Source of the DNA: Nitrosomonas sp.
GTDB taxonomy: Bacteria > Pseudomonadota > Gammaproteobacteria > Burkholderiales > Nitrosomonadaceae
DNA length: 59,490 bases
NCBI RefSeq assembly: GCF_019752415.1
Contig: NZ_JAIEME010000066.1
Coordinates: 1-59,490 of the forward strand
Direction of reading: 5' to 3'
Shown piece by piece: positions 1 through 59,490 of this stretch; position 1 is the first letter of the stretch, and every line of letters starts with the position of its first letter. Under the pieces are notes generated by a model. The model saw only the letters and a program-made list of their open reading frames with translations, was not told the origin of the DNA and searched no databases. The translations under genes were made by a program, and so were the position numbers.

Positions 1-198
1 GGCATGGTAGCCAGACGGCACAATCCAGTACTAAAAATATTTGGTGACAGATTGAGTGATGCCGGATTGGCTCCAAAGGCCGTAATAGGAGCTGTCATGC
101 GTAAACTGGCACATTTGATTTATGGGGTCATTAAATCAGAGCGGCCATTTGATGCAAACTTTAATCATTCAGCACTTGCAATTCAAGACGGTATCTGA
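1..198 (+). pseudogene. IS110-family transposase, C-terminal end (cut by window edge)
   Basis: The reading frame is already open at base 1 and ends at 198. The 65 visible residues match the C-terminal tail of IS110/IS116/IS902 transposases: an Arg/His/Asn-Pro start (RRHNPVLKIF), a helix with AGLAPKAVIGAVMRKL, and an end with KSERPFD. This region follows the Ser-containing C-terminal domain of these DEDD recombinases. Whether the copy is intact cannot be judged because the 5' part lies outside the window. Confidence 0.75.
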
Positions 199-348
199 CC
201 CCCTTCATGGTGTGCTTCAGTTTTGCTCTGGCAACCGCAGTACCGGCTTTTGATCCTTCCGGTTCAGCATACGACAAATAAGTGTGATGAGGAACAGCTG
301 AATTAGGTGATGATATCCATGGCTCGGCAAGCGGCTTCACACATGTCA

Positions 349-1473
349 TCAGAGGATTGCCGATAGGGTACGCAATACGTATTCTGCAGTAGGGCGGGGT
401 GCAAGCTGGTTATCAAACATGACCGCATTGAGAGCGCCCAATTCGCGTGCTTTCTCTGGATGTGTTGCAAGATGGATTGCATGCTCCACTATTTCATCCG
501 GATTTGTAAAAGAGAATTGTTCTTTCAGATGGGGGTAAGTGACTAGTAATTCCGGATTATTCATCAATGGTTCGCCAATGACTGCGACACCGAGCGCCAT
601 GGCTAAGCCAAACTTGGATGAAATACATCCGCAAATGCCTTGTGTGTAAATAACGACTTTAGTACGTGCTAATTTTTCGAGATATTCTGCTTGACTAAGG
701 TACGGATGAAATACTGCTGCATATTTTTCTGGCAGTGACTCATGATTTGTGAAACCGACTACTTTATTGAGTTTGGTTATGCATGCAAGTTTTTTTATGA
801 TTTTGTAGCGATGCTCCATGACTGCTTCATTCGGGGGGACCTTGCGAAAACTGGTTACAAAGAAAATATCGATATCCTTATGAACCGTGCGATGCGCAAG
901 GATTCTTTCGAGTGGCTGGAATTTTTTATGATCACGCAGACGCCATTTTGCATCAGCTAAATGGCTATCATAAGGCTGATTGTAGCCTAAACCTGGCTTA
1001 AATCCGAACCAAACGGAAGGAAGTATTAATTTTCGGCTAAGAGTCAAAAATGATTTTAACCGTAGCGGGAAGAATTGAGATATGTTGCGAATTTTCTCAT
1101 GAAATACTTTCAGTGCAGGGTTACGCGCGATTTCATCTGGATTATAGTTAACCTTAAAATAGACATCTACGCATTGCAGCAGTGGCAGGTGATATCCGCC
1201 GGAATAGCTTTCGGCATTTGCAGAGTTTTCGTCGTGCGTATCGATACAAAAGTACCATTCGTTATCACCCTGCTGAAGCTTAAAAAGGGCCATTGTAAAT
1301 AATAAGTGCTGCCAACTGGTATTCTGAATAGCCGGTTTTAAACGCATTGGGAGTATGTGAGTAACATTGACTTGCAGTTTGTCGTCGCTTTCCAGTTCCT
1401 TAAAGCCATGCAGATAATAGCCGGCATAATAATCTCTTGAGGTGTCGTAGAAAGTAAGGTTAGGCTTGGTCAT
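349..1473 (-). CDS. Glycosyltransferase-like protein (GT-B-type C-terminal half)
   Basis: This 374-residue soluble protein has no signal peptide or membrane segment. The C-terminal half looks like a GT-B nucleotide-sugar-binding domain. It has a DIFFVTSFRK strand near residue 200, a HPYLSQAEYLEKLARTKV segment near 260, a Gly-rich GICGCISSKFGLAMALGVAVIGEP stretch, then a helix LATHPEKARELG typical of the end of family 1/4 transferases. The N-terminal half (NLTFYDTSRDYYAGYYLHGF) is not recognised. It is last in a leftward group with an HpcH/HpaI aldolase and an RmlC-like cupin, 46 bp after the aldolase, which suggests surface polysaccharide synthesis. The acceptor and sugar are unknown, and the family call rests on pattern only. 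Confidence 0.5.
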   Translation of the reverse strand: MTKPNLTFYDTSRDYYAGYYLHGFKELESDDKLQVNVTHILPMRLKPAIQNTSWQHLLFTMALFKLQQGDNEWYFCIDTHDENSANAESYSGGYHLPLLQCVDVYFKVNYNPDEIARNPALKVFHEKIRNISQFFPLRLKSFLTLSRKLILPSVWFGFKPGLGYNQPYDSHLADAKWRLRDHKKFQPLERILAHRTVHKDIDIFFVTSFRKVPPNEAVMEHRYKIIKKLACITKLNKVVGFTNHESLPEKYAAVFHPYLSQAEYLEKLARTKVVIYTQGICGCISSKFGLAMALGVAVIGEPLMNNPELLVTYPHLKEQFSFTNPDEIVEHAIHLATHPEKARELGALNAVMFDNQLAPRPTAEYVLRTLSAIL

Positions 1474-1519
1474 GTCGGGAAATTCATCTGAAGTAAAGCA
1501 GGGAATGGGGAAGTATCGT

Positions 1520-2332
1520 TCATACAGTCCATTCGGTTACTTTTTCCCGTAGAGACAACAGGGCGGCAGCCTGCTTGTCAGAGCCAGCTTGATACCACTG
1601 GTCTAGTGCTGCACGTGCAACAGTGATTTCATGGGTAAGATTGAGTGCGCGAAAATCCGGAGTATAAAATACCCGTGCGACCAATGCTCGTGTTGCACCT
1701 AGACGGGGATATTGCGCGTATATCAAGTCTCCCGGTATCGGCAAACGACTATCGTTAACCCGGCCGATACCCGCAAAACCAAATGGTATTTCTTTGCTTA
1801 GTACGATATCTGCAAGCATGTCCAGAAGGCCGGAGGTAAGCACTTCGAAATGATTGGATAGTTTCATGTCCAGATAAAGGTCATTCAGCCCGAAGTGAAT
1901 TTCATCAATACCCGGAAGTTTGGTGATTTCCTGCAATCGCATTGCAGCAGCTGCTGTTTCGACCAGTAGGGAAACAAGTGCACGGCCTTGCACAAGCTCA
2001 ATAAAGGTAGCGGCTTCTTTCACAGTGCGAAACATGGGCAACATGAGAACACGGACGCCTTGATCGATCAAATAATTGATTTCATCACGAGAACCAGCGT
2101 GTATTGGATTGGCGCGCGTGAATAATGCAGCATGCGTTAATTTGTCTCGGATAGCTGGGAGTTCTTGCAGCTGATGATTTGAAATCCATGCTTTGCTGGA
2201 ATCTTGGCGATTTTCTTTACCAATTCTCTCCAGATCGAGGCCAATCCGATTGATGCCTGCAGCATCTCCAGCTTGCGCTAGATCTGGATCATTGGTAAAT
2301 AATGTCAGAATAAAATCATTGCCATAGTTCAT
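1520..2332 (-). CDS. HpcH/HpaI aldolase-citrate lyase family protein
   Basis: This 270-residue protein has the TIM-barrel landmarks of the HpcH/HpaI class II aldolase/citrate lyase beta superfamily. They are an early IGLDLERIG strand, an Arg in ALFTRANPI, a metal-ligand Glu in SLLVETAAAAM (about residue 126) and a second acidic ligand in HFGLNDLYLDM (about 150), followed by GFAGIGR. Family members cleave or form C-C bonds in 2-oxo or CoA-linked substrates. The substrate here is not evident. It lies between a cupin epimerase-like gene and a glycosyltransferase-like gene on the same strand, so a role in making an unusual sugar or substituent for a surface glycan is an inference. Confidence 0.7.
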   Translation of the reverse strand: MNYGNDFILTLFTNDPDLAQAGDAAGINRIGLDLERIGKENRQDSSKAWISNHQLQELPAIRDKLTHAALFTRANPIHAGSRDEINYLIDQGVRVLMLPMFRTVKEAATFIELVQGRALVSLLVETAAAAMRLQEITKLPGIDEIHFGLNDLYLDMKLSNHFEVLTSGLLDMLADIVLSKEIPFGFAGIGRVNDSRLPIPGDLIYAQYPRLGATRALVARVFYTPDFRALNLTHEITVARAALDQWYQAGSDKQAAALLSLREKVTEWTV

Positions 2333-2395
2333 CAGACTTGCCCCAATTTGAAAATTATCAGAATTATCGGCAAGCTATGACCAGAGCTTTAAATA

Positions 2396-2902
2396 TTAGA
2401 ACCGGTAAGGAATCTTGTCGGTATTTAATGGCAATCTCCACTCATCTGGATCTTCATAAGCATAGGGGCGATCAAAGTAATTAATGAAGCTACTTTCGAA
2501 GCTTTCCATATTTTGCAAGCCATGCCAGATTCCCGGTGGAATAGTAATTAATGTAGGTCGCAGACGACTTAAATGAAAAACATTGACATCACCGCGCGTA
2601 GTCGATTCAGGACGGTCATCATACAACACAAGTTTGATCGATCCGTTGGTTACGAAAATAGTATCCGTCTGATATTCATGCACGTGCCACGCACTGATAG
2701 CGTTCGCGCGCAGAGTGGCATGAATGATATGGCGTATCTGATCAGGGCCAATCGGCCACTCCGGCCGGTAGATCTCGGTTGTGATGCCATTACTTGTAAT
2801 GATGTTGGATGTCTCTTTGGGTGCTATACCGTTAAGAAGAGTCCGCGTGAGCTTGCCATCTGCGGTGGCTGTTTGTTTGTCTTTTTTCGCATCTTTCAGC
2901 AT
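2396..2902 (-). CDS. RmlC-like cupin (dTDP-4-dehydrorhamnose 3,5-epimerase-related)
   Basis: The 168-residue product is a single cupin domain resembling the dTDP-sugar 3,5-epimerase family. It has AWHVHEYQTDTIFVTNGSIKLVLYDDR (His-x-His in the first cupin motif) and LITIPPGIWHGLQNM (second motif, with a Pro-Pro-Gly-xx-His signature), ending in FDRPYAYEDPDEWRLP, which is typical of RmlC relatives. The first 25 residues are Lys/Thr-rich and unlike the family. It is the first gene of the leftward group and so may supply or bind a nucleotide sugar for the downstream glycosyltransferase-like protein. It could be a non-catalytic cupin; the catalytic His/Tyr pair was not confirmed. Confidence 0.6.
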   Translation of the reverse strand: MLKDAKKDKQTATADGKLTRTLLNGIAPKETSNIITSNGITTEIYRPEWPIGPDQIRHIIHATLRANAISAWHVHEYQTDTIFVTNGSIKLVLYDDRPESTTRGDVNVFHLSRLRPTLITIPPGIWHGLQNMESFESSFINYFDRPYAYEDPDEWRLPLNTDKIPYRF

Positions 2903-3004
2903 TATTATTAATTCTCTTTAATAGGTTAGGTAACAGCAATAATTAGAGAAATGAACATCATAGTTTAGTTCGCATTTTCTGGCTATCGCTATGTATCAGG
3001 TATC

Positions 3005-5122
3005 TCAAAACGCCACAATGCGAAAACGTATTCCACCAAATACGTTAAGCGGTGGACCGGGTTCATAGTAGCGACCTAGAGCCGCATTGATACGAGTATT
3101 CGCATTATATTGTGCATCAAATAAGTTGTTAATGCCAACAAATACAGAGCCTTCGATTCCATTGCGTTTCAATTCCCAACCCGCCAATAACTGCCCCAGG
3201 TTATAAGCCGGATTGGTGGCGGTATTGACGTCATTGACGTAAAACGCGCCGACACGATGTACATGAACTTGCCCGAAGAAACCGAACGGGTGCGAATAGC
3301 GCACTAGTCCTTCCCAACGGTGCGTGGGGATGCCAGGGAAAATGTTGCCTTTCAGGCTGACATCGTTGACCACGTATTTCTCGAACTCAAAATCCGAATA
3401 CGTGTAACTGATTTCCCCACGTAGCCCTTTCCATTCCGGTGTGGCGAGACGTGTTTCCACACCGATCCGGCGCGATTGTCCGGCATTGCGGAAAAACGCC
3501 CGGCCTGGCGAAGAAGGCAGTTCAAACGGCGTAATCTCATCCCAGGTTCGGATGAAAAAAACTGCTGTATCGTATTGGAATCCAGCCGTGTTACCGCGAA
3601 AACCCAGTTCGTTGCTAAGCGAGGTTTGCGCATTCAGATTGGGGTTGAATCCGCCTCTTCCAGCGGGGTTGTTGAGCAGTTCGGTGGTGGTTGGTGCTTC
3701 AAACACGGAAGCGACATGCGTATAAATCTGCTGCTGATCGGTCAGGTGATACACCAGCCCGGCCGAGCCGCTGGCCTGCGAAACTGTGCGTGAACCGGAT
3801 TGGTTACCATCGGTTTTAAATTGGTCTTTGACTTGATAATTTAGCCAATCCCAACGGCCACCGATGACAAAATCGAGCTTGTCTCGCATATTCCATTCAT
3901 TGCGGAAAAACGGCCCAGTGCTTTGCACGCGCTCGATTTGACTCAAATTCAACGCACTGCGCACACCGAAATTGTTATTGAAACGCTGGCGGTCATCGTT
4001 TTGTATGCCGTAATCCACCCCCGCCAGAAAACGGTTAGGCCGGTTAAACAACATATGATCGTTGACAAACTGCATCATCAATCCGCCCACCCAGCGATCA
4101 AACTGCACCTGCCCGCCGTCAAAAAACGCCTGACGGCTTTGAAAATCACGATGCAGTAAATGTGTGGTTACGCTGAATTCTTTGCCAGCAGATAGCCTGT
4201 GACGGAAACGCGCTCCCATTTCCTCCTGCCGGATCTCCTCACCGGCGTTGTACTGCACATTGCGCGCGGAAGCTTGCCGGGGATTAGCCTGTACTTCTGC
4301 GTTGGTCAAAGCGCCTGGATCTTTCGACAGCGGTGAATAAAATTCGCGGAACACCAGCATCAAGTCCGAATCGTCGCTCGTTTTGAAATTTAGCTTGGCT
4401 TGTGAAAATGTATTTTGCATCGCACTGTGATCGCGCCAGCCATCTTGCAGCAAGTGTGAACCATACAAGCTGTAACCGAAATTCCCTTGCCGCCCGCCCA
4501 CGAACAACTCGGATTTCAGGTAACCATACTGACCAAACACCTGGCGCGGCATGATGACAAATTTCTCCGGCGGCGCTTCGCGCGTGGTGATGTCGATCAT
4601 GCCGCCCGATGCGTTGCCATACAGCGCAGCGGAAGGGCCGCGCACAATATCCATGCGCTCGATCAACGAAGGATCGATCGAATCCAGTTGCGTTTGCCCA
4701 TCGGGCAACGTGGCGGGAATACCATCCACGCGCATCTGAATGCCACGCACGCCGAACGGCGACCGCGCGCCAAACCCGCGAATCGCGATGCGCAAATCCT
4801 GCGTGAAATTAAACTGATTCTGAAAGAAAACCCCCGGCGTGCTGCGTGCAAATTCATCCAATGTCGCACCGGGCTGGTAATTATGCTGCGGAGTGCGCGT
4901 GATTTGCGTGATGCTGTTGGGAATCTGTTCCGGTGAGCGTTCGCTACGGGTGGCGGTGATGTTGATCGGGTTCAGAATGACGGATTGTGGAGTTTCCGGT
5001 TTTTGCGCCCAGGCGGAGAATGCAATGATCATGCAACCGGTCAGGACAATTAAATAGTAAATGACTCGGCGTAACCGGGAAAAACGACCCAAACAAAAAT
5101 GTGCAACAGGAATAAAAAACAT
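3005..5122 (-). CDS. TonB-dependent outer-membrane receptor
   Basis: This 705-residue protein begins with a long hydrophobic signal segment (about residues 19-39, ending AFSAWAQ) and a short TonB-box-like stretch (ILNPINITATR). A complete plug domain follows: PGVFFQNQFNF, IRGFGARSPFGVRGIQMRVDGIP, and ERMDIVRGPSAALYGNASGGMIDITT. The rest is a beta-barrel of alternating aromatic strands ending in a C-terminal Phe (GGIRFRIVAF), the usual outer-membrane insertion signal. It transports a scarce ligand, commonly a ferric siderophore, using TonB energy. The ligand cannot be told from sequence, and no siderophore, sigma/anti-sigma or TonB genes adjoin it. It appears to be transcribed alone, leftward. 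Confidence 0.9.
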   Translation of the reverse strand: MFFIPVAHFCLGRFSRLRRVIYYLIVLTGCMIIAFSAWAQKPETPQSVILNPINITATRSERSPEQIPNSITQITRTPQHNYQPGATLDEFARSTPGVFFQNQFNFTQDLRIAIRGFGARSPFGVRGIQMRVDGIPATLPDGQTQLDSIDPSLIERMDIVRGPSAALYGNASGGMIDITTREAPPEKFVIMPRQVFGQYGYLKSELFVGGRQGNFGYSLYGSHLLQDGWRDHSAMQNTFSQAKLNFKTSDDSDLMLVFREFYSPLSKDPGALTNAEVQANPRQASARNVQYNAGEEIRQEEMGARFRHRLSAGKEFSVTTHLLHRDFQSRQAFFDGGQVQFDRWVGGLMMQFVNDHMLFNRPNRFLAGVDYGIQNDDRQRFNNNFGVRSALNLSQIERVQSTGPFFRNEWNMRDKLDFVIGGRWDWLNYQVKDQFKTDGNQSGSRTVSQASGSAGLVYHLTDQQQIYTHVASVFEAPTTTELLNNPAGRGGFNPNLNAQTSLSNELGFRGNTAGFQYDTAVFFIRTWDEITPFELPSSPGRAFFRNAGQSRRIGVETRLATPEWKGLRGEISYTYSDFEFEKYVVNDVSLKGNIFPGIPTHRWEGLVRYSHPFGFFGQVHVHRVGAFYVNDVNTATNPAYNLGQLLAGWELKRNGIEGSVFVGINNLFDAQYNANTRINAALGRYYEPGPPLNVFGGIRFRIVAF

Positions 5123-5343
5123 GCGGGCAAGTGTACCATTCCGCTCATCAACGTTAAATTACTGCATCACACCGCTTGAATTTTGCTGTGGTGAAAGCTA
5201 TCGTGCGGATGATAAATACTGATACAGCTAATCAATCTGACTTTTGGTGGTTGCAATAAATAAGAAATTTGTTGCACAATTAGCAGATAGCATGATGGAC
5301 CTAGTTCAATTCTATAACTAGTCTTAGTGTCAAAATACAAATC

Positions 5344-6078
5344 ATGAATAATAAAAAATTTGCTTCTTTACGATCAGGTTTATTTTTCCTTTTTTTATTT
5401 TTTCCAATTTCTGTTTTTGCGGAAAGTTTAGTTCTAGAGTATAAATTTACTTCGGATAATGGATTGATCGTATCCGATACCAGCGGAAATGACCTCAATG
5501 GCGATATTGAAGGTAGCGGTGCCTGGCATTTTGCAGCGGGCGTTGGTGGTGGAAGAGGCCTTAAACTGAATGGGATTGATAATTTTATTCTGGTTTCAGA
5601 CAATCCTATTTTCGATTTTAATCAATACACTGTGATGGCTTGGATAAAATTCAAACCCAGTACATGGGATAGGCAAGAGGTGATGGAGAAAGCGGGTTCT
5701 TTCTGGATTAACATCAGGAAAGATACTCGCAAGGTAAGGGCCGGTGGTTTCTTTGGAGGATGTCGTAATGATGCTTCCTACTTCATACTTGATAGTAGTA
5801 GAGCTGTGCTTGCAGATACATGGACGCATGTAGCGGCGACTTATGATGGCGCCATCTTGAGGATATATATCAATGGCGTATTATCTGGAAAATCTTCTGT
5901 GCTTGTTCCCGGTGGCCCTGTTTGCGTTAATACTGAACCTCTGGCGATAGGTGCTAAGCATAGGACGATTCCTCCTCCTGAAGATGCGGCCTTTTTAAAT
6001 GGCGGTATGGATACTATGCGTATATTTGATGCAGTCCTACCAGGTTGGAGGATCAAGCAAGAAATGTTGAAAAATTAA
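5344..6078 (+). CDS. Secreted LamG/concanavalin A-like lectin domain protein
   Basis: The 244-residue protein has an N-terminal signal peptide (basic start, hydrophobic core about residues 12-25, probable cleavage after VFAES). One LamG/LamG_3-type jellyroll domain fills the rest: LVLEYKFTSDNGLIVSDTSGN, AWHFAAGVGGGRGLKLNGIDNF, YTVMAWIKFKPS, TWTHVAATYDGAILRIYINGVL and AIGAKHR are the usual strands. Such domains bind carbohydrate or protein ligands outside the cell. No catalytic domain is present. The gene stands alone between the divergent TonB receptor and an IS1595 scar, and its upstream region is AT-rich. Confidence 0.75.
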   Translation: MNNKKFASLRSGLFFLFLFFPISVFAESLVLEYKFTSDNGLIVSDTSGNDLNGDIEGSGAWHFAAGVGGGRGLKLNGIDNFILVSDNPIFDFNQYTVMAWIKFKPSTWDRQEVMEKAGSFWINIRKDTRKVRAGGFFGGCRNDASYFILDSSRAVLADTWTHVAATYDGAILRIYINGVLSGKSSVLVPGGPVCVNTEPLAIGAKHRTIPPPEDAAFLNGGMDTMRIFDAVLPGWRIKQEMLKN

Positions 6079-6104
6079 GGTCATGTTACTGCTATCTTTC
6101 TAGG

Positions 6105-6400
6105 GACAACTTCATTTACAGGAAGCACACGCAAACGAGGCGGCAAAACTGCCAAGCGAGGCACAGCAAAAGAACAGAACCTGTGCTAGTAATACGCGAT
6201 CGTCATGGTGAAACTGATGATCGTATACTACGTGGCACAAGCGCAGAACAAGTCGCAACAGTGCTTACCCCTTTGTTAAGCAAGATGGAGTGCCCGTCTA
6301 CAGACATATCACCAGAAATGTAAAAATGTTCATCGCCCAGTCAACATTGCCGCAGGGCGGCGAATTATCAATGATTTTTATCACATTCAGAATGTATCTA
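6105..6400 (+). pseudogene. IS1595-family transposase remnant, several frameshifts
   Basis: Three reading frames in succession give pieces of one IS1595-type DDE transposase. Around 6120-6177 the frame reads TRKRGGKTAKRGTAKEQNL. From 6180 a second frame reads VLVIRDRHGETDDRILRGTS and continues to SKMECPSTDISPEM. Around 6336-6397 a third reads RPVNIAAGRRIINDFYHIQ, the segment near the family's final catalytic residue. Only the middle of the transposase remains and no terminal repeats are visible. The scar ends about 20 bp before the next start codon, so it may have brought or removed a promoter for that gene. Confidence 0.75.
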
Positions 6401-6417
6401 AAAATTCAGCATTTCTA

Positions 6418-7323
6418 ATGGTTCTACAACTATCTACAAAACCCGCCAATCGCATCATCCTGCTCGGTGCCAGCAATCTGACGTTATCCCTGCGCCTGGC
6501 TATCCATCTGATGCAGCAGCAGTTTGGCGGACCGAGCGAGGTTCTGGCGGCGGTGGGGCATGGGCGTGCGTATGGATTGGCTAATCAAGTGCTGCTGCGC
6601 GGGTTGCCGGGAATTGCTGCGAGTGGGTTATGGCCGCAACTGAATTCGATCGGAGTGCTTCCAACCTATGCGCTGTTGACGGATATTGGTAATGATATTT
6701 TGTTTGGATCGAATCCTGAAAAAATTTTGCAGCAAGTGGAATGGTGCATTGAACAGTTGCAGAATCATTCTGCGCGGATTGTAGTGACTAATCTGCCGAT
6801 GGCTTCGATTGAGGATTTGTCCGAACGGCGTTATACGTTCTATCGCAATATTTTTTATCCGTTCTGCCGATTGCCCCGAAGTGAAACCGTGAGCCGGGGT
6901 CGAGCTGTATATCAAGGATTGATCGATATGGCATCGCGGCGGAATTTTACGTTGTATGAACAGGAGCCGGTTTGGTTTGGGCCGGATGGCATTCATGTAC
7001 ATTACTGGAAACGGCGAGCATTTTATCGGGATGTTTTAGAGCAGTTTCCATTGCGTAGTGATAGGCAAGGTGGTGTTGAGGAAGCTACGGATCAGGCGCC
7101 GTCCATGATTCGACAGGCTCACTGTGAGCGGAATCCGCATCTTGTTGTTCGCCCTGAGCTTGTCGAAGGGTTGAGTCAAAACTTTCATTCGGACAAAAAA
7201 GAATGGTTGCTAATCTGGCAACAGCGTCCGAAATTTGCTTATAAGACGTTATTGGGACGAGAAATACATTGCCAGCAGCCAAGTGGCCGGTTAACGGATG
7301 GCACAACGATTTGCAAATACTGA
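6418..7323 (+). CDS. SGNH/GDSL-type hydrolase-like protein with repeat-extended C-terminus
   Basis: This 301-residue cytoplasmic protein has SGNH-hydrolase landmarks: IILLGASNLT (block I, nucleophile Ser about residue 20), YALLTDIGNDILFG (block III, G/D-x-N-D, about residue 95) and WFGPDGIHVHYW (block V, Asp/His, about residue 190). The substrate is unknown; such proteins hydrolyse acyl or acetyl esters. Residues from about 230 do not belong to the fold. They are encoded partly by a palindromic repeat at 7109-7167 that is read in frame. The ancestral protein therefore probably ended near residue 225, and the present tail looks acquired. The gene starts directly after an IS1595 scar. Confidence 0.65.
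   Translation: MVLQLSTKPANRIILLGASNLTLSLRLAIHLMQQQFGGPSEVLAAVGHGRAYGLANQVLLRGLPGIAASGLWPQLNSIGVLPTYALLTDIGNDILFGSNPEKILQQVEWCIEQLQNHSARIVVTNLPMASIEDLSERRYTFYRNIFYPFCRLPRSETVSRGRAVYQGLIDMASRRNFTLYEQEPVWFGPDGIHVHYWKRRAFYRDVLEQFPLRSDRQGGVEEATDQAPSMIRQAHCERNPHLVVRPELVEGLSQNFHSDKKEWLLIWQQRPKFAYKTLLGREIHCQQPSGRLTDGTTICKY
7109..7167. repeat. REP-like inverted repeat read in frame inside the SGNH gene
   Basis: The arm TTCGACAGGCTCA at 7109-7121 and its near-complement TGAGCTTGTCGAA at 7155-7167 (12 of 13 pairs) form an imperfect palindrome of the widespread bacterial type with a TTCGACAGGCTCAGG core. A half-copy (GTCCTAAGCCTGTCGAAGGA) lies at about 31761-31780 beside an IS110 remnant. Here the repeat keeps the frame and adds residues to the SGNH protein. 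Confidence 0.7.
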
Positions 7324-7589
7324 TAGGTATTGATCGCAATCAGAGTGTTTGACAGCCCATTCGCTTATATCAGCAAGCATCCGCAGGTTAGTTCGTAGTG
7401 TGACGTGGAGGCTGAGTAAGTATGGTTTAATGCAATTTCTCTTGTTAAAATTAACTCTGTACGCTCCTTCCTATAGCATAACAGCTTTTGTACTTCCAAC
7501 GCGGCTTACCGGTGTCTGGTTTAACCCAAACGTGGGGCGGCATTGCATGATCTGAAACACTTGGAATCGGTAACCAAAGGGAGAACAAT

Positions 7590-8312
7590 ATGAGCAATCA
7601 TCCAGATATGCAAGAAATCTCGCCTGATGTAGCAGCCAAAACAGCTCTTCACGCGATGCTTTCTTCAAATTCATATCACAAAGATGATCGAGTCAGATTT
7701 CCGGTTGAAAAACTGGGATGGATACAGGTCGATCTGGAAGGGAAGCCGACCACTGAACCCACAAGACTTCATTCCTTATCGGGATTGGCATTTGATATAT
7801 TTGGGAAAAGAGAAACGGATGATGTTGTTTTTGCCTTTCGGGGTACAGATGGCGGATCAGATTTTTTGTTTGCCAATTTTGCGGTACCGCCTTTAAACTT
7901 ACAATATACTCAAGCGCGGAAAGAGTTCCAGAAGTATTGGACGGCGAACAAGAATAAGAACATCGCTGTTACAGGGCATTCATTAGGCGGTGGACTCGCG
8001 CTAAGTATCTCTGTTCATTTTGGGATTGCCGCAATCACCTTCGATTCCTCGCCACGCATCTTTGATGGATTCGGAGACCGTCACGCGCCAGCGGAGAGAG
8101 TGGTTATCTATGAGGATGGGGAAGTTCTAGAACCAGTTCGTCGACATTGGAAGAAGATTGCTAAAGTGGTTCCGAGGGGCAATTTCTATCGCTGCTCCTT
8201 TGATTTTTCCGGAAGTCAGCATCGTATAGGCCTCCTAGCTCAAGGACTCTTAGTCCTTGGCGCACAAGTAAATCCAGAGTTGGATCCGGTTCGTAATGCA
8301 TTTGCCGCCTAA
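7590..8312 (+). CDS. Class 3 lipase-like alpha/beta hydrolase
   Basis: This 240-residue protein has no signal peptide. It carries the lipase class 3 signature GHSLGGG, with the nucleophile Ser at residue 131, preceded by the oxyanion-hole segment VFAFRGTDGGSDF (residues 80-92). An Asp in TFDSSPRIFDGFG and a His near the end (GSQHRIG) could complete the triad. It probably hydrolyses acylglycerol-type esters in the cytoplasm or at the inner membrane. A clear Shine-Dalgarno (AAAGGGAGAAC) precedes the ATG. Its TAA stop lies inside a 7-base GCCTAAC motif that starts an attC-like palindrome, the arrangement seen in integron gene cassettes. No attC-like site was seen upstream of it. Confidence 0.75.
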   Translation: MSNHPDMQEISPDVAAKTALHAMLSSNSYHKDDRVRFPVEKLGWIQVDLEGKPTTEPTRLHSLSGLAFDIFGKRETDDVVFAFRGTDGGSDFLFANFAVPPLNLQYTQARKEFQKYWTANKNKNIAVTGHSLGGGLALSISVHFGIAAITFDSSPRIFDGFGDRHAPAERVVIYEDGEVLEPVRRHWKKIAKVVPRGNFYRCSFDFSGSQHRIGLLAQGLLVLGAQVNPELDPVRNAFAA

Positions 8313-8423
8313 CATCGCTAAAGCGGGACGCGCCTTCCTCTGGTCTTTTAGTAGATTACTTTGTATTCCGTTCGGGGATTTTACGCAACTTCCTTTAGGG
8401 CGCGCCCCTTAGCTCAGTAGGGC
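8307..8423 (+). other. attC-like (integron cassette recombination site) imperfect palindrome
   Basis: The left end GCCTAAC (8307-8313) fits the RYYYAAC core of attC sites and contains the stop codon of the lipase gene. It is followed by ATCGCTAAAGCGGGACGCGCC. About 60 bp later the right half reads GGGCGCGCCCCTTAGCTCAG then GTAGGGC (8417-8423). Reverse-complemented, the right half pairs with the left half with the small asymmetric bulges expected of attC. The length of 117 bp is within the known range. The right core departs from GTTRRRY at two positions, so the site is degenerate. No integrase lies in the window. Confidence 0.45.
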
Positions 8424-8607
8424 GCAATCAATATTGCGCCGAATGAAGTTCGCAGGTGATGCGCAAGTTACTTAGAAAAATTCAGTGCAACGCGCTTTGC
8501 TTATTACTTCAAATTTTCTCGTAACCGCAAGCAGATGCTTGATTGAGTAAAGTATGCTGGTGTTGGGGTAATTGACAGCAGTTCTGGGTGTTGGTATAAC
8601 TGCCAAC

Positions 8608-8904
8608 ATGAAATCTATCGAACTACTTCGACAACGCATAGTATTGGCTGAGAACAAATTTGCCGAACTCGTGCTTTGGCGGCTTGCCCAGCCGTTGACA
8701 GATTCTAGACATGCTTTTAAGTATCGTCTTGCCTATGTGGTTAATGGGGAATGTGTTCTTCGGTATGATAACGAGGCAGGGAAAGGTGATCATCGGCATT
8801 GGGGGGTGAAGGAAACCGAATACACGTTCTCCACCCCGGAAAAGCTATTGACAGATTTCCAACATGATATCGAGAGGTGGAACTATGAAAACAGTGATTC
8901 TTGA
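8608..8904 (+). CDS. tumE: Toxin of TumE type (DUF6516 family)
   Basis: The 98-residue product resembles the TumE toxin family. It has a basic amphipathic N-terminus (IELLRQRIVLAENKFAELVLWRL), then SRHAFKYRLAYVVNGECVLRYDNEAGKGDHRHWG, where the YDNExGxGxHRH segment is the family hallmark, and ends FLTDFQHDIERW-like. The ATG at 8608 was chosen over an in-frame one 36 bp upstream because homology begins there. It overlaps the next gene by 20 bp, as expected for a co-translated toxin-antitoxin pair. The biochemical activity of this family is not well established. The context beside an attC-like site fits TA pairs carried as cassettes. Confidence 0.6.
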   Translation: MKSIELLRQRIVLAENKFAELVLWRLAQPLTDSRHAFKYRLAYVVNGECVLRYDNEAGKGDHRHWGVKETEYTFSTPEKLLTDFQHDIERWNYENSDS

Positions 8905-9232
8905 CGTTCGAGATCCAAAGGAAGCGATGACTGACTTTGCCCAAGTCTGGAATTCGAATAAGCAACAAAAATCGGATCGAATCAGTTTTGCGTCACCAGA
9001 ATTACTGTGGAAAGTGTTGACCGCAAAACGGTGGGAGCTTTTGAAAGCGCTTTGCGGTGCGGGTCCAATTTCAATTCGAGAGGCTGCGCGGCGAGTAGAG
9101 CGTGACGTGAAAGGTGTGCACGGAGATGTCGTCGCGCTTCTCGAAGCGGGTCTACTCGATCGCACTGAAGAGGGTGCGATCGTGTTTCCTTATGAAGCCG
9201 TGAAGGTTGAATTTTTATTGCGAGCAGCTTAG
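8885..9232 (+). CDS. tumA: TumA-type antitoxin, winged-helix DNA-binding protein
   Basis: This 115-residue protein has an N-terminal stretch (DVRDPKEAMTDFAQVWNS) followed by a winged HTH: ASPELLWKVLTAKRWELLKAL, then GPISIREAARRVERDVKGVHGDVVALLEAGLLDR with the recognition helix in REAARRVERDVKGVH. It matches the HTH regulators paired with TumE toxins. The start at 8885 has a good ribosome site (GAGAGGTGG) and overlaps the toxin gene by 20 bp. It likely neutralises the toxin and autoregulates the pair. The toxin-first gene order is reported for this family. Confidence 0.65.
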   Translation: MKTVILDVRDPKEAMTDFAQVWNSNKQQKSDRISFASPELLWKVLTAKRWELLKALCGAGPISIREAARRVERDVKGVHGDVVALLEAGLLDRTEEGAIVFPYEAVKVEFLLRAA

Positions 9233-9396
9233 TTTTTGCGCAGGGAAGTAGCCGAACCATGCACTTAATTAGAATTCATCTCGTTGTAATGATGATTCTG
9301 GCGTTCTATCAAAAATTCTTTTTAAATGAGCAGTTGCCGTTTGTACCGCGAAGGCAGTACGCTCGGCTCCTAAATGGTGTTTGCTTATTTGGTAGG

Positions 9397-10587
9397 GTGA
9401 GAATTCTGATGAGCATGTTTCTGATGCTGTTGACGTTATCGGGTTGTGTGCATCAGAAGTTTGTCACTGAACCCTATCCTCGCTGGGGGGAGGAAAGCAG
9501 TATTAGCCAATCTGGTGGCAATGTGCTGCTGATTTTGCGAACCCTTGTTCCGTCAGAACCCGCTAAAGCGCCAGCCTGCATATTGCTGGTTCACGGCATG
9601 AACGAACATATCGGGCGCTATGGCGAAGTGGCGCATTATTTTGCCCGGCAGTTTTTTGTAGCAGGGTTCGATTTCCACGCGCACGGCCTGTCCAATCCGG
9701 TACTGCAACAGGCGGATCAAGCACTTGCGGCGGGTGCAGCCAAACAGGAAGTTGGCGACGCTTTCCTGGCGCAATCATTGTTGCATGATCTGGAGCCGCT
9801 GCGCAGGACTCTGGATCTGGCACTCAGGCAGACGATTGCGCTTTGCGATGCGCAGAGTGATTCGAAACGACCTGTGTTTATTGTTTCGCACAGCCTGGGT
9901 GCTTTGGTTGCTGCTTCTTATTTGCTGCAGGTTCGGAATGAGGATAATCCGGCCAAGCGCGTGCGGGGTATTGTTTTTCTGGCACCGGCTTTTGCTGTCA
10001 GCGAACCACCCGATTGGCGTGGGTGGGTGGCAAATCCATTGATCAAGCTGTCTTTTCATGCTGAAACGCATTTTCTGCATCCGCAGAATGAGCCTTTTCC
10101 ACTGTTATTATTCAATCAATTGTTTTCATTGATAACGGTGCCACTATTAGATGGCCTATTCGAAGTGTTTTCCTGGCCGGGTTTGCGTAGTTTCGTGACG
10201 CCAGTTTCTCCGGCTTGGGTGACGGATTATCTGACCGATAGTGAAGCAGAGAAAGCGCGCCTACGCGCCGATAATTGGATCGTCCGCCGCAGCCTGTTGC
10301 GCTACGTGAAAGGTATTGAAGAAGAGGTTGTGCGCTTTCGCCGTAAAATGGATCAATTCAAAATACCTTATTATTTGGTTTATTCGGCGCATGATCCAAT
10401 TACACCAGCCTGGGGCAATAAGGATTTCGCTCACGCTACATTGAAGAATCATGCTGATAATGCAGTCTTGGCGCTGCCCAATCTGCCTTACCACCAGCAT
10501 CTGTTTTTAAAAGAACCTGCACGCACTGAGCTTCTGATGAAGATTGAAAAATGGATGGGTTTCCGACTACGCTCGCTAGAATACTGA
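9397..10587 (+). CDS. Lipoprotein alpha/beta hydrolase (Hydrolase_4 / lysophospholipase-like)
   Basis: The frame is open from 9259, but a GTG at 9397 gives MRILMSMFLMLLTLSGC, an excellent lipoprotein signal peptide with lipobox LSGC. It is preferred over the ATG at 9259, which would bury this segment 46 residues inside. The mature domain has CILLVHGMNEHIGRYGEVAHYFA and FDFHAHG (serine aminopeptidase-like, monoglyceride lipase family), nucleophile Ser in VSHSLGALVA, Asp in VYSAHDPITP and His in LPYHQHLFLKEP. It is probably a membrane-anchored lysophospholipase or monoacylglycerol lipase in the periplasm. The ribosome site before the GTG is weak, so the exact start stays uncertain. Confidence 0.75.
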   Translation: MRILMSMFLMLLTLSGCVHQKFVTEPYPRWGEESSISQSGGNVLLILRTLVPSEPAKAPACILLVHGMNEHIGRYGEVAHYFARQFFVAGFDFHAHGLSNPVLQQADQALAAGAAKQEVGDAFLAQSLLHDLEPLRRTLDLALRQTIALCDAQSDSKRPVFIVSHSLGALVAASYLLQVRNEDNPAKRVRGIVFLAPAFAVSEPPDWRGWVANPLIKLSFHAETHFLHPQNEPFPLLLFNQLFSLITVPLLDGLFEVFSWPGLRSFVTPVSPAWVTDYLTDSEAEKARLRADNWIVRRSLLRYVKGIEEEVVRFRRKMDQFKIPYYLVYSAHDPITPAWGNKDFAHATLKNHADNAVLALPNLPYHQHLFLKEPARTELLMKIEKWMGFRLRSLEY

Positions 10588-10618
10588 TTCCATTTGCTCC
10601 TTATAGCATGGTTATAAT

Positions 10619-10774
10619 TTAAATCACCTGCCTGGTTTTGCAGTGTTTGATAGCGGATGCTGCGCTCAGCCACTTCTTTATCGTGTTTCGTGACAGACTT
10701 GTACGTCGCTGAATTTCATTAATCGACAGATGTTCACGATAATACATCCGCCGTATCTTTGCATACATAACCAT
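10619..10774 (-). pseudogene. IS21-family transposase istA, N-terminal fragment
   Basis: Reading leftward from the ATG at 10774 gives 51 residues: MVMYAKIRRMYYREHLSINE, then IQRRTSLSRNTIKKWLSA with a helix-turn-helix typical of the IstA N-terminus, then a premature end. IstA proteins are normally about 350-500 residues, so nearly all of the gene and the partner istB are gone. The break lies just after the 3' end of the hydrolase gene, which suggests a deletion that fused the IS end to it. Confidence 0.75.
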
Positions 10775-10889
10775 AGTAATCACCTCTACTGTCTCCTGCC
10801 TAAAATTTAAGCAGGATACGTGAGATTACCCGGTTAATTTTCAACCGGTACAATCAGGCTTTCTGGTCAATTTTCGACTGGCGTCAACA
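10775..10889 (-). mobile_element. IS21-type terminal end with repeated transposase-binding sites
   Basis: The element end is GGCGTCAACA at 10880-10889 (TGTTGACGCC read on the minus strand, the TG-start expected of IS21). Inside it are two similar 16-mers, CTGGTCAATTTTCGAC (10863-10878) and CCGGTTAATTTTCAAC (10830-10845), the multiple terminal repeats that IS21 members carry. Only this one end is present; the opposite end was not found in the window. Confidence 0.65.
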
Positions 10890-11016
10890 CTCATTAGAAT
10901 TGGTGCGCATCGATGAAATCATCTGTTCCAGTCTTGGTTTTCCAGGTTGTCCACCCCAAGTCCGAGCTGCCATAGTCAAGGCGTCTGTGGCGAAAATGAT
11001 TTTTTATTGTTCTAAG

Positions 11017-11169
11017 CTATTTTTTTGTCAGAAGCATCATTGCTGAGATGAAAGAAACTAGAAGACCTAATAATACCAGCGCTAATACTGTCTCATCGCC
11101 AGTTACAACAAAATATATGGAGAGGATCAAGGAAAAGACTAGAGATCCAATCATGCTAAATTTTTTCAT
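11017..11169 (-). CDS. Small two-helix membrane protein, unknown function
   Basis: The ATG at 11169 is preceded by a strong ribosome site (AAGGA, 9 bases upstream). It gives 50 residues: a basic start MKKFSM, one hydrophobic segment (IGSLVFSLILSIYFVV), a TGDET turn, a second hydrophobic segment (ALVLLGLLVSFISAMMLL) and a TKK end. It is predicted to be an inner-membrane hairpin. Nothing in sequence or neighbours points to a function. The start 54 bp further upstream is less likely because it lacks a ribosome site. Confidence 0.5.
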   Translation of the reverse strand: MKKFSMIGSLVFSLILSIYFVVTGDETVLALVLLGLLVSFISAMMLLTKK

Positions 11170-12150
11170 ATCAGGACATCCTTTTTGGTAATTAATTAGA
11201 GACAATAGAAATTCTCGCATCAAGCAATCTTAGCTGATTGATTCTGAATTACTCTATCCGCAATCTAATGAACTTAGATTATCTGGAGCTATCCAGCAAG
11301 TAGTACTATTAGCATATCGAGCACTAGCACATTCTTAACTTCATGGCCTCGCATTAGATTAATAATCCATTCCAGAAAAGCGCTGCGGTTTGGTAGATCA
11401 GGTAGATCAAACTCATCGCTTATAAATGTCGTGATGTCCGGCATATAACTGATGGATTCAACGAATATTGCATTGATGCGCATTCTAATTCATCCGGAAA
11501 GTGCGTACTTTCGTTCTCAACCGACAAGAGCGTAATTGGTTTCATGCAGCGCTATAATTTTTAATGGCAAGTAATCTAACTGGCTGTGAGTGGAGTCAAA
11601 TGATTAATTTCCAGATTATGTATTAAAATTCCACTGACTTTCCAGACTCGTTGATATTATTGGTCGTTCCCAATCAATTTTTTTGTAAAATGCTTGTGTG
11701 TTGCGCATTATTATTTTGAGCTATTGTCTTATTTAGCATGGTGTATTTCTTATTATCCACAGTTTCTGTGGATAACTTTGTGGAAAAGATCTATATTCAA
11801 CAATTAACTATCGAAAAAGTAACGCTTAATTCTACATCTGATTAATAATTTTACACTTTAATTTTGTAATATTTATCATATTGTTAAATATATTTTCCGT
11901 TTCTGTGTGAAGTATAGGAATGGATTTTATATGACTTGTTGATACTGTGGATAAACAATATGCTATAGCTATTAATCTGGGCAATATCCTTAACTTTATT
12001 GAGAAAAACTTTGATGTGTATAGTGTGAGGCTGGGAAATTAGATTTTTTGTCATTACATTTTTTATATGAATAACTGGGTTGTGTGACAAGGTTTTTTTG
12101 TGTATGAAGAATAAGATTTATTTTGATTGTTCTATAGTTATTAGGGTGTT
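11170..12150. other. AT-rich, mostly non-coding spacer with DnaA boxes
   Basis: This 980-bp stretch is strongly AT-rich, especially after 11560. The only candidate gene is a 64-codon leftward frame at 11289-11483 (MRINAIFVESISYMP...), which has no good ribosome site or recognised family; I do not call it. The stretch holds the DnaA-box cluster at 11753-11954 and ends at the ABC-F gene. No tRNA or terminator was seen. Confidence 0.5.
11753..11954. promoter_or_regulatory. Cluster of perfect DnaA boxes (candidate DnaA-binding locus or origin-like region)
   Basis: Perfect 9-mers TTATCCACA occur at 11753-11761 (+), 11767-11775 (-) and 11946-11954 (-). A one-mismatch box, TGTGGAAAA, lies at 11779-11787. 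The first two form an inverted pair separated by 5 bp. With uniform bases, 0.45 copies would be expected in the whole 59-kb window on both strands. The surroundings are AT-rich on both sides, as in a DNA unwinding region. No dnaA, dnaN, rpmH or repA gene is near, so origin function is not shown; a DnaA-titrating or reactivating site, or DnaA control of the ABC-F gene, are alternatives. Confidence 0.55.
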
Positions 12151-14004
12151 ATGCTCAATATTCAGCGGTTGACTTATTTACAAGGCGGGATTCCGCTACT
12201 CGAAAATTGTGATCTACAGATTTTTTCTAATCAACGTGTCGGCCTGGTCGGTAAAAACGGTTGTGGTAAGTCTACTTTGTTCCGTTTGGTCCGGGGAGTG
12301 ATCAAACCGGATAGTGGAGAAGTCAGTCTGCAGCCTGGGAAAACGGTCGCTTTTGTTGAACAGGAAATCATCAATTCAAATCAGTCTGCGATTGAGTTTG
12401 TGCTTGATGGTGATGTTGAATTACGTCAATTGGAGAAGATCCTGACCCAAGCCGAACATGATGCGGCTTGGTTTGAGGCGCAGCATCGTTATGAAGCGAT
12501 AGATGGTTATACGGCGCAGGCGCGGGCATCGCAACTATTGAATGGATTAGGTTTTGCGAATCATACGCTGGAGAATCCGGTCAGTCATTTCTCAGGGGGC
12601 TGGCGTATGCGTCTAAACCTGGCTCGTGCCTTGATGCATCGTGCTGATTTATTATTGCTGGATGAACCAACTAATCACCTGGATCTGGAAGCTATTCTCT
12701 GGCTGGAACAATATCTGTCGCGTTATCCGGGTAGTCTGATGGTGGTGTCACACGACCGTGAGTTTCTCAATGCCTGTGTTAATCGTATTGCGCATATCAC
12801 TGAACGGAAAATTGAAGTATACAGCGGTGATTATGATGATTTTGAGCGTGCTCGCGCTGAACGCCTAACTCAACATGCTCAGGCTTTTCAGCAACAGCAA
12901 AGAAAGATCGCGCACATGGAAGATTTTGTGCGGCGTTTTCGTGCCAAGGCGACCAAAGCCAAACAAGCGCAAAGTCGTATCAAAGCGCTGGAACGTTTGA
13001 CGCGCATTGCGCCGGCGCATGTTGAAGATGGGTATTTTGAATTGCAGATTGAAGCGCCTGAGCGTAGTCCTGATGTTCTACTGCGCGTAAAAGATATGAG
13101 CTTTGGTTATGACGATCACTTGTTGTTTCAACATGTTCATCTTATTTTACAAGCGGGTGCCCGAATTGCCTTGCTGGGTCCGAATGGCGCAGGGAAATCC
13201 ACATTAATAAAGCTTTTGGTCGGGGAAATTACTCCTACCTCTGGTACATTGGAATGGACGCCCAATATCCGTATGGGCTACTTTGCACAACATCAGCTGG
13301 AGAATCTTGATGGTGATGCGACCCCTTTGCAGCATATGCGGCAATTGGCACCAAAGCAGACTGAATTGGACTTGCGAAAATTCCTGGGGCGATTTGGCTT
13401 GGGGGGGGATAGTGAGGATCGTCCGGTAGCCAGTTTCTCCGGAGGAGAAAAAAGTCGCCTGGCACTTGCCCTACTAGCATGGCAGAAGCCACACTTACTA
13501 TTGCTCGATGAACCAACCAATCATTTGGATTTGGAAATGCGCGATGCGTTAACTTTGGCGTTGGAAGCCTATACCGGCACGGTGATTCTGGTATCGCATG
13601 ATCGTAGTCTGGTACGTGCAGTGGCTGATGAATTGTGGTTGGTGGCTGATGGTAAAGCACAATTTCTGGATGGTGATCTGGATGATTATAAAAACTGGAT
13701 AGAAGCGCGTCGTTCTAGTGAAGTTGTAGAGTCACGATCTATTTCACAAAAAGTGCAATCCAGAACATCTGCAAAACCGAACAAAAAAGTACTGCTTTCC
13801 AAGCAATCAAAGCTTGAGGTTGCCCTAACGGTCGCGCAGAAGGAATTGGATGAAGTAAGCCGCCAGTTAGCTGATCCGGCTATTTATGCGAGCCGTTCTC
13901 GGGATGAAATTGATCGACTCAGTGCAGTTCATTCGACACTCGAAAATAAAGTGGCTGAATTGGAAGAAAGCTGGCTGGATCTGGAGATGGCGATGGAGGA
14001 GTAA
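12151..14004 (+). CDS. yheS: ABC-F family ATPase, YheS type
   Basis: This 617-residue protein contains two ABC domains and no membrane segments. Walker A motifs are GKNGCGKST (about residue 36) and GPNGAGKST (about 346). Signatures are FSGGWRMRL and FSGGEKSRL, and each is followed by LLLLDEPTNHLDLE. Between them lies the P-site tRNA-interacting linker region with FRAKATKAKQAQSRIKALER, and a charged coiled-coil ends the protein. The order and linker match E. coli YheS over the full length. ABC-F proteins act on the ribosome, and YheS-type proteins are linked to relief of particular translation stalls. It is transcribed alone from an AT-rich upstream region and converges with fliE. Confidence 0.88.
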   Translation: MLNIQRLTYLQGGIPLLENCDLQIFSNQRVGLVGKNGCGKSTLFRLVRGVIKPDSGEVSLQPGKTVAFVEQEIINSNQSAIEFVLDGDVELRQLEKILTQAEHDAAWFEAQHRYEAIDGYTAQARASQLLNGLGFANHTLENPVSHFSGGWRMRLNLARALMHRADLLLLDEPTNHLDLEAILWLEQYLSRYPGSLMVVSHDREFLNACVNRIAHITERKIEVYSGDYDDFERARAERLTQHAQAFQQQQRKIAHMEDFVRRFRAKATKAKQAQSRIKALERLTRIAPAHVEDGYFELQIEAPERSPDVLLRVKDMSFGYDDHLLFQHVHLILQAGARIALLGPNGAGKSTLIKLLVGEITPTSGTLEWTPNIRMGYFAQHQLENLDGDATPLQHMRQLAPKQTELDLRKFLGRFGLGGDSEDRPVASFSGGEKSRLALALLAWQKPHLLLLDEPTNHLDLEMRDALTLALEAYTGTVILVSHDRSLVRAVADELWLVADGKAQFLDGDLDDYKNWIEARRSSEVVESRSISQKVQSRTSAKPNKKVLLSKQSKLEVALTVAQKELDEVSRQLADPAIYASRSRDEIDRLSAVHSTLENKVAELEESWLDLEMAMEE

Positions 14005-14051
14005 AACAGATGGTTCCGATCTGGGCTAGTTCAGATTAGAGTGCATACCAA

Positions 14052-14375
14052 TTAAACCTGCATGTTCATGATTTCTTGATAAGCTGTTACCAGCTTGTTG
14101 CGAACTTGTATCATCGATTGAAAGGATACATTGGCTTTTTGCAGTGAAATCATTACTTCATGTAAATCAACATTGGATTGGTCACTCACAAATTGGGCAC
14201 TCAGTTTATCGGCAGTTATCTGGGAGCTATTGACCTGATCTACAGCCGATTTAAGTTTTTCGCTAAAATCAACACTCGCTATTTCATCCGTTTCGGATTG
14301 CTTTTTTGTACCGGAAGCAAATGCCGAGGCCGCTTGCAATTGCTGCAAAATATTATCAATTCCGGGTTTATCCAT
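14052..14375 (-). CDS. fliE: Flagellar hook-basal body protein FliE
   Basis: The 107-residue protein matches FliE. It has a short variable N-terminus and then [23 protein letters not shown] and [44 protein letters not shown], the conserved C-terminal helical region. FliE joins the MS-ring to the proximal rod and is the first axial subunit exported. The gene is oriented against the rightward fliF-fliR operon and is the last gene before the convergent ABC-F gene. It lies about 100 bp downstream of flrC on the same strand. Confidence 0.93.
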
Positions 14376-14474
14376 GATTTACTCCAACACAATTGGTTTC
14401 AAGTATCTCGCAAAACTTAAAAAACTTCAAATAATTTTATTAAATCAGATTCCTAGCGACAGAATCGATACTTG

Positions 14475-15788
14475 CTAACTCATCAAACGATATTGCTGTA
14501 ACTTATAACGCAACGTCCTTTCCGAGATTCCTAGCTTTTTAACGGCCAGTTTCCGGGAACCATTAACAGCTGCCAGTGTTTCCAAAATATGATTACGTTC
14601 GAGTGTCTTGATATCTTGTGAAGTCGAATCAGCGTTTATAGTATTTATTTCATGATCATGATCAGCTTCTTTAGGCAAATTGATATGCTCAGCTTCGATA
14701 GTATTTGTAGCCAGAATCATGGCGCGTTGCATTACATTTTCCAGTTCTCTGACATTGCCCGGCCAAGCGTGCTGAGTCAATTTTTCTATTGCAGCTTCGG
14801 TCATTCTGCGGAGTGATTGGCTTGTGCCGGCTACTGCTGCTTCCAGGATTCGCTGCGCCAGCGGCTCAATATCCAATCGCCGTTCACGAAGCGAAGGAAT
14901 TTCGATTGGGAACACATTGAGCCGGTAATACAGATCTTCACGGAATTGACCACTTTTAACCATGGCCATCATGTCACGGTTAGAAGTTGCCAGAACGCGG
15001 ATATCGAGTTTTATGATCTTATGCCCGCCTACTCTTTCAACTTCTCTTTCTTGTAAAACACGTAACAATTTTGCTTGTAGCTCCAGAGGCATTTCTGAAA
15101 TTTCATCGAGTAGTAATGTGCCGCCTTCAGCTTGTTCGAATTTTCCAGGCTGAGATTGGGCTGCGCCGGTAAAAGCGCCTTTCTCGTAACCAAATAAGGT
15201 TGCCTCCAGTAAATTTTCTGGAATAGCTGCGCAATTGATGGCGACGAATGGTTTGGATGCGCGTAATGAATGCTGGTGAATAAAGCGCGCGATTACTTCT
15301 TTGCCACAGCCGCTTTCACCCGTCAGCATGACTGTTGCCGGAGATTGCGCAACCCGCTTGGCGAGAGAGAGTAGTGCTCGCGTACGCGGATCTTTTGCAA
15401 CAATTTTGTCTTCTTGCTCAAGCTCGGATAATACGTAGCGTTTAATGTGTGCCAGCAAACTGTCTGGGTCAAACGGTTTCAGCAGATAATCGCAGGCACC
15501 TGTCTGCATTGCGGCAACTGCTTTTTCGACATCTCCATAAGCTGTCATAAGCAACACCGGCAATTCTGGATTGAACGCCTTGATTTTCTTTAACAAAGTG
15601 AATCCGTCCATGGGTCTCATCTGCACGTCGCTTACAACCATTCCCGCCTGAGATTCCTGTAGCGCAGCCATGGCGTCATTGCCATTGGATGCCGCTAATG
15701 TTTGATAACCTGCTAGTTTCATGGTGGCACAAATCGCCTCCAGTAAATCCTTGTCATCCTCTACAACCAAAATGGGTAGCGTATGCAT
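14475..15788 (-). CDS. flrC: Sigma-54-dependent flagellar response regulator FlrC/FleR
   Basis: This 437-residue NtrC-type regulator starts with a receiver domain (ILVVEDDKDLLEAI, phospho-acceptor Asp in MVVSDVQMRPMDG about residue 54, Lys in YLLKPFD). It continues with an AAA+ domain: Walker A GESGCGKEV, the sigma-54 contact loop GAFTGA, Walker B GGTLLLDEIS, and WPGNVRELENV. It ends with a Fis-type HTH (TLERNHILETLAAVNGSRKLAVKKLGISERTLRYKLQQY). It would activate sigma-54 promoters of class III flagellar genes after phosphorylation by FlrB. It is 4 bp downstream of the kinase gene, so the two are co-transcribed. Confidence 0.9.
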   Translation of the reverse strand: MHTLPILVVEDDKDLLEAICATMKLAGYQTLAASNGNDAMAALQESQAGMVVSDVQMRPMDGFTLLKKIKAFNPELPVLLMTAYGDVEKAVAAMQTGACDYLLKPFDPDSLLAHIKRYVLSELEQEDKIVAKDPRTRALLSLAKRVAQSPATVMLTGESGCGKEVIARFIHQHSLRASKPFVAINCAAIPENLLEATLFGYEKGAFTGAAQSQPGKFEQAEGGTLLLDEISEMPLELQAKLLRVLQEREVERVGGHKIIKLDIRVLATSNRDMMAMVKSGQFREDLYYRLNVFPIEIPSLRERRLDIEPLAQRILEAAVAGTSQSLRRMTEAAIEKLTQHAWPGNVRELENVMQRAMILATNTIEAEHINLPKEADHDHEINTINADSTSQDIKTLERNHILETLAAVNGSRKLAVKKLGISERTLRYKLQQYRLMS

Positions 15789-15792
15789 CGTA

Positions 15793-16983
15793 TTAATCTC
15801 CTTTGTTTCTTGGTAGCCGTATCACAAATTCAGTTCCTGTGTCTTGCGATGAATTAATCTGCACACTACCTCCCATGGACTGTATAACACCTCGAACAAT
15901 GGCCAAACCTAAACCGGTACCTTCTGAGCGTGTCGTAAAAAAGGGTTCGAATAATCTTTCTTGCAGCGCCGCATCAATGCCTGGTCCATCATCATGGACA
16001 CTTAAAACGATTTTTTCTTCTTCCATGCCGCTTGTCAGAATAATTTTATCTCCCGGGGATGACGCTTGCATGGCATTCTCAAGAAGATTGACCATCGCTC
16101 CGCATAGTGCCTGACGGTCAGTCATTAGACTTCCAGTTTCACTCAGATCATGCACAATTAACTGCAAACCATGTTGGATCATCTGAGGCTCTATGACTTG
16201 TTGTAGTTCTGCTAACAAATGACTGATTCTGACATCCTCGAGTTGCGTTATTTCACCTTTAACAAAACGTAGCATATCGTTAACTAGGTGCTCCAGGTGA
16301 TGCATGCGTTCAATAGTTTTGGTTGCAAACTTTTGTCTTTCAACTGGAGTTAATGCATCACTTCCTAGATGATTGGCGTAGAGTAGTGCGGTTGAAAGCG
16401 GGGTACGCAACTGATGGGCAAGATTCGCTGCCATTTCACCCATTGAAGTGAGTCGCTGATTTCGTCTTATTTGATCCTGCAGGGCATAGGCTTCAGTAAT
16501 ATCGTTTACCAGCAGGATTCGTCTAGCGGTTGAATCTGTTTCGCTGCTTTCAATGCGGATACGGCGTTGTTTTGCCGATTCTTGTTGTTTTGTAAGCCAC
16601 TCGTTGATGATTACAGTTGGTGATAAACGTTCTTGAATAATCTGATGCCATGCCAACCCAAGTAATGGTTCTCCAAGGATCGAAATTGCAGCTGGATTTA
16701 CTTGTTCGATACATTCTTGCCCATTCAGCGCTATTACGCCACCAGGCAACGCATTCAGTAAGAGACTTAACTGCTGCGATAAATTTTCCTTTGCAATTAA
16801 TTGTTTGTGCAGCTCGCCATTTGCAACTGCCAGTTCTCCGGTTAATTGCGCTACCTGGTGTTGTAATTCCTGATATACACCGGATAGCTGTTCGGAGGCT
16901 TCATTAAAAGCTGCAAAAGCTAGTTGCAGCTGTTCCTGATCAACCGGTACTGGTTTAATTTCAATAACTTTGTTAGTTTGCAC
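15793..16983 (-). CDS. flrB: Flagellar sensor histidine kinase FlrB/FleS
   Basis: This 396-residue soluble kinase has an N-terminal coiled-coil (LQLAFAAFNEASEQLSGVYQELQHQVAQL), a PAS domain (LLNALPGGVIALNGQECIEQVNPAA), a HisKA domain with the phospho-His in MAANLAHQLRTPLSTALLYANHL, and an HATPase domain (VNLLENAMQASSPGD, VHDDGPGIDAAL, RSEGTGLGLAIVRGV). No transmembrane segment is present, as in FlrB/FleS. It phosphorylates FlrC in the same operon, linking completion of the basal body to later gene expression in polar flagellates. Its start lies 340 bp from fliF in the divergent direction. Confidence 0.88.
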   Translation of the reverse strand: MQTNKVIEIKPVPVDQEQLQLAFAAFNEASEQLSGVYQELQHQVAQLTGELAVANGELHKQLIAKENLSQQLSLLLNALPGGVIALNGQECIEQVNPAAISILGEPLLGLAWHQIIQERLSPTVIINEWLTKQQESAKQRRIRIESSETDSTARRILLVNDITEAYALQDQIRRNQRLTSMGEMAANLAHQLRTPLSTALLYANHLGSDALTPVERQKFATKTIERMHHLEHLVNDMLRFVKGEITQLEDVRISHLLAELQQVIEPQMIQHGLQLIVHDLSETGSLMTDRQALCGAMVNLLENAMQASSPGDKIILTSGMEEEKIVLSVHDDGPGIDAALQERLFEPFFTTRSEGTGLGLAIVRGVIQSMGGSVQINSSQDTGTEFVIRLPRNKGD

Positions 16984-17326
16984 TGGATTGGATGGCAGTA
17001 ATTAGGAATGCTAGTAGCTTAGCATTTATACCAGCATCAACAATGATGCGAATAGGGTGGGCAAACCTATTCTATTTGAGCATTCAGACTCGATAAAACT
17101 ATCGATAATCATCACTTCAATAGAACTCTTTTCGTGGATTTAACATGAAAGATGTTTTTTCTTACGGAATGCATATTGATAAATTGAACAATGACTTGGT
17201 TTAGCTATTACAGGGGATATCTCTTGTGATCTTTGTAATATAACAATTGGTTAGTTAATCTGAGTGATGGAAATTACTATTTATTTTTTTAATAAGTGGT
17301 CCAGAATCTAGGCAGGAGAATAGTGC
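16984..17326. other. Divergent intergenic region between flrB and fliF
   Basis: The 343-bp region must carry promoters for both the leftward flrBC-fliE genes and the rightward fliF operon. I searched for TGGCAC-N5-TTGC (sigma-54) and TAAA-N15-GCCGATAA (sigma-28) patterns and saw no convincing match. A strong ribosome site (AGGAG at 17314-17318) precedes the GTG start of fliF. Confidence 0.4.
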
Positions 17327-19000
17327 GTGGCAACAGTACCCAGTGAATCCAATGCAGCAGCACCACCGACAACGATCCGGTTGGCGCAATTCAATCAATT
17401 GTCTAATCAAAAGAAACTGGGATTGATTCTCTCGGCAGCTGCTGTCATTGCTTTGCTGGTTGGCGCTTTGATGTGGAGTCAGGCGCCGGATTATCGTGTC
17501 CTTTATAACAATGTGTCGGATCAGGATGGTGCAGCCATTATTACTGCGCTACAACAAATGAACGTGCCGTATAAATTCTCCGAAAGCGGTGGTGCCATCT
17601 TGATTCCAGAGAGACAAGTGCATGAAATTCGTTTGAGGTTGGCGGGACAGGGTTTGCCCAAAGGCAGTTTGCCAGGATTTGAGTTAATGGAAAATCAGAA
17701 ATTTGGCTCCAGTCAATTCCTCGAACAAGTTAATTATCAACGAGCGCTTGAAGGTGAATTAGCACGTTCGGTTCAGTCATTATCAGCAGTGCAAAGTGCG
17801 CGAGTGCATTTAGCAATTGCAAAACCATCCGTTTTCTCAAGAGAAAAACAGCAGCCAAGTGTTTCGGTACTACTAAACTTATATCCAGGCAGAGTTTTGG
17901 GTGTTGAGCAGGTTAGTGCGATCGTGCACTTGATGTCGAGCAGCGTACCCAGTTTGTCAGTGAAGAATGTTACTGTCGTGGATCAAAATGGTAATCTGCT
18001 TAGTACCCAAAATGATGGTAAACAGGATTCAAGATTTGATGCCAAACAGTTAGAGTATATACAGGAACTTGAAGAAAATTATATTCGTCGTATCGAAGCT
18101 ATTCTGACGCCTATTACTGGTGCTGCGAATGTGCGTGCTCAGGTTACTGCTGATATGGATTTTTCTCGTATTGAACGTGCCGAGGAAATTTATCGACCTA
18201 ATAATACTGAATCAGAAGCTGCCGCTATTCGTAGCCAACAAACGCTCGAAGCGACCTCCATCGGCGCCAAACTTGATGGGGGAATCCCAGGAGCGCTGAC
18301 AAATCGTCCGCCTGAACCTGCCGCAGCCCCAATTGAAGCGGGAGGAGAAAACAATGAAGAGGGTGATAAGACGCCTCCTATACCGACAGATCAGAAAAAA
18401 GAGTCTACGATTAATTATGAAGTAGATAAAACCGTACAGCATACTCAGCATTCAACTGGCAACATCAAACGATTATCTGCCGCTGTTGTGGTGAATTATC
18501 GCAAAAAAGTAGATGAGAACGGAGAAGTGATTTATGAGCCGTTAACTGCTGATGAGATTAAGGAAATCAATAGTCTCGTCAGGGAAGCTATGGGTTATAG
18601 CGAGAAACGGGGCGATTCGCTGACCGTAACTAATGGTTTATTTACTGCTGATACTGCAACAATATTGGATATCCCACTTTGGAAAGACCCTGATGTCATC
18701 ATGTTGGCGAAGGAAATTGGGAAGCAGCTATTAATTGCAGCCGTTGTTTTATTTTTCTTATTAAAAATTCTACGCCCATTTCTAAAAAGCTTAACCCCAC
18801 CCCCACCCCCGGTAGAGTCTGAGAATCTATCTGGTGAGGCTGAGCTGGATCAATTGTCAGAGCGCGGGGATGGGGCGGCGCTGCAAGCCATTCAGAAATC
18901 AATATTTGATGAGAATCTTAAGAAAGCTAAGCAATTGGCTGTGGATGAGCCTGCTATCGTCGCCAATGTAGTGAAAGAGTGGATATCTAAAAATGGATGA
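17327..19000 (+). CDS. fliF: Flagellar MS-ring protein FliF
   Basis: This 557-residue protein has a first transmembrane helix (LGLILSAAAVIALLVGALMW, about residues 34-53), the periplasmic ring-building motifs (PDYRVLYNNVSDQDGAAIITAL, GSLPGFELMENQKFGSSQFLEQVNYQRALEGELARSV), a Pro/Glu-rich loop near 325-360, and a second helix (LLIAAVVLFFLLKILRPFL). A cytoplasmic tail that contacts FliG ends the protein. It forms the MS-ring platform of the basal body. The GTG start has AGGAG nine bases upstream. It leads the rightward operon and overlaps fliG by 8 bp. Confidence 0.95.
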   Translation: MATVPSESNAAAPPTTIRLAQFNQLSNQKKLGLILSAAAVIALLVGALMWSQAPDYRVLYNNVSDQDGAAIITALQQMNVPYKFSESGGAILIPERQVHEIRLRLAGQGLPKGSLPGFELMENQKFGSSQFLEQVNYQRALEGELARSVQSLSAVQSARVHLAIAKPSVFSREKQQPSVSVLLNLYPGRVLGVEQVSAIVHLMSSSVPSLSVKNVTVVDQNGNLLSTQNDGKQDSRFDAKQLEYIQELEENYIRRIEAILTPITGAANVRAQVTADMDFSRIERAEEIYRPNNTESEAAAIRSQQTLEATSIGAKLDGGIPGALTNRPPEPAAAPIEAGGENNEEGDKTPPIPTDQKKESTINYEVDKTVQHTQHSTGNIKRLSAAVVVNYRKKVDENGEVIYEPLTADEIKEINSLVREAMGYSEKRGDSLTVTNGLFTADTATILDIPLWKDPDVIMLAKEIGKQLLIAAVVLFFLLKILRPFLKSLTPPPPPVESENLSGEAELDQLSERGDGAALQAIQKSIFDENLKKAKQLAVDEPAIVANVVKEWISKNG

Positions 19001-19988
19001 TGAAGGAATTAAGAAAAGCGCAATTTTGCTGATGACTTTGGGTGAGCAAGAAGCAGCATCAGTGATCAAACTGTTGGGGCCAAAGGAAGTGCAAAGATTG
19101 GGTGAAATGATGTCTATGCTGCAGAATATAACGCGTAATGAGATTGAAGACGTTGTGTCAGAATTTTGCAATCAGGCTGAAGGAAAAACCACTTTGGGTC
19201 AGGATTCGGCTGATTATATCCGGAAGGTTTTGACCAGTGCTTTGGGCGATGAAAAAGCCGCCAATCTCATTGATCGGATCTTGCACGGTGGCGATACCAG
19301 CGGTATCGAAGGATTGAAGTGGATGGATGCGCCGTCAGTGGCTGAGCTGATCAAGAATGAGCATCCGCAGATTATTGCTACCATACTGGTTCATCTGGAG
19401 CGTGATCAGGCAAGTGAAGTTTTAAGTTTGTTTACCGAACGGTTGCGTAACGATACGTTATTACGTATCGCTACACTGGATAGTATCCAACCAGATGCGT
19501 TGCGTGAATTAAACGATGTTCTAACCAAGTTGTTATCGGGCAGTAATACTATTCGTAAATCTGCCATGGGCGGAGTACGCGCCGCAGCCGAGATTCTTAA
19601 TTTTGTTCCAACCGCCCAAGAAACCAGTGTCATTGATAATATTAAACAGTACGATGAAGATTTGGCACAAAAAATCATGGATGAAATGTTTGTATTTGAT
19701 AATCTGATTGATATTGATGATCATGGTATTCAATTGCTCCTCAGAGAAGTGCAGTCGGAATCTTTGATTATCGCCTTGAAGGGCGCACAAGAAGAATTGC
19801 GTAAGAAAATTTTCAAGAATATGTCACAACGTGCCGCTGAGGCTCTGCGGGAAGATCTTGAAAGCAAAGGTCCGGTAAGACTCTCCGAAGTGGAAGCGGA
19901 ACAAAAAGAAATTCTTAAGGTTGTGCGTCAGTTGGCTGACGATGGGCAGATTGTGTTGGGTGGGAAAGGTGATGATGGTTTCATTTAG
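18993..19988 (+). CDS. fliG: Flagellar motor switch protein FliG
   Basis: The 331-residue protein covers all three FliG domains: N-terminal (KKSAILLMTLGEQEAASVIKLLGPKEVQRLGEMM), middle with the EHPQ motif (IKNEHPQIIATILVHLERDQASEVL) and C-terminal torque helix (RAAEALREDLESKGPVRLSEVEAEQKEILKVVRQLADDGQI), which has the charged residues that face the stator. It forms the rotor side of the torque interface and binds FliF and FliM. Overlap with fliF by 8 bp implies coupled translation. Confidence 0.95.
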   Translation: MDDEGIKKSAILLMTLGEQEAASVIKLLGPKEVQRLGEMMSMLQNITRNEIEDVVSEFCNQAEGKTTLGQDSADYIRKVLTSALGDEKAANLIDRILHGGDTSGIEGLKWMDAPSVAELIKNEHPQIIATILVHLERDQASEVLSLFTERLRNDTLLRIATLDSIQPDALRELNDVLTKLLSGSNTIRKSAMGGVRAAAEILNFVPTAQETSVIDNIKQYDEDLAQKIMDEMFVFDNLIDIDDHGIQLLLREVQSESLIIALKGAQEELRKKIFKNMSQRAAEALREDLESKGPVRLSEVEAEQKEILKVVRQLADDGQIVLGGKGDDGFI

Positions 19989-20065
19989 TTGATAGATTCT
20001 TCGTTAGTTGAACTAAATTAATAGTTAATTGCGTGCCTGTTTATTACTCAAATTAAGGTTAGTCA

Positions 20066-20764
20066 ATGATCGCAAGTAATTCTTTCTCAAAAGAAAAACT
20101 CAGTGCCTATCAGCGATGGGAGATGAATTCTTTTGAGACACCCGATTTAGCCAGAGAAGCGCAGGCTGAAGCCAGTTTGCAAGTCGATGAACAGCCCCAG
20201 ATTTCTTTACCGGCTGAAGAGGAAGTTGCTGCAATTTTTCAGCGCGCTAAAGAAGAAGGGTATGCAGCAGGATTGCAAGAAGGAAACGCAGTAGGCTACG
20301 CAGAGGGCAGACAAATTGCTGAAATTGAAGTTAAAGCCGAAGTGGCGCGCGTTCAAGCATTGCTATCCAAACTAGACCAAGAGTTGCACGAAATGGATCA
20401 ACAAGTGGCTGATAGTCTTCTAGAACTGGCGGTTACACTTGCCCAAAAGGTGGTTGCTCAGGCATTAAAACTAAAACCTGAGTTGATCATACCTATCGTG
20501 CAAGAAGCTATCCGTAATTTGCCTAATGCGATGCAACATCCTCGTCTTTTTTTGCATCCTGAGGATGCAAAATTGGTACTTGTGCATCTGAATGATCAGT
20601 TAGAACAGGATCACTTGTGTATTCGTGAAGATGAGCAAATCTCCAGAGGAGGGTGCCGTATTGAAGCCAGTGGTAGTGAGATTAACGGAAGCTTGGAAGT
20701 GCGCTGGCAGAGAGTACTATCAACCATTGGTCAGAATGACGGATGGTTTGAGAAGAAAGATTAA
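20066..20764 (+). CDS. fliH: Flagellar export apparatus regulator FliH
   Basis: The 232-residue protein has the FliH layout: a variable N-terminus with the conserved aromatic WEMNSFE segment, a helix with small-residue repeats ([29 protein letters not shown], the GxxxG-like repeat region), and a C-terminal domain ([24 protein letters not shown], then [13 protein letters not shown] and [26 protein letters not shown]). FliH forms a dimer on the FliI ATPase and docks it to the C-ring. It lies 2 bp before fliI. Confidence 0.9.
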
Positions 20765-20766
20765 TT

Positions 20767-22173
20767 ATGGCTTTTTTTGAGCAATGGGACGGCTTCTTAA
20801 GAAACTGCACTCAGCTGATTGCCCCGGCAAACCCTTTCTTATTAAGCGGAACAATTACCCGGGTAGCAGGGCTGGTCATAGAAGCAGTGGGACTCAGATT
20901 GGCTGTTGGTAGCAGTTGTACCATTTTTCTATCGAATGGTCATCACGTCTCGGCTGAAGTGGTCGGGTTTTCTGGAGAGCGCTTATTTCTAATGCCATCC
21001 AGTGATGTTTATGGATTGTCGCCGGGTGCGAAAGTCGTTTCTACAGAACTTATTGGTGAATCTCCCCGAATTGGTAATTTTCAACATCCACGAAGACGTG
21101 CAGCAGATCGGGCTAAGCATGTTTCTGTCGGACCTGAGCTGCTTGGTCGTGTTTTAAATGGTGTTGGGGAACCGCTCGATCGTCTTGGCCCCACTCATGC
21201 AGAGCAGAGTGTGCCGCTATACAGCCGTCCTTATAATCCATTAGAACGAATTCCTGTCAGTGAGCCACTCGACGTTGGGGTGCGTGCGATTAACATGTTA
21301 CTGACTGTTGGGCGTGGTCAACGCATGGGATTATTTGCGGGCAGCGGTGTGGGTAAAAGCGTACTGCTTGGCATGATGGCACGCTATACCACCGCTGATG
21401 TGATTGTTGTCGGCTTAATCGGAGAACGGGGACGCGAAGTTAAGGAATTTATAGAAAATATTCTTGGTAAGGAAGGGCTTGCGCGCTCAGTTGTGGTTGC
21501 AGCACCTGCTGACACTTCACCGTTGTTACGTTTGCAAGGCGCAGCCTACGCGACAGCCATTGCCGAATATTTTCGAGATACTGGTAAGCATGTTTTGCTC
21601 ATAATGGATTCATTAACTCGCTATGCCATGGCGCAAAGGGAAATTTCTCTCGCTATCGGCGAGCCGCCTGCTACCAAAGGTTATCCCCCATCAGTATTTG
21701 CTAAATTACCGCAACTAGTGGAGCGTGCCGGTAATGGTAATCATAACAGTGGTTCAATTACGGCCTTTTATACTGTATTGACTGAAGGCGATGATCAGAA
21801 TGATCCTATCGCTGATAGTGCACGCGCCATTCTCGATGGCCATATTGTTTTATCACGAAGATTAGCAGAAGCAGGACATTACCCTGCGATCGATATTGAA
21901 GCATCAATTAGTCGCATCATGACCAGTGTGGTTCCACAGAAACAGGTGGATATGGCGCGGCGATTTAAAAGTTTATGTTCAAGGTATCAACGTAGCCATG
22001 ATTTGATCAGTGTTGGTGCCTATGTTGCGGGGACAGATCCGGAACTGGATCGAGCTATCAGGCTGTATCCCGAATTTGAAAAATTTTTACAGCAGAATAT
22101 GTCTCAGCATGAGAACTTTTCCGATAGCCTTGAAAAACTAACAAAATTGTTTGAAAGTGAAGAAATACGGTAA
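20767..22173 (+). CDS. fliI: Flagellum-specific export ATPase FliI
   Basis: This 468-residue ATPase resembles the F1 beta subunit. It has Walker [16 protein letters not shown] (about residue 192), [16 protein letters not shown], Walker [19 protein letters not shown], and [25 protein letters not shown], all diagnostic for FliI/type III ATPases. It energises substrate unloading at the export gate together with FliH and FliJ. It is 2 bp after fliH and 18 bp before fliJ. Confidence 0.96.
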
Positions 22174-22191
22174 TCGAAGACGAAAATCATT

Positions 22192-22650
22192 ATGCCAACC
22201 ACATCATCACTAAAACTGCTTTTGGACCTGGCGCAACAGCGGACTGATTCTGCAGCGAAGAAACTTGGAAAGTTGAATTTGCAACAGCAAGAAGCAGAAA
22301 AAAAATTAAATTTACTTATGCAGTACCGTCATAGTTATCAATCACACTTTCAGAATTCTTCAGCGAAAGGAATTGACCACATTGAATGGCTAAATTTTAT
22401 TGCTTTTATCAATAAACTTGACGCCGCTATCACTGAGCAACAACAAACGGTTTTATATGCGCAAAACAAAAAGATAGAAGGAGGGAATGAATTTTTGTCT
22501 TGCCAGCGCAAATTAAAATCCTACGATACGCTATCGCAGCGTCAACATAGTGAAGAAAATCAGAAACAATCAAAATTGGAGCAAAAAGTGCAAGATGAAT
22601 TTGCATCGAATTCTCTCCATCGGGATTCATTTCTGCGTAAAGGTGATTAG
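22192..22650 (+). CDS. fliJ: Flagellar export chaperone FliJ
   Basis: The 152-residue protein is almost wholly charged helix, as expected for FliJ (antiparallel coiled-coil like the F1 gamma subunit). It starts SLKLLLDLAQQRTDSAAKKLGKLNLQQQEAEKKLNLLMQYR and ends EQKVQDEFASNSLHRDSF. FliJ binds the FliI ring and the FlhA cytoplasmic domain. Sequence identity in this family is low, so position between fliI and fliK carries much of the assignment. Confidence 0.85.
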   Translation: MPTTSSLKLLLDLAQQRTDSAAKKLGKLNLQQQEAEKKLNLLMQYRHSYQSHFQNSSAKGIDHIEWLNFIAFINKLDAAITEQQQTVLYAQNKKIEGGNEFLSCQRKLKSYDTLSQRQHSEENQKQSKLEQKVQDEFASNSLHRDSFLRKGD

Positions 22651-22732
22651 CAACATATCCGGGGATAGTCAAACTGGTATAGAGATTGCTTATTTGCTGG
22701 TGGCATTATTAATTGTATGAGACCCAAAGCTT

Positions 22733-23932
22733 ATGTTAAACATATCAGTTGCACCTCAAATCAAATCTTCAGCTGAAAATCCTGTAGCAATGATCAATTC
22801 CGGTTCAATCGGCTCAAAAGAACCTGCTGCAGAAGAGTTTGGTAAAGTTCTGGAGCGTGAAGTATCTGAAGCAACGGAAAAACAGGAGAAGAACAATGCT
22901 TCTAACACAAAAGAACATTCCGATAGTGCGACGTCTTTAGAAGATACAGTTAAAGACGCGGATCAAGGTAAAGACACCGATACAGCTTCAATTGCAGCCT
23001 CGACTGTGGCAACGACAACGAATGATACAAACAGCTTCATTCAAAATCTGCTTAGCAATACGAGCAGTGCGTACAAAACCGATCAATCATTAAGCGCAAT
23101 GGATTCCGTGTTAAATCCAGATGCGATGACTGCAACCCCGATTTTACCGCTGGCTTGGCTCCAATCAGCTCAGAATGCATTAGCCTCCCAAGACGGTGAA
23201 CAGACTGCAGGTTCAACGATTCCAATTAGCAATCAATTGTTGCAACAAAAGCTTGCACAGTCAAACTTGGTTGCAAGTAGCTCGACTTTTTTATCCAATA
23301 TTGCATGGCAAACATTAGATGCGGCAGATTCTGCCGCTTACGGCAAATTTCTTCCATTTTCTTCAGAGATGAATGAAGCCATCCAGGTTAATATAGGGGA
23401 ATCGATATTTTCAACACATAGCGAAACAATTTCCTCCCAACCATTCAGCCTAAGCAACTCCGCTTCCGGCGTTCCCCTGAATACGACACTACAAGATATC
23501 CATGTTGATCTTCCTGTAGGTCAGCCAAAGTGGGGTGGGGAATTTGCGCAAAAAGTTGTCTGGTTGTCATCTCAGCAAAACCAGGTGGCTGAAATTCGTT
23601 TAAACCCGGCGCATCTTGGACCTGTTGAAGTGACGCTGAGTATTACGCAGGATCAGGCGACAGCGCAGTTTTCGTCTCCTCATTTGGCGGTACGTGAAGC
23701 GATTGAACAAGCATTACCCAGATTAAGAGAAATGATGGCTGAGAATGGTATTACATTGGGGAATGTAATGGTTGGCTCTGATTCATTTCAGCAGGATAAT
23801 AGACAACAGCAAGCCTATCATTCCGCAAAAGATTCTAACAATATGACAGATGCAAGACCAGGGACTGTGGCTCAAATTGAAACAACTGTCGTGCCAAGTC
23901 GGCATCTCGGTATGGTTAATACGTATGCCTGA
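22733..23932 (+). CDS. fliK: Flagellar hook-length control protein FliK
   Basis: The 399-residue protein has a long Ser/Thr/Asn-rich low-complexity N-terminal ruler part, and the conserved FliK C-terminal domain from about residue 260. This includes WLSSQQNQVAEIRLNPAHLGPVEVTLSITQDQATAQFSSPHLAVREAIEQALPRLREMMAENGI, containing the substrate-specificity switch segment LNPxxLGxVEV. It measures hook length and switches export from hook to filament proteins. It lies 82 bp after fliJ and is followed by a 335-bp gap before fliL. Confidence 0.93.
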   Translation: MLNISVAPQIKSSAENPVAMINSGSIGSKEPAAEEFGKVLEREVSEATEKQEKNNASNTKEHSDSATSLEDTVKDADQGKDTDTASIAASTVATTTNDTNSFIQNLLSNTSSAYKTDQSLSAMDSVLNPDAMTATPILPLAWLQSAQNALASQDGEQTAGSTIPISNQLLQQKLAQSNLVASSSTFLSNIAWQTLDAADSAAYGKFLPFSSEMNEAIQVNIGESIFSTHSETISSQPFSLSNSASGVPLNTTLQDIHVDLPVGQPKWGGEFAQKVVWLSSQQNQVAEIRLNPAHLGPVEVTLSITQDQATAQFSSPHLAVREAIEQALPRLREMMAENGITLGNVMVGSDSFQQDNRQQQAYHSAKDSNNMTDARPGTVAQIETTVVPSRHLGMVNTYA

Positions 23933-24267
23933 TGCTCCATAAGATCAGGTTTATTCGATTTTTTGTGAATCTACCTCCTATGCATAATCTGTCACGCTAT
24001 CCGATCTGATGGTGTGGCAGAAAATAGCTTCTCCAGATAACCATATAAACCATTTGTTTTTTTCTGTATTTTTGATTTGGACTGAAACCAAATTAACCGG
24101 CTAGATCATACGAATATTCTTTTAAGAAGAAATTAGCATGCCTACCTGACGAATTCTCTATTAATCTCTGTATCTGGAAATAGTGACATTATTTCATTGT
24201 TATTTGTGATATCAGTTTGCTGCTTCGTCGAAGATAATTGATTTCATCAAATAAGGAGTTGAGAAAA
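23933..24267. other. Spacer between fliK and fliL
   Basis: The 335 bp contain no gene I can support. They are AT-rich and probably hold a second promoter for fliLMNOPQR. A sigma-54-like GG...GC at TGGCAG-AAAATAGC (24017-24030) has the wrong spacing (9 rather than 10 bases), so I do not call it. A strong ribosome site, AAGGAG, lies at 24253-24258 just before fliL. Confidence 0.4.
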
Positions 24268-24756
24268 ATGTCGAAGACTATTGAAGCACCAGCTGCTACA
24301 GAAGGCAAGAAAGGCAAGAAGGGATTGATCATTATCATCTTGATAGCAGTCATCGCTATTGGCGCAGGTGGCGGTGGCACTTGGTATTTTATGAAAATGT
24401 CAGGTGATGAAGATTCTGAGCCTGTAAAACCAAAGGAAAAACCAACCACATTTGTAGATCTTGAAATCTTTACAGTTAATCTTCAGCCGGAAGAAAACAG
24501 TCAATACTTGCAGGTCGGATTAACCGTGAAAACCAAAGAAACTCCTGTTGTAGCGGAGATTAAAAAGCAAATGCCGGCGATTCGCAATCGTATCCTCATG
24601 TTGCTTTCCAGTAAGAAATCGGCAGATATCACAGGTATTGTTGGAAAACAACAGCTGAGTCAGCAGATTGTGGATGAAATCAAACAATCATTGGATACAT
24701 CAGAACTGCAAGAGGATGTGCTGGAAGTATTATTTACATCATTTGTAATCCAGTAA
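24268..24756 (+). CDS. fliL: Flagellar basal body-associated protein FliL
   Basis: The start at 24268 follows AAGGAGTTGAGAAAA and removes 10 implausible residues of the longer frame. The 162-residue protein has a Lys-rich cytoplasmic start, one transmembrane helix (GLIIIILIAVIAIGAGGGGTWYF), and a periplasmic FliL domain (TFVDLEIFTVNLQPEENSQYLQVGLTVKT, then MPAIRNRILMLLSSKKSADI and VLEVLFTSFVIQ). FliL forms rings around stator units and supports torque. It is 7 bp from fliM. Confidence 0.93.
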   Translation: MSKTIEAPAATEGKKGKKGLIIIILIAVIAIGAGGGGTWYFMKMSGDEDSEPVKPKEKPTTFVDLEIFTVNLQPEENSQYLQVGLTVKTKETPVVAEIKKQMPAIRNRILMLLSSKKSADITGIVGKQQLSQQIVDEIKQSLDTSELQEDVLEVLFTSFVIQ

Positions 24757-24763
24757 ACGTCAG

Positions 24764-25741
24764 ATGGCTGAAGATTTTCTCTCACAAGACGAAGTTGATG
24801 CATTACTCAAAGGCGCCACTGGCGAAGTCGATGAGGTGCAGCAGGAAGAAGAGAAAGGGGGGGTTCGATCCTATAACATTGCTACTCAGGAGCGCATTGT
24901 TCGTGGGCGGATGCCTACGTATGAAATCATCAATGAACGATTTGCACGTTTACTGCGTATCGGGTTATTTAATTTCATGCGCCGTACGGTGGATATTGCA
25001 GTTGGTCCCGTTAAAGTTATCAAGTTTAGTGAATTTGTACGTAATCTGGTGGTTCCGACCAATCTCAACTTGGTTCAAATGAGACCCTTACGAGGGACAG
25101 CATTGCTCGTTTTTGATCCTAACCTGATTTTCCTGATTGTGGATAATTTGTTTGGCGGTGATGGCCGATACCATACGAGAGTTGAGGGAAGGGACTTTAC
25201 TCAGACTGAGCAACGTATCATTCGGCGTTTGCTTGATGTGGTATTTGAAGAATATGAAAAATCCTGGAAGTCGGTATACCCGGTTAAATTTGAGTATGTC
25301 AGGTCTGAGATGAACCCTCAATTTGCCACGATTGCGACACCCAATGAGGTGGTTGTTACGGTTACTTTCGATATCGATATGGGTAACCAAGGCGGCGAAT
25401 TGCATGTCTGTATTCCCTATTCAATGATTGAGCCTATTCGAGATACTTTATATAGCGCATTGCAAGGCGATCACCTGGAAGTTGACAAGCGCTGGATCAA
25501 ATTGATGTCAAAACAAGTACAACTTGCTGAAGTTGAATTGATTGCAAATTTAGGGCATACGAAAGTTACGTTTGAACAGATTCTGAGTATGCAAGCGGGA
25601 GATATCATTCCGCTGGAAATTCCTAAAACTATTACCGTAAATGTTGACGGTATACCTGTTATGGATTGTCACTATGGCATCATGAATGGACAGTATGCAC
25701 TTAGGGTCAATGCAATGATTTCCCCATCGGAAACCGAATAA
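24764..25741 (+). CDS. fliM: Flagellar motor switch protein FliM
   Basis: The 325-residue protein begins with the CheY-P-binding peptide in its usual form (DFLSQDEVDALLKGATGE). It continues with the FliM middle domain (QERIVRGRMPTYEIINERFARLLRIGLFNFMRRTVDI, GGDGRYHTRVEGRDFTQTEQRIIRRL) and ends with a SpoA domain (EIPKTITVNVDGIPVMDCHYGIMNGQYALRV). It connects FliG to FliN in the C-ring and receives the chemotaxis signal. Confidence 0.96.
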   Translation: MAEDFLSQDEVDALLKGATGEVDEVQQEEEKGGVRSYNIATQERIVRGRMPTYEIINERFARLLRIGLFNFMRRTVDIAVGPVKVIKFSEFVRNLVVPTNLNLVQMRPLRGTALLVFDPNLIFLIVDNLFGGDGRYHTRVEGRDFTQTEQRIIRRLLDVVFEEYEKSWKSVYPVKFEYVRSEMNPQFATIATPNEVVVTVTFDIDMGNQGGELHVCIPYSMIEPIRDTLYSALQGDHLEVDKRWIKLMSKQVQLAEVELIANLGHTKVTFEQILSMQAGDIIPLEIPKTITVNVDGIPVMDCHYGIMNGQYALRVNAMISPSETE

Positions 25742-25758
25742 CTAATTGGAGATTTGAA

Positions 25759-26301
25759 ATGTCAGAGCCTACAGAAAACGATCAAGCTGAGGCAGATGAC
25801 TGGGCAGCAGCTATGGCGGAACAGGCGGCGGTTTCTCAAAATGACTCTGCAGAAAAAGAAACAGAAGTTGATGACTGGGCTGCTGCGATGGCAGAGCAAG
25901 AAGCATCCGCTCCAAGTCAGTCAGAGAAAGATACATCACATGCGGCAGAGAAAAATAACAATACGATAACTAGTTCGCAAGCTGCAACAACATCGGTTTT
26001 CCAGGAACTCGGAAAAAATGGCGCTGCGAATAATACCCGTCATGATATTGACATGATTCTAGACATCCCCGTGCAGATGACGGTTGAGATGGGTCGCACC
26101 AAGATTGCAATCAAGAACTTGCTGCAACTCGCGCAAGGTTCAGTTGTCGAGCTTGACGGTATGGCCGGGGAACCCATGGATGTTCTGGTCAATGGCTGCC
26201 TGATTGCGCAAGGTGAAGTGGTGGTCGTAAACGATAAGTTCGGTATCCGGTTGACCGACATCATTACACCCAGTGAACGTATTCGTAAACTTAATCGTTA
26301 G
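25759..26301 (+). CDS. fliN: Flagellar motor switch protein FliN, with duplicated N-terminal motif
   Basis: This 180-residue protein is longer than the roughly 137 of enteric FliN. The SpoA domain is complete (LDIPVQMTVEMGRTKIAIKNLLQLAQGSVVELDGMAGEPMDVLVNGCLIAQGEVVVVNDKFGIRLTDIITPSERIRKL). The N-terminal extension contains DDWAAAMAEQ twice (about residues 12-21 and 38-47), separated by a Gln/Ser/Glu linker. The motif normally occurs once and is a likely docking peptide, possibly for FliH. It sits 17 bp after fliM. Confidence 0.95.
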   Translation: MSEPTENDQAEADDWAAAMAEQAAVSQNDSAEKETEVDDWAAAMAEQEASAPSQSEKDTSHAAEKNNNTITSSQAATTSVFQELGKNGAANNTRHDIDMILDIPVQMTVEMGRTKIAIKNLLQLAQGSVVELDGMAGEPMDVLVNGCLIAQGEVVVVNDKFGIRLTDIITPSERIRKLNR

Positions 26302-26308
26302 AGCTGAT

Positions 26309-26740
26309 ATGCCAAGCCGATATCTGATACTTTTGATACCGATATTTCCGTTTACTGTTTGGGCTGAAACAGGGAAGCCAAGTTACGTGCCACCTCCTTC
26401 CGTGATATCAACTGAAAATACATTGCAGATGATGGGGGGATTATTACTGGTGCTGGCGATCATAGGAAGTATTACTTGGTTACTCAAACGCTTCTCGCTG
26501 ATACCAACTGCTGCTGCGGGTGTCGTTAAGGTTGTCGCTGCGACTGGAGTTGGTCAGAGAGAACGGGTGATTGTTGTCGAGATTGATAATACGTGGCTGG
26601 TGCTCGGTGTGGCGCCCGGCCGTGTCAGTAAGCTACATACCATGAATAAGCCTTTAACAGACACACCCACACCAGATACTCCGCCTGTTGAAACATTCGC
26701 TACGCAGCTTAATCAGAGCATAAAAAAAGAAAATGTATAA
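26309..26740 (+). CDS. fliO: Flagellar export protein FliO
   Basis: The ATG at 26309 gives a 143-residue protein with a signal-like N-terminus ([16 protein letters not shown]) and a transmembrane helix ([22 protein letters not shown]). A FliO cytoplasmic domain follows ([42 protein letters not shown]), then a Thr/Pro-rich tail. FliO helps assemble the FliP/Q/R gate. The frame extends 36 bp further upstream into fliN, but the later start keeps the signal peptide at the N-terminus. It overlaps fliP by 8 bp. Confidence 0.88.
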
Positions 26741-27581
26741 AAGCTTTGTATTCTTCATTTATTCATGTTTTCAATTCATATTGATTTGTCATCGGCTCAG
26801 GGCAAGTTTTTGTTGTTGCCTGAGCAGAATTACAAAACGTAATCTGTTTCAGATGGTGTTTATTTTTGTGGGTTTTATCGCGGTGCCCGCATTCGCGCAA
26901 AAATCCGGTTTTCCGGCCTTTACCAGTTCCCCTAATGCCGATGGCAGCGCAACGTATACGTTGAGCCTACAGACACTTTTATTATTGACTTCACTGACAT
27001 TTTTACCTGCGCTGGTATTAATGATGTCAAGTTTCACACGTATCATCATTGTCTTGTCGTTGCTGAGGTTGGCATTGGGCACGCAATCTTCTCCGCCTAA
27101 CCAGGTATTGCTCGGGTTGGCGTTATTCCTAACCTTTTTTATCATGTCACCGGTCATCGATCAGGTCTATACGGAAGCGTACTTACCTTTTTCTGAAGAT
27201 AAAATAAGTATTATGGAGGCGGCTGAGAAAGCAAGTGTGCCGCTGAAATCGTTTATGCTGCACCAGACACGGGAAACAGACCTGGCACTTTTTGTACAAA
27301 TCTCGAACAGTGAAGAACTCGAAAGCCGCGATAAAGTACCGCTGAAAATACTTGTTCCAGCTTATATCACGAGCGAACTAAAAACTGCTTTCCAAATTGG
27401 CTTTGTCGTATTCATTCCATTCTTGATCATTGACCTGGTTGTATCAAGCGTACTAATGGCCATGGGTATGATGATGCTGTCACCGATGATTATTTCGCTT
27501 CCATTTAAATTAATGCTTTTTGTTTTGGTCGATGGCTGGCATCTCATCATCGGTTCATTGACACAAAGCTTCTATACCTGA
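26733..27581 (+). CDS. fliP: Flagellar export gate protein FliP
   Basis: The FliP core is unmistakable: [96 protein letters not shown], and [46 protein letters not shown]. FliP forms the pentameric core of the export gate. The frame from 26733 (overlapping the fliO stop) gives 282 residues with an odd Cys-rich N-terminus. The internal ATG at 26853 gives 242 residues, close to the usual 245, with a short signal peptide ([15 protein letters not shown]). The true start is therefore unsettled. Confidence 0.94.
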
Positions 27582-27594
27582 AAGGAAATAAATT

Positions 27595-27867
27595 ATGACT
27601 CCTGAAAGCGCAATGACTATCGGCAGGCAGGCGCTTGAAATGACATTTATGCTCTCTGCACCCTTGTTGCTTTCTGCTTTGGCAACTGGTTTATTAGTGA
27701 GTATCTTCCAAGCAGCGACACAAATCAATGAGATGACTCTGTCATTTATTCCTAAATTATTGGTGATGTTTTTGGTGATGGTGCTGGCCGGACCTTGGAT
27801 GATCGCGATCATGACAGACTATATGCAACGGCTCTTTACCAGCATTCCTTGGCTCGCAGTCGGTTAA
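27595..27867 (+). CDS. fliQ: Flagellar export gate protein FliQ
   Basis: The 90-residue protein has two transmembrane helices and the FliQ pattern: MTIGRQALEMTFMLSAPLLLSALATGLLVSIFQAATQINEMTLSFIPKLLVMFLVMVLAGPWM. Length equals the family norm (about 89). It packs around the FliP/FliR complex in the export gate. It is 13 bp after fliP with ribosome site GAAAGGAAAT. Confidence 0.94.
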   Translation: MTPESAMTIGRQALEMTFMLSAPLLLSALATGLLVSIFQAATQINEMTLSFIPKLLVMFLVMVLAGPWMIAIMTDYMQRLFTSIPWLAVG

Positions 27868-27964
27868 TGCCGGCAGGCGGATGGTTTGCGGTGCCGTAAA
27901 CGTGAATTTCGATCGGTGATTTGGTCAGTAATGGAGTTCATCGTCAAATGGATGATTTAGCATA

Positions 27965-28762
27965 ATGATCAGTATAACCACTGCAGAATTAAATATATTA
28001 CTGGCAACATTCCTTTGGCCGCTCAGCAGAATCCTCGCGATGGTGGCAACCGCGCCTATATTAGGAAACCCAAGTATTCCTGTCAGAGTGAAGCTGGGGT
28101 TTGCGGTCATGATCACTATCCTGGTCATGCCGGTAGTAGAAAAATCATTACCGCAGGTTGATCCGGCTTCCGGTATTGGTTTAATCATCTTGCTACAACA
28201 GGTTTTGATTGGTGTTGCTATTGGGTTTGTAATGCGCATTGTATTTGTTGCGGTGGAAACGGCGGGTGAGCTGATTGGTCTGCAAATGGGTCTTGGCTTT
28301 GCAATTTTCTTTGATCCGCAGAACTCCGGTCAAATAGATATCATAGGCAGATTTTTGGGTGTGATTGCCAGCCTGGCATTTCTTGCAATGGATGGTCATT
28401 TGATGATGATTGCTTTGATTTCACAGAGCTTTAGCACACTACCTGTTGGTTTAGATGGAATTACAAACGTAACATTCACTACGCTTGCAAATTGGGGTGG
28501 AGAGATTTTTAAATCGGGTCTTCAATTGTCACTCCCCGTTCTTACGGCGTTACTGATTACTAACCTTGCTCTGGGTATTCTGACACGCGTTGCGCCGCAA
28601 TTAAATATTTTCGCGGTCGGTTTTCCGCTGACACTTTCTATTGGCCTTTTCGTACTGGCGTTCAGCATGCCTTTTTATACCCCGATTCTGGAATATCTGG
28701 TGCATGACGCTTTAAATCTAATGATGGGAATCCTTAATATCAATCAAATCGATATGCCGTAG
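27965..28762 (+). CDS. fliR: Flagellar export gate protein FliR
   Basis: This 265-residue polytopic membrane protein has FliR landmarks: LATFLWPLSRILAMVATAPILGNPSIPVRVKLGFAVMITILVMP, then VFVAVETAGELIGLQMGLGFAIFFDPQNSGQ, and LTRVAPQLNIFAVGFPLTLSIGLFVLAFSMP. It completes the export gate with FliP and FliQ. The gene is about 100 bp after fliQ. No flhB or flhA follows; the next gene encodes the coiled-coil repeat protein. Confidence 0.94.
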   Translation: MISITTAELNILLATFLWPLSRILAMVATAPILGNPSIPVRVKLGFAVMITILVMPVVEKSLPQVDPASGIGLIILLQQVLIGVAIGFVMRIVFVAVETAGELIGLQMGLGFAIFFDPQNSGQIDIIGRFLGVIASLAFLAMDGHLMMIALISQSFSTLPVGLDGITNVTFTTLANWGGEIFKSGLQLSLPVLTALLITNLALGILTRVAPQLNIFAVGFPLTLSIGLFVLAFSMPFYTPILEYLVHDALNLMMGILNINQIDMP

Positions 28763-28971
28763 CTGATTTATCGGTTATAGCCAGAGCAAATTCCTCCCCC
28801 CCGATGCATAAGTAGACAGACTTCTTCATTCACAATACATAAACAGACAATATTGCCCTTCTTTTTCAATAGAAGATTTCTGCCTGGAGCTGTTAAAGTG
28901 ATCATCCATTTATCAGAAACTATTTATTAACATGGGCAGTTCAAATAATTGCTGGTTTGGTTAATAACTTT

Positions 28972-30819
28972 ATGACATTTAAGTCACGTTTACTCAGTTC
29001 GCTACAAAAATTTTCTTCATCGCCGGAGGTGCCGCATGACGAAGAAATTGTTGCGCCTGCCGACGAGCCACAATTAAACGATGTATCGAATTCCGTTCAA
29101 CAGTTTGCATCGAGTGATGAAATTAAACAACTATTGGATACGGCTTATCGTGAACGATTAAGTGCGGAGGACCGGGCAATCAAGGAGGCGCATAAGCGGA
29201 TTGAAGCAGAAAACATCGCGAAAGTAACTGCTGAAGCGAGGATCCGAGTCGAGGCCAATGCCAGAATTGCGGCAGAAACAAGAATCCAGGCTGAAGCGGT
29301 TGCCACTGATCAAGCCAGAACCCGAGCTAAAACTGAGGCTTTGGCAATCAGAGAGGCCAATGCCCGGCGGGAATTTGAAATAAAAGCCAGGCAGCTTGCA
29401 GAAGAGAAGATTAAAGCTGAGAAATCCTTAAATGCGCTATTGGAAGCCAAAATCAAAGCAGAAGCTTCGATTGTTGAGAAAATGCAGAAGCGCGTTGAAC
29501 AAGAAGCTGCCGCTTTGGACAAGGCGCATGCGACCACATTGAAAGAAAATGAAGCTGCTGAAGCTGCAATGCATCGAGCCAAGGTAGCCGATGAAGCTCG
29601 CTTGCTTGCACTGGCTGCGATAGAGGCAGAGACACATGCAGCAATGCTCGCCAATGCAAAAATTCAGGAGACGCAAAAAACTATAGCATTGGCTAAAGCT
29701 CAAGAAGAAGCTGAAAAGCAAATCATTGAGGAAATGCAAGTTCGCTCGCAAATAGAAGCGCAAACTCTAGCTCAGACTACTGAACGTCTGGATGCAGAGA
29801 TGCGGGCAAAAGAAATGGAAGAGGATAGACTGAAAGCCGAAGCTGCTGCGGTGCAAGCAGCGATAGAAAAAGCCGAAGCTGAAGCGATCGCAGCAGAGCA
29901 GGCGAGAAAAAGAGCTGAATTAGATACCCAAGCGACTTTTGCAGCACGCGATAAAACAAATGCGGAGAGAGTCGCAGCTGAAATGGCGGAATCCATTCTT
30001 GCTAAAGAAAGTGCAATCGCTGATGCAATCAAGGCTCGTCTCGTTGCAGAGTCTGAGTTGCTGGAAGAAGCTGATCAGCGAATGCGGATAGAAACTGAAG
30101 CGTTGGCTGCTGCAGAAGCAGCCCTGCGCGCTGAAAAAGAAGCCAAAACGGTTGCAAGTGAGAAGAAGAAAGCGGAAGTCAACGCGAGCAAAGAGTACCA
30201 GAAACGTATTAAGGCAGATGAAGAAGCTATTAAAGAAGCGGAGGCGCGTGCAGAAATAGAGAAAGCTGCAAGGAAGGCAGCGAAGAGCAAGGCGGAAGCT
30301 GAAATAAGATTGAGAACTGCCGCGGAGGAAAAAACCAAAGTAGATACGCTTGCTGCACAAGAAACAAATGTTCAAGCAGATTTGGAGCAACGCTTGCTGG
30401 AAGATGCAGAGATTCGTGCCAAAGCGATAGCCGATGCAAAACGAGCTGTTGTTGAGCGCCTCGAGATTGAGCAAAAAATCACAGGATTAGCAATTACTAG
30501 AGCACAAGCAAAAATTATCGCTGCCAATAAAGCCAAAGCGCAACTTGAAGCAGAAAAAACTGCTACTAGAGTTGCATTGGAAAAAGCCAGAACCGAATCG
30601 GCCGCGCTTGCCGCCATGCAGGAGCGCATAGCACTGGAATCCAAAGCGCTGGAAGCTGCGGCAGCCCGGGAAGCTGTTGAAGTTATGGCTAAGGAGGCAT
30701 TGTTTGCGCGTTCCCAAGCTGATAAAGAGGCTACCGCCGCGGCAACTGTGAGAATACGAGCAGAAATTGCTGCCGCAGAACATTCTCGTAACAGGGTTGC
30801 TTCAAGCACTAAGACTTAA
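28972..30819 (+). CDS. Long coiled-coil protein built of 40 exact-length 14-residue repeats
   Basis: I do not recognise this protein. The ATG at 28972 is chosen over an in-frame TTG at 28957. Residues 1-53 are a Ser/Glu/Pro-rich head without signal peptide or membrane segment. Residues 54-613 divide into exactly 40 units of 14 residues with no insertion or deletion. The consensus is x-A-x-x-x-A-x-x-R/K-I/A/L-x-A-E-x. Units include RAIKEAHKRIEAEN, NARIAAETRIQAEA and IAAEQARKRAELDT. Fourteen residues equal two heptads, so a very long unbroken coiled-coil rod (about 80 nm if fully helical) is expected. Only the two residues KT follow the last unit, and the TAA stop overlaps a transposon-end-like sequence, so the C-terminus may be cut. 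It follows the fliR operon after about 210 bp, but a flagellar role is only a guess; a cytoskeletal or scaffold role is equally possible. Confidence 0.8.
   Translation: MTFKSRLLSSLQKFSSSPEVPHDEEIVAPADEPQLNDVSNSVQQFASSDEIKQLLDTAYRERLSAEDRAIKEAHKRIEAENIAKVTAEARIRVEANARIAAETRIQAEAVATDQARTRAKTEALAIREANARREFEIKARQLAEEKIKAEKSLNALLEAKIKAEASIVEKMQKRVEQEAAALDKAHATTLKENEAAEAAMHRAKVADEARLLALAAIEAETHAAMLANAKIQETQKTIALAKAQEEAEKQIIEEMQVRSQIEAQTLAQTTERLDAEMRAKEMEEDRLKAEAAAVQAAIEKAEAEAIAAEQARKRAELDTQATFAARDKTNAERVAAEMAESILAKESAIADAIKARLVAESELLEEADQRMRIETEALAAAEAALRAEKEAKTVASEKKKAEVNASKEYQKRIKADEEAIKEAEARAEIEKAARKAAKSKAEAEIRLRTAAEEKTKVDTLAAQETNVQADLEQRLLEDAEIRAKAIADAKRAVVERLEIEQKITGLAITRAQAKIIAANKAKAQLEAEKTATRVALEKARTESAALAAMQERIALESKALEAAAAREAVEVMAKEALFARSQADKEATAAATVRIRAEIAAAEHSRNRVASSTKT
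29131..30810 (+). repeat. 40 tandem 42-bp coding units (14-residue coiled-coil repeat)
   Basis: The 1680 bp encode residues 54-613 in 40 units of exactly 42 bp. The units are diverged at the DNA level, so this is an old internal amplification kept in register by selection, not a recent tandem duplication. The strongest positions are Ala at 2, 6 and 12, a basic residue at 9 and Glu at 13. The last two units are the most degenerate. Confidence 0.8.
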
Positions 30820-30830
30820 GGAAGCTCTGA
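30819..30830. repeat. Possible remnant of the TA-flanked terminal inverted repeat
   Basis: AGGAAGCTCTGA follows a TA dinucleotide (30817-30818). It differs at one of 12 positions from the end of the MITE at 48855, and resembles the end at 59363. It lies between the coiled-coil gene and an IS110 remnant. With only 12 bp matching, the identification is tentative. Confidence 0.35.
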
Positions 30831-30849
30831 TTGCGGCTTACGCCGCGCA

Positions 30850-31712
30850 AAGTTTTTCTACTCAAAGTGTTACAAACCAGCGCACTCCTTTGCTGGCATG
30901 GCTGAAATCTCTATCCACAGGCAGCCGCATCGGCCTGGAATCCACGGATGGTTATCACGAATTGCTGGTCGATCTGGCACACGCGCAAGGCCATGTCGTA
31001 TTCCTGCTCAATCCGTTGGATACCAAGCACTATGCCCGCGCCATAGGTAGCCGTGCCAAAACAGATCGGGTGGATGCCGGCTCATCGCTCAAGAACATAC
31101 GCCCTTACACACCCCCTAACAGCCGATTAGCGCAAGCTGGATCGCATGATCCCCGGCGGTGCGCCAATATTGTTTGCATCAAAAGCTCGCTCACGCTGAC
31201 GATGAGCAACCTGAGTGGTTTTGCCGCCGAACTCAAAGCTGTCTCGAACAAGCTTGATGCCCTGATTGCCAAGATCGATTCCACCATGACCGCGATTGCG
31301 GCGCATTCCCCGCAACACAAGGAAGCGCAACAGCGTTTGCAAACCATTGCAGGTGTCGGCCCCGTGGTGGGCATGGCGCTGACCAATACGTTGGAGCGCG
31401 TGCCTTTCCGCAATGCGGATGCATTCGTCGCATTCACGGGCTTCGACCCCGGAGCCAACGACTCCGGCAATAAGATAGGCCGCAGGCGCCTATCCAAAAG
31501 CGGCCCCGCGGAGTTGCGTCGCTTGCTGTTTGACGCTGCAATGGCCGCCGCCAAGTCCAAGGCTTGGAAGTCTATCTATGAGCATTACCGCGCCCATGGC
31601 TGGACTACCCCAGGCACTGGTAATCATCGTCCGCAAAATCGCCCGCTCAGCCTGGTCTATTCATCATTACCATTCAATTTTCGACCTGGAAAGTATTACA
31701 AAAAATGCTTGA
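30850..31712 (+). pseudogene. IS110-family transposase remnant, 5'-truncated and frameshifted
   Basis: The frame reads TPLLAWLKSLSTGSRIGLES, HAQGHVVFLLNPLDTKHYAR and AKTDRVDA, then a damaged stretch (31080-31180). It recovers with LTLTMSNLSGFAAELKAV and the C-terminal domain AGVGPVVGMALTNTLERVPFRNADAFVAFTGFDPGANDSG. At about 31601 the frame shifts, and the tail LPQALVIIVRKIARSAWSIH...FDLESITKNA is read in another frame to 31712. The N-terminus with the first catalytic Asp is missing, so it is inactive. A REP-like half-palindrome (CCTGTCGAAGGA) follows at about 31769. Confidence 0.8.
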
Positions 31713-31861
31713 CGCGAACCATAGATTCTCACCACGAACGTAATCAATATATTATCATTCGTCCTAAGCCTGTCGAAGGACTTAATCAGAATTTCCTTAA
31801 CAATCAGATAAATTGGTTGTAGAAACGGAAGTGGTAGATCTGCCGTCCGATAGATCAAAGA

Positions 31862-32986
31862 TTAAAGTGTTTGGCGCAGTGGTGTGTTAAAATTGTTTGC
31901 CCATTCAAGCACTTCTTTGTAGTTTCCGCTGAAAATTACCGATTCTTTGTTTTTCATTATTTGATATGCATACATCGGATCATAATACTCAGCAAGTAAA
32001 TGGCTTATCCAAGCCTCGTGGTTATGAATATTTCCTGTATTCAATTGATCTGTCAAAGCCTTTGTCATGAGGTTATGTATATATTTATAGCGTTCCGATC
32101 CCAGTCGTTTCTGAATCCGGAATAGACTGCTGTGAAGATAAGCGCTGAAATATTCAAAACCATGCTCATTATGTTTCATCTGAAAAGCCGTCAGCATATC
32201 CGTAATATATTCTTGTAAAATCCGTGAAATGCGAGATTCCAATGGCATTTCTATTAGCGCTAAAGGAGAGCGTCGCATAGTTTTGAATAAGGTCTCCGGG
32301 ATCGCAATAGTTCCAATATTTCTACTCTCATCTTCAACAAAAAGTGTATTTTTACTAGGCGTAGCATAAGTCATACGCAACAAATCAATGGCTAATGTGT
32401 GCTCAAAATCGGATTGAGTGGGCTGTTGATTAACTGTATCGCCAAAACTCGAGCCGCGATGCATGGCATGCTTTTCTAAATCGATACTAGCGGCAATTTC
32501 ATTAATCAGAAGCGTTTTAGCGACACCTGTTTTTCCACCTATCCGGATCATGGAAAGATTTATGGTCGCTTCATCGATCGCCTGCATGAGGTATCGCCTG
32601 AGTGCTTTATAACCGCCAACAATTAACGGTACAGCAATGCCCGTTTCATTGATCCATTGACGTGCTAGATGTGAACGCATCCCACCGCGCCAGCAGAAGA
32701 TATGTGTATCGGGATTGTTAGTTACAAAATCCCGCCAATGCTGAATGCGATTTTGCTTTAGCTCACCACACACCAAGTTGTGACCTAGTTGAAGGGCAGC
32801 TTGTTGCCCTTTTTGTTTATAGCAAATTCCAACTAAACGACGCTCATGGTTATTTAGAATGGGGAGGTTGAATGAATTTGGTAAACTACCTTTGGAGAAT
32901 TCATCTTCAGAACGAACATCCAGGAATGGGATATCGTGCATAAATAAATTATGAAATTGATCAGCGCTGACTAAGAGATCTGACAT
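31862..32986 (-). CDS. mnmH: tRNA 2-selenouridine/geranyl-2-thiouridine synthase MnmH (SelU)
   Basis: The 374-residue protein has an N-terminal rhodanese domain (FLDVRSEDEFSKGSLPNSFNLPIL) with active-site Cys in IFCWRGGMRSHLARQW (about residue 95). A P-loop domain follows (IRIGGKTGVAKTLLINEI), then the family segments HRGSSFG and VEDESRNIG. MnmH replaces the sulfur of 2-thiouridine at the wobble position of Lys/Glu/Gln tRNAs with selenium, using selenophosphate. The P-loop has GKTGVAKT, with Ala where Gly is common before Lys-Thr. The partner selD lies 5.5 kb away on the same strand, with the sphingolipid-like operon between. Confidence 0.9.
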   Translation of the reverse strand: MSDLLVSADQFHNLFMHDIPFLDVRSEDEFSKGSLPNSFNLPILNNHERRLVGICYKQKGQQAALQLGHNLVCGELKQNRIQHWRDFVTNNPDTHIFCWRGGMRSHLARQWINETGIAVPLIVGGYKALRRYLMQAIDEATINLSMIRIGGKTGVAKTLLINEIAASIDLEKHAMHRGSSFGDTVNQQPTQSDFEHTLAIDLLRMTYATPSKNTLFVEDESRNIGTIAIPETLFKTMRRSPLALIEMPLESRISRILQEYITDMLTAFQMKHNEHGFEYFSAYLHSSLFRIQKRLGSERYKYIHNLMTKALTDQLNTGNIHNHEAWISHLLAEYYDPMYAYQIMKNKESVIFSGNYKEVLEWANNFNTPLRQTL

Positions 32987-33458
32987 TGCTTCCTATACCT
33001 ATCTGCACATTGAGATAGCACACACGCCAATATATTAGGTGCCATGATCTTCAAATATTATTTGCCGTTATTTTGCAAGTCTGAACGACTGGTCACAAGT
33101 TTAGTAATTTGATAATAAGCAAAATCTGAACAAAAATACCTTAAAAAGACGTTATCCATTAAAATTCGGAGATGATAAGGGTAAGCTAAAGGTCATTAAT
33201 TAGAGTAATTGTTGTTTTGCTGCAACACTGATTTAATATTGCCTTGACAGGGAAAAGCACCTTATATAAGCTGCGGAGTGGTCAAATATGACACACTCAT
33301 ATTTATTAAGCAATGTCAGCGGTAGGCGTTTGAATGAAAATTTTCCAGCCAGCAAAAAGTGCATTATTAGCGATTAATAATCAGAGTTGGCACGCTCAAC
33401 CAGGATTCCTTGCTTATGCGAGCAAGATGACAAGTACTATTACTTCGAGGGGAAGATC
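32987..33458 (+). promoter_or_regulatory. Upstream region of the sphingolipid-like operon with candidate promoter
   Basis: The 470-bp region separates divergent mnmH and the rightward operon. TTGACA at 33244-33249 and TATAAG at 33265-33270 could be -35 and -10 elements, though the 15-bp spacing is short. The ribosome site GAGGGGAAG at about 33447-33455 precedes the TTG start. No other gene is supported, although the frame of the next gene is open from 33387. Confidence 0.35.
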
Positions 33459-35282
33459 TTGAGTTCGACAATAACCAAGTTGAACGCTCCGCTAACGCAA
33501 GCGTTTGATTCTCAACCTTCAAGCGAATTACAATTAATACCGACACCAACACTCAATACACTAACTCAGCAGTTAGCGGGCTTTGATACCCTAACCAGCG
33601 CTTTAGAATATGCGGCGGAGGGAATAACGGGGTATAACTTTTATGACGCGAAGGGTAACTTACGTTCGATTCTGCCATACAGTACGCTTAGACAGAATGC
33701 TCGTATCTTTGCGCAACGTTTATTTGGTTTTGGTTTGTCCCGTGGTGGTCGGGTAGCAATCATTGCTGATACCTCTCCAGAGTTTGTCGAGTTGTTTTTT
33801 GCATGTCGCTATGCTGGTTTGGTGCCTTTTGCAATGCCAATTCCAGTCAACCTCGGTAGCCATGCAATTTATGTTCAGCAATTAAGAGGTATGCTTGAAA
33901 GCAGTCAGGCAAGTATTGCGCTGGCGAATATTGACTATATTAATTTTCTGGAAGAGGCTGCAGGAGAAACAACCTGTATACAGTGGGTAGGGACACCGGA
34001 AAAATTAAGCGAGCTACCTGCGATGGATGTTGAGCCGCTGCCTAATTATCCTGATGAAACTGCGTACTTGCAATTTACCTCAGGTAGTACGCGTACACCG
34101 AGAGGAGTGGTTATTACTGAACGAGCCTTGATGTGTAATTTACAAGGTATTGTATGTAATGGATTGGAAATTAAACCTGACGATCGTTCCGCTTCTTGGC
34201 TACCCTTTTATCATGATATGGGATTGGTTGGGTTAGTTCTGGCACCAATGGTCACACAAATCTCTGTTGATTATCTGGCGACGCGGGATTTTGCAATTCG
34301 ACCTTTGCAATGGTTACGGTTAATAAGTCGCAACCGCTGTACCGTTGCATTCAGTCAACCTTTTGGTCTTAAGCTCTGTACGTTACGTGTAAGGGAATCT
34401 GACCTCGAAGATCTGAATCTTAGTAGTTGGCGTGCTGCTGGCATTGGTGCAGAAATGATACGGCCAGAAACTTTGAGAAATTTTGCGGAAAAATTCGCAT
34501 CGGCAGGTTTCGATGAGAATGCTTTTTTGCCTTGCTACGGTCTTGCGGAATCCACACTTGCCGTAACCTTTTCAAAAATTGGCAAAGGTTGTAGAAGTAT
34601 ACAAGTGGATAGTAAGGCGCTGATCGATAAACGAATGGCTGTTCGATTGCAAGCGGATGGGCGGAAACAAAATGAATTTGTAAATTGTGGACGTCCTTTG
34701 CCTGGACATACAGTGAAGATAGTTGATGAAGATGGTCAGCAATTGTCAGAAATGATGGTTGGTAGTGTTTTAGTACATGGCGATAGCGTGATGAAGGGCT
34801 ACTATAACAATCTAGAAGAGACTAAAAAAGCGCTTAAATCCGGTAATTGGTTGGATACAGGAGATATTGGATTCCTGTTTGAAGGTGATTTGTTTATAAC
34901 CGGACGCCGTACAGATGTTATTATTGTTAATGGTCGCAATATCCGTGCCCAAGACATAGAAGAGTTAGCCGAACAGCAACCGGAAGTTAGGTCACGTGAA
35001 GCTTCTGCATTTGGAGTGAATGATGAAGATGGAACAACAACGATTGTTTTAGTCATTGAATGTAGGCTCACCTCCGTGACAGAGCGCCAATCACTGACGA
35101 CTAGATTGCAACAGCTTGTTTATATGGCATTTGGTGTTAATTCTATCGTGGAATTAGTTCCACCTCATACCTTACCAAGGACCTCATCTGGAAAGCTCTC
35201 ACGTTTTGCAGCAAGGCAAGGTTATATTCAGAGAGCAAATCTGGCAGGTCAATTGTCTTTTGTGGAATTAGGTGACAGATAA
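33459..35282 (+). CDS. Fatty acyl-AMP ligase / acyl-ACP synthetase of a sphingolipid-type operon
   Basis: A TTG at 33459 with GAGGGG just upstream gives 607 residues. It is an adenylate-forming enzyme of the FAAL/FadD32 type: AYLQFTSGSTRTPRGVVITERAL (P-loop), SWLPFYHDMGLVG, FLPCYGLAESTLAVTFSK, WLDTGDIGFLFEGDLFITGRRTDVIIVNGRNI, and a C-terminal Lys in LPRTSSGKLSRFA. It activates a fatty acid as acyl-AMP and would load it on the ACP encoded two genes downstream. It is 6 bp before the SDR gene. The combination with SDR, ACP and SPT matches the Caulobacter ceramide locus, where this protein is the acyl-ACP synthetase. Chain length preference is unknown. Confidence 0.85.
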   Translation: MSSTITKLNAPLTQAFDSQPSSELQLIPTPTLNTLTQQLAGFDTLTSALEYAAEGITGYNFYDAKGNLRSILPYSTLRQNARIFAQRLFGFGLSRGGRVAIIADTSPEFVELFFACRYAGLVPFAMPIPVNLGSHAIYVQQLRGMLESSQASIALANIDYINFLEEAAGETTCIQWVGTPEKLSELPAMDVEPLPNYPDETAYLQFTSGSTRTPRGVVITERALMCNLQGIVCNGLEIKPDDRSASWLPFYHDMGLVGLVLAPMVTQISVDYLATRDFAIRPLQWLRLISRNRCTVAFSQPFGLKLCTLRVRESDLEDLNLSSWRAAGIGAEMIRPETLRNFAEKFASAGFDENAFLPCYGLAESTLAVTFSKIGKGCRSIQVDSKALIDKRMAVRLQADGRKQNEFVNCGRPLPGHTVKIVDEDGQQLSEMMVGSVLVHGDSVMKGYYNNLEETKKALKSGNWLDTGDIGFLFEGDLFITGRRTDVIIVNGRNIRAQDIEELAEQQPEVRSREASAFGVNDEDGTTTIVLVIECRLTSVTERQSLTTRLQQLVYMAFGVNSIVELVPPHTLPRTSSGKLSRFAARQGYIQRANLAGQLSFVELGDR

Positions 35283-35288
35283 GGGCGC

Positions 35289-36203
35289 ATGCCAAAAATA
35301 GTAGCTGTAACTGGTGCTACTGGGTTCATTGGCAATGTACTAGTGCAGAAACTGGTTCGAGATGGATGGACAGTTCGTGCGCTCACACGGTTACATCGCT
35401 CATCCGATAGTAAGTCTATTCAATGGATTCAAGGAGATTTAGATAATTTAACTGCGCTACATCATTTAGTCAATGATGTAGCGTTTGTTATTCACTGTGC
35501 TGCAACAGTAAGAGGGAGCTCTTTTCAAGAATTCGCTCATACGAATATTGAAGGTACCAAAAATATTTTGTGCGCTATTGCTAAGCAGAAACAGTCTCCT
35601 CGCTTCTTGTTAATATCATCCTTGGCTGCGAGGCAACCAGAATTATCATGGTATACTCGAAGTAAGTATTTGTCTGAGATTCAGGTAACTGAATATTCAG
35701 AACAATTGCAATGGACTATTCTCAGGCCTACGGCTGTTTATGGTCCGGGAGATAAAGAACTAAAACCCCTCTTTCAAGCGATGCGCTACGGTTTTCTTCC
35801 CATAGTAGGAAAAATTCATAATCGATTTGGATTAATACATGTATATGATCTAGTTGCAGCTATTCAGATTTGGTTAGCTTCCAATCTATCGGTTAATGGA
35901 ATATTCGAACTTGATGATGGGATGTCAGGCGGGTATAGCTATCAGAGTTTGGCAATCCTAGCGCAGCAAGTGTGGAAGCACCCAGTACAGTGCATTCCTA
36001 TACCGGATTTTCTTATTCATGGTGTCGCAATATCCAATCTATGGCTGGCGCGGTTACTTCACTATTCTCCCATGCTGACTCCAGGAAAGGTTAATGAGTT
36101 ACAACATAACGACTGGGTATGTGACAATGCGCCATTGACCCGAGCTCTTCCGGCGTGGCAGCCGAGTATTCGTTTACAAGACGTTTTATCTGAAGTAATC
36201 TAG
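35289..36203 (+). CDS. Extended SDR (NAD-dependent epimerase family), ceramide reductase-like
   Basis: The 304-residue protein has the Rossmann motif VTGATGFIGNVLVQKLV at its start, VIHCAATVRG (about residue 70), and the catalytic Tyr-xxx-Lys in SWYTRSKYLSEIQV (about residue 125), followed by LRPTAVYGPGDKEL. In bacterial sphingolipid clusters an SDR of this family (CerR) reduces the 3-keto group of the ceramide intermediate. That assignment here is inferred from its place between the acyl-AMP ligase and the ACP/SPT genes. By sequence alone it could act on another ketone or sugar. Confidence 0.75.
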   Translation: MPKIVAVTGATGFIGNVLVQKLVRDGWTVRALTRLHRSSDSKSIQWIQGDLDNLTALHHLVNDVAFVIHCAATVRGSSFQEFAHTNIEGTKNILCAIAKQKQSPRFLLISSLAARQPELSWYTRSKYLSEIQVTEYSEQLQWTILRPTAVYGPGDKELKPLFQAMRYGFLPIVGKIHNRFGLIHVYDLVAAIQIWLASNLSVNGIFELDDGMSGGYSYQSLAILAQQVWKHPVQCIPIPDFLIHGVAISNLWLARLLHYSPMLTPGKVNELQHNDWVCDNAPLTRALPAWQPSIRLQDVLSEVI

Positions 36204-36233
36204 CTTTAAAATTTAACTACTCTGAAATAACTT

Positions 36234-36488
36234 ATGACTGAAAGTAATTACAATGAGATCATGCAATTACTCTGCGATCGATTAAGTGTTTTAACCAATT
36301 CTGATACTCAGATTACTCCTGACATGAACATGATTAGTCAGCTATCGATTGATTCTATTAAACTACTTAACTTGATTATGGAAATTGAAGACACTTTCGA
36401 TGTTTCAATTCCCATTAATGCACTGACAGATATTCACACCGTACGAGAATTGGCTGACTTAGTGCATAAAATAAAATCTGACTCATAA
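36234..36488 (+). CDS. Acyl carrier protein dedicated to the SPT pathway
   Basis: The 84-residue acidic four-helix protein has the 4'-phosphopantetheine attachment Ser in QLSIDSIKLLNLIMEIEDTFDVSI (Ser about residue 42, D-S-I instead of the common D-S-L), followed by a THR/VRELADLVHKI helix. Its stop overlaps the start of the SPT gene (ATAATG at 36486-36491), so translation is coupled. It is the likely acyl-thioester donor for the SPT, loaded by the acyl-AMP ligase of the operon, instead of CoA. Confidence 0.85.
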   Translation: MTESNYNEIMQLLCDRLSVLTNSDTQITPDMNMISQLSIDSIKLLNLIMEIEDTFDVSIPINALTDIHTVRELADLVHKIKSDS

Positions 36489-37669
36489 TGAATTTACTTG
36501 AAAAATTAGACGCAGCAGCAGTTGCAAGAAAATCACTTCTGCCGAATGGCGTGGGTGCTTTTGGTATTCCGATTGAGGAAGTTTTTTCGGCGACGGAAGC
36601 TAGGATTGGAGATCGCCGTGTATTGCTGCTTGGTACTAACAATTATTTGGGCTTAACTTTCGCACCGGAATGTATACGTGCAGCGCATGAAGCAATTGAT
36701 AAAGAGGGTACGGGTACCACAGGTTCTCGGATGGCTAATGGCAGTTATTTTGGTCACCGTGCCTTGGAAAGAGAATTCGCTGAATTTTATCAATGTAGCT
36801 CCGGCATTGTCTTTACTACTGGTTATCAAGCTAACTTAGGTACTATTTCTGGTCTAGTAGGTCCTGGCGATACTGTATTGATTGACGGGGATTCTCATGC
36901 AAGTATCTATGACGGTTGCATCCTCAGTGGCGCAGATATTATTCGCTTTAAGCATAATGATATGGTGGACATGGAGAAACGATTGCGTCGACTAGGCGAT
37001 CGTGTTGAAACAACGCTGATTATTGCTGAGGGAATCTATAGTATGCTGGGCGACCAAGCACCGTTAGCTGAAATTGTTAAATTAAAGAATGCATATAAAT
37101 GCATTCTGCTCCTCGATGAAGCACATTCATTGGGTGTATTGGGGGAAACTGGTCAAGGTCTCGTAGAAAAAACGGGTTTGTTAAAAGAAGTCGATTTTAT
37201 TACCGGAACTTTTAGCAAAAGTCTCTGTAGTATTGGTGGATTTTGTGTGAGCAATCATCCGCAACTTGAGCAGTTACGCTATATCAGTCATCCCTATATT
37301 TTTACAGCGTCACCGTCACCAGCAACGATAGCTTCAACGCGTGCGGCATTGGTTCTGCTGAGCAAAGGAAGTGATCTGCGCAAACAACTGTGGGCCAATT
37401 GTACACAACTTTATTCACAGCTCAAGGAAACTGGCTACCTGCTAGGTCCTGATCCAGGACCAGTAATTGCCGCCGTTCTTGATACGCCGCAACAGGCACT
37501 CCAGCTTTGGCAAAGCTTGCTCGAACATAATATTTATGTGAATTTGATTCTGCCGCCAGCTGCACCGGAAGGCAAATCGCTCGTACGATGCAGTGTAAAT
37601 GCCGCGCATACTCCAGAACAAATCAGATATGTGGGCGATACTTTTGCCAAGTTGCACAGCAAGATATGA
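36488..37669 (+). CDS. spt: Serine palmitoyltransferase-like alpha-oxoamine synthase
   Basis: This 393-residue PLP enzyme of the alpha-oxoamine synthase family has GTNNYLGLTF, GTGTTGSRMANGSYFGHRALEREFAEF, the ring-stacking His in IDGDSHASIYDGC, Asp and His in LLLDEAHSLGVLGE, and the Schiff-base Lys in GTFSKSLCSIGGF (about residue 240). The C-terminal NLILPPAAPEGKSLVRC matches the PPATP loop and carboxylate-binding Arg that distinguish bacterial serine palmitoyltransferases from BioF and KBL. It would condense L-serine with an acyl thioester to 3-ketosphinganine. The biotin alternative (bioF) is less likely given this loop and the operon partners. It is last in the operon. Confidence 0.82.
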   Translation: MNLLEKLDAAAVARKSLLPNGVGAFGIPIEEVFSATEARIGDRRVLLLGTNNYLGLTFAPECIRAAHEAIDKEGTGTTGSRMANGSYFGHRALEREFAEFYQCSSGIVFTTGYQANLGTISGLVGPGDTVLIDGDSHASIYDGCILSGADIIRFKHNDMVDMEKRLRRLGDRVETTLIIAEGIYSMLGDQAPLAEIVKLKNAYKCILLLDEAHSLGVLGETGQGLVEKTGLLKEVDFITGTFSKSLCSIGGFCVSNHPQLEQLRYISHPYIFTASPSPATIASTRAALVLLSKGSDLRKQLWANCTQLYSQLKETGYLLGPDPGPVIAAVLDTPQQALQLWQSLLEHNIYVNLILPPAAPEGKSLVRCSVNAAHTPEQIRYVGDTFAKLHSKI

Positions 37670-37833
37670 TCGAGTCCGTATATTTCTAGCGTGTAAATTA
37701 GCATCTGCTTTTATATTTAATTGTATTGCGAATACCGAGAATTGATCAATAAAGATACATCTCTGATTAAAAGTTGAATATTTTACTTAGTGCTTAGTCG
37801 AGTCTGCTTCAGTTTTCAAAGCAAGGGGCTACT

Positions 37834-38481
37834 ATGAAATTAATGAAGGTGCTGGCATTAGCATTATTTTCTTTCTTATTTCAAAGCAATGTTTTTGGGA
37901 CAAGTATTGTATATAACGGGTTTGAGTGCCTAAATGCTGTAGATACAAATGACCCGACACCAAAAGGTACACCAGTACAGAGCAAATTTGAAGTCATACA
38001 AGATGCTGGGGATGGTATTTATCGATTAAGCTTAACTGGCGGTATTCCTCGCTTTAATAATAATCATGATGTATGCATCGATAATGCGACTGCGATCGGA
38101 TATTCAGGAATTCCTGCAGTAGATGGTTTGCCGCAACCTCTCGAAGCCATTCATGCAACTGCCTATTTTAATGGGCAGGCACTGATAATTGTTGTCAGTT
38201 CGTTGTATACAGATTTAAGTGGCAGAAGGAATCCATTTTCATCATTTAACACAAGCCTTGTCTTTGCTTTCACGAATACACTCATATTTGATTTTAATCC
38301 ACGAGCATCTTCATTCAGCTTGAAGAAAGTGATCCGCAACCGAGGATTCACTAATACCAGTGGCTCGACGAATTCAATAACCCCTTTCCTTGAGACAATC
38401 TTGCCATCTTTCAACGATGAAGTGCAAGACAAGCCCAAAGTTCTAACACCGATAGCCAGAATCGAATTTTTATTGGAATAA
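37834..38481 (+). CDS. Secreted protein of unknown function
   Basis: I do not recognise a family. The 215-residue product has a clear signal peptide (MKLMKVLALALFSFLFQSNVFG, cleavage near residue 22) and a mature domain rich in beta-prone segments with two Cys (GFECLNA and HDVCIDNA), which could form a disulfide in the periplasm. The last third is Arg/Lys/Ser-rich (NPRASSFSLKKVIRNRGF). It follows the spt gene by 165 bp on the same strand, so co-regulation is possible but not shown. It ends convergent to selD. Confidence 0.6.
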   Translation: MKLMKVLALALFSFLFQSNVFGTSIVYNGFECLNAVDTNDPTPKGTPVQSKFEVIQDAGDGIYRLSLTGGIPRFNNNHDVCIDNATAIGYSGIPAVDGLPQPLEAIHATAYFNGQALIIVVSSLYTDLSGRRNPFSSFNTSLVFAFTNTLIFDFNPRASSFSLKKVIRNRGFTNTSGSTNSITPFLETILPSFNDEVQDKPKVLTPIARIEFLLE

Positions 38482-38514
38482 TCAACCCACATCGTATGCA
38501 AGGCGCAAGGTTAA

Positions 38515-40704
38515 TTAGTGATCTATTAATGTAATAAGTGAGTTAGTATTATTATATGGCGTGACACAGCCAATTTGCGCTGAAGTATAGCCAGCAGTGG
38601 AAAGTGCATGAAGACATTCATCGGTGCGCTCGGCGGGTATTCCAGCTAATAATCCCCCCGCAGTTTGCGGATCAAAGAGTAGAGGATAGCTTGGGTGTTG
38701 CCCAGTGTAATCTTGGCATCGGCTGGCTTGTTTATTGGCGGCGTAGAGTGTGCTTTGAATGCTTTGTAGGCTGCACTGTTGTGCGCCTTCCATGATTGGA
38801 ATGGCGTTTATTGATAGGGAGGCGCTGCATTGAGAAGCTAGTAGCATCTCCTGTAAATGTCCGAGTAGGCCAAATCCTGTTACATCGGTACAACTGCGCG
38901 CTGCACAAGAACGTAAGATGGTTGCTGCGGTCAGGCTACTCTGCAACATATAGGCCAATGCCTGATCAAGCCATAAACCCTTGCAGCGTGCAGTCATGTT
39001 AGCAGCAAGTAAAACACCGCTGCCGATAGGTTTGGTGAGAATTAAACTATCGCCGGGAGTTAGTCCAGATTTTGTCAGAGCTTCGCTTGATGAGAGTGTT
39101 CCGTTAACAGTTAGCCCGATAGCTATTTCGAGTCCTTCGCCACTATGTCCACCAATCAGCGCAGTGTTTTCAGTCTTCAAGGTTTTTAATACGCCTCGCA
39201 TCAAATGCAATAATGTTTCTTGCATAATAGGCTCGCTGCTATACGGGATAATTGCGGTCACCAATGCAGAATGGGGGATTCCACCCATTGCATAAATATC
39301 TCCTAAGCTATGAATTGCGGCGACACGACCCAGTAAATAGGGATCGTCGATGAAGCTTCTAAAGAAATCAACGGATTGTAACCATCGAGTATTGGCACGT
39401 ATATTAATAATTGCGGCATCATCCCCCGGGCCACTGGTGATATCCGGATGAGGTTGGATGTCCAGCTGAGACAAAACATTCTGTAATATATTGCTGCTTA
39501 CTTTTGCGCCACAACCACCGCATCGCATAGACTCTTTGGCATCGCTTGAGTTATCGGTGTTAACCATAGGTTGCGGATTGAAACGTGCCATAAAGGCGCG
39601 ATCAATGTGATTCTTCCAAACCCAAACCCACTTTCCGCGCGCAAATAGTGCGCCCCGAGAAGCGATCGCGTAACGTTCTCCTATCGTTATTAGGCTTAAA
39701 AAGCTTCGTTGCGGTTTAAAAGGCAAAAGCTGTCGATTCTCGAGCTGAGCGACAATATTTTTTGCCAGGATCGGGCCCTGGCGGACAGCATAAACGCCCG
39801 CTTTAGGTAATGGCAAAGGCATGAAAGCTGCGCTGTCGCCAGCAGCAAATATATCCGGATGCGAAATACTGCGAAGGTGCTGATCAACTTGAATGAAGCC
39901 TTGTCCGTCGCACTCAAGCCCGCTTTCTGCTAGCCAAGACTGTGCACTAGAATGTATGGCCCAGGCGGAAAAATCGTAATTCAGCGTTGTATTATCACTT
40001 AAAGCCAGTTGGTGCTCAGTAACGGAAATGACATGTTTTCCAAAGATTATGCGGATACCTAACGTTTGCAAGTGATTTTTAATAAATTCCTGCACGCGTT
40101 CATTGTGTGCACTGAGGACCTTTTGATCAGCGCAAACCAGAGTAAAGTTAGCATGAATAGCAGTCGTGTTGCAGAGCTTATAGCGCATAGCCAGGAGTAT
40201 TTCTACACCCGCGGCCCCACCACCGACTACGACAACACGCTTTGGTTGACGGGATGCTTGTGCTGATTCGAGCCACTGGCGCCAATTCTGCAAAAATTGT
40301 TTGATCGGTTTAATGGGGTGGCCATGTACCGTGGCGTTTTTGATTTCAGTGAGTGCGGGTTGAGACCCAACATTGATAGACAATAAATCGTACTGCAAGG
40401 ATGGGTATTGATGGCAGTATATCTGCCTTCCGACTGGATCGATACGTTGAACTTCACTGCAAACAAACTGCACGCCAGCCCACTGACACAGTTTTCGTAA
40501 ATCAATGTGACAATCTTCAAAAGTATAATGTCCAGCAATCAATCCAGGCAACATACCTGAATAAGGTGTGAGTGTATTATTGCTGATGAGTGTGACTCTG
40601 ATACCTGGGATTGGGCGCATTCCCAATTTTTTGATAACGGCGATATGGCTGTGTCCACCGCCAATTAGACGTAAATCTTTTTTATGTGGCGTTAAGCCTA
40701 TCAT
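38515..40704 (-). CDS. selD: FAD/NAD-dependent oxidoreductase fused to selenide, water dikinase (SelD)
   Basis: This 729-residue fusion starts with a pyridine nucleotide-disulfide oxidoreductase-like domain (about residues 1-375): LRLIGGGHSHIAVIKKLG, VVVVGGGAAGVEILLAMRYK, and HPDIFAAGDSAAF are dinucleotide-binding motifs. From about residue 390 comes SelD: CGGCGAKVSSNIL, GPGDDAAII, SVDFFRSFIDDPYLLGRVAAIHSLGDIYAMGG, GGHSGEG, TDVTGFGLLGHLQEM and FDPQTAGGLLAG. SelD makes selenophosphate from selenide and ATP. In the catalytic loop the essential Cys is kept while the second Cys of E. coli GCGCK is Ala. Such fusions are known in other bacteria; the oxidoreductase half may supply selenide. It works with MnmH. 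Confidence 0.9.
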   Translation of the reverse strand: MIGLTPHKKDLRLIGGGHSHIAVIKKLGMRPIPGIRVTLISNNTLTPYSGMLPGLIAGHYTFEDCHIDLRKLCQWAGVQFVCSEVQRIDPVGRQIYCHQYPSLQYDLLSINVGSQPALTEIKNATVHGHPIKPIKQFLQNWRQWLESAQASRQPKRVVVVGGGAAGVEILLAMRYKLCNTTAIHANFTLVCADQKVLSAHNERVQEFIKNHLQTLGIRIIFGKHVISVTEHQLALSDNTTLNYDFSAWAIHSSAQSWLAESGLECDGQGFIQVDQHLRSISHPDIFAAGDSAAFMPLPLPKAGVYAVRQGPILAKNIVAQLENRQLLPFKPQRSFLSLITIGERYAIASRGALFARGKWVWVWKNHIDRAFMARFNPQPMVNTDNSSDAKESMRCGGCGAKVSSNILQNVLSQLDIQPHPDITSGPGDDAAIINIRANTRWLQSVDFFRSFIDDPYLLGRVAAIHSLGDIYAMGGIPHSALVTAIIPYSSEPIMQETLLHLMRGVLKTLKTENTALIGGHSGEGLEIAIGLTVNGTLSSSEALTKSGLTPGDSLILTKPIGSGVLLAANMTARCKGLWLDQALAYMLQSSLTAATILRSCAARSCTDVTGFGLLGHLQEMLLASQCSASLSINAIPIMEGAQQCSLQSIQSTLYAANKQASRCQDYTGQHPSYPLLFDPQTAGGLLAGIPAERTDECLHALSTAGYTSAQIGCVTPYNNTNSLITLIDH

Positions 40705-40925
40705 TAATTAACTTATTCAGATTGCGTTATGGTCAGAAAAATGTGATAGTTCACACCGCAACATTATAAGTTAATCCATGACACTATAAATAAAATTAAA
40801 AGTATTTCTATAGCTTTGTGGGCTAATTGAGTAAGGGCAATGGAGTTAATTAAATTTGTCGTTAAAGTGGGCTTCGTGCATAGTAACGACTTTTCACAAA
40901 TTTATCTTTATTTAGGAGGGTAGCA

Positions 40926-41417
40926 ATGGAATCTAATATAATCAGTACATTAAAAGCTTGTGCCGTTCTGTTATTATCGGCGGGACTGTTATTCGGGTGT
41001 AAACCGATTTTTGAGAAAAAACCAATTCCTAAGGATGGTGCCGCTGCAGCAGCACCGGCAGCACCGGCAGCACCAGCAGCACCGGCAGCACCAGCAGAGC
41101 CAGTAGCAGCACCGGCACCGGCACCGGCACCAGCTGAGCCGGTAACTAGCCTTGAGGAAGTAACAAGTATCGAAAGTCTTGGATCTAGCTCAGCAGCGCC
41201 GGTAATTGATGATGGAGACGACGTTGTAACAGTAACGCCTGCAATAATGCGTAAAGTTCAACAGGCTCTGGTAAATGCTGGGTTTAATCCTGGTCCGGTT
41301 GATGGTGTCAGTGGCGCCAAAACAGTAAATGCAATCGAAAGCTTCCAGAAACAAAATGGCATTCCAGCAGGTAAAATCACCAAGAAAACGCTCCGTGCAT
41401 TAGGTGTCGATTTCTAA
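40926..41417 (+). CDS. Lipoprotein with Ala-Pro linker and peptidoglycan-binding domain
   Basis: The 163-residue protein has a lipoprotein signal (ACAVLLLSAGLLFGC, lipidated Cys at about residue 25). It continues with a low-complexity Ala-Pro linker (AAP units, about residues 39-75) and an acidic spacer. It ends with a PG_binding_1 domain (MRKVQQALVNAGFNPGPVDGVSGAKTVNAIESFQKQNGIPAGKITKKTLRALGV). It probably tethers a membrane to the cell wall. Ribosome site AGGAGG lies 6 bp before the ATG. A rho-independent terminator follows. Confidence 0.85.
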   Translation: MESNIISTLKACAVLLLSAGLLFGCKPIFEKKPIPKDGAAAAAPAAPAAPAAPAAPAEPVAAPAPAPAPAEPVTSLEEVTSIESLGSSSAAPVIDDGDDVVTVTPAIMRKVQQALVNAGFNPGPVDGVSGAKTVNAIESFQKQNGIPAGKITKKTLRALGVDF

Positions 41418-41443
41418 AGAACTAAGATCAGCTTGATTATTTA

Positions 41444-41478
41444 ATACATCAGGAGCCTTCGGCTCTTGGTGTATTTTT
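41444..41478 (+). terminator. Rho-independent terminator after the peptidoglycan-binding lipoprotein
   Basis: ATACATCAGGAGCC, loop TTC, then GGCTCTTGGTGTAT forms a stem with a G:T and small mismatches, followed by a T run (ATTTTTATT). It lies 27 bp after the stop codon on the same strand. Confidence 0.8.
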
Positions 41479-41876
41479 ATTGATACATACTAAATTTCTA
41501 ATGAGTAGGGTATTTGCTTGATTCGCGATACTTGATGTTGTTTGTTTGTTTGGTTGGTTGCTTTAGCTGTTTAAAAATATTTGCCATAGGGAGTGTCCTG
41601 TTCTATAGTTAATCATAAAGATTGGATTAAAGCTGCCTCGTAATTATAGATTTATAGATGCTGAACATATCCATTGGTTGCGAATCTTTACCATAGTGTT
41701 TAAATTCCTTAGCATAAGATGAGTCTCGTGTTATAGAACCGACTGATTGCGTACTTAGTAATGTTTCCCAGATTAAATTTTAGTTAATTAATTTTAACGT
41801 GCTTTATTTTATTGTTTATTTTGCTAAGTAATATTTGTCATTAACTTGTTTTTGAAGTATTTTTGGAGGTTTGTTC
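41479..41876 (+). other. AT-rich spacer upstream of hpnH
   Basis: About 400 bp without a supportable gene. It presumably holds the promoter of the hopanoid operon; no confident -35/-10 pair was picked because many AT-rich hexamers compete. The ribosome site GGAGG at 41865-41869 fixes the hpnH start at the ATG at 41877, not the in-frame TTG at 41871. Confidence 0.4.
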
Positions 41877-42995
41877 ATGGGAGTTCCTTTACGTCAACAA
41901 ATTGCGGTTGGCAGTTATCTAATCAAGCAAAAGTTAAAAGGGGTTAAGAAATATCCGCTGGTGTTGATGCTGGAGCCATTGTTCCGTTGTAACCTGGCTT
42001 GTGCTGGATGTGGAAAAATCGCTCACCCCGAAGATGTTCTTGATCAGCGACTTTCTTACGATGAATGTATGCAGGCAGTAGACGAATGTGGCGCGCCGAT
42101 GGTTTCAATTCCAGGTGGTGAGCCATTGATACATAAAGAAATGCCACAAATTGTTGCAGGCATAATCAAACGCAAGAAATATGTTTACTTATGTACAAAT
42201 GCTCTATTGTTAAAGAAAAAGATAGATGACTACACACCATCACCTTATCTAACATTTTCGATTCATTTGGACGGGATGAAAGAGCGGCATGATGCTTCAG
42301 TTTGTCAGGATGGGGTTTTTGATCGCGCGGTTGAAGCGATAAAGCTAGCATTAGAGAAGGGATTTAGGGTCACGGTAAACTGTACGTTGTTTCAAGGCGA
42401 GACCCCTCAGGATGTGTCTGAATTCTTGGACTATGCGATGGAATTGGGTGTTGAAGCAGCAACAATTGCGCCAGGATTTAGCTATGAGAAAGCGCCGCAA
42501 CAAGATGTCTTTATAAAAAGCCAGGATACCAAGGTATTGTTTCGTGGCATTTTTGAATTAGGCAAAAAGCTGAAGCGAAAATGGAGACTAAATCATTCAG
42601 CACTTTATCTGGATTACCTGGCAGGAAACCAGGATTATGAATGTACGCCATGGGGTAACCCAACACGAAATGTTTTTGGATGGCAGAAGCCATGTTACTT
42701 GTTGTCGGATGAAGGCTATGCAAAGACTTTCAAGGAACTTCTTGATGATACACCGTGGGAAAAATACGGTACTGTCAATAATCCAAAATGTGCCCAATGT
42801 ATGGCGCATTGCGGCTATGAAGCTACAGCTGTTGAAGACACACTTCAGCGTCCATGGAAAGCACTAATAGCCTCGCTAAGAGGGCCAAGAACGACAGGCC
42901 CTATGGTGGCTGAGGCTACTCCAAAATGGACAAGCGAAGAGAATAAAATACCCAAGAAGCTCTCCGACATACCGGTGACATTGATTAACAAATAA
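41877..42995 (+). CDS. hpnH: Adenosyl-hopene transferase HpnH (radical SAM)
   Basis: The 372-residue protein has the radical SAM CxxxCxxC cluster in EPLFRCNLACAGCGKIAHP, then SIPGGEPLIHKEM and LTFSIHLDGMKERHD. It has an HpnH-type C-terminal Cys-rich segment with CTPWGNPTRNVFGWQKPCYLL and NPKCAQCMAHCGYEATAV. HpnH adds the 5'-deoxyadenosyl group to diploptene, the first step of side-chain (C35) hopanoid synthesis. It is the first gene of hpnH-hpnB-hpnM-hpnN in the same direction. The squalene-hopene cyclase gene is not in the window. Confidence 0.95.
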   Translation: MGVPLRQQIAVGSYLIKQKLKGVKKYPLVLMLEPLFRCNLACAGCGKIAHPEDVLDQRLSYDECMQAVDECGAPMVSIPGGEPLIHKEMPQIVAGIIKRKKYVYLCTNALLLKKKIDDYTPSPYLTFSIHLDGMKERHDASVCQDGVFDRAVEAIKLALEKGFRVTVNCTLFQGETPQDVSEFLDYAMELGVEAATIAPGFSYEKAPQQDVFIKSQDTKVLFRGIFELGKKLKRKWRLNHSALYLDYLAGNQDYECTPWGNPTRNVFGWQKPCYLLSDEGYAKTFKELLDDTPWEKYGTVNNPKCAQCMAHCGYEATAVEDTLQRPWKALIASLRGPRTTGPMVAEATPKWTSEENKIPKKLSDIPVTLINK

Positions 42996-43047
42996 TCGGC
43001 AATAAGGTTTTGATACTGGTTTATAGAATTTGCTACAAGTAAGAATA

Positions 43048-44178
43048 ATGGTGGAATTGGTATTGTATTTATCTCTGTTCGGTGTTGTATGTTGGTGCTT
43101 ATTGATACTGTTACCGTGGCGTCCTTGGAGTGTCCGTGAGAAAATTGAAACGCAAGGCATAGTAGATTCCGCTGAGACGCTGAGTGATATTACAGTATTA
43201 ATTCCAGCCCGTAACGAGGGGCCTTATATCCGGCATACGCTTAATGGCTTGCGAGCACAGAGCGAGAATTTACGTATCATTGTGATTGATGATCAATCGG
43301 CGGATGACACCGCAGATAAAGCTAAGTGCTGTGGTGCGCTTGTGCTATCTGGTACAGCGCCACCCGCTGGTTGGAGCGGGAAATTATGGGCGCTTGAACA
43401 GGGATTGCGTGAGATCAGAACACCCTACACGTTATTGTTGGATGCCGATATTGAGCTGGCTCCAGGGATTGTGATCGAATTACAGCAAAAAGCGCGCAAT
43501 GAAAATCTTGCCCTGGTATCATTGATGGCTGAGCCCCCTATGAAAAATTTCATAGAGCGTTTATTGATGCCTGCTTTTATATTCTTCTTTAAGTTGTTGT
43601 ATCCTTTTGGGCTAGCAAATAAGCTGACATCACGGGTTGCTGCGGCTGCAGGTGGGTGTATTCTAGTAGAAACACAAGCATTGCGTTCAGTTGGCGCATT
43701 TGCCAATTTGCACAATGCGCTGATTGACGACTGTACTTTGGCAACACACATCAAACGTTCAGGTTTGCGTATTTTTATTGGGCTGAGTCGTTCGGTTCGT
43801 AGTCATCGTGGTTATCAAGATTTAAAGCCGATTTGGGAAATGGTGGCTCGTACCGCTTTTACCCAATTAAGATACTCATTTGTTTTACTTGTCAGCTGCA
43901 CATTGATCATGATTTCTATGTTTTTGGCAGCACCGCTAGCATTTTTGCTGTTACCTGCTCAGGAAGCATATATAGTATGTACGCTAGCATGGATGGTTAT
44001 GTTTATTACCTACATGCCAACTTTAATTTATTATCAGCGTTCTCCACTTTGGAGTCTAGCACTGCCCGTAATTGGTACGTTGTACCTTGGCATGACTTGG
44101 ACATCAGCACTGCGGTACTGGCGTGGGGAACGCGCTTGTTGGAAAGACCGGCGCTATGAAAGTAATACGAACAATTAA
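43048..44178 (+). CDS. hpnB: Hopene-associated glycosyltransferase HpnB
   Basis: This 376-residue GT2 family membrane protein starts with a transmembrane segment (LVLYLSLFGVVCWCLLILLPW). The GT-A domain has TVLIPARNEGPYIRHTLNGL, VIDDQSADDTADKA, LLLDADIELAPG (DxD) and GGCILVETQALRSVGAF, then IDDCTLATHIKRSG. Several helices end the protein. The pattern and place match HpnB. Its exact role in hopanoid head-group or export is not settled in the literature. The ATG at 43048 is preferred to an in-frame TTG 18 bp upstream. It overlaps hpnM by 23 bp. Confidence 0.88.
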   Translation: MVELVLYLSLFGVVCWCLLILLPWRPWSVREKIETQGIVDSAETLSDITVLIPARNEGPYIRHTLNGLRAQSENLRIIVIDDQSADDTADKAKCCGALVLSGTAPPAGWSGKLWALEQGLREIRTPYTLLLDADIELAPGIVIELQQKARNENLALVSLMAEPPMKNFIERLLMPAFIFFFKLLYPFGLANKLTSRVAAAAGGCILVETQALRSVGAFANLHNALIDDCTLATHIKRSGLRIFIGLSRSVRSHRGYQDLKPIWEMVARTAFTQLRYSFVLLVSCTLIMISMFLAAPLAFLLLPAQEAYIVCTLAWMVMFITYMPTLIYYQRSPLWSLALPVIGTLYLGMTWTSALRYWRGERACWKDRRYESNTNN

Positions 44179-44782
44179 ACTGATTGGGTGGTGCCTGATA
44201 TTGGTGATGCTGTTACCAATTTCTGTTGCGTTGAGTTCATCCAGTTCAGAACCTGAGAACCCAGAGCAGGTTATAGAAAAATTACAATCTTCCTTGCTTC
44301 AGGTTATGCGCGAGGGCGATAAATTGAGTCACGAAGGGCGATTCAAATTCCTGGAACCGATTATTGATGAGTCTCATGATCTTAATCTGATTATCAGAAC
44401 AATATTGGGTGCAACATACTGGTCGCAGATGGGCAAAGAACAACAAGATTTGATCGTTGAGACATTTCGCAAGCTCAGTATTGCTACCTATGCTGGACGG
44501 TTTAATCAGTATGAGGGAGAGCAGTTCCAGATTGTAGAGCAGCGTGCTTTGCCGCGCGAACAAGTATTGGTGCGTAGCCGGTTAACTAAATCGGATGGCG
44601 GTACAGTAAATTTTGATTATGTATTACACCAAACAGACGGACGTTGGCGTATTGCCAATATCCTGTTTGATGGTGTGAGTGATCTCGCAATAAAACGTGG
44701 GGAGTATCGCGCTATTTTGCAACGGGACGGTTTCCAGGCATTGATTGATATGATTAAGGAAAAAATTGTTCTGACTCAGTAG
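44156..44782 (+). CDS. hpnM: Hopanoid-associated periplasmic MlaC-like protein HpnM
   Basis: The ATG at 44156 gives 208 residues with a signal peptide (IRTIKLIGWCLILVMLLPISVALS). An MlaC/Ttg2D (Tol_Tol_Ttg2) domain follows: VIEKLQSSLLQVMREGDKLSHEGRFKFLEPII, NLIIRTILGATYWSQMGKEQQDLIVETFRKLSIATYAGRFNQY, and VNFDYVLHQTDGRWRIANILFDGVSDLA. MlaC-like proteins carry lipids across the periplasm. Here it likely works with HpnN to move hopanoids to the outer membrane. The frame also opens 33 bp earlier, which would precede the signal peptide, so the later start is used. Confidence 0.9.
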   Translation: MKVIRTIKLIGWCLILVMLLPISVALSSSSSEPENPEQVIEKLQSSLLQVMREGDKLSHEGRFKFLEPIIDESHDLNLIIRTILGATYWSQMGKEQQDLIVETFRKLSIATYAGRFNQYEGEQFQIVEQRALPREQVLVRSRLTKSDGGTVNFDYVLHQTDGRWRIANILFDGVSDLAIKRGEYRAILQRDGFQALIDMIKEKIVLTQ

Positions 44783-44829
44783 AATTAATCATTCGATGAT
44801 TTCATTTTTTTCTGAAGGTTTTCTTAAAC

Positions 44830-47493
44830 GTGGAAAGTTCACACAGTAGTAGTTACCGGATTTTTGCACGTTGGGCCGAGTTCTCCTATCAGAATGCTAT
44901 CTGGATTATTCTACTCGTATTGTTATTGACTACGCTGAGCACTGTTTATACAGTCAATAATCTTGGCGTTCACACCGATACGACGGACATGCTCTCCGAG
45001 GATGTTCCGTTCCGCGCCAATCATATCCGTTATAAAAAATCATTTTCCCAGTATGAAGATACGTTTTTGCTGGTACTGAATGCGCCGACACCTGAACAAG
45101 CACATCAGGCTGCAAAACACTTTACCAACTATCTGCAAAAAGATAGCACGCAATTTTCCAATACGTATTATCTAACTGGAGAACCTTTTTTTGAGCAGAA
45201 TGGCCTCTTTTTCAAAAGCCTGTCAGAATTGGGCCGCATTACCGATTATTTAGCCGCAGCACAACCGCTGATTGCGCGCATCGCAGAGAGTCCCACGCTC
45301 TATACATTTTTTTCTGTTCTCACGGAAGCTGTCGATGAGTTGCACGCGGGGCGTCAGTTAGAGCTGGAGCCTGTATTTAATGGGGTCAGTGCAACACTGG
45401 ATGCACGGCTTGCTGGTCAATCTCGTGCGTTATCCTGGCAAGCATTACTGGGTGGCGAAGCACAGAAAGAAACTTATCAAGAATTAATCATAGTGCAGCC
45501 TAAGCTCGACTATTCTCAAATATTTGCTGCTGAAGAGCCGATCAATGCAATTCGTACTGCCGCGCAGGATATGGGACTTACTCCGAACGCTGTTGAGAAA
45601 TTACGCATTACGGGTGAAGTAGCGCTGGCTCACGATGAACTACTCAGCGCGATGCACGGTGCTCAGGATGCTGGAGTATTAGCGCTAGTGCTGGTGGCTA
45701 TGGTGTTACTCATTGCATTTCGTTCTGCCGGAGCCATAGTCACTGTGATGGTGAGCCTGGTTCTCGGTTTATTACTGACTGCAGCCTTTGCTACTGCTGC
45801 CGTGGGGCATTTAAACTTAATTTCTATCGCATTTGCTGTTTTATATATTGGCCTTGGTGTTGATTACGCCATCCATTTTTTGTTGCGACATGAAGAACTC
45901 AGGAAGCCTGAACAGTCTGTTTCAGAAGCGTTATTTAAAGCTGGTGGTGATATGGGTCAGGCACTACTGATTTGTGCAATAACTACTGCGATTGGGTTCT
46001 ATGCCTTCATGCCAACGGCTTATGAGGGCGTTGCAGAATTGGGTTTGATATCAGGAACAGGAATGTTAATCAGTTTTCTGGTTACCATGACGATGATTCC
46101 TGCCTTACAAAGGTATTTCCCCACCCCAGTCAGAAAATCATCAGCTTCGATTCAATCAATCAATAAGGTTCTGGACCTACCAAGACACGCGCGTAAATTG
46201 GTATACAGTGTAACAATCATCGCAATTCTCGCTTCTGTCATGGCTTTGCCGCACATCAAATTCGATTATAATTTGTTGAATCTGAATAACCCGCGTGCGG
46301 AATCAGTTCAGACTCTGCTGGAGTTATTGAGGAACACGGAAGACTCACCTTGGCATATCAATATTTTAGTTAATGATGCCCAGGAAACGGTACAGGTTGT
46401 GCAACGACTTAGAGCATTGCCGGAAATAGAAAAGGTAGTCAGTTTGCTTGATCTGGTACCTCAAGGACAGGAAGAAAAAAGCCTGTTAATTGAGGAAATG
46501 GCGATGACGCTCGGCCCTATTTCTTTTTCCCCCACAGCATTTCTAATTCCAGACCACCATACGGTTCCAGAGGAACGAATGGCGCTGGAAAAACTAAATA
46601 CTGCATTAGACCGGTTTATCAGCGAGAAGCCGGGGAATCCTTCTGAGGCTTCTGCCCGCGCGTTGCGTGCATCGCTGTCGAATCTACTGGCTGATTTGGA
46701 TAAGCGTACGATACAAAATGACCAGGGAGGGGAGAAATTATTGCGTGCGGTTAACCACGATTTACTCAGCCTGTTGCCAGGTTCTATTAAACGGCTGCAA
46801 TTGGCGTTGGCAGCGCAACCGTTTACGCAAGAGGCATTACCGGCATCTGTGAGTTCGCACTGGCGTACGAGTGATGATGTATATCGAATCGCCGTGTATC
46901 CGTCAGAGAATATTAATGAAAATGACGCATTGCGCAGATTTGTTCATGCCGTACAACAGATAGCACCCACTGCGACCGGTGTGCCGGTAATCAGTCTTGA
47001 AGCGGGCGAGGCTGTAGTGGATGCATTTATTCATGCTTTCTCACTGGCGCTGCTGGGGGTCATATTTACACTATGGATGATGCTCAGAAGTGTTTCAGCG
47101 GCAGTGCTGGTATTAATACCACTCTTATTGGCGGCTCTATTCACAGGGGCCTGCACAGTTTTGCTAGGGCTGCCGTTCAATTTTGCCAATATTATTGCTT
47201 TGCCGCTATTACTAGGTATTGGTATTGATAGTAGCTTGCATATGGTGCATAGAAGCCGTAACACCGGCTCGGTTTATGAGAATTTATTGCATACCAGTAC
47301 AGCGCGCGCCATTTTTTATAGCGCACTAACCACTTTAGTGGGGTTCGGCAGCCTGGTGTTTTCGACACATCAGGGTACCGCCAGTATGGGATTGCTTCTG
47401 ACGGTTGGTTTGTTTCTGACGCTGGTTTGTGTGCTGATAATCCTGCCGGTTTTGTTGCATTCAACCAGTAAAAATAAAGAAATCGTTGCTTGA
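44830..47493 (+). CDS. hpnN: Hopanoid RND transporter HpnN
   Basis: This 887-residue MMPL/RND-type transporter starts at a GTG. It has an N-terminal membrane helix (AIWIILLVLLLTTLSTVYTV), two periplasmic loops and two bundles of about five helices each (for example AGVLALVLVAMVLLIAFRS...IGLGVDYAIHFLLRHEEL near residue 345, and AFSLALLGVIFTLWMMLRS...LLLGIGIDSSLHMVHRSR near 800). The HpnN family is needed to place hopanoids in the outer membrane. It ends the operon and converges with rsmB 4 bp away, with no room for a standard terminator. Confidence 0.93.
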   Translation: MESSHSSSYRIFARWAEFSYQNAIWIILLVLLLTTLSTVYTVNNLGVHTDTTDMLSEDVPFRANHIRYKKSFSQYEDTFLLVLNAPTPEQAHQAAKHFTNYLQKDSTQFSNTYYLTGEPFFEQNGLFFKSLSELGRITDYLAAAQPLIARIAESPTLYTFFSVLTEAVDELHAGRQLELEPVFNGVSATLDARLAGQSRALSWQALLGGEAQKETYQELIIVQPKLDYSQIFAAEEPINAIRTAAQDMGLTPNAVEKLRITGEVALAHDELLSAMHGAQDAGVLALVLVAMVLLIAFRSAGAIVTVMVSLVLGLLLTAAFATAAVGHLNLISIAFAVLYIGLGVDYAIHFLLRHEELRKPEQSVSEALFKAGGDMGQALLICAITTAIGFYAFMPTAYEGVAELGLISGTGMLISFLVTMTMIPALQRYFPTPVRKSSASIQSINKVLDLPRHARKLVYSVTIIAILASVMALPHIKFDYNLLNLNNPRAESVQTLLELLRNTEDSPWHINILVNDAQETVQVVQRLRALPEIEKVVSLLDLVPQGQEEKSLLIEEMAMTLGPISFSPTAFLIPDHHTVPEERMALEKLNTALDRFISEKPGNPSEASARALRASLSNLLADLDKRTIQNDQGGEKLLRAVNHDLLSLLPGSIKRLQLALAAQPFTQEALPASVSSHWRTSDDVYRIAVYPSENINENDALRRFVHAVQQIAPTATGVPVISLEAGEAVVDAFIHAFSLALLGVIFTLWMMLRSVSAAVLVLIPLLLAALFTGACTVLLGLPFNFANIIALPLLLGIGIDSSLHMVHRSRNTGSVYENLLHTSTARAIFYSALTTLVGFGSLVFSTHQGTASMGLLLTVGLFLTLVCVLIILPVLLHSTSKNKEIVA

Positions 47494-47497
47494 TTCT

Positions 47498-48769
47498 TTA
47501 TTCTGGCTTTATCACTTCAATACGCGTTAACACCGCAGCAAAGAAACCGTCAGTTTGATGCAGCAGAGGGGATAGCTGTAAGAATTCACCGGTATCCAGC
47601 GGTATCTTTTGCTGTGCCAGTAACTCGGCGCAATTTAGCAAGCTAAACTGTGGATGTGTGTTTAGAAAATCTTGCACCACTTGTTGATTTTCTTCCGGCA
47701 AGAAACTGCATGTTGCATACACCAGCCGTCCCCCTGGTTTGAGCAAACTGGCGGCAGCGGAAAGAATAGCAGCTTGTTTTGTTTTGAGCTCCTCAATACT
47801 TTTCGGGGATTGACGCCATTTTAAATCCGGATTGCGGCGCAATGTTCCAAGACCACTACACGGTGCATCCACCAGTACTCGATCTATTTTTCCAGACAGC
47901 CGTTTAACTTTGATGTCATTCTCATTCGTGATGCGTTGCGCATGCAGATTGGATAAACCCGAACGCTTGAAGCGTGGTTTCAGATTATTTAATCTTTTTT
48001 CTGAGATGTCAAAAGCATAAAGACGTCCTTTTGAATTCATCAAGGCTCCCAGTAGTAGCGATTTGCCACCTGCTCCGGCACAGAAATCGACAACCATTTC
48101 CCCTCGCTTAGGTGCCAGCAAGTATCCGAGTAATTGACTACCTTCATCCTGTACTTCTATTTTCCCGGATAAAAAGAGTTCATGGCGATTGATCGCAGGT
48201 TTTTTGGTAAGCCGGATCCCGCAGGGAGAATAAGGTGTCTCCAGTGCTTCAATGCCTTCCTGACTGAGCGTTTCAAGCACTTGATTACGTTTTGCAAGAA
48301 TAGTATTCACCCGCAGATCAAGCGGTGCAGATTTTTGTAAGGAAAATCCCAGGTTGAGAATGTCTGCATCCGTCATGAACTGCTTTAATTTCTCTACCAG
48401 CCATTCGGGAAACTCTGCTTGAATCGCCAGCGGGAGTGTCTCTAATTTGATCGCTTTGATTTCTGCTAACCATTTAGTTTCAGATTCGCTGATAAGCAAT
48501 GTCAATTCGCGCAAATTCATGCCACTAAATTTTACTAGATAGGCTAAAACCAGTGAGCGGGGCGTGATGCGTTCTGTCAGGCTTTCAAGAAAAAAACGGT
48601 GGCGTAATATGCCAAAGACTGTTTCTGCAATGAATGCGCGATCTTGTCCACCCAGCAGCGGGTTTTCCCGGAAGAAGTGCCGTAGAATTCCGTCGGCGGG
48701 ATATTCCAAAGGCAGTACAGTTCGTAGAGCGACTACTACTGCGTCTAGCTGAAAGGGCGTTAATTGCAT
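47498..48769 (-). CDS. rsmB: 16S rRNA m5C967 methyltransferase RsmB
   Basis: The 423-residue protein has an N-terminal NusB-like helical domain (VVVALRTVLPLEYPADGILRHFFRENPLLGGQDRAFIAETVFGILRH). The Nop2/Sun methyltransferase domain has VDFCAGAGGKSLLLGALM (SAM site), VLVDAPCSGLGTLRRNPDLKW (catalytic Cys) and LVYATCSFLPEENQQVV (second Cys). It methylates C967 of 16S rRNA. It is often downstream of fmt; here it is convergent with hpnN and follows a MITE. Confidence 0.88.
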   Translation of the reverse strand: MQLTPFQLDAVVVALRTVLPLEYPADGILRHFFRENPLLGGQDRAFIAETVFGILRHRFFLESLTERITPRSLVLAYLVKFSGMNLRELTLLISESETKWLAEIKAIKLETLPLAIQAEFPEWLVEKLKQFMTDADILNLGFSLQKSAPLDLRVNTILAKRNQVLETLSQEGIEALETPYSPCGIRLTKKPAINRHELFLSGKIEVQDEGSQLLGYLLAPKRGEMVVDFCAGAGGKSLLLGALMNSKGRLYAFDISEKRLNNLKPRFKRSGLSNLHAQRITNENDIKVKRLSGKIDRVLVDAPCSGLGTLRRNPDLKWRQSPKSIEELKTKQAAILSAAASLLKPGGRLVYATCSFLPEENQQVVQDFLNTHPQFSLLNCAELLAQQKIPLDTGEFLQLSPLLHQTDGFFAAVLTRIEVIKPE

Positions 48770-48854
48770 TGATTTCCTGATGTATGTTTGATCAACTGGA
48801 AGAAACGTTGATTAAGTTTGTCTATGATGCGTATTTTTTTAACCGATCTGCTTA

Positions 48855-48966
48855 AGGAAACTCTGAATAACTGTCATTTCGAGCGTAGCGAGAAATCTAG
48901 GGTATTGATTGCCAAAGATTCCTCACTTTGTTCGGAATGACATATGAGGGTTATTCAGAGTTTCCC
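48855..48966. mobile_element. 112-bp MITE with 16-bp perfect terminal inverted repeats and TA flanks
   Basis: GGAAACTCTGAATAAC at 48856-48871 is perfectly inverted at 48950-48965. The element is flanked by TA (48853-48854 and 48967-48968), the duplication made by IS630/mariner-type transposases. The interior is a second palindrome (TGTCATTTCGAGC...GGAATGACA). No coding sequence fits. The right TA forms part of the TAG stop codon of the DUF3108 gene. Related ends occur at 59363 and possibly 30819. Confidence 0.75.
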
Positions 48967-49682
48967 TAATGATCAGCTTTATAGCTAATGTTGATTCCGG
49001 TAACTATTTTATCGATTTCACGGCCATTTTCTTCTACGGATACGATGCGAACGGGCAACATGTGATTGTTTATTGCAAGCCATAGTTTTCTTTTCACTTT
49101 GGCATTTTTATTTTCTTGCCGGGTTAATACGATCGTGTCTATTTCACCGATGGGTGTGTGGAGCATTTCCTTAGACACCGCATAGTGCGCTAATTGCAGG
49201 CTGTGCCCATCGGTGACATGCTTCTCCACATACTGCTTAGGGAGTGACGCAAACATAAAGTTGTACGATAAGCTGAGGCGATCCAAAGTACCTTCGGGCA
49301 ATCTTTTCTGTTCCTCTTGTCCTTTATGTTGCAGTGTTATGACATGTTTTTCCCAATTAAAAACAGCCACGCTTGGCTCTTTTTTCCCACGCTTCTCATA
49401 AGCGCGAGTGGGCCGTAGTCCCTGTTTAGTAATGGTTCCTTCGCTATGGCGTACGATACTATTGGGTTCTATGATTTTAAAAACACCAGTAGCTTGCGCT
49501 TCGCTGTTAATCGTATAACTATGTGTACCATTGACATGTTTGATTTCCATCACTTCATTAATTTCTCCCTGACCGATATCCGTTGTAACGGCGTAACTGA
49601 TTTCAATGCGCGACGGTATATCCGTAGCAAATACTGAGAAGCTGAGTATCCACAGCAGAACAATCGATGGTAGAAATTTCAT
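48966..49682 (-). CDS. DUF3108 family periplasmic protein
   Basis: The 238-residue protein has a signal peptide (MKFLPSIVLLWILSFSVFAT) and a beta-rich DUF3108 domain: RIEISYAVTTDIGQGEINEVMEIKHVNGTHSYTINSEAQATGVFK, then SEGTITKQGLRPTRAYEKRGKKEPSVAVFNWEKHVITL and KRKLWLAINNHMLPVRIVSVEENGREIDKIVTGI. The function of this family is unknown; it is common beside purN in betaproteobacteria. Its ATG overlaps the purN stop by 4 bp. Its TAG stop appears to have been created by insertion of the MITE into an original TAA. Confidence 0.85.
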   Translation of the reverse strand: MKFLPSIVLLWILSFSVFATDIPSRIEISYAVTTDIGQGEINEVMEIKHVNGTHSYTINSEAQATGVFKIIEPNSIVRHSEGTITKQGLRPTRAYEKRGKKEPSVAVFNWEKHVITLQHKGQEEQKRLPEGTLDRLSLSYNFMFASLPKQYVEKHVTDGHSLQLAHYAVSKEMLHTPIGEIDTIVLTRQENKNAKVKRKLWLAINNHMLPVRIVSVEENGREIDKIVTGINISYKADH

Positions 49683-50341
49683 TCGGGTAATCCTGGCGAA
49701 TAAAGCGCTATTTCACGAACACTGGAATCTATCACTTCAACGCGATTCTCATTCAATCGGATCTGATCTTCCATAAACCAGCGCACGGCCTGAGGGTAAA
49801 TACGGTGTTCCTGCTGTAAAACCCGGGTTGCTAGCGTTTCCTCAGTATCTGACGGTAAGACAGGAATAGCAGCCTGAATCACAATCGGACCGTGATCTAA
49901 CTGCGCCGTGACAAAATGCACGGTACAGCCATGTATTCTAATCCCTTCTTGAAGTGCTCTTGCATGCGTTCCCAAACCTGGAAATGCAGGTAATAATGAA
50001 GGATGAATATTCATTAACCGGCCTTGATAACGTTGTACAAAGCGATCGCTTAGTATACGCATGAAGCCGGCCAGTGCAATCAATTTGGGTTGGCAAGCAT
50101 CAATTTTTTCTGCCAATGCCGTATCGAATGTCTGGCGGTCTGGAAAAGTACGATGATCAATAACGATGGTTTCAGCGCTATATTTCCTGGCAATTTCTAA
50201 CCCTGTTGCATTGGGATTGTTACTGATTACCGTGATGCGATCTGCTTGAAATCCGGCTTCCAATAGCGCTTGCATATTACTGCCGCGACCGGAGATAAGA
50301 ATGACCAGTGATTTCATGATGCCCGTTGGAAGACTGGCCAT
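49679..50341 (-). CDS. purN: Phosphoribosylglycinamide formyltransferase PurN
   Basis: The protein (220 residues from 50341, or 212 from the ATG at 50317, which fits the usual N-terminus MKSLVILISGRGSNMQALL) has the PurN active site: ALAGFMRILSDRFVQRYQGRLMNIHPSLLPAFPG with the Asn-x-His catalytic pair, and VTAQLDHGPIVIQAAIPV with Asp-His-Gly. It transfers a formyl group from 10-formyl-THF to GAR in purine synthesis. The longer start directly abuts the purM stop, which argues for coupling. Either start is possible. Confidence 0.95.
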   Translation of the reverse strand: MASLPTGIMKSLVILISGRGSNMQALLEAGFQADRITVISNNPNATGLEIARKYSAETIVIDHRTFPDRQTFDTALAEKIDACQPKLIALAGFMRILSDRFVQRYQGRLMNIHPSLLPAFPGLGTHARALQEGIRIHGCTVHFVTAQLDHGPIVIQAAIPVLPSDTEETLATRVLQQEHRIYPQAVRWFMEDQIRLNENRVEVIDSSVREIALYSPGLPE

Positions 50342-51400
50342 TTAGACTAAAACGGTCGCTGCCTGATTGTTTGTGCGTGGTTTAATTTCACCGATTTGCC
50401 AGACGGTCTCGCCGGAGGCACGCAAACTCCGCAGTGCGTTTTCTGCATGCTCGGGCGCCACAACAATCACCATGCCAATGCCGCAATTAAATACACGTGC
50501 CATTTCATGATCCGCAACATTCCCGTGTTGTTGCAGCCAATGGAATAGCGGAGGCATTTCCCAGGAATCTTTTTGCAACAAGGCCATGACTTGACCTGGA
50601 AGGATGCGCGGTACATTTTCGACTAATCCGCCACCGGTAATGTGTGCCAGGCCTTTAACAGGAAGTTGCTTGATTAACTCAAGCAAGGGTTTTACGTAAA
50701 TGCGCGTCGGTGCCATGATGGTGTCAGCAAGCGTCTTGCCATGAAAGTCCGTGGATAAATCAACACGATTATTTTCAATAATCTTGCGAATCAACGAATA
50801 CCCATTGGAATGCGCGCCACTTGATGAAAGACCCAGCACAATATCGCCTGCTTGTATCGTAGCGCCGCTGATAATCCTGTCTTTCTCAACAATACCGACA
50901 GCAAATCCGGCAAGATCATATTCATCGTGCGGATACATGCCCGGCATTTCAGCCGTCTCGCCGCCAATCAATGCACAACCTGCCAGTTCACACCCTTTGG
51001 CAACACCGCTGATCACCGCAGTCGCGGTTTCTACATTTAATTTGCCGCAAGCAAAGTAATCCAAGAAAAATAAAGGCTCCGCGCCTTGTACCAATATATC
51101 GTTAACACTCATCGCCACCAGGTCAATGCCAATGGTGTCGTGCTGGTTGAGCTGAAAAGCCAGTTTTAGCTTAGTGCCCACGCCATCCGTACCGGAAACC
51201 AGAACAGGATTTTGATATTTCTTGGAAATTTCAAACAACGCACCAAAACCGCCAATCCCGGTAAGTACTTCGGGGCGCAATGTACGTTTCGCAAGCGGTT
51301 TGATATTTTCGACTAAACGATCCCCTGCATCAATGTCTACACCGGCATCACGATAGGAGAGTTGTGTTGTATTAGGGTGATTAGAGCTGGATGAAGTCAA
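50342..51400 (-). CDS. purM: Phosphoribosylformylglycinamidine cyclo-ligase PurM (AIR synthetase)
   Basis: The 352-residue enzyme has [25 protein letters not shown] at the start, [55 protein letters not shown], and [17 protein letters not shown], then [19 protein letters not shown] and [18 protein letters not shown]. All are PurM signatures. It makes AIR from FGAM with ATP. It leads the purM-purN-DUF3108 operon. In related genomes the AI-2E permease and hda genes lie next to purM in the other direction; here a PEP-CTERM gene and an aminotransferase lie between. Confidence 0.96.
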
Positions 51401-51779
51401 GTTAAATTCTCATGCGGTTACAGAAATGAGTGCTGCTTAGAAAGTGCAATTTTACCGCAAATGAGTACTCCACATACTGTGGATTGTAAAATCAATATGG
51501 GTGATATCTTGCTGCTTCAAGCAATATTGTATCGACTTCTTTGATTGCTTTGATTATGGTGGGAGGGAGAGGGAATGTTTCTTGGTGGCATTTCCTTATT
51601 ATCACTACAGTACGGGTTGCTAAACTAAATTGGTATTTTTTGATTTCCTTGATAATCTCAGCTGTTGAAGTAGAACACATCTAGAACTAGCTAAGAATGT
51701 TTAACTACTCGGTGTTCGATATGGCTTCGCATCTGCCCACGGGCGTGGCATTGGTTGACTGAATTTAGAGAAAAAATAA
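51401..51779. other. Spacer upstream of purM
   Basis: About 380 bp between purM and a terminator. A leftward 62-codon frame (51492-51680, MCSTSTAEIIKEIKKYQ...) lacks a recognised family or ribosome site and is not called. The region should contain the purM promoter; no PurR-like operator palindrome was evident. Confidence 0.4.
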
Positions 51780-51813
51780 GCCACAGAGAAATCCCGCTCT
51801 GTGGCTTATAGTA
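51780..51813 (-). terminator. Rho-independent terminator of the PEP-CTERM gene
   Basis: The perfect 9-bp stem GCCACAGAG (51780-51788) / CTCTGTGGC (51797-51805) has an 8-base loop. On the minus strand it is followed by TTATTTTTTCTC (51768-51779). It lies about 25 bp after the stop of the leftward PEP-CTERM gene. Confidence 0.85.
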
Positions 51814-51835
51814 AGTATGATATTAAATCAAGCTA

Positions 51836-52363
51836 TTATGCTTTCCTGCGGCGTACTGAAAAACTAATCAGCCCTAAGCCAGCTAACAGCATTGCGTATG
51901 TTTCTGGTTCTGGAACTGCAGAAATATAGGAATCGACTGTGTAGGTGCCACCTTTCGAACCAACGACAGTACCTTTTATTTCATAATAGTAGTTGCCCGG
52001 CCCAAGGTTGCCAAAATCTGCACCAACTGATGTGGAATCAAACAAAAATGAACCCAAAGAAAGGTCATTGGTGTAATTTCCATCAACAGTGGTTTCTTTC
52101 CAAAAATGCAAGGAAGCGTTATTGATATTGTATTTTGAAAAATCATTTGTGACCGCAATCGATACGAGATCATTCCATCCAGTCAAATTAAATGTGAACA
52201 CGTGATCGAACGAGCCAGTATTTGGCAGAAAAGATACGCTAGCGTGTTCAGCAGGGTCGTCGTGGATGCCCCAATTGGCTTTAACAGTCGGAGCAGCGTG
52301 AGCAACACTACTTGCTATTAAAGCCACGGCTGCCAGTATTCCAAGTTTAAAAGTATTTTTCAT
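51836..52363 (-). CDS. PEP-CTERM sorting-domain protein, secreted
   Basis: The 175-residue protein has a signal peptide (MKNTFKLGILAAVALIASSVAHA), a beta-rich central domain of the FxDxY type (FDHVFTFNLTGWNDLVSIAVTNDF, LGPGNYYYEIKGTVVGSKGG), and a classical C-terminal PEP-CTERM signal. This has VPEPETYAMLLAGLGLISFSVRRRKA: Pro-Glu-Pro, hydrophobic helix, Arg cluster. Such proteins are processed by exosortase EpsH/XrtA and are linked to exopolysaccharide export. No exosortase gene is in the window. A strong terminator follows, so it is monocistronic. Confidence 0.92.
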   Translation of the reverse strand: MKNTFKLGILAAVALIASSVAHAAPTVKANWGIHDDPAEHASVSFLPNTGSFDHVFTFNLTGWNDLVSIAVTNDFSKYNINNASLHFWKETTVDGNYTNDLSLGSFLFDSTSVGADFGNLGPGNYYYEIKGTVVGSKGGTYTVDSYISAVPEPETYAMLLAGLGLISFSVRRRKA

Positions 52364-53046
52364 ATTGAGGTCTCCAGTGTTTTTAAAAAATATTTAGATC
52401 ATTATTCATTAGAAGATTAAAAATAACTCATTAATAGATATTTGTTATCAATAACTTCAAATTTCTCTACACAGTTCTCATTGTAGGCCTATTATTTTCC
52501 TTATCTATAGGAGATCGATCCTTTTTTACTAGTACATTTATAATAATTTTGGAGTACATGCTCTAGGAGAGCCGATGTGTAGAACATTGAATTGCTTATA
52601 CTTCAGAGGAAAGGCACCTCTATTGTTAGCGGATTCAAAAATCAACGGCAACAGTTAATTTTTTGTAGCAGACTTGGCAAGTTGCCAATTACGCAAAATG
52701 CAGGATGACTCCTCACAATATAGTATTCTATCAATCATAAGAATCATGAATTCAAGGAGTTAGCATTCTTGTCGCGTAAAGTTTCGTCTCGTCGATTAAA
52801 TCCCCCCATTCCTTTCTATCAGAATTCCACCGAAGTATTTGAGCTATTTTGGTAGTCAAATGACGGCGATCAATCACACAATCATTGTGTATTTTTAGCA
52901 GCAAGAAAAAACTGATGAGGGTATGATCTACGCTAATTTTGTTGCTGCGATACCGTCGTTGAATAGTATTAAATTTTTCTTTCCGGAACCCGTTGATTCT
53001 AGACCCAGCTTTGCTGGCGGTATTTTTTCAATTGCAGAGGTCGTTC
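52364..53046. other. 683-bp spacer before the aminotransferase gene
   Basis: No recognised gene. A possible 28-residue micro-ORF (TTG at 52769, stop at 52853-52855, with AAGGAG 9 bp upstream; it starts SRKVSSRRLNPPIPF) is intriguing but unsupported by homology. The aminotransferase frame is open from 52993, but the ATG at 53047 with GAGGTC upstream is the better start. The region upstream of the PEP-CTERM gene is AT-rich. Confidence 0.35.
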
Positions 53047-54435
53047 ATGTCTTTCAGTATAGCCAACCTGTTATCACAACATCGCACGGATAAATTTGAT
53101 TTGCACGAGCGGTATTTAAACGCTCAGATGGTCAAGGTTTTGAAAACGATTGGTTATGATCGGAATTATGAGCGCGCTGCCGGGCAATATCTGTATGACG
53201 AACAGGGTAACGAATATCTGGATCTGCTGAGTGGTTTCGGTGTTTATGCGTTTGGCCGCAATCATCCGACCATCGTCAATGCTTTGAAAGAAGTTTTGTC
53301 ACTTGAGATGCCCGATTTGGTGCAGATGGATGTATCGATTTTGAGCGGTTTACTGGCTAAGGAAATTTTGACCACGGCACCGGACAATCTGGAACGGGTT
53401 TTCTTTTGTAATTCGGGTACGGAAGCGGTTGAGGCGGCGATAAAGTTTGCCCGGTACGTGACCAAGCGCAATCGCATTATTTGTTGCGATCATGCTTACC
53501 ATGGCTTGACGATGGGGGCTTTGTCGCTGAACGGCGAGCAGATTTTCAAAGATGGTTTTGGCCCGTTATTGCAAGACTGCGGTTCGGTTCCATTTAATGA
53601 TCTTGCCGCTTTGGAACAAGCGCTCAGTAGCCGCAGTGTGGCGGCGTTTGTGGTGGAGCCAATTCAGGGCAAAGGCGTGAATATCCCGGATGATAACTAC
53701 CTTCCCGAAGTCGAACGCTTATGTAAGAAATACGGCACATTGTTTGTCGCGGATGAAATTCAAACCGGACTTGGACGCACGGGTAAATTTTGGGCGATTG
53801 AACATTGGGGTGTAAAGCCGGACATGATTTGCATGGCTAAGGCGCTTTCCGGCGGTTTTGTTCCGGTCGGCGCGGTGGCTATGACGCAGCAGATCATGGA
53901 TTGCGTGTTTAATCGTATGGATCGCGCTGTTGTGCATGGTTCCACCTTTTCCAAGAATAATATGGCGATGGCCGCTGGTCTGGCCAGCCTGGAAGTGATA
54001 AAAGCAGAGAAGCTGGTTGAAAACAGTGCGAAAATGGGCGCTGAAATAATTGGCAGAATAAATGCACTAACCGGTCAATTTGAATTTCTGAAAGAAGCGC
54101 GCGGCAAAGGCTCAATGATTGCGGTTGAGTTCAAATCGCCGAATAGTCTGACACTCAAAGCTGCCTGGATGATGCTGGAAGCAGCCAACAAGGGCTTATT
54201 CTGCCAGATGATTACCATTCCGCTATTTAAAGAGCACAGAATCTTGACCCAAGTGGCAGGGCATGGCATGAATGTGGTTAAGATACTGCCACCGCTGATA
54301 CTGACTGAAAAAGACATCAATCACATCATTAGCGCCTTCACCAAAACAATTGCGGATACGCATCAAGTGCCGGGTTCTATTTGGGAACTGGGTAAGAATC
54401 TCGCGGGTCATGCGCTAAAAGCAAAAGCGGGTTAG
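53047..54435 (+). CDS. Class III PLP-dependent aminotransferase, possibly HpnO-like
   Basis: The 462-residue enzyme has class III landmarks: NEYLDLLSGFGVYAFGRNHPTIV, VFFCNSGTEAVEAAIKFAR (phosphate-binding), CDHAYHGLTMGALSLNG (PLP ring-stacking aromatic), VVEPIQGKGVNIPDDNYL, LFVADEIQTGLGRTGKFWAIEHWGVKPDM (Asp to PLP N1) and MAKALSGGFVPVGAV with the Schiff-base Lys. In hopanoid producers HpnO, of this class, makes aminobacteriohopanetriol. The hopanoid genes are 6 kb away and this gene splits an otherwise typical purM / permease pair, so HpnO is a reasonable guess. Acetylornithine- or GABA-type aminotransferase cannot be excluded. It is 6 bp before the permease gene. Confidence 0.75.
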   Translation: MSFSIANLLSQHRTDKFDLHERYLNAQMVKVLKTIGYDRNYERAAGQYLYDEQGNEYLDLLSGFGVYAFGRNHPTIVNALKEVLSLEMPDLVQMDVSILSGLLAKEILTTAPDNLERVFFCNSGTEAVEAAIKFARYVTKRNRIICCDHAYHGLTMGALSLNGEQIFKDGFGPLLQDCGSVPFNDLAALEQALSSRSVAAFVVEPIQGKGVNIPDDNYLPEVERLCKKYGTLFVADEIQTGLGRTGKFWAIEHWGVKPDMICMAKALSGGFVPVGAVAMTQQIMDCVFNRMDRAVVHGSTFSKNNMAMAAGLASLEVIKAEKLVENSAKMGAEIIGRINALTGQFEFLKEARGKGSMIAVEFKSPNSLTLKAAWMMLEAANKGLFCQMITIPLFKEHRILTQVAGHGMNVVKILPPLILTEKDINHIISAFTKTIADTHQVPGSIWELGKNLAGHALKAKAG

Positions 54436-54441
54436 AGCAAT

Positions 54442-55506
54442 ATGAGTACTGAACGCTCCGACGATATCCATTATCTCTGGTGGCTGATGCTGGTTTGCGT
54501 GACGGGCGGGCTGATTTACCTGCTCAGTCCGATATTGACCCCGTTTCTGCTGGCTGCAGTGATTGCCTATATCTGTAATCCCATGGTGACTTTTTTAGCT
54601 GGGAAAAAGCTATCGCGCACAGTGGGTGCGGTATTGGTAATGTTTTTGTTGCTCGGTGTTTTTGCAGCGCTGATCTTAATTATGGTGCCTTTATTCGAAG
54701 AGGAAGCGAGGCGGGTACTGGCTAAGATGCCGGTTTATCTGGATATGTTCAAGAATCATGTGGTTCCCTGGCTGGAAACAAGATTCAACATCAGTTTGCA
54801 GCCTGATATGAATGTACTGAAACAGGCCGTATCAGAACACTGGAAGAGCGCCGGAGGCGTGGCTGCAAAGGTATTGCCATCATTGACCAGTGGCGGGATG
54901 GCGATCGTGGAATTTGTGGTGAATCTGTTGCTAGTGCCCGTGGTTTTGTTTTATATGCTGCGTGATTGGGACATGTTGCTCAAACTGGCCGATGAAATGA
55001 TTCCGCGCTACTGGCATCATCAGGTTTCTCTACTGGCGCGTGAGACGGATCGGATTCTGGCGGAATTTCTGCGCGGGCAATTATCCGTCATAGTACTGAT
55101 GAGTATTTGCTACATCACAGGCCTCTGGCTGGTGGGATTGGAATTCGCATTGCCGATTGGATTGGTAGCCGGTATTCTAGTATTTGTGCCGTATCTTGGC
55201 ATGATCGTCGGTCTGACGCTGGCGACTTTTGCTGCATTGATGCAATTTCAGGGTTGGAGCGGTGTAATTCCGGTTTGGATTGTTTTTGGCGCCGGTCAAT
55301 TGCTCGAGGGCATGTTGATTACACCCTGGTTGGTGGGGGATCGGATCGGGCTGCACCCGGTTATGGTGATATTTGCGTTATTGGCATTCGGTCAATTGTT
55401 CGGTTTCTTTGGTATCTTGCTGGCGTTGCCGGTCAGTGCTGTGCTGCTGGTTTGGTTACGCCATCTTCATGAGCGCTATTTGGGGAGCAATCTCTATAAT
55501 TCATAA
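54442..55506 (+). CDS. perM: AI-2E family (PerM-type) membrane permease
   Basis: The 354-residue protein has about 7-8 transmembrane helices with the family layout: LVCVTGGLIYLLSPILTPFLLAAVIAYICNPMV, then a long soluble insertion (residues 75-150), then VLFYMLRDWDMLL, FLRGQLSVIVLMSICYITGLWLVGLEFALPIGLVAGILVFVPYLGMIVG and LLEGMLITPWLVGDRIGLHPVMVIFALLAFGQLFGFFGILLALPVSAVLLV. Members export small molecules or ions; the substrate is unknown. In betaproteobacteria it normally precedes hda, as here. Confidence 0.88.
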   Translation: MSTERSDDIHYLWWLMLVCVTGGLIYLLSPILTPFLLAAVIAYICNPMVTFLAGKKLSRTVGAVLVMFLLLGVFAALILIMVPLFEEEARRVLAKMPVYLDMFKNHVVPWLETRFNISLQPDMNVLKQAVSEHWKSAGGVAAKVLPSLTSGGMAIVEFVVNLLLVPVVLFYMLRDWDMLLKLADEMIPRYWHHQVSLLARETDRILAEFLRGQLSVIVLMSICYITGLWLVGLEFALPIGLVAGILVFVPYLGMIVGLTLATFAALMQFQGWSGVIPVWIVFGAGQLLEGMLITPWLVGDRIGLHPVMVIFALLAFGQLFGFFGILLALPVSAVLLVWLRHLHERYLGSNLYNS

Positions 55507-55551
55507 CCGCAGTCATTCGCGAAGCGGGACTATGCGTAATGAGCGATTACA

Positions 55552-56229
55552 ATGAAACAGTTGCTGCTGGACATTAAACCCTTGCCACTGCCCACGCTGG
55601 ATAACTTCTTGCCCGGGCGAAACGCTGAATTGCTGCATTTGCTGACAAGTATTCTATCCAACGATGAAAAAGAACGCTTTGTTTACCTCTGGGGCGGTCT
55701 GGGTTGTGGCAAAAGCCATTTATTACAGGCAACGGTTTCAGCCTATACACAAAGAAACTCAAAAGCGGTATATTTCTCCGCTAAAAATCCATGTGAATTT
55801 TTTGTCGATAGCGATATAGATTGTGTCGCAGTTGACGATATTGATTGTCTGGATGCAGCAGCCCAGATCGGATTATTTAATCTCTATAACCAATTGCGCG
55901 ATGAAAGTCAGGCATTTCTGATGGTTAGCGGCGCGACTGCACCGGCGTACTTGAATATGCGGCAGGATCTGGTGACGCGTTTGGGATGGGGGCTGGTGTA
56001 TCAGGTGCATGAATTAACGGAAGAAGAAAAAATGCAGGCGATGAAAAATCATGCCGTTGATTGCGGTTTCGACTTATCACAGGAAATTTGTCTTTATTTG
56101 TTACGGCATGGACGGCGTGATTTGCCGTCGTTAATGATGACGCTGGATGCGCTGGATCGTTACTCTCTGGTTAATCAGCGTCAAATTACCATACCTTTAT
56201 TACGAGAATTATTACAGGTGGCTTCATGA
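55552..56229 (+). CDS. hda: DnaA regulatory inactivator Hda
   Basis: The 225-residue AAA+ protein is a DnaA homologue without the DNA-binding domain. It has an N-terminal clamp-binding peptide (MKQLLLDIKPLPLPTLDNFLPGRN), Walker A LWGGLGCGKSHLLQATV, Walker B-type CVAVDDIDCLDAAAQIGLFNLYNQLRD, and ending helices LLRHGRRDLPSLMMTLDALDRYSLVNQRQITIPLLRELLQ. Hda with the beta clamp stimulates ATP hydrolysis by DnaA and prevents over-initiation. It overlaps the HAD gene by 4 bp. Confidence 0.93.
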   Translation: MKQLLLDIKPLPLPTLDNFLPGRNAELLHLLTSILSNDEKERFVYLWGGLGCGKSHLLQATVSAYTQRNSKAVYFSAKNPCEFFVDSDIDCVAVDDIDCLDAAAQIGLFNLYNQLRDESQAFLMVSGATAPAYLNMRQDLVTRLGWGLVYQVHELTEEEKMQAMKNHAVDCGFDLSQEICLYLLRHGRRDLPSLMMTLDALDRYSLVNQRQITIPLLRELLQVAS

Positions 56230-56888
56230 ATTTAGCATTATTTGATTTGGATAACACACTGATTGCCGGTGACAGTGATTTCCAATGGGCGCAATTTTTG
56301 ATTGAAAAGAAAGCATGGGATCGTGAGTTGCACGAATCTAGGAATCTGGAATTCTACGAGCAATATAAAGCGGGAACGTTGGATATTCATGAATTCCTGG
56401 ATTTTCAGTTAAAGCCGCTGGCGCGTCATCCGCGCGTTCAACTGGAAGCGTGGCGCAGCGAATTCATGTGTAAAAAGATTATGCCACTGATTGCGCCGGG
56501 CACGCGCCAATTGATCGAGCGGCACATGCTGGATGATGATCTGTGCATCATCATTACCGCCACCAACAGCTTTGTCACAGCACCCATTGCACAAGCATTA
56601 GGTATCAGCCATTTGATTGCGACTGAACCGGAAGAAAAAGATGGCGAATTTACCGGCAAAGTGTCAGGCACGCCTTCTTTCAGGGAAGGGAAGATTGAAC
56701 GGCTGGAGAACTGGCTGGATGCGCATAATCTAACCTGGTTATCATTCCTGCGCAGCTGGTTTTATAGTGATTCCCTCAACGATCTGCCCTTGCTCAGCAA
56801 AGTGACCCACCCGGTCGCGGTAGACCCGGATGCTACGTTGAGAAGTCATGCCGAAAGAAATAATTGGCCGATTATTAGTTTGCGTTGA
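56226..56888 (+). CDS. HAD-superfamily IB phosphatase (SerB-like)
   Basis: The 220-residue protein has HAD motif I (LALFDLDNTLIAGDSD, nucleophile Asp-x-Asp), motif II (IIITATNSFVTAPIAQALG), motif III Lys in FREGKIERLENW and motif IV (FYSDSLNDLPLLSKVTHPVAVDPDATLRSHA). It belongs to the SerB/CicA-like IB subfamily that usually follows hda in betaproteobacteria, often before pcnB. The substrate is not known. Its last 19 bases are repeated at 57731-57749, and the neighbour expected downstream is absent here. Confidence 0.88.
   Translation: MNLALFDLDNTLIAGDSDFQWAQFLIEKKAWDRELHESRNLEFYEQYKAGTLDIHEFLDFQLKPLARHPRVQLEAWRSEFMCKKIMPLIAPGTRQLIERHMLDDDLCIIITATNSFVTAPIAQALGISHLIATEPEEKDGEFTGKVSGTPSFREGKIERLENWLDAHNLTWLSFLRSWFYSDSLNDLPLLSKVTHPVAVDPDATLRSHAERNNWPIISLR
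56870..56888 (+). repeat. Left copy of 19-bp direct repeat flanking a toxin-antitoxin segment
   Basis: GATTATTAGTTTGCGTTGA forms the 3' end of the HAD gene, and the same 19 bases occur at 57731-57749. Similarity continues more weakly for about 40 bp after each copy (GCGGATTGGTAGTTCAGGAA here versus CCGAATTGGCGGCTCAGGGAA there). Confidence 0.7.
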
Positions 56889-56997
56889 TAAAGCGAAGCG
56901 GATTGGTAGTTCAGGAAGATCTCTTTGACCGATTACCAAGAGGAAGGTGGTATGATATTAAGATGTGCCCCTTTGTTGCTCGGCCTGCTTGCTTGAT

Positions 56998-57296
56998 TTA
57001 TTCTACAATTCGATTGAGCCAGTAACCGGGTTTTCTGCTTTGATGCATTACAGCAATCACATAGATTTTTTCGTTTGATTGTCTGTAAATTACTGAAAAT
57101 GGAAAACGGGTAAGGATATAACGCCGGAACCCTTTTCTGAATTGGGTCCATACGCCAGGAGGTTCAGCAATGGCCCTATAAGCGTTTTCAATCTCATTGA
57201 TGAAATCACCGCCCAATCCTTTTGCCTGCATTCATACCAGACGACCGATTCACGTATATCGAGCGCAACTTCAGGATGAAAGTAAGCGTTTGTCAC
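56998..57296 (-). pseudogene. RelE/ParE-family toxin, single-base frameshift
   Basis: The toxin begins at 57296 (TNAYFHPEVALDIRESVVWYE) and continues in another frame from about 57231 (QAKGLGGDFINEIENAYRAI, then GFRRYILTRFPFSVIYRQSNEKIYVIAVMHQSRKPGYWLNRI). Loss of one base near 57229-57234 (GAATGCAG where GAAATGCAG would keep the frame) separates the two. Otherwise it is a full ParE-like toxin with conserved Arg and Tyr residues in the core strand. Its ATG overlaps the antitoxin stop by 4 bp. It is probably inactive unless a programmed shift or sequencing error applies. Confidence 0.75.
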
Positions 57297-57520
57297 AACT
57301 CACGGTTCAATTTCAGCTTTATTTCTTCCCAGCTAACCGGTTTCACCGCACCGGAATCAAGTTGCGCGAATCGGCTTTCTGCGACTTGAATCCACGCCTC
57401 ATCAACATGTTTCTCGTTGGCATCATCCAAACTTGAAATCAAGCAATGCGCAAGCGTAGCTTTTTCATGGGACGACAATGTCTTGATATTTTCCAGAATC
57501 CATTTCATCTTATCGGGCAT
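57293..57520 (-). CDS. Addiction-module antitoxin (CHP02574 family)
   Basis: The 75-residue protein matches the putative addiction-module component family. It has SSHEKATLAHCLISSLDDANE followed by VDEAWIQVAESRFAQLDSGAVKPVSWEEIKLKL, the usual form of these ParE-partner antitoxins. It lies directly upstream of the frameshifted toxin with a 4-bp overlap. The antitoxin itself is intact. Confidence 0.75.
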   Translation of the reverse strand: MPDKMKWILENIKTLSSHEKATLAHCLISSLDDANEKHVDEAWIQVAESRFAQLDSGAVKPVSWEEIKLKLNREL

Positions 57521-57886
57521 GATAAACTCTCCGAAACCTTACTAACATGTAGCTTATCATTGAATGATGAGTTGGATTCCGGTATTGATATTTGAGAAAT
57601 CTATCCCGGATGATGCTTGCTTATCCGGAATACTTGCTAAGAGGTAGTGTGATGGTAGATGTGATTGTTCATAGTGTTCTTAGTGGGTGATGTTGGGCTT
57701 TCTTCGGCAGCCCAACCTACCGTGCTGGCAGATTATTAGTTTGCGTTGAGGGGGGCCGAATTGGCGGCTCAGGGAAACGCCTTTGTCAGGCTGATAAGAG
57801 GGAGATGTCATGATGTCAAAACCTGATCCTGGTCTTTGTTCTTTCGTAACTTGATTCCGTATATGTGTCGATGCCTGATGCCATGT
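57521..57886. other. Spacer with right direct repeat and a hairpin repeat
   Basis: The 366 bp hold no gene. At about 57691-57721 a stem-loop GTTGGGCTTTCTTCGG/CAGCCCAACCTAC resembles a common dispersed bacterial repeat. The right copy of the 19-bp repeat follows at 57731-57749, then a GC-richer segment similar to the bases after the HAD gene. Confidence 0.5.
57731..57749 (+). repeat. Right copy of 19-bp direct repeat
   Basis: Identical to 56870-56888, the end of the HAD gene. The pair brackets about 840 bp with the toxin-antitoxin genes. Confidence 0.7.
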
Positions 57887-58222
57887 TTATTTCCTGAGAT
57901 CTAAACTGCCATCATAAATTTGCTCATAAACCGTGTATGGTAAAACGACCGTATCTAGTACGCCGGATAACACTAAATCTACTAACATAAGCTCTGGTGC
58001 GGCTCCCATCCATAGCGTAGGGCTAGACGGTTTCCCGCGTAAAGTGCAAATGTTATAGGAAATACCGCTATAAATTCGCGGAATTGTCTCGCAAGGTGAT
58101 TTGACGTGGCTTAGATTGCGCCGTGGAACGGAGTCGTCACGAAGAACGGTGTTGACGGTTCCGCAGCCGAAGAGTAAGCAAGTTATTGCAAGCGTAACTG
58201 TGAACCAAAGTTTTTTCTTCAT
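57887..58222 (-). CDS. YceK/YidQ family lipoprotein
   Basis: The 111-residue protein has a lipoprotein signal (MKKKLWFTVTLAITCLLFGC, Cys at residue 20) and the YceK/YidQ pattern: RIYSGISYNICTL, then PELMLVDLVLSGVLDTVVLPYTVYEQIYDG. Function of this family is unknown; it is anchored in the cell envelope. It stands alone, leftward, in an accessory region. Confidence 0.75.
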   Translation of the reverse strand: MKKKLWFTVTLAITCLLFGCGTVNTVLRDDSVPRRNLSHVKSPCETIPRIYSGISYNICTLRGKPSSPTLWMGAAPELMLVDLVLSGVLDTVVLPYTVYEQIYDGSLDLRK

Positions 58223-58263
58223 AAGTAAATAGGATTTACCGACGTATATCGCAGGGATTTTAT

Positions 58264-58473
58264 TCAGTTCCGGGCTTTGTCATTCGTTACGTGCTTTCGA
58301 GATGCCCACCGTAATACCGTAATATATTTAACATCATTATTTTTTCCTATACAAAAGATCACTTTCGCAATTCTAAGGTCAGACTCGATTGTTTGAACCC
58401 GATCGGGATTTAACTGAATGGGCGTGCCTAAAATCAAATTTTTACTTGCCTGACACATCTCCAATTCAATCAA
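58264..58473 (-). CDS. Small hypothetical protein
   Basis: A 69-residue frame (MIELEMCQASKNLILGTPIQLNPDRVQTIESDLRI...) without recognised domain, signal or membrane segment. The composition looks protein-like (IAKVIFCIGKNNDVKYITVLRW) but there is no clear ribosome site. It could be a remnant or the first part of an unknown gene. The 260 bp between it and the next frame hold nothing else recognisable. Confidence 0.3.
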   Translation of the reverse strand: MIELEMCQASKNLILGTPIQLNPDRVQTIESDLRIAKVIFCIGKNNDVKYITVLRWASRKHVTNDKARN

Positions 58474-58735
58474 TACCGAGAAAACTAGGGTCTACCATCG
58501 TATTCTGCAGGATGACAGGCTACAGAACCATAGTTTAATATAGCAAACGGACGGGGATGTGGCTCATGGGGTCAGCGGCTGGGATTCTGGTTCGCTAGAC
58601 TTGAAATGCCGTCCCGGTCCTCCTGCGTCATCCGGTGTGTCGTTCGGGATGGTGCCGATCAGTAGATTGTGGCTCTGTATGTAGACGAGACCGGCGGATG
58701 ATTTATCGGTTTAGTTGCAATAGTATGGAGGCCCC

Positions 58736-59362
58736 ATGATCATGGATAATACCCCACAAATTTATGTCAGTGTTGATATAGGTTGTCGTCAGCACAGTGT
58801 GGCAATAGGCCTGTCCAATGGCGATGTGCTGGATGAGTTTTCCATCTTCCACCGCCCGGAAGGTTTTAAACAATTCTTTGAACGTATTGAACATCATCGA
58901 CAACGCCATGGTGGTGCGATAGCGGTAGCAATGGAAGGCTACAATGCATCACCGAAGATGCAGATAATCTTTGGTTCTTACGCTTTATCACTAGCATTGA
59001 CGAATTGACCAAGCTATCGCGTCTACGCGTATCTACCTTGCTAAAGATTCCCGGTGTGGGTCGCAAGTACGCCGATAGTATTGTTGCATGGCAATCGCAT
59101 GCATCATTTAGTCATGAAGTGGAATGGGTCGGCGAGATGATCATTGAAGATGCCCGGCGTATCCTGGCACTCAAAAACGACATCAAAGCATTGGAATTAC
59201 GTTGCAGGATGTTAATGCAAGAATCCCAAGCCGCGCGGCTAATTAGACAGTATTCCAGGGTTTGCTGTGATCTGTGCATCAGAGTTGGCAGGCGAGATTG
59301 GCATCATAGACCGGTTTGCTAGCGAGCGCAGTCTGGCGCTCTATTTGGGAATGGCCAACCTA
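58736..59362 (+). pseudogene. IS110-family transposase, internally deleted, frameshifted and interrupted
   Basis: The start, after ribosome site GGAGG, reads IYVSVDIGCRQHSVAIGLSN with the first catalytic Asp and then GAIAVAMEGYN (Glu). After 58943 the frame breaks. A second frame (from about 59005) carries STLLKIPGVGRKYADSIVAW and IIEDARRILALKNDIKALELRC, and a third (from about 59255) carries FAVICASELAGEIGIIDRFAS and LALYLGMANL. The middle, with the other catalytic Asps, is missing. At 59361 the coding match stops at a TA followed by another element's end. Confidence 0.75.
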
Positions 59363-59490
59363 AGGAAACGCTGAATAATTCATCGCGCAGTAGAGATCAA
59401 GCCGAGTGATTATGTAATATTGCGATAATTTGCCCAATTTTGACCTGAAACGCATCATTTTTTGCATTATTACCCTAATTTCTTTTTTTC
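59363..59490. mobile_element. End of a second element inserted in the IS110 remnant (cut by window edge)
   Basis: After TA (59361-59362) the sequence AGGAAACGCTGAATAA (59363-59378) matches 15 of 16 bases of the MITE end at 48855. The rest to the window edge is AT-rich non-coding DNA with no transposase start seen. It is either another MITE or the full-length parent element. Confidence 0.55.

Follow-up and report, generated by a model that had tools for sequence, protein, structure and literature searches.

The rhodobacterial acyl-AcpR-dependent serine palmitoyltransferase (SPT) set comprises aasR, acpR, spt, cerR and cerS, and homologues of all five are found in the Nitrosomonas genome described here. 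In Caulobacter crescentus the genes are CC_1165-1162, with CerS as CC_1154 and a CPG/CPG2 cluster spanning CC_1168-1152 (PMC9386255, PMC11324152). The biochemistry of AasR, AcpR and SPT is published, and PMC11324152 contains the proposal that a sphingolipid is the cargo of LptF2/LptG2. Closer to the present organism, Nitrosomonas eutropha C91 carries the set as Neut_0458-0461 and CerS as Neut_1100 (PMC9386255), and a ceramide-type operon in this genus is already in print. The initial annotation of this DNA remarked that sphingolipids are not a textbook feature of the group, which is fair, although the set is listed for N. eutropha C91 in that same paper.

What is new here is not the operon but its genomic context: the CerS locus, the spread of Spt and LptD, the apparent loss of lpx genes and the type of LptF/LptG. 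Among the matches listed from the openly licensed literature, no title or abstract was found that joins the absence of LPS to sphingolipids for ammonia oxidisers, which is no proof of priority. The words 'lipopolysaccharide' and 'LPS' each occur 0 times in PMC9386255, 'sphingo' occurs 0 times in PMC3087551, and LPS is not mentioned at the three places naming eutropha in PMC11324152.

The aasR-cerR-acpR-spt operon

The four genes (Table 1) are co-directional, separated by spacers of 6 bp and 30 bp and then joined by a 1-base overlap; re-reading the sequence confirmed exactly the layout and spacings first noted. Their interpretation as the entry steps of sphingolipid (ceramide) synthesis is likewise supported, as the gene set is the published aasR-cerR-acpR-spt. 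Gene identities, order, conservation and catalytic motifs were all read directly, the motifs in alignments of 22 rows per gene.

Table 1. Genes of the putative ceramide operon, with positions in the window (the whole 59,490-nt stretch of DNA analysed).
Gene	Product	Position	Strand	Feature
aasR	acyl-AMP ligase / acyl-AcpR synthetase	33459..35282	+	TTG start
cerR	extended SDR, presumptive 3-oxosphinganine / oxidised-ceramide reductase	35289..36203	+	Epimerase PF01370
acpR	specialised acyl carrier protein	36234..36488	+	PP-binding PF00550
spt	serine palmitoyltransferase (alpha-oxoamine synthase)	36488..37669	+	NF047599

AasR scores 839.9 bits against the fatty acyl-AMP ligase model NF006624 (cut-off 600), and by eye a purine-rich stretch precedes its start codon. 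It shares 47% identity with its homologue in Escherichia coli BL21, compared with 40% for CerR, 37% over 71 aligned residues for AcpR and 54% for Spt. All 22 rows conserve the TSGSTR and C-terminal SSGK of AasR, the TGxxGFIG and YxxSK of CerR, the phosphopantetheine serine of AcpR (within DSIK here) and the catalytic His, Asp/His, Lys and Arg of Spt. The gene for AcpR lies directly 5' of spt with aasR in the same genome, the arrangement by which an acyl-AcpR-dependent SPT set is recognised. Spt is matched in 120 of 125 genomes of the family and in 98 of the 99 good ones. In 20 relatives from four genera, picked from the 120 genomes with a Spt match, the order aasR-cerR-acpR-spt is intact without exception (20/20) and is therefore more than chance. 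The window also contains hopanoid-type genes.

Ammonia monooxygenase (AMO, PF02461) was found in 18 of 31 genomes of the genus and not in this one, and ammonia oxidation here therefore rests on kinship; our guess is that the gene is missing from the assembly through collapsed repeats.

CerS and a second gene run

As first noted, no bCerS is seen in the window, and a search of the rest of the genome finds a homologue on another contig (G000:C1:53304-54413) with 49% identity to YghO (E 1.9e-126). This candidate has no Pfam match, its assignment being by similarity to YghO, and it has a counterpart in 82 of 85 genomes of the genus. It opens a second run of genes: cerS, a MobA-like NTP transferase, two LptF/LptG-type permeases, a CDP-alcohol phosphotransferase, a kinase and a DUF2959 protein. 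The run occurs in this genome and in the 12 relatives examined, with some members missing in three. The two permeases are the sole LptF/LptG matches in the genome, and an LptF/LptG match adjoins cerS in 28 of the 29 genus genomes having one.

The kinase is of the DAGK type with a Tam41-like part; this part scores under the Pfam threshold (E 0.022) and in a PDB search retrieved weak unrelated matches only. A second CTP_transf_1 protein, sought in this genome as the counterpart of CC_1161, was not found, the search returning cdsA only; the Tam41-like part appears to be the better candidate for that counterpart.

Lipid A genes and Lpt export

A profile search for LpxC, with positive controls in four named genomes, none of them a betaproteobacterium, gave no match in the 31 genus genomes. 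The bamA-skp-fabZ-rnhB cluster of this genome has no lpxD, lpxA or lpxB, and the same holds for all 67 informative loci of the Nitrosomonas group; these counts speak for the one locus. At loci taken as sister lineages, lpxD and lpxA are present in 11 of 11 and lpxB in 10 of 11. Lipid A synthesis seems to have been lost. In print, PMC3087551 reports an lpxK of N. europaea and an lpxA of Nitrosospira multiformis. LptD, by contrast with its apparently missing cargo, is matched in 124 of the 125 family genomes.

The first of the two permeases scores 174 bits to the BL21 copy encoded beside spt and 57 to LptF; the second scores 177 bits to the spt-linked copy and 135 to the LPS-type one, a modest margin. 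On this comparison, in which the references are from BL21 and include no betaproteobacterial LPS-type pair, the permeases resemble the sphingolipid-linked copies of E. coli more than the LPS-exporting ones.

Several key LPS genes were not found in this genome and its relatives, and therefore ceramide lipids may replace LPS; judged from the gene content, the ceramide/phosphosphingolipid pathway probably provides the outer-leaflet lipid for an outer membrane that lacks LPS. We consider it reasonably likely that the Nitrosomonadaceae are natural LPS-free double-membrane bacteria whose common ancestor lost lipid A synthesis, with lpxD, lpxA and lpxB dropping out of a bamA-skp-fabZ-rnhB cluster that is otherwise intact. 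Their outer leaflet would then consist of phosphosphingolipid that the operon's enzymes make and that a repurposed Lpt system (sphingolipid-type LptF2/LptG2 encoded beside cerS, with retained LptD) exports. A rather unlikely alternative is that the sphingolipids are a minor extra lipid, the loss of lipid A genes being a separate genome reduction and LptD and LptF/LptG being remnants or carriers of another cargo. Genome reduction is indeed how Opiyo et al. explain the missing genes of N. europaea (PMC3087551), the hopanoids implied by genes in the window could help to fill the outer leaflet, and one good genome (G047, 91% complete) is without a match for spt, cerS or LptF/LptG. However, Spt, CerS and LptD are retained in nearly all genomes searched while the lpx genes were not found, and the permeases keep their place beside cerS and their resemblance to the sphingolipid-linked pair.

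Identity of the synthase

Profile searches against SPT, BioF, KBL and ALAS models, PDB matches and a tree with BioF rows place the synthase on the SPT side. It scores 566.8 bits against the serine palmitoyltransferase model NF047599 (curated cut-off 500), and its top PDB matches are SPTs (2x8u, E 6.7e-117, 394.1 bits). The tree sets it apart from both BioF rows and, given its long-branch warnings, is taken as support only. The PPAAPEG loop noted initially is present in the synthase, where E. coli BL21 Spt has PPAAPAG and the Sphingomonas-type SPT has PPATPAG.

It is highly improbable that the enzyme uses alanine, glycine or cysteate to form a 1-deoxy or sulfono long-chain base. Substrate choice is hard to infer from sequence alone, and the Arg that precedes the PP loop of the Sphingomonas-type SPT is Leu here; yet BL21 Spt, to which this protein is 54% identical, has the same Leu and is reported to be active with 3-oxosphinganine as product, while the cysteate enzyme 28eh matches at only 175.5 bits against the 394.1 of 2x8u. 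The chance is close to negligible that the synthase is the biotin-pathway BioF, KBL or ALAS amid a fatty-acid or secondary-metabolite cassette: all belong to one alpha-oxoamine synthase family and give lower-scoring matches, but none of their models reaches its curated cut-off (bioF TIGR00858, 319.5 bits, cut-off 426.45; glycine C-acetyltransferase NF005394, 296.1, cut-off 460; ALAS TIGR01821, 207, cut-off 338.55), whereas the SPT model does, the E. coli BioF groups with another gene of this genome, L006, and the operon order equals that of a known sphingolipid operon, so these identities were rejected.

There are 11 Aminotran_1_2 matches in the genome, for which eight loci, spt included, are given. 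L006 is BioF-like, five others resemble ordinary aminotransferases by eye, and at L005 a long frame was not found in the stretch read.

Proposed pathway

We are confident that the operon is aasR-cerR-acpR-spt, serving ceramide synthesis together with CerS, with the second run probably serving headgroup addition and export. By analogy with what has been published for Caulobacter, E. coli B and Sphingomonas, from which substrates and reactions are taken, AasR would convert a fatty acid to acyl-AMP and load it onto AcpR, Spt would condense acyl-AcpR with L-serine to give 3-oxosphinganine and CO2, and N-acylation by CerS, with reduction by CerR, would yield dihydroceramide. From gene context, the likely role of the second run is to attach a phosphoglycerate-type headgroup and to carry the lipid to the outer membrane.

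Significance

If true, an environmentally important family of nitrifiers would be without endotoxin and its outer membrane reliant on ceramide lipids, so that Sphingomonas would be joined by a betaproteobacterial example in which sphingolipid has taken over from LPS. Two questions would become testable: what allows some lineages to dispense with lipid A, and whether sphingolipid can travel over the Lpt bridge. Almost all of the genomes retain LptD although lipid A to transport is apparently missing, and nature has in this way set up an experiment on what the Lpt system carries. The lipid is a possible marker for these bacteria.

Comparison with known systems

N. eutropha C91 is another species, likened here by its published gene list and not by sequences; it has the four equivalent kinds of gene under consecutive numbers and, judged by these, in identical order, with CerS distant. 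Caulobacter, likewise likened without sequences, has equal kinds of gene, and its ceramide genes are linked to those for LptF2/LptG2, a kinase and a nucleotidyltransferase, but there these form one region, whereas the Nitrosomonas genome has at least two. Caulobacter vibrioides, a control, also gives the LpxC match that none of the 31 genus genomes gives. Caulobacter CerR is reported to be periplasmic, whereas the Rossmann motif of the present CerR is at residue 8 and leaves scant room for a signal peptide.

E. coli BL21(DE3) has the identical order aasR-cerR-acpR-spt at ECD_RS14825-14855, with yghO (CerS) at one end of the operon and a pair of LptF/LptG-type genes at the opposite end, and its operon proteins share 37-54% identity with those described here. 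Unlike the present genome, it has the lpxD-fabZ-lpxA-lpxB cluster and a separate lptF/lptG pair. Sphingomonas, which is LPS-free and has sphingolipids, combines sphingolipid genes with the absence of lipid A (PMC10964400, PMC11324152), a combination that the present genome appears to share; it belongs to the Alphaproteobacteria and its genes are scattered, whereas here the family is betaproteobacterial.

Identity and conservation of the predicted ceramide operon

The positions, the single strand, the gaps of 6 bp (aasR/cerR) and 30 bp (cerR/acpR) and the 1-base overlap of acpR with spt were all found again in the sequence, and the reading of these four genes in the initial annotation, as an operon for entry into ceramide synthesis, is supported by the serine palmitoyltransferase (SPT) model, the gene order and published counterparts. 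The synthase scores 566.8 bits against the SPT model NF047599, above its cut-off of 500, and falls below the cut-offs of the BioF, KBL and ALAS models in the family scan and also below those of two further SPT models (for alphaproteobacteria and for Bacteroidetes-type enzymes). Its nearest solved structures are SPTs (2x8u, E 6.7e-117), and in a 26-row tree, which carries long-branch warnings, it sits with the SPTs and away from two BioF rows, one of them (L006) a separate gene of the same genome. The profile search and phylogeny that had been proposed for the synthase both place it on the SPT side, and an identity as BioF, KBL or ALAS is rejected on the sub-cut-off scores and the NF047599 pass.

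Features in and around the operon (window coordinates)
Feature	Position	Strand	Assignment
Long Ala/Glu/Lys-rich ORF	28957-30819
Transposase, beside the long ORF	30767-31822		IS110-type
Rhodanese-type protein	31862-32986		presumably tRNA 2-selenouridine synthase
aasR, acyl-AMP ligase, TTG start	33459-35282	+	fatty acyl-AMP ligase by family scan
cerR, extended SDR	35289-36203	+	epimerase-type SDR by family scan
acpR, ACP	36234-36488	+	phosphopantetheine protein by family scan
spt, alpha-oxoamine synthase	36488-37669	+	serine palmitoyltransferase by family scan
215-aa protein	37834-38481		no Pfam match
Fused oxidoreductase/selenophosphate-synthase-like protein	38515-40704
Hopanoid-like cluster	41871-47493		presumably HpnH, HpnI, HpnN

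An Spt match (E <= 1e-100) is present in 120 of 125 family genomes, in all four genera, and in 98 of the 99 good ones (at least 90% complete, at most 5% contaminated). Among the Spt-positive genomes, 20 loci representing the four genera were examined for gene order, and all have aasR-cerR-acpR-spt on a single strand. In an alignment of 22 rows (our sequence, the 20 relatives and E. coli BL21(DE3)) the His, Asp/His, Lys and Arg of SPT, the ACP serine, the YxxxK of the SDR and the ligase motifs are all kept.

The rhodanese-type and oxidoreductase proteins flank the operon on its two sides in only two of the 20 relatives (L049, L050); locus L055 has the rhodanese-type gene upstream, and L053-L056 have an oxidoreductase match on the upstream side. 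The 215-aa protein follows spt in five (L049-L052, L062). AmoA (PF02461) has no match in our genome or in its close relatives G045 and G084, and three in the close relative G017.

A ceramide synthase homologue and a second gene run

The initial annotation had proposed searching the rest of the genome for bCerS, and a homologue was indeed found at G000:C1:53304-54413, with 49% identity to YghO; CerS matches occur in 82 of 85 genus genomes. It heads a one-strand run that continues with a MobA-like NTP transferase, two LptF/LptG-type permeases, TrkA-like and TrkH-like genes (assigned by eye), a CDP-alcohol phosphotransferase, a DAGK-type kinase, whose protein has a weak Tam41 match in its C-terminal half (E 0.022, below cut-off), and DUF2959. 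In all 12 genus relatives examined, both permeases and the CDP-alcohol gene come after cerS. Ten of them have the NTP transferase, and eleven have the kinase, the Tam41-like part and DUF2959. The kinase and Tam41-like part (L047:1313-3307) form one open frame in our genome and in two of these 11 relatives, and do not in the other nine; that close kin carry them fused suggests that they may act in consecutive pathway steps. The roles of the genes in the run are predicted from work on Caulobacter CPG and CPG2.

Lipid A genes and Lpt parts

LpxC (PF03331) had no match by profile search in any of the 31 genus genomes, ours included, and the control was positive in E. coli, Caulobacter, Synechococcus and Bacteroides. 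Where E. coli BL21 has bamA-skp-lpxD-fabZ-lpxA-lpxB-rnhB, our genome reads rseP-bamA-skp-fabZ-rnhB, without lpxD, lpxA and lpxB; BamA, FabZ and RnhB are above their NCBIfam cut-offs and Skp is below its own. Our BamA shares 97% identity with its counterpart in a N. ureae MAG, which points to Nitrosomonas as the genus and hence to Nitrosomonadaceae as the family.

The best 80 of 157 named-genome matches to our BamA were searched with E. coli LpxD, LpxA and LpxB, and were split by record name and BamA identity into 69 loci of a Nitrosomonas group (Nitrosomonas, Nitrosospira, Nitrosovibrio, Nitrosomonadaceae and four vaguely or oddly named records with BamA of 72-85%: L094, L095, L099, L122) and 11 of sister lineages (Gallionellaceae, Sideroxydans, two Nitrotoga, Sulfuriferula, Sulfuricella, two Methyloversatilis and three genus-unassigned MAGs). 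Two of the former (L140, L145) stop short of fabZ; in the 67 informative loci none of the three genes has a match in the usual cluster at E <= 1e-3, and rnhB lies downstream in 66, L090 being the exception within the stretch examined. Among the same best 80, lpxD and lpxA are present in all 11 sister loci and lpxB in 10, the contig of L146 ending before that point. The median distance from bamA to fabZ is about 660 bp in the Nitrosomonas group versus about 1600 bp in the sisters. When these 80 are sorted by BamA identity alone, the genes are absent from all 66 informative loci at 68% or above and present in 11 of 12 at 61% or below, the one without them being L150 (BamA 58%, record name Nitrosomonadaceae), where skp also had no match.

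Of the 125 family genomes 124 have an LptD (PF04453) match, among them all 99 good ones; the sole miss is G052 (75% complete). Our lptD frame spans 744 aa, and surA-, pdxA- and ksgA-like genes come after it; for lptD and surA the best NCBIfam models are LptD and SurA, both below curated cut-offs. Our genome has two LptF/LptG matches, both adjoining cerS. Such matches occur in 29 of 31 genus genomes (none in G031 and G047), and coordinate comparison places one beside cerS in 28 of the 29, the two lying on separate contigs in G050. A third family copy was seen in G017 (G017:C1:1623171-1624190), away from the cerS run. With BL21 as sole reference, our first permease reaches 174 bits against the copy by spt versus 57 against LptF, and the second 177 versus 135 against the LPS-type counterpart; the spt-adjacent BL21 permeases, in turn, score higher against our pair (193 and 198 bits) than against BL21 LptF (84) and LptG (128).

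A proposed phosphosphingolipid in place of LPS

The lipid A genes not found (LpxC in the genus genomes, lpxD, lpxA and lpxB in their usual cluster), the retention of ceramide-linked Lpt parts and the near-universal SPT fit a single model, drawn from gene content, in which a phosphosphingolipid would take the place of LPS in the outer leaflet and would be the cargo of the Lpt bridge. PMC11324152 puts LptC2/F2/G2 forward as sphingolipid transporters of Caulobacter, as a suggestion alone, and PMC10964400 describes Sphingomonas as a known sphingolipid producer without LPS. Uniting LPS loss, sphingolipid and Lpt export for ammonia oxidisers is a step that we infer ourselves.

Against this model, hopanoids could fill the outer leaflet too: the window contains, 3' of the ceramide operon, a hopanoid-like cluster with a radical SAM protein with DUF3463, a family 2 glycosyltransferase and an MMPL transporter. 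Also against it, the genus genome G047 (91% complete) has no match for Spt, CerS, LptF/LptG or LpxC and a short partial match to LptD, which may reflect either assembly holes or some members living without both lipids.

Comparison with known systems

Lipid A gaps had been noted earlier: PMC3087551 gives lpxK alone for N. europaea and lpxA alone for Nitrosospira multiformis, and offers genome reduction as the explanation. In BL21(DE3) the annotated order is likewise aasR-cerR-acpR-spt, with yghO (CerS) adjoining, and our proteins are 47% (aasR), 40% (cerR), 37% (acpR) and 54% (spt) identical to these counterparts. PMC9386255 reports specific acylation of AcpR by Caulobacter AasR and finds that acyl-AcpR is the preferred substrate of SPT from C. 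crescentus, from E. coli B and from Sphingomonas wittichii; it assigns to Nitrosomonas eutropha C91 Neut_0458 (aasR), 0459 (epi/cerR), 0460 (acpR), 0461 (spt) and Neut_1100 (CerS). According to PMC11324152, the phosphosphingolipid region of Caulobacter comprises 17 genes, at least 13 of which have good orthologues in N. eutropha. The operon is thus already published for Nitrosomonas; what merits following is the wider reading, the proposed replacement of LPS.
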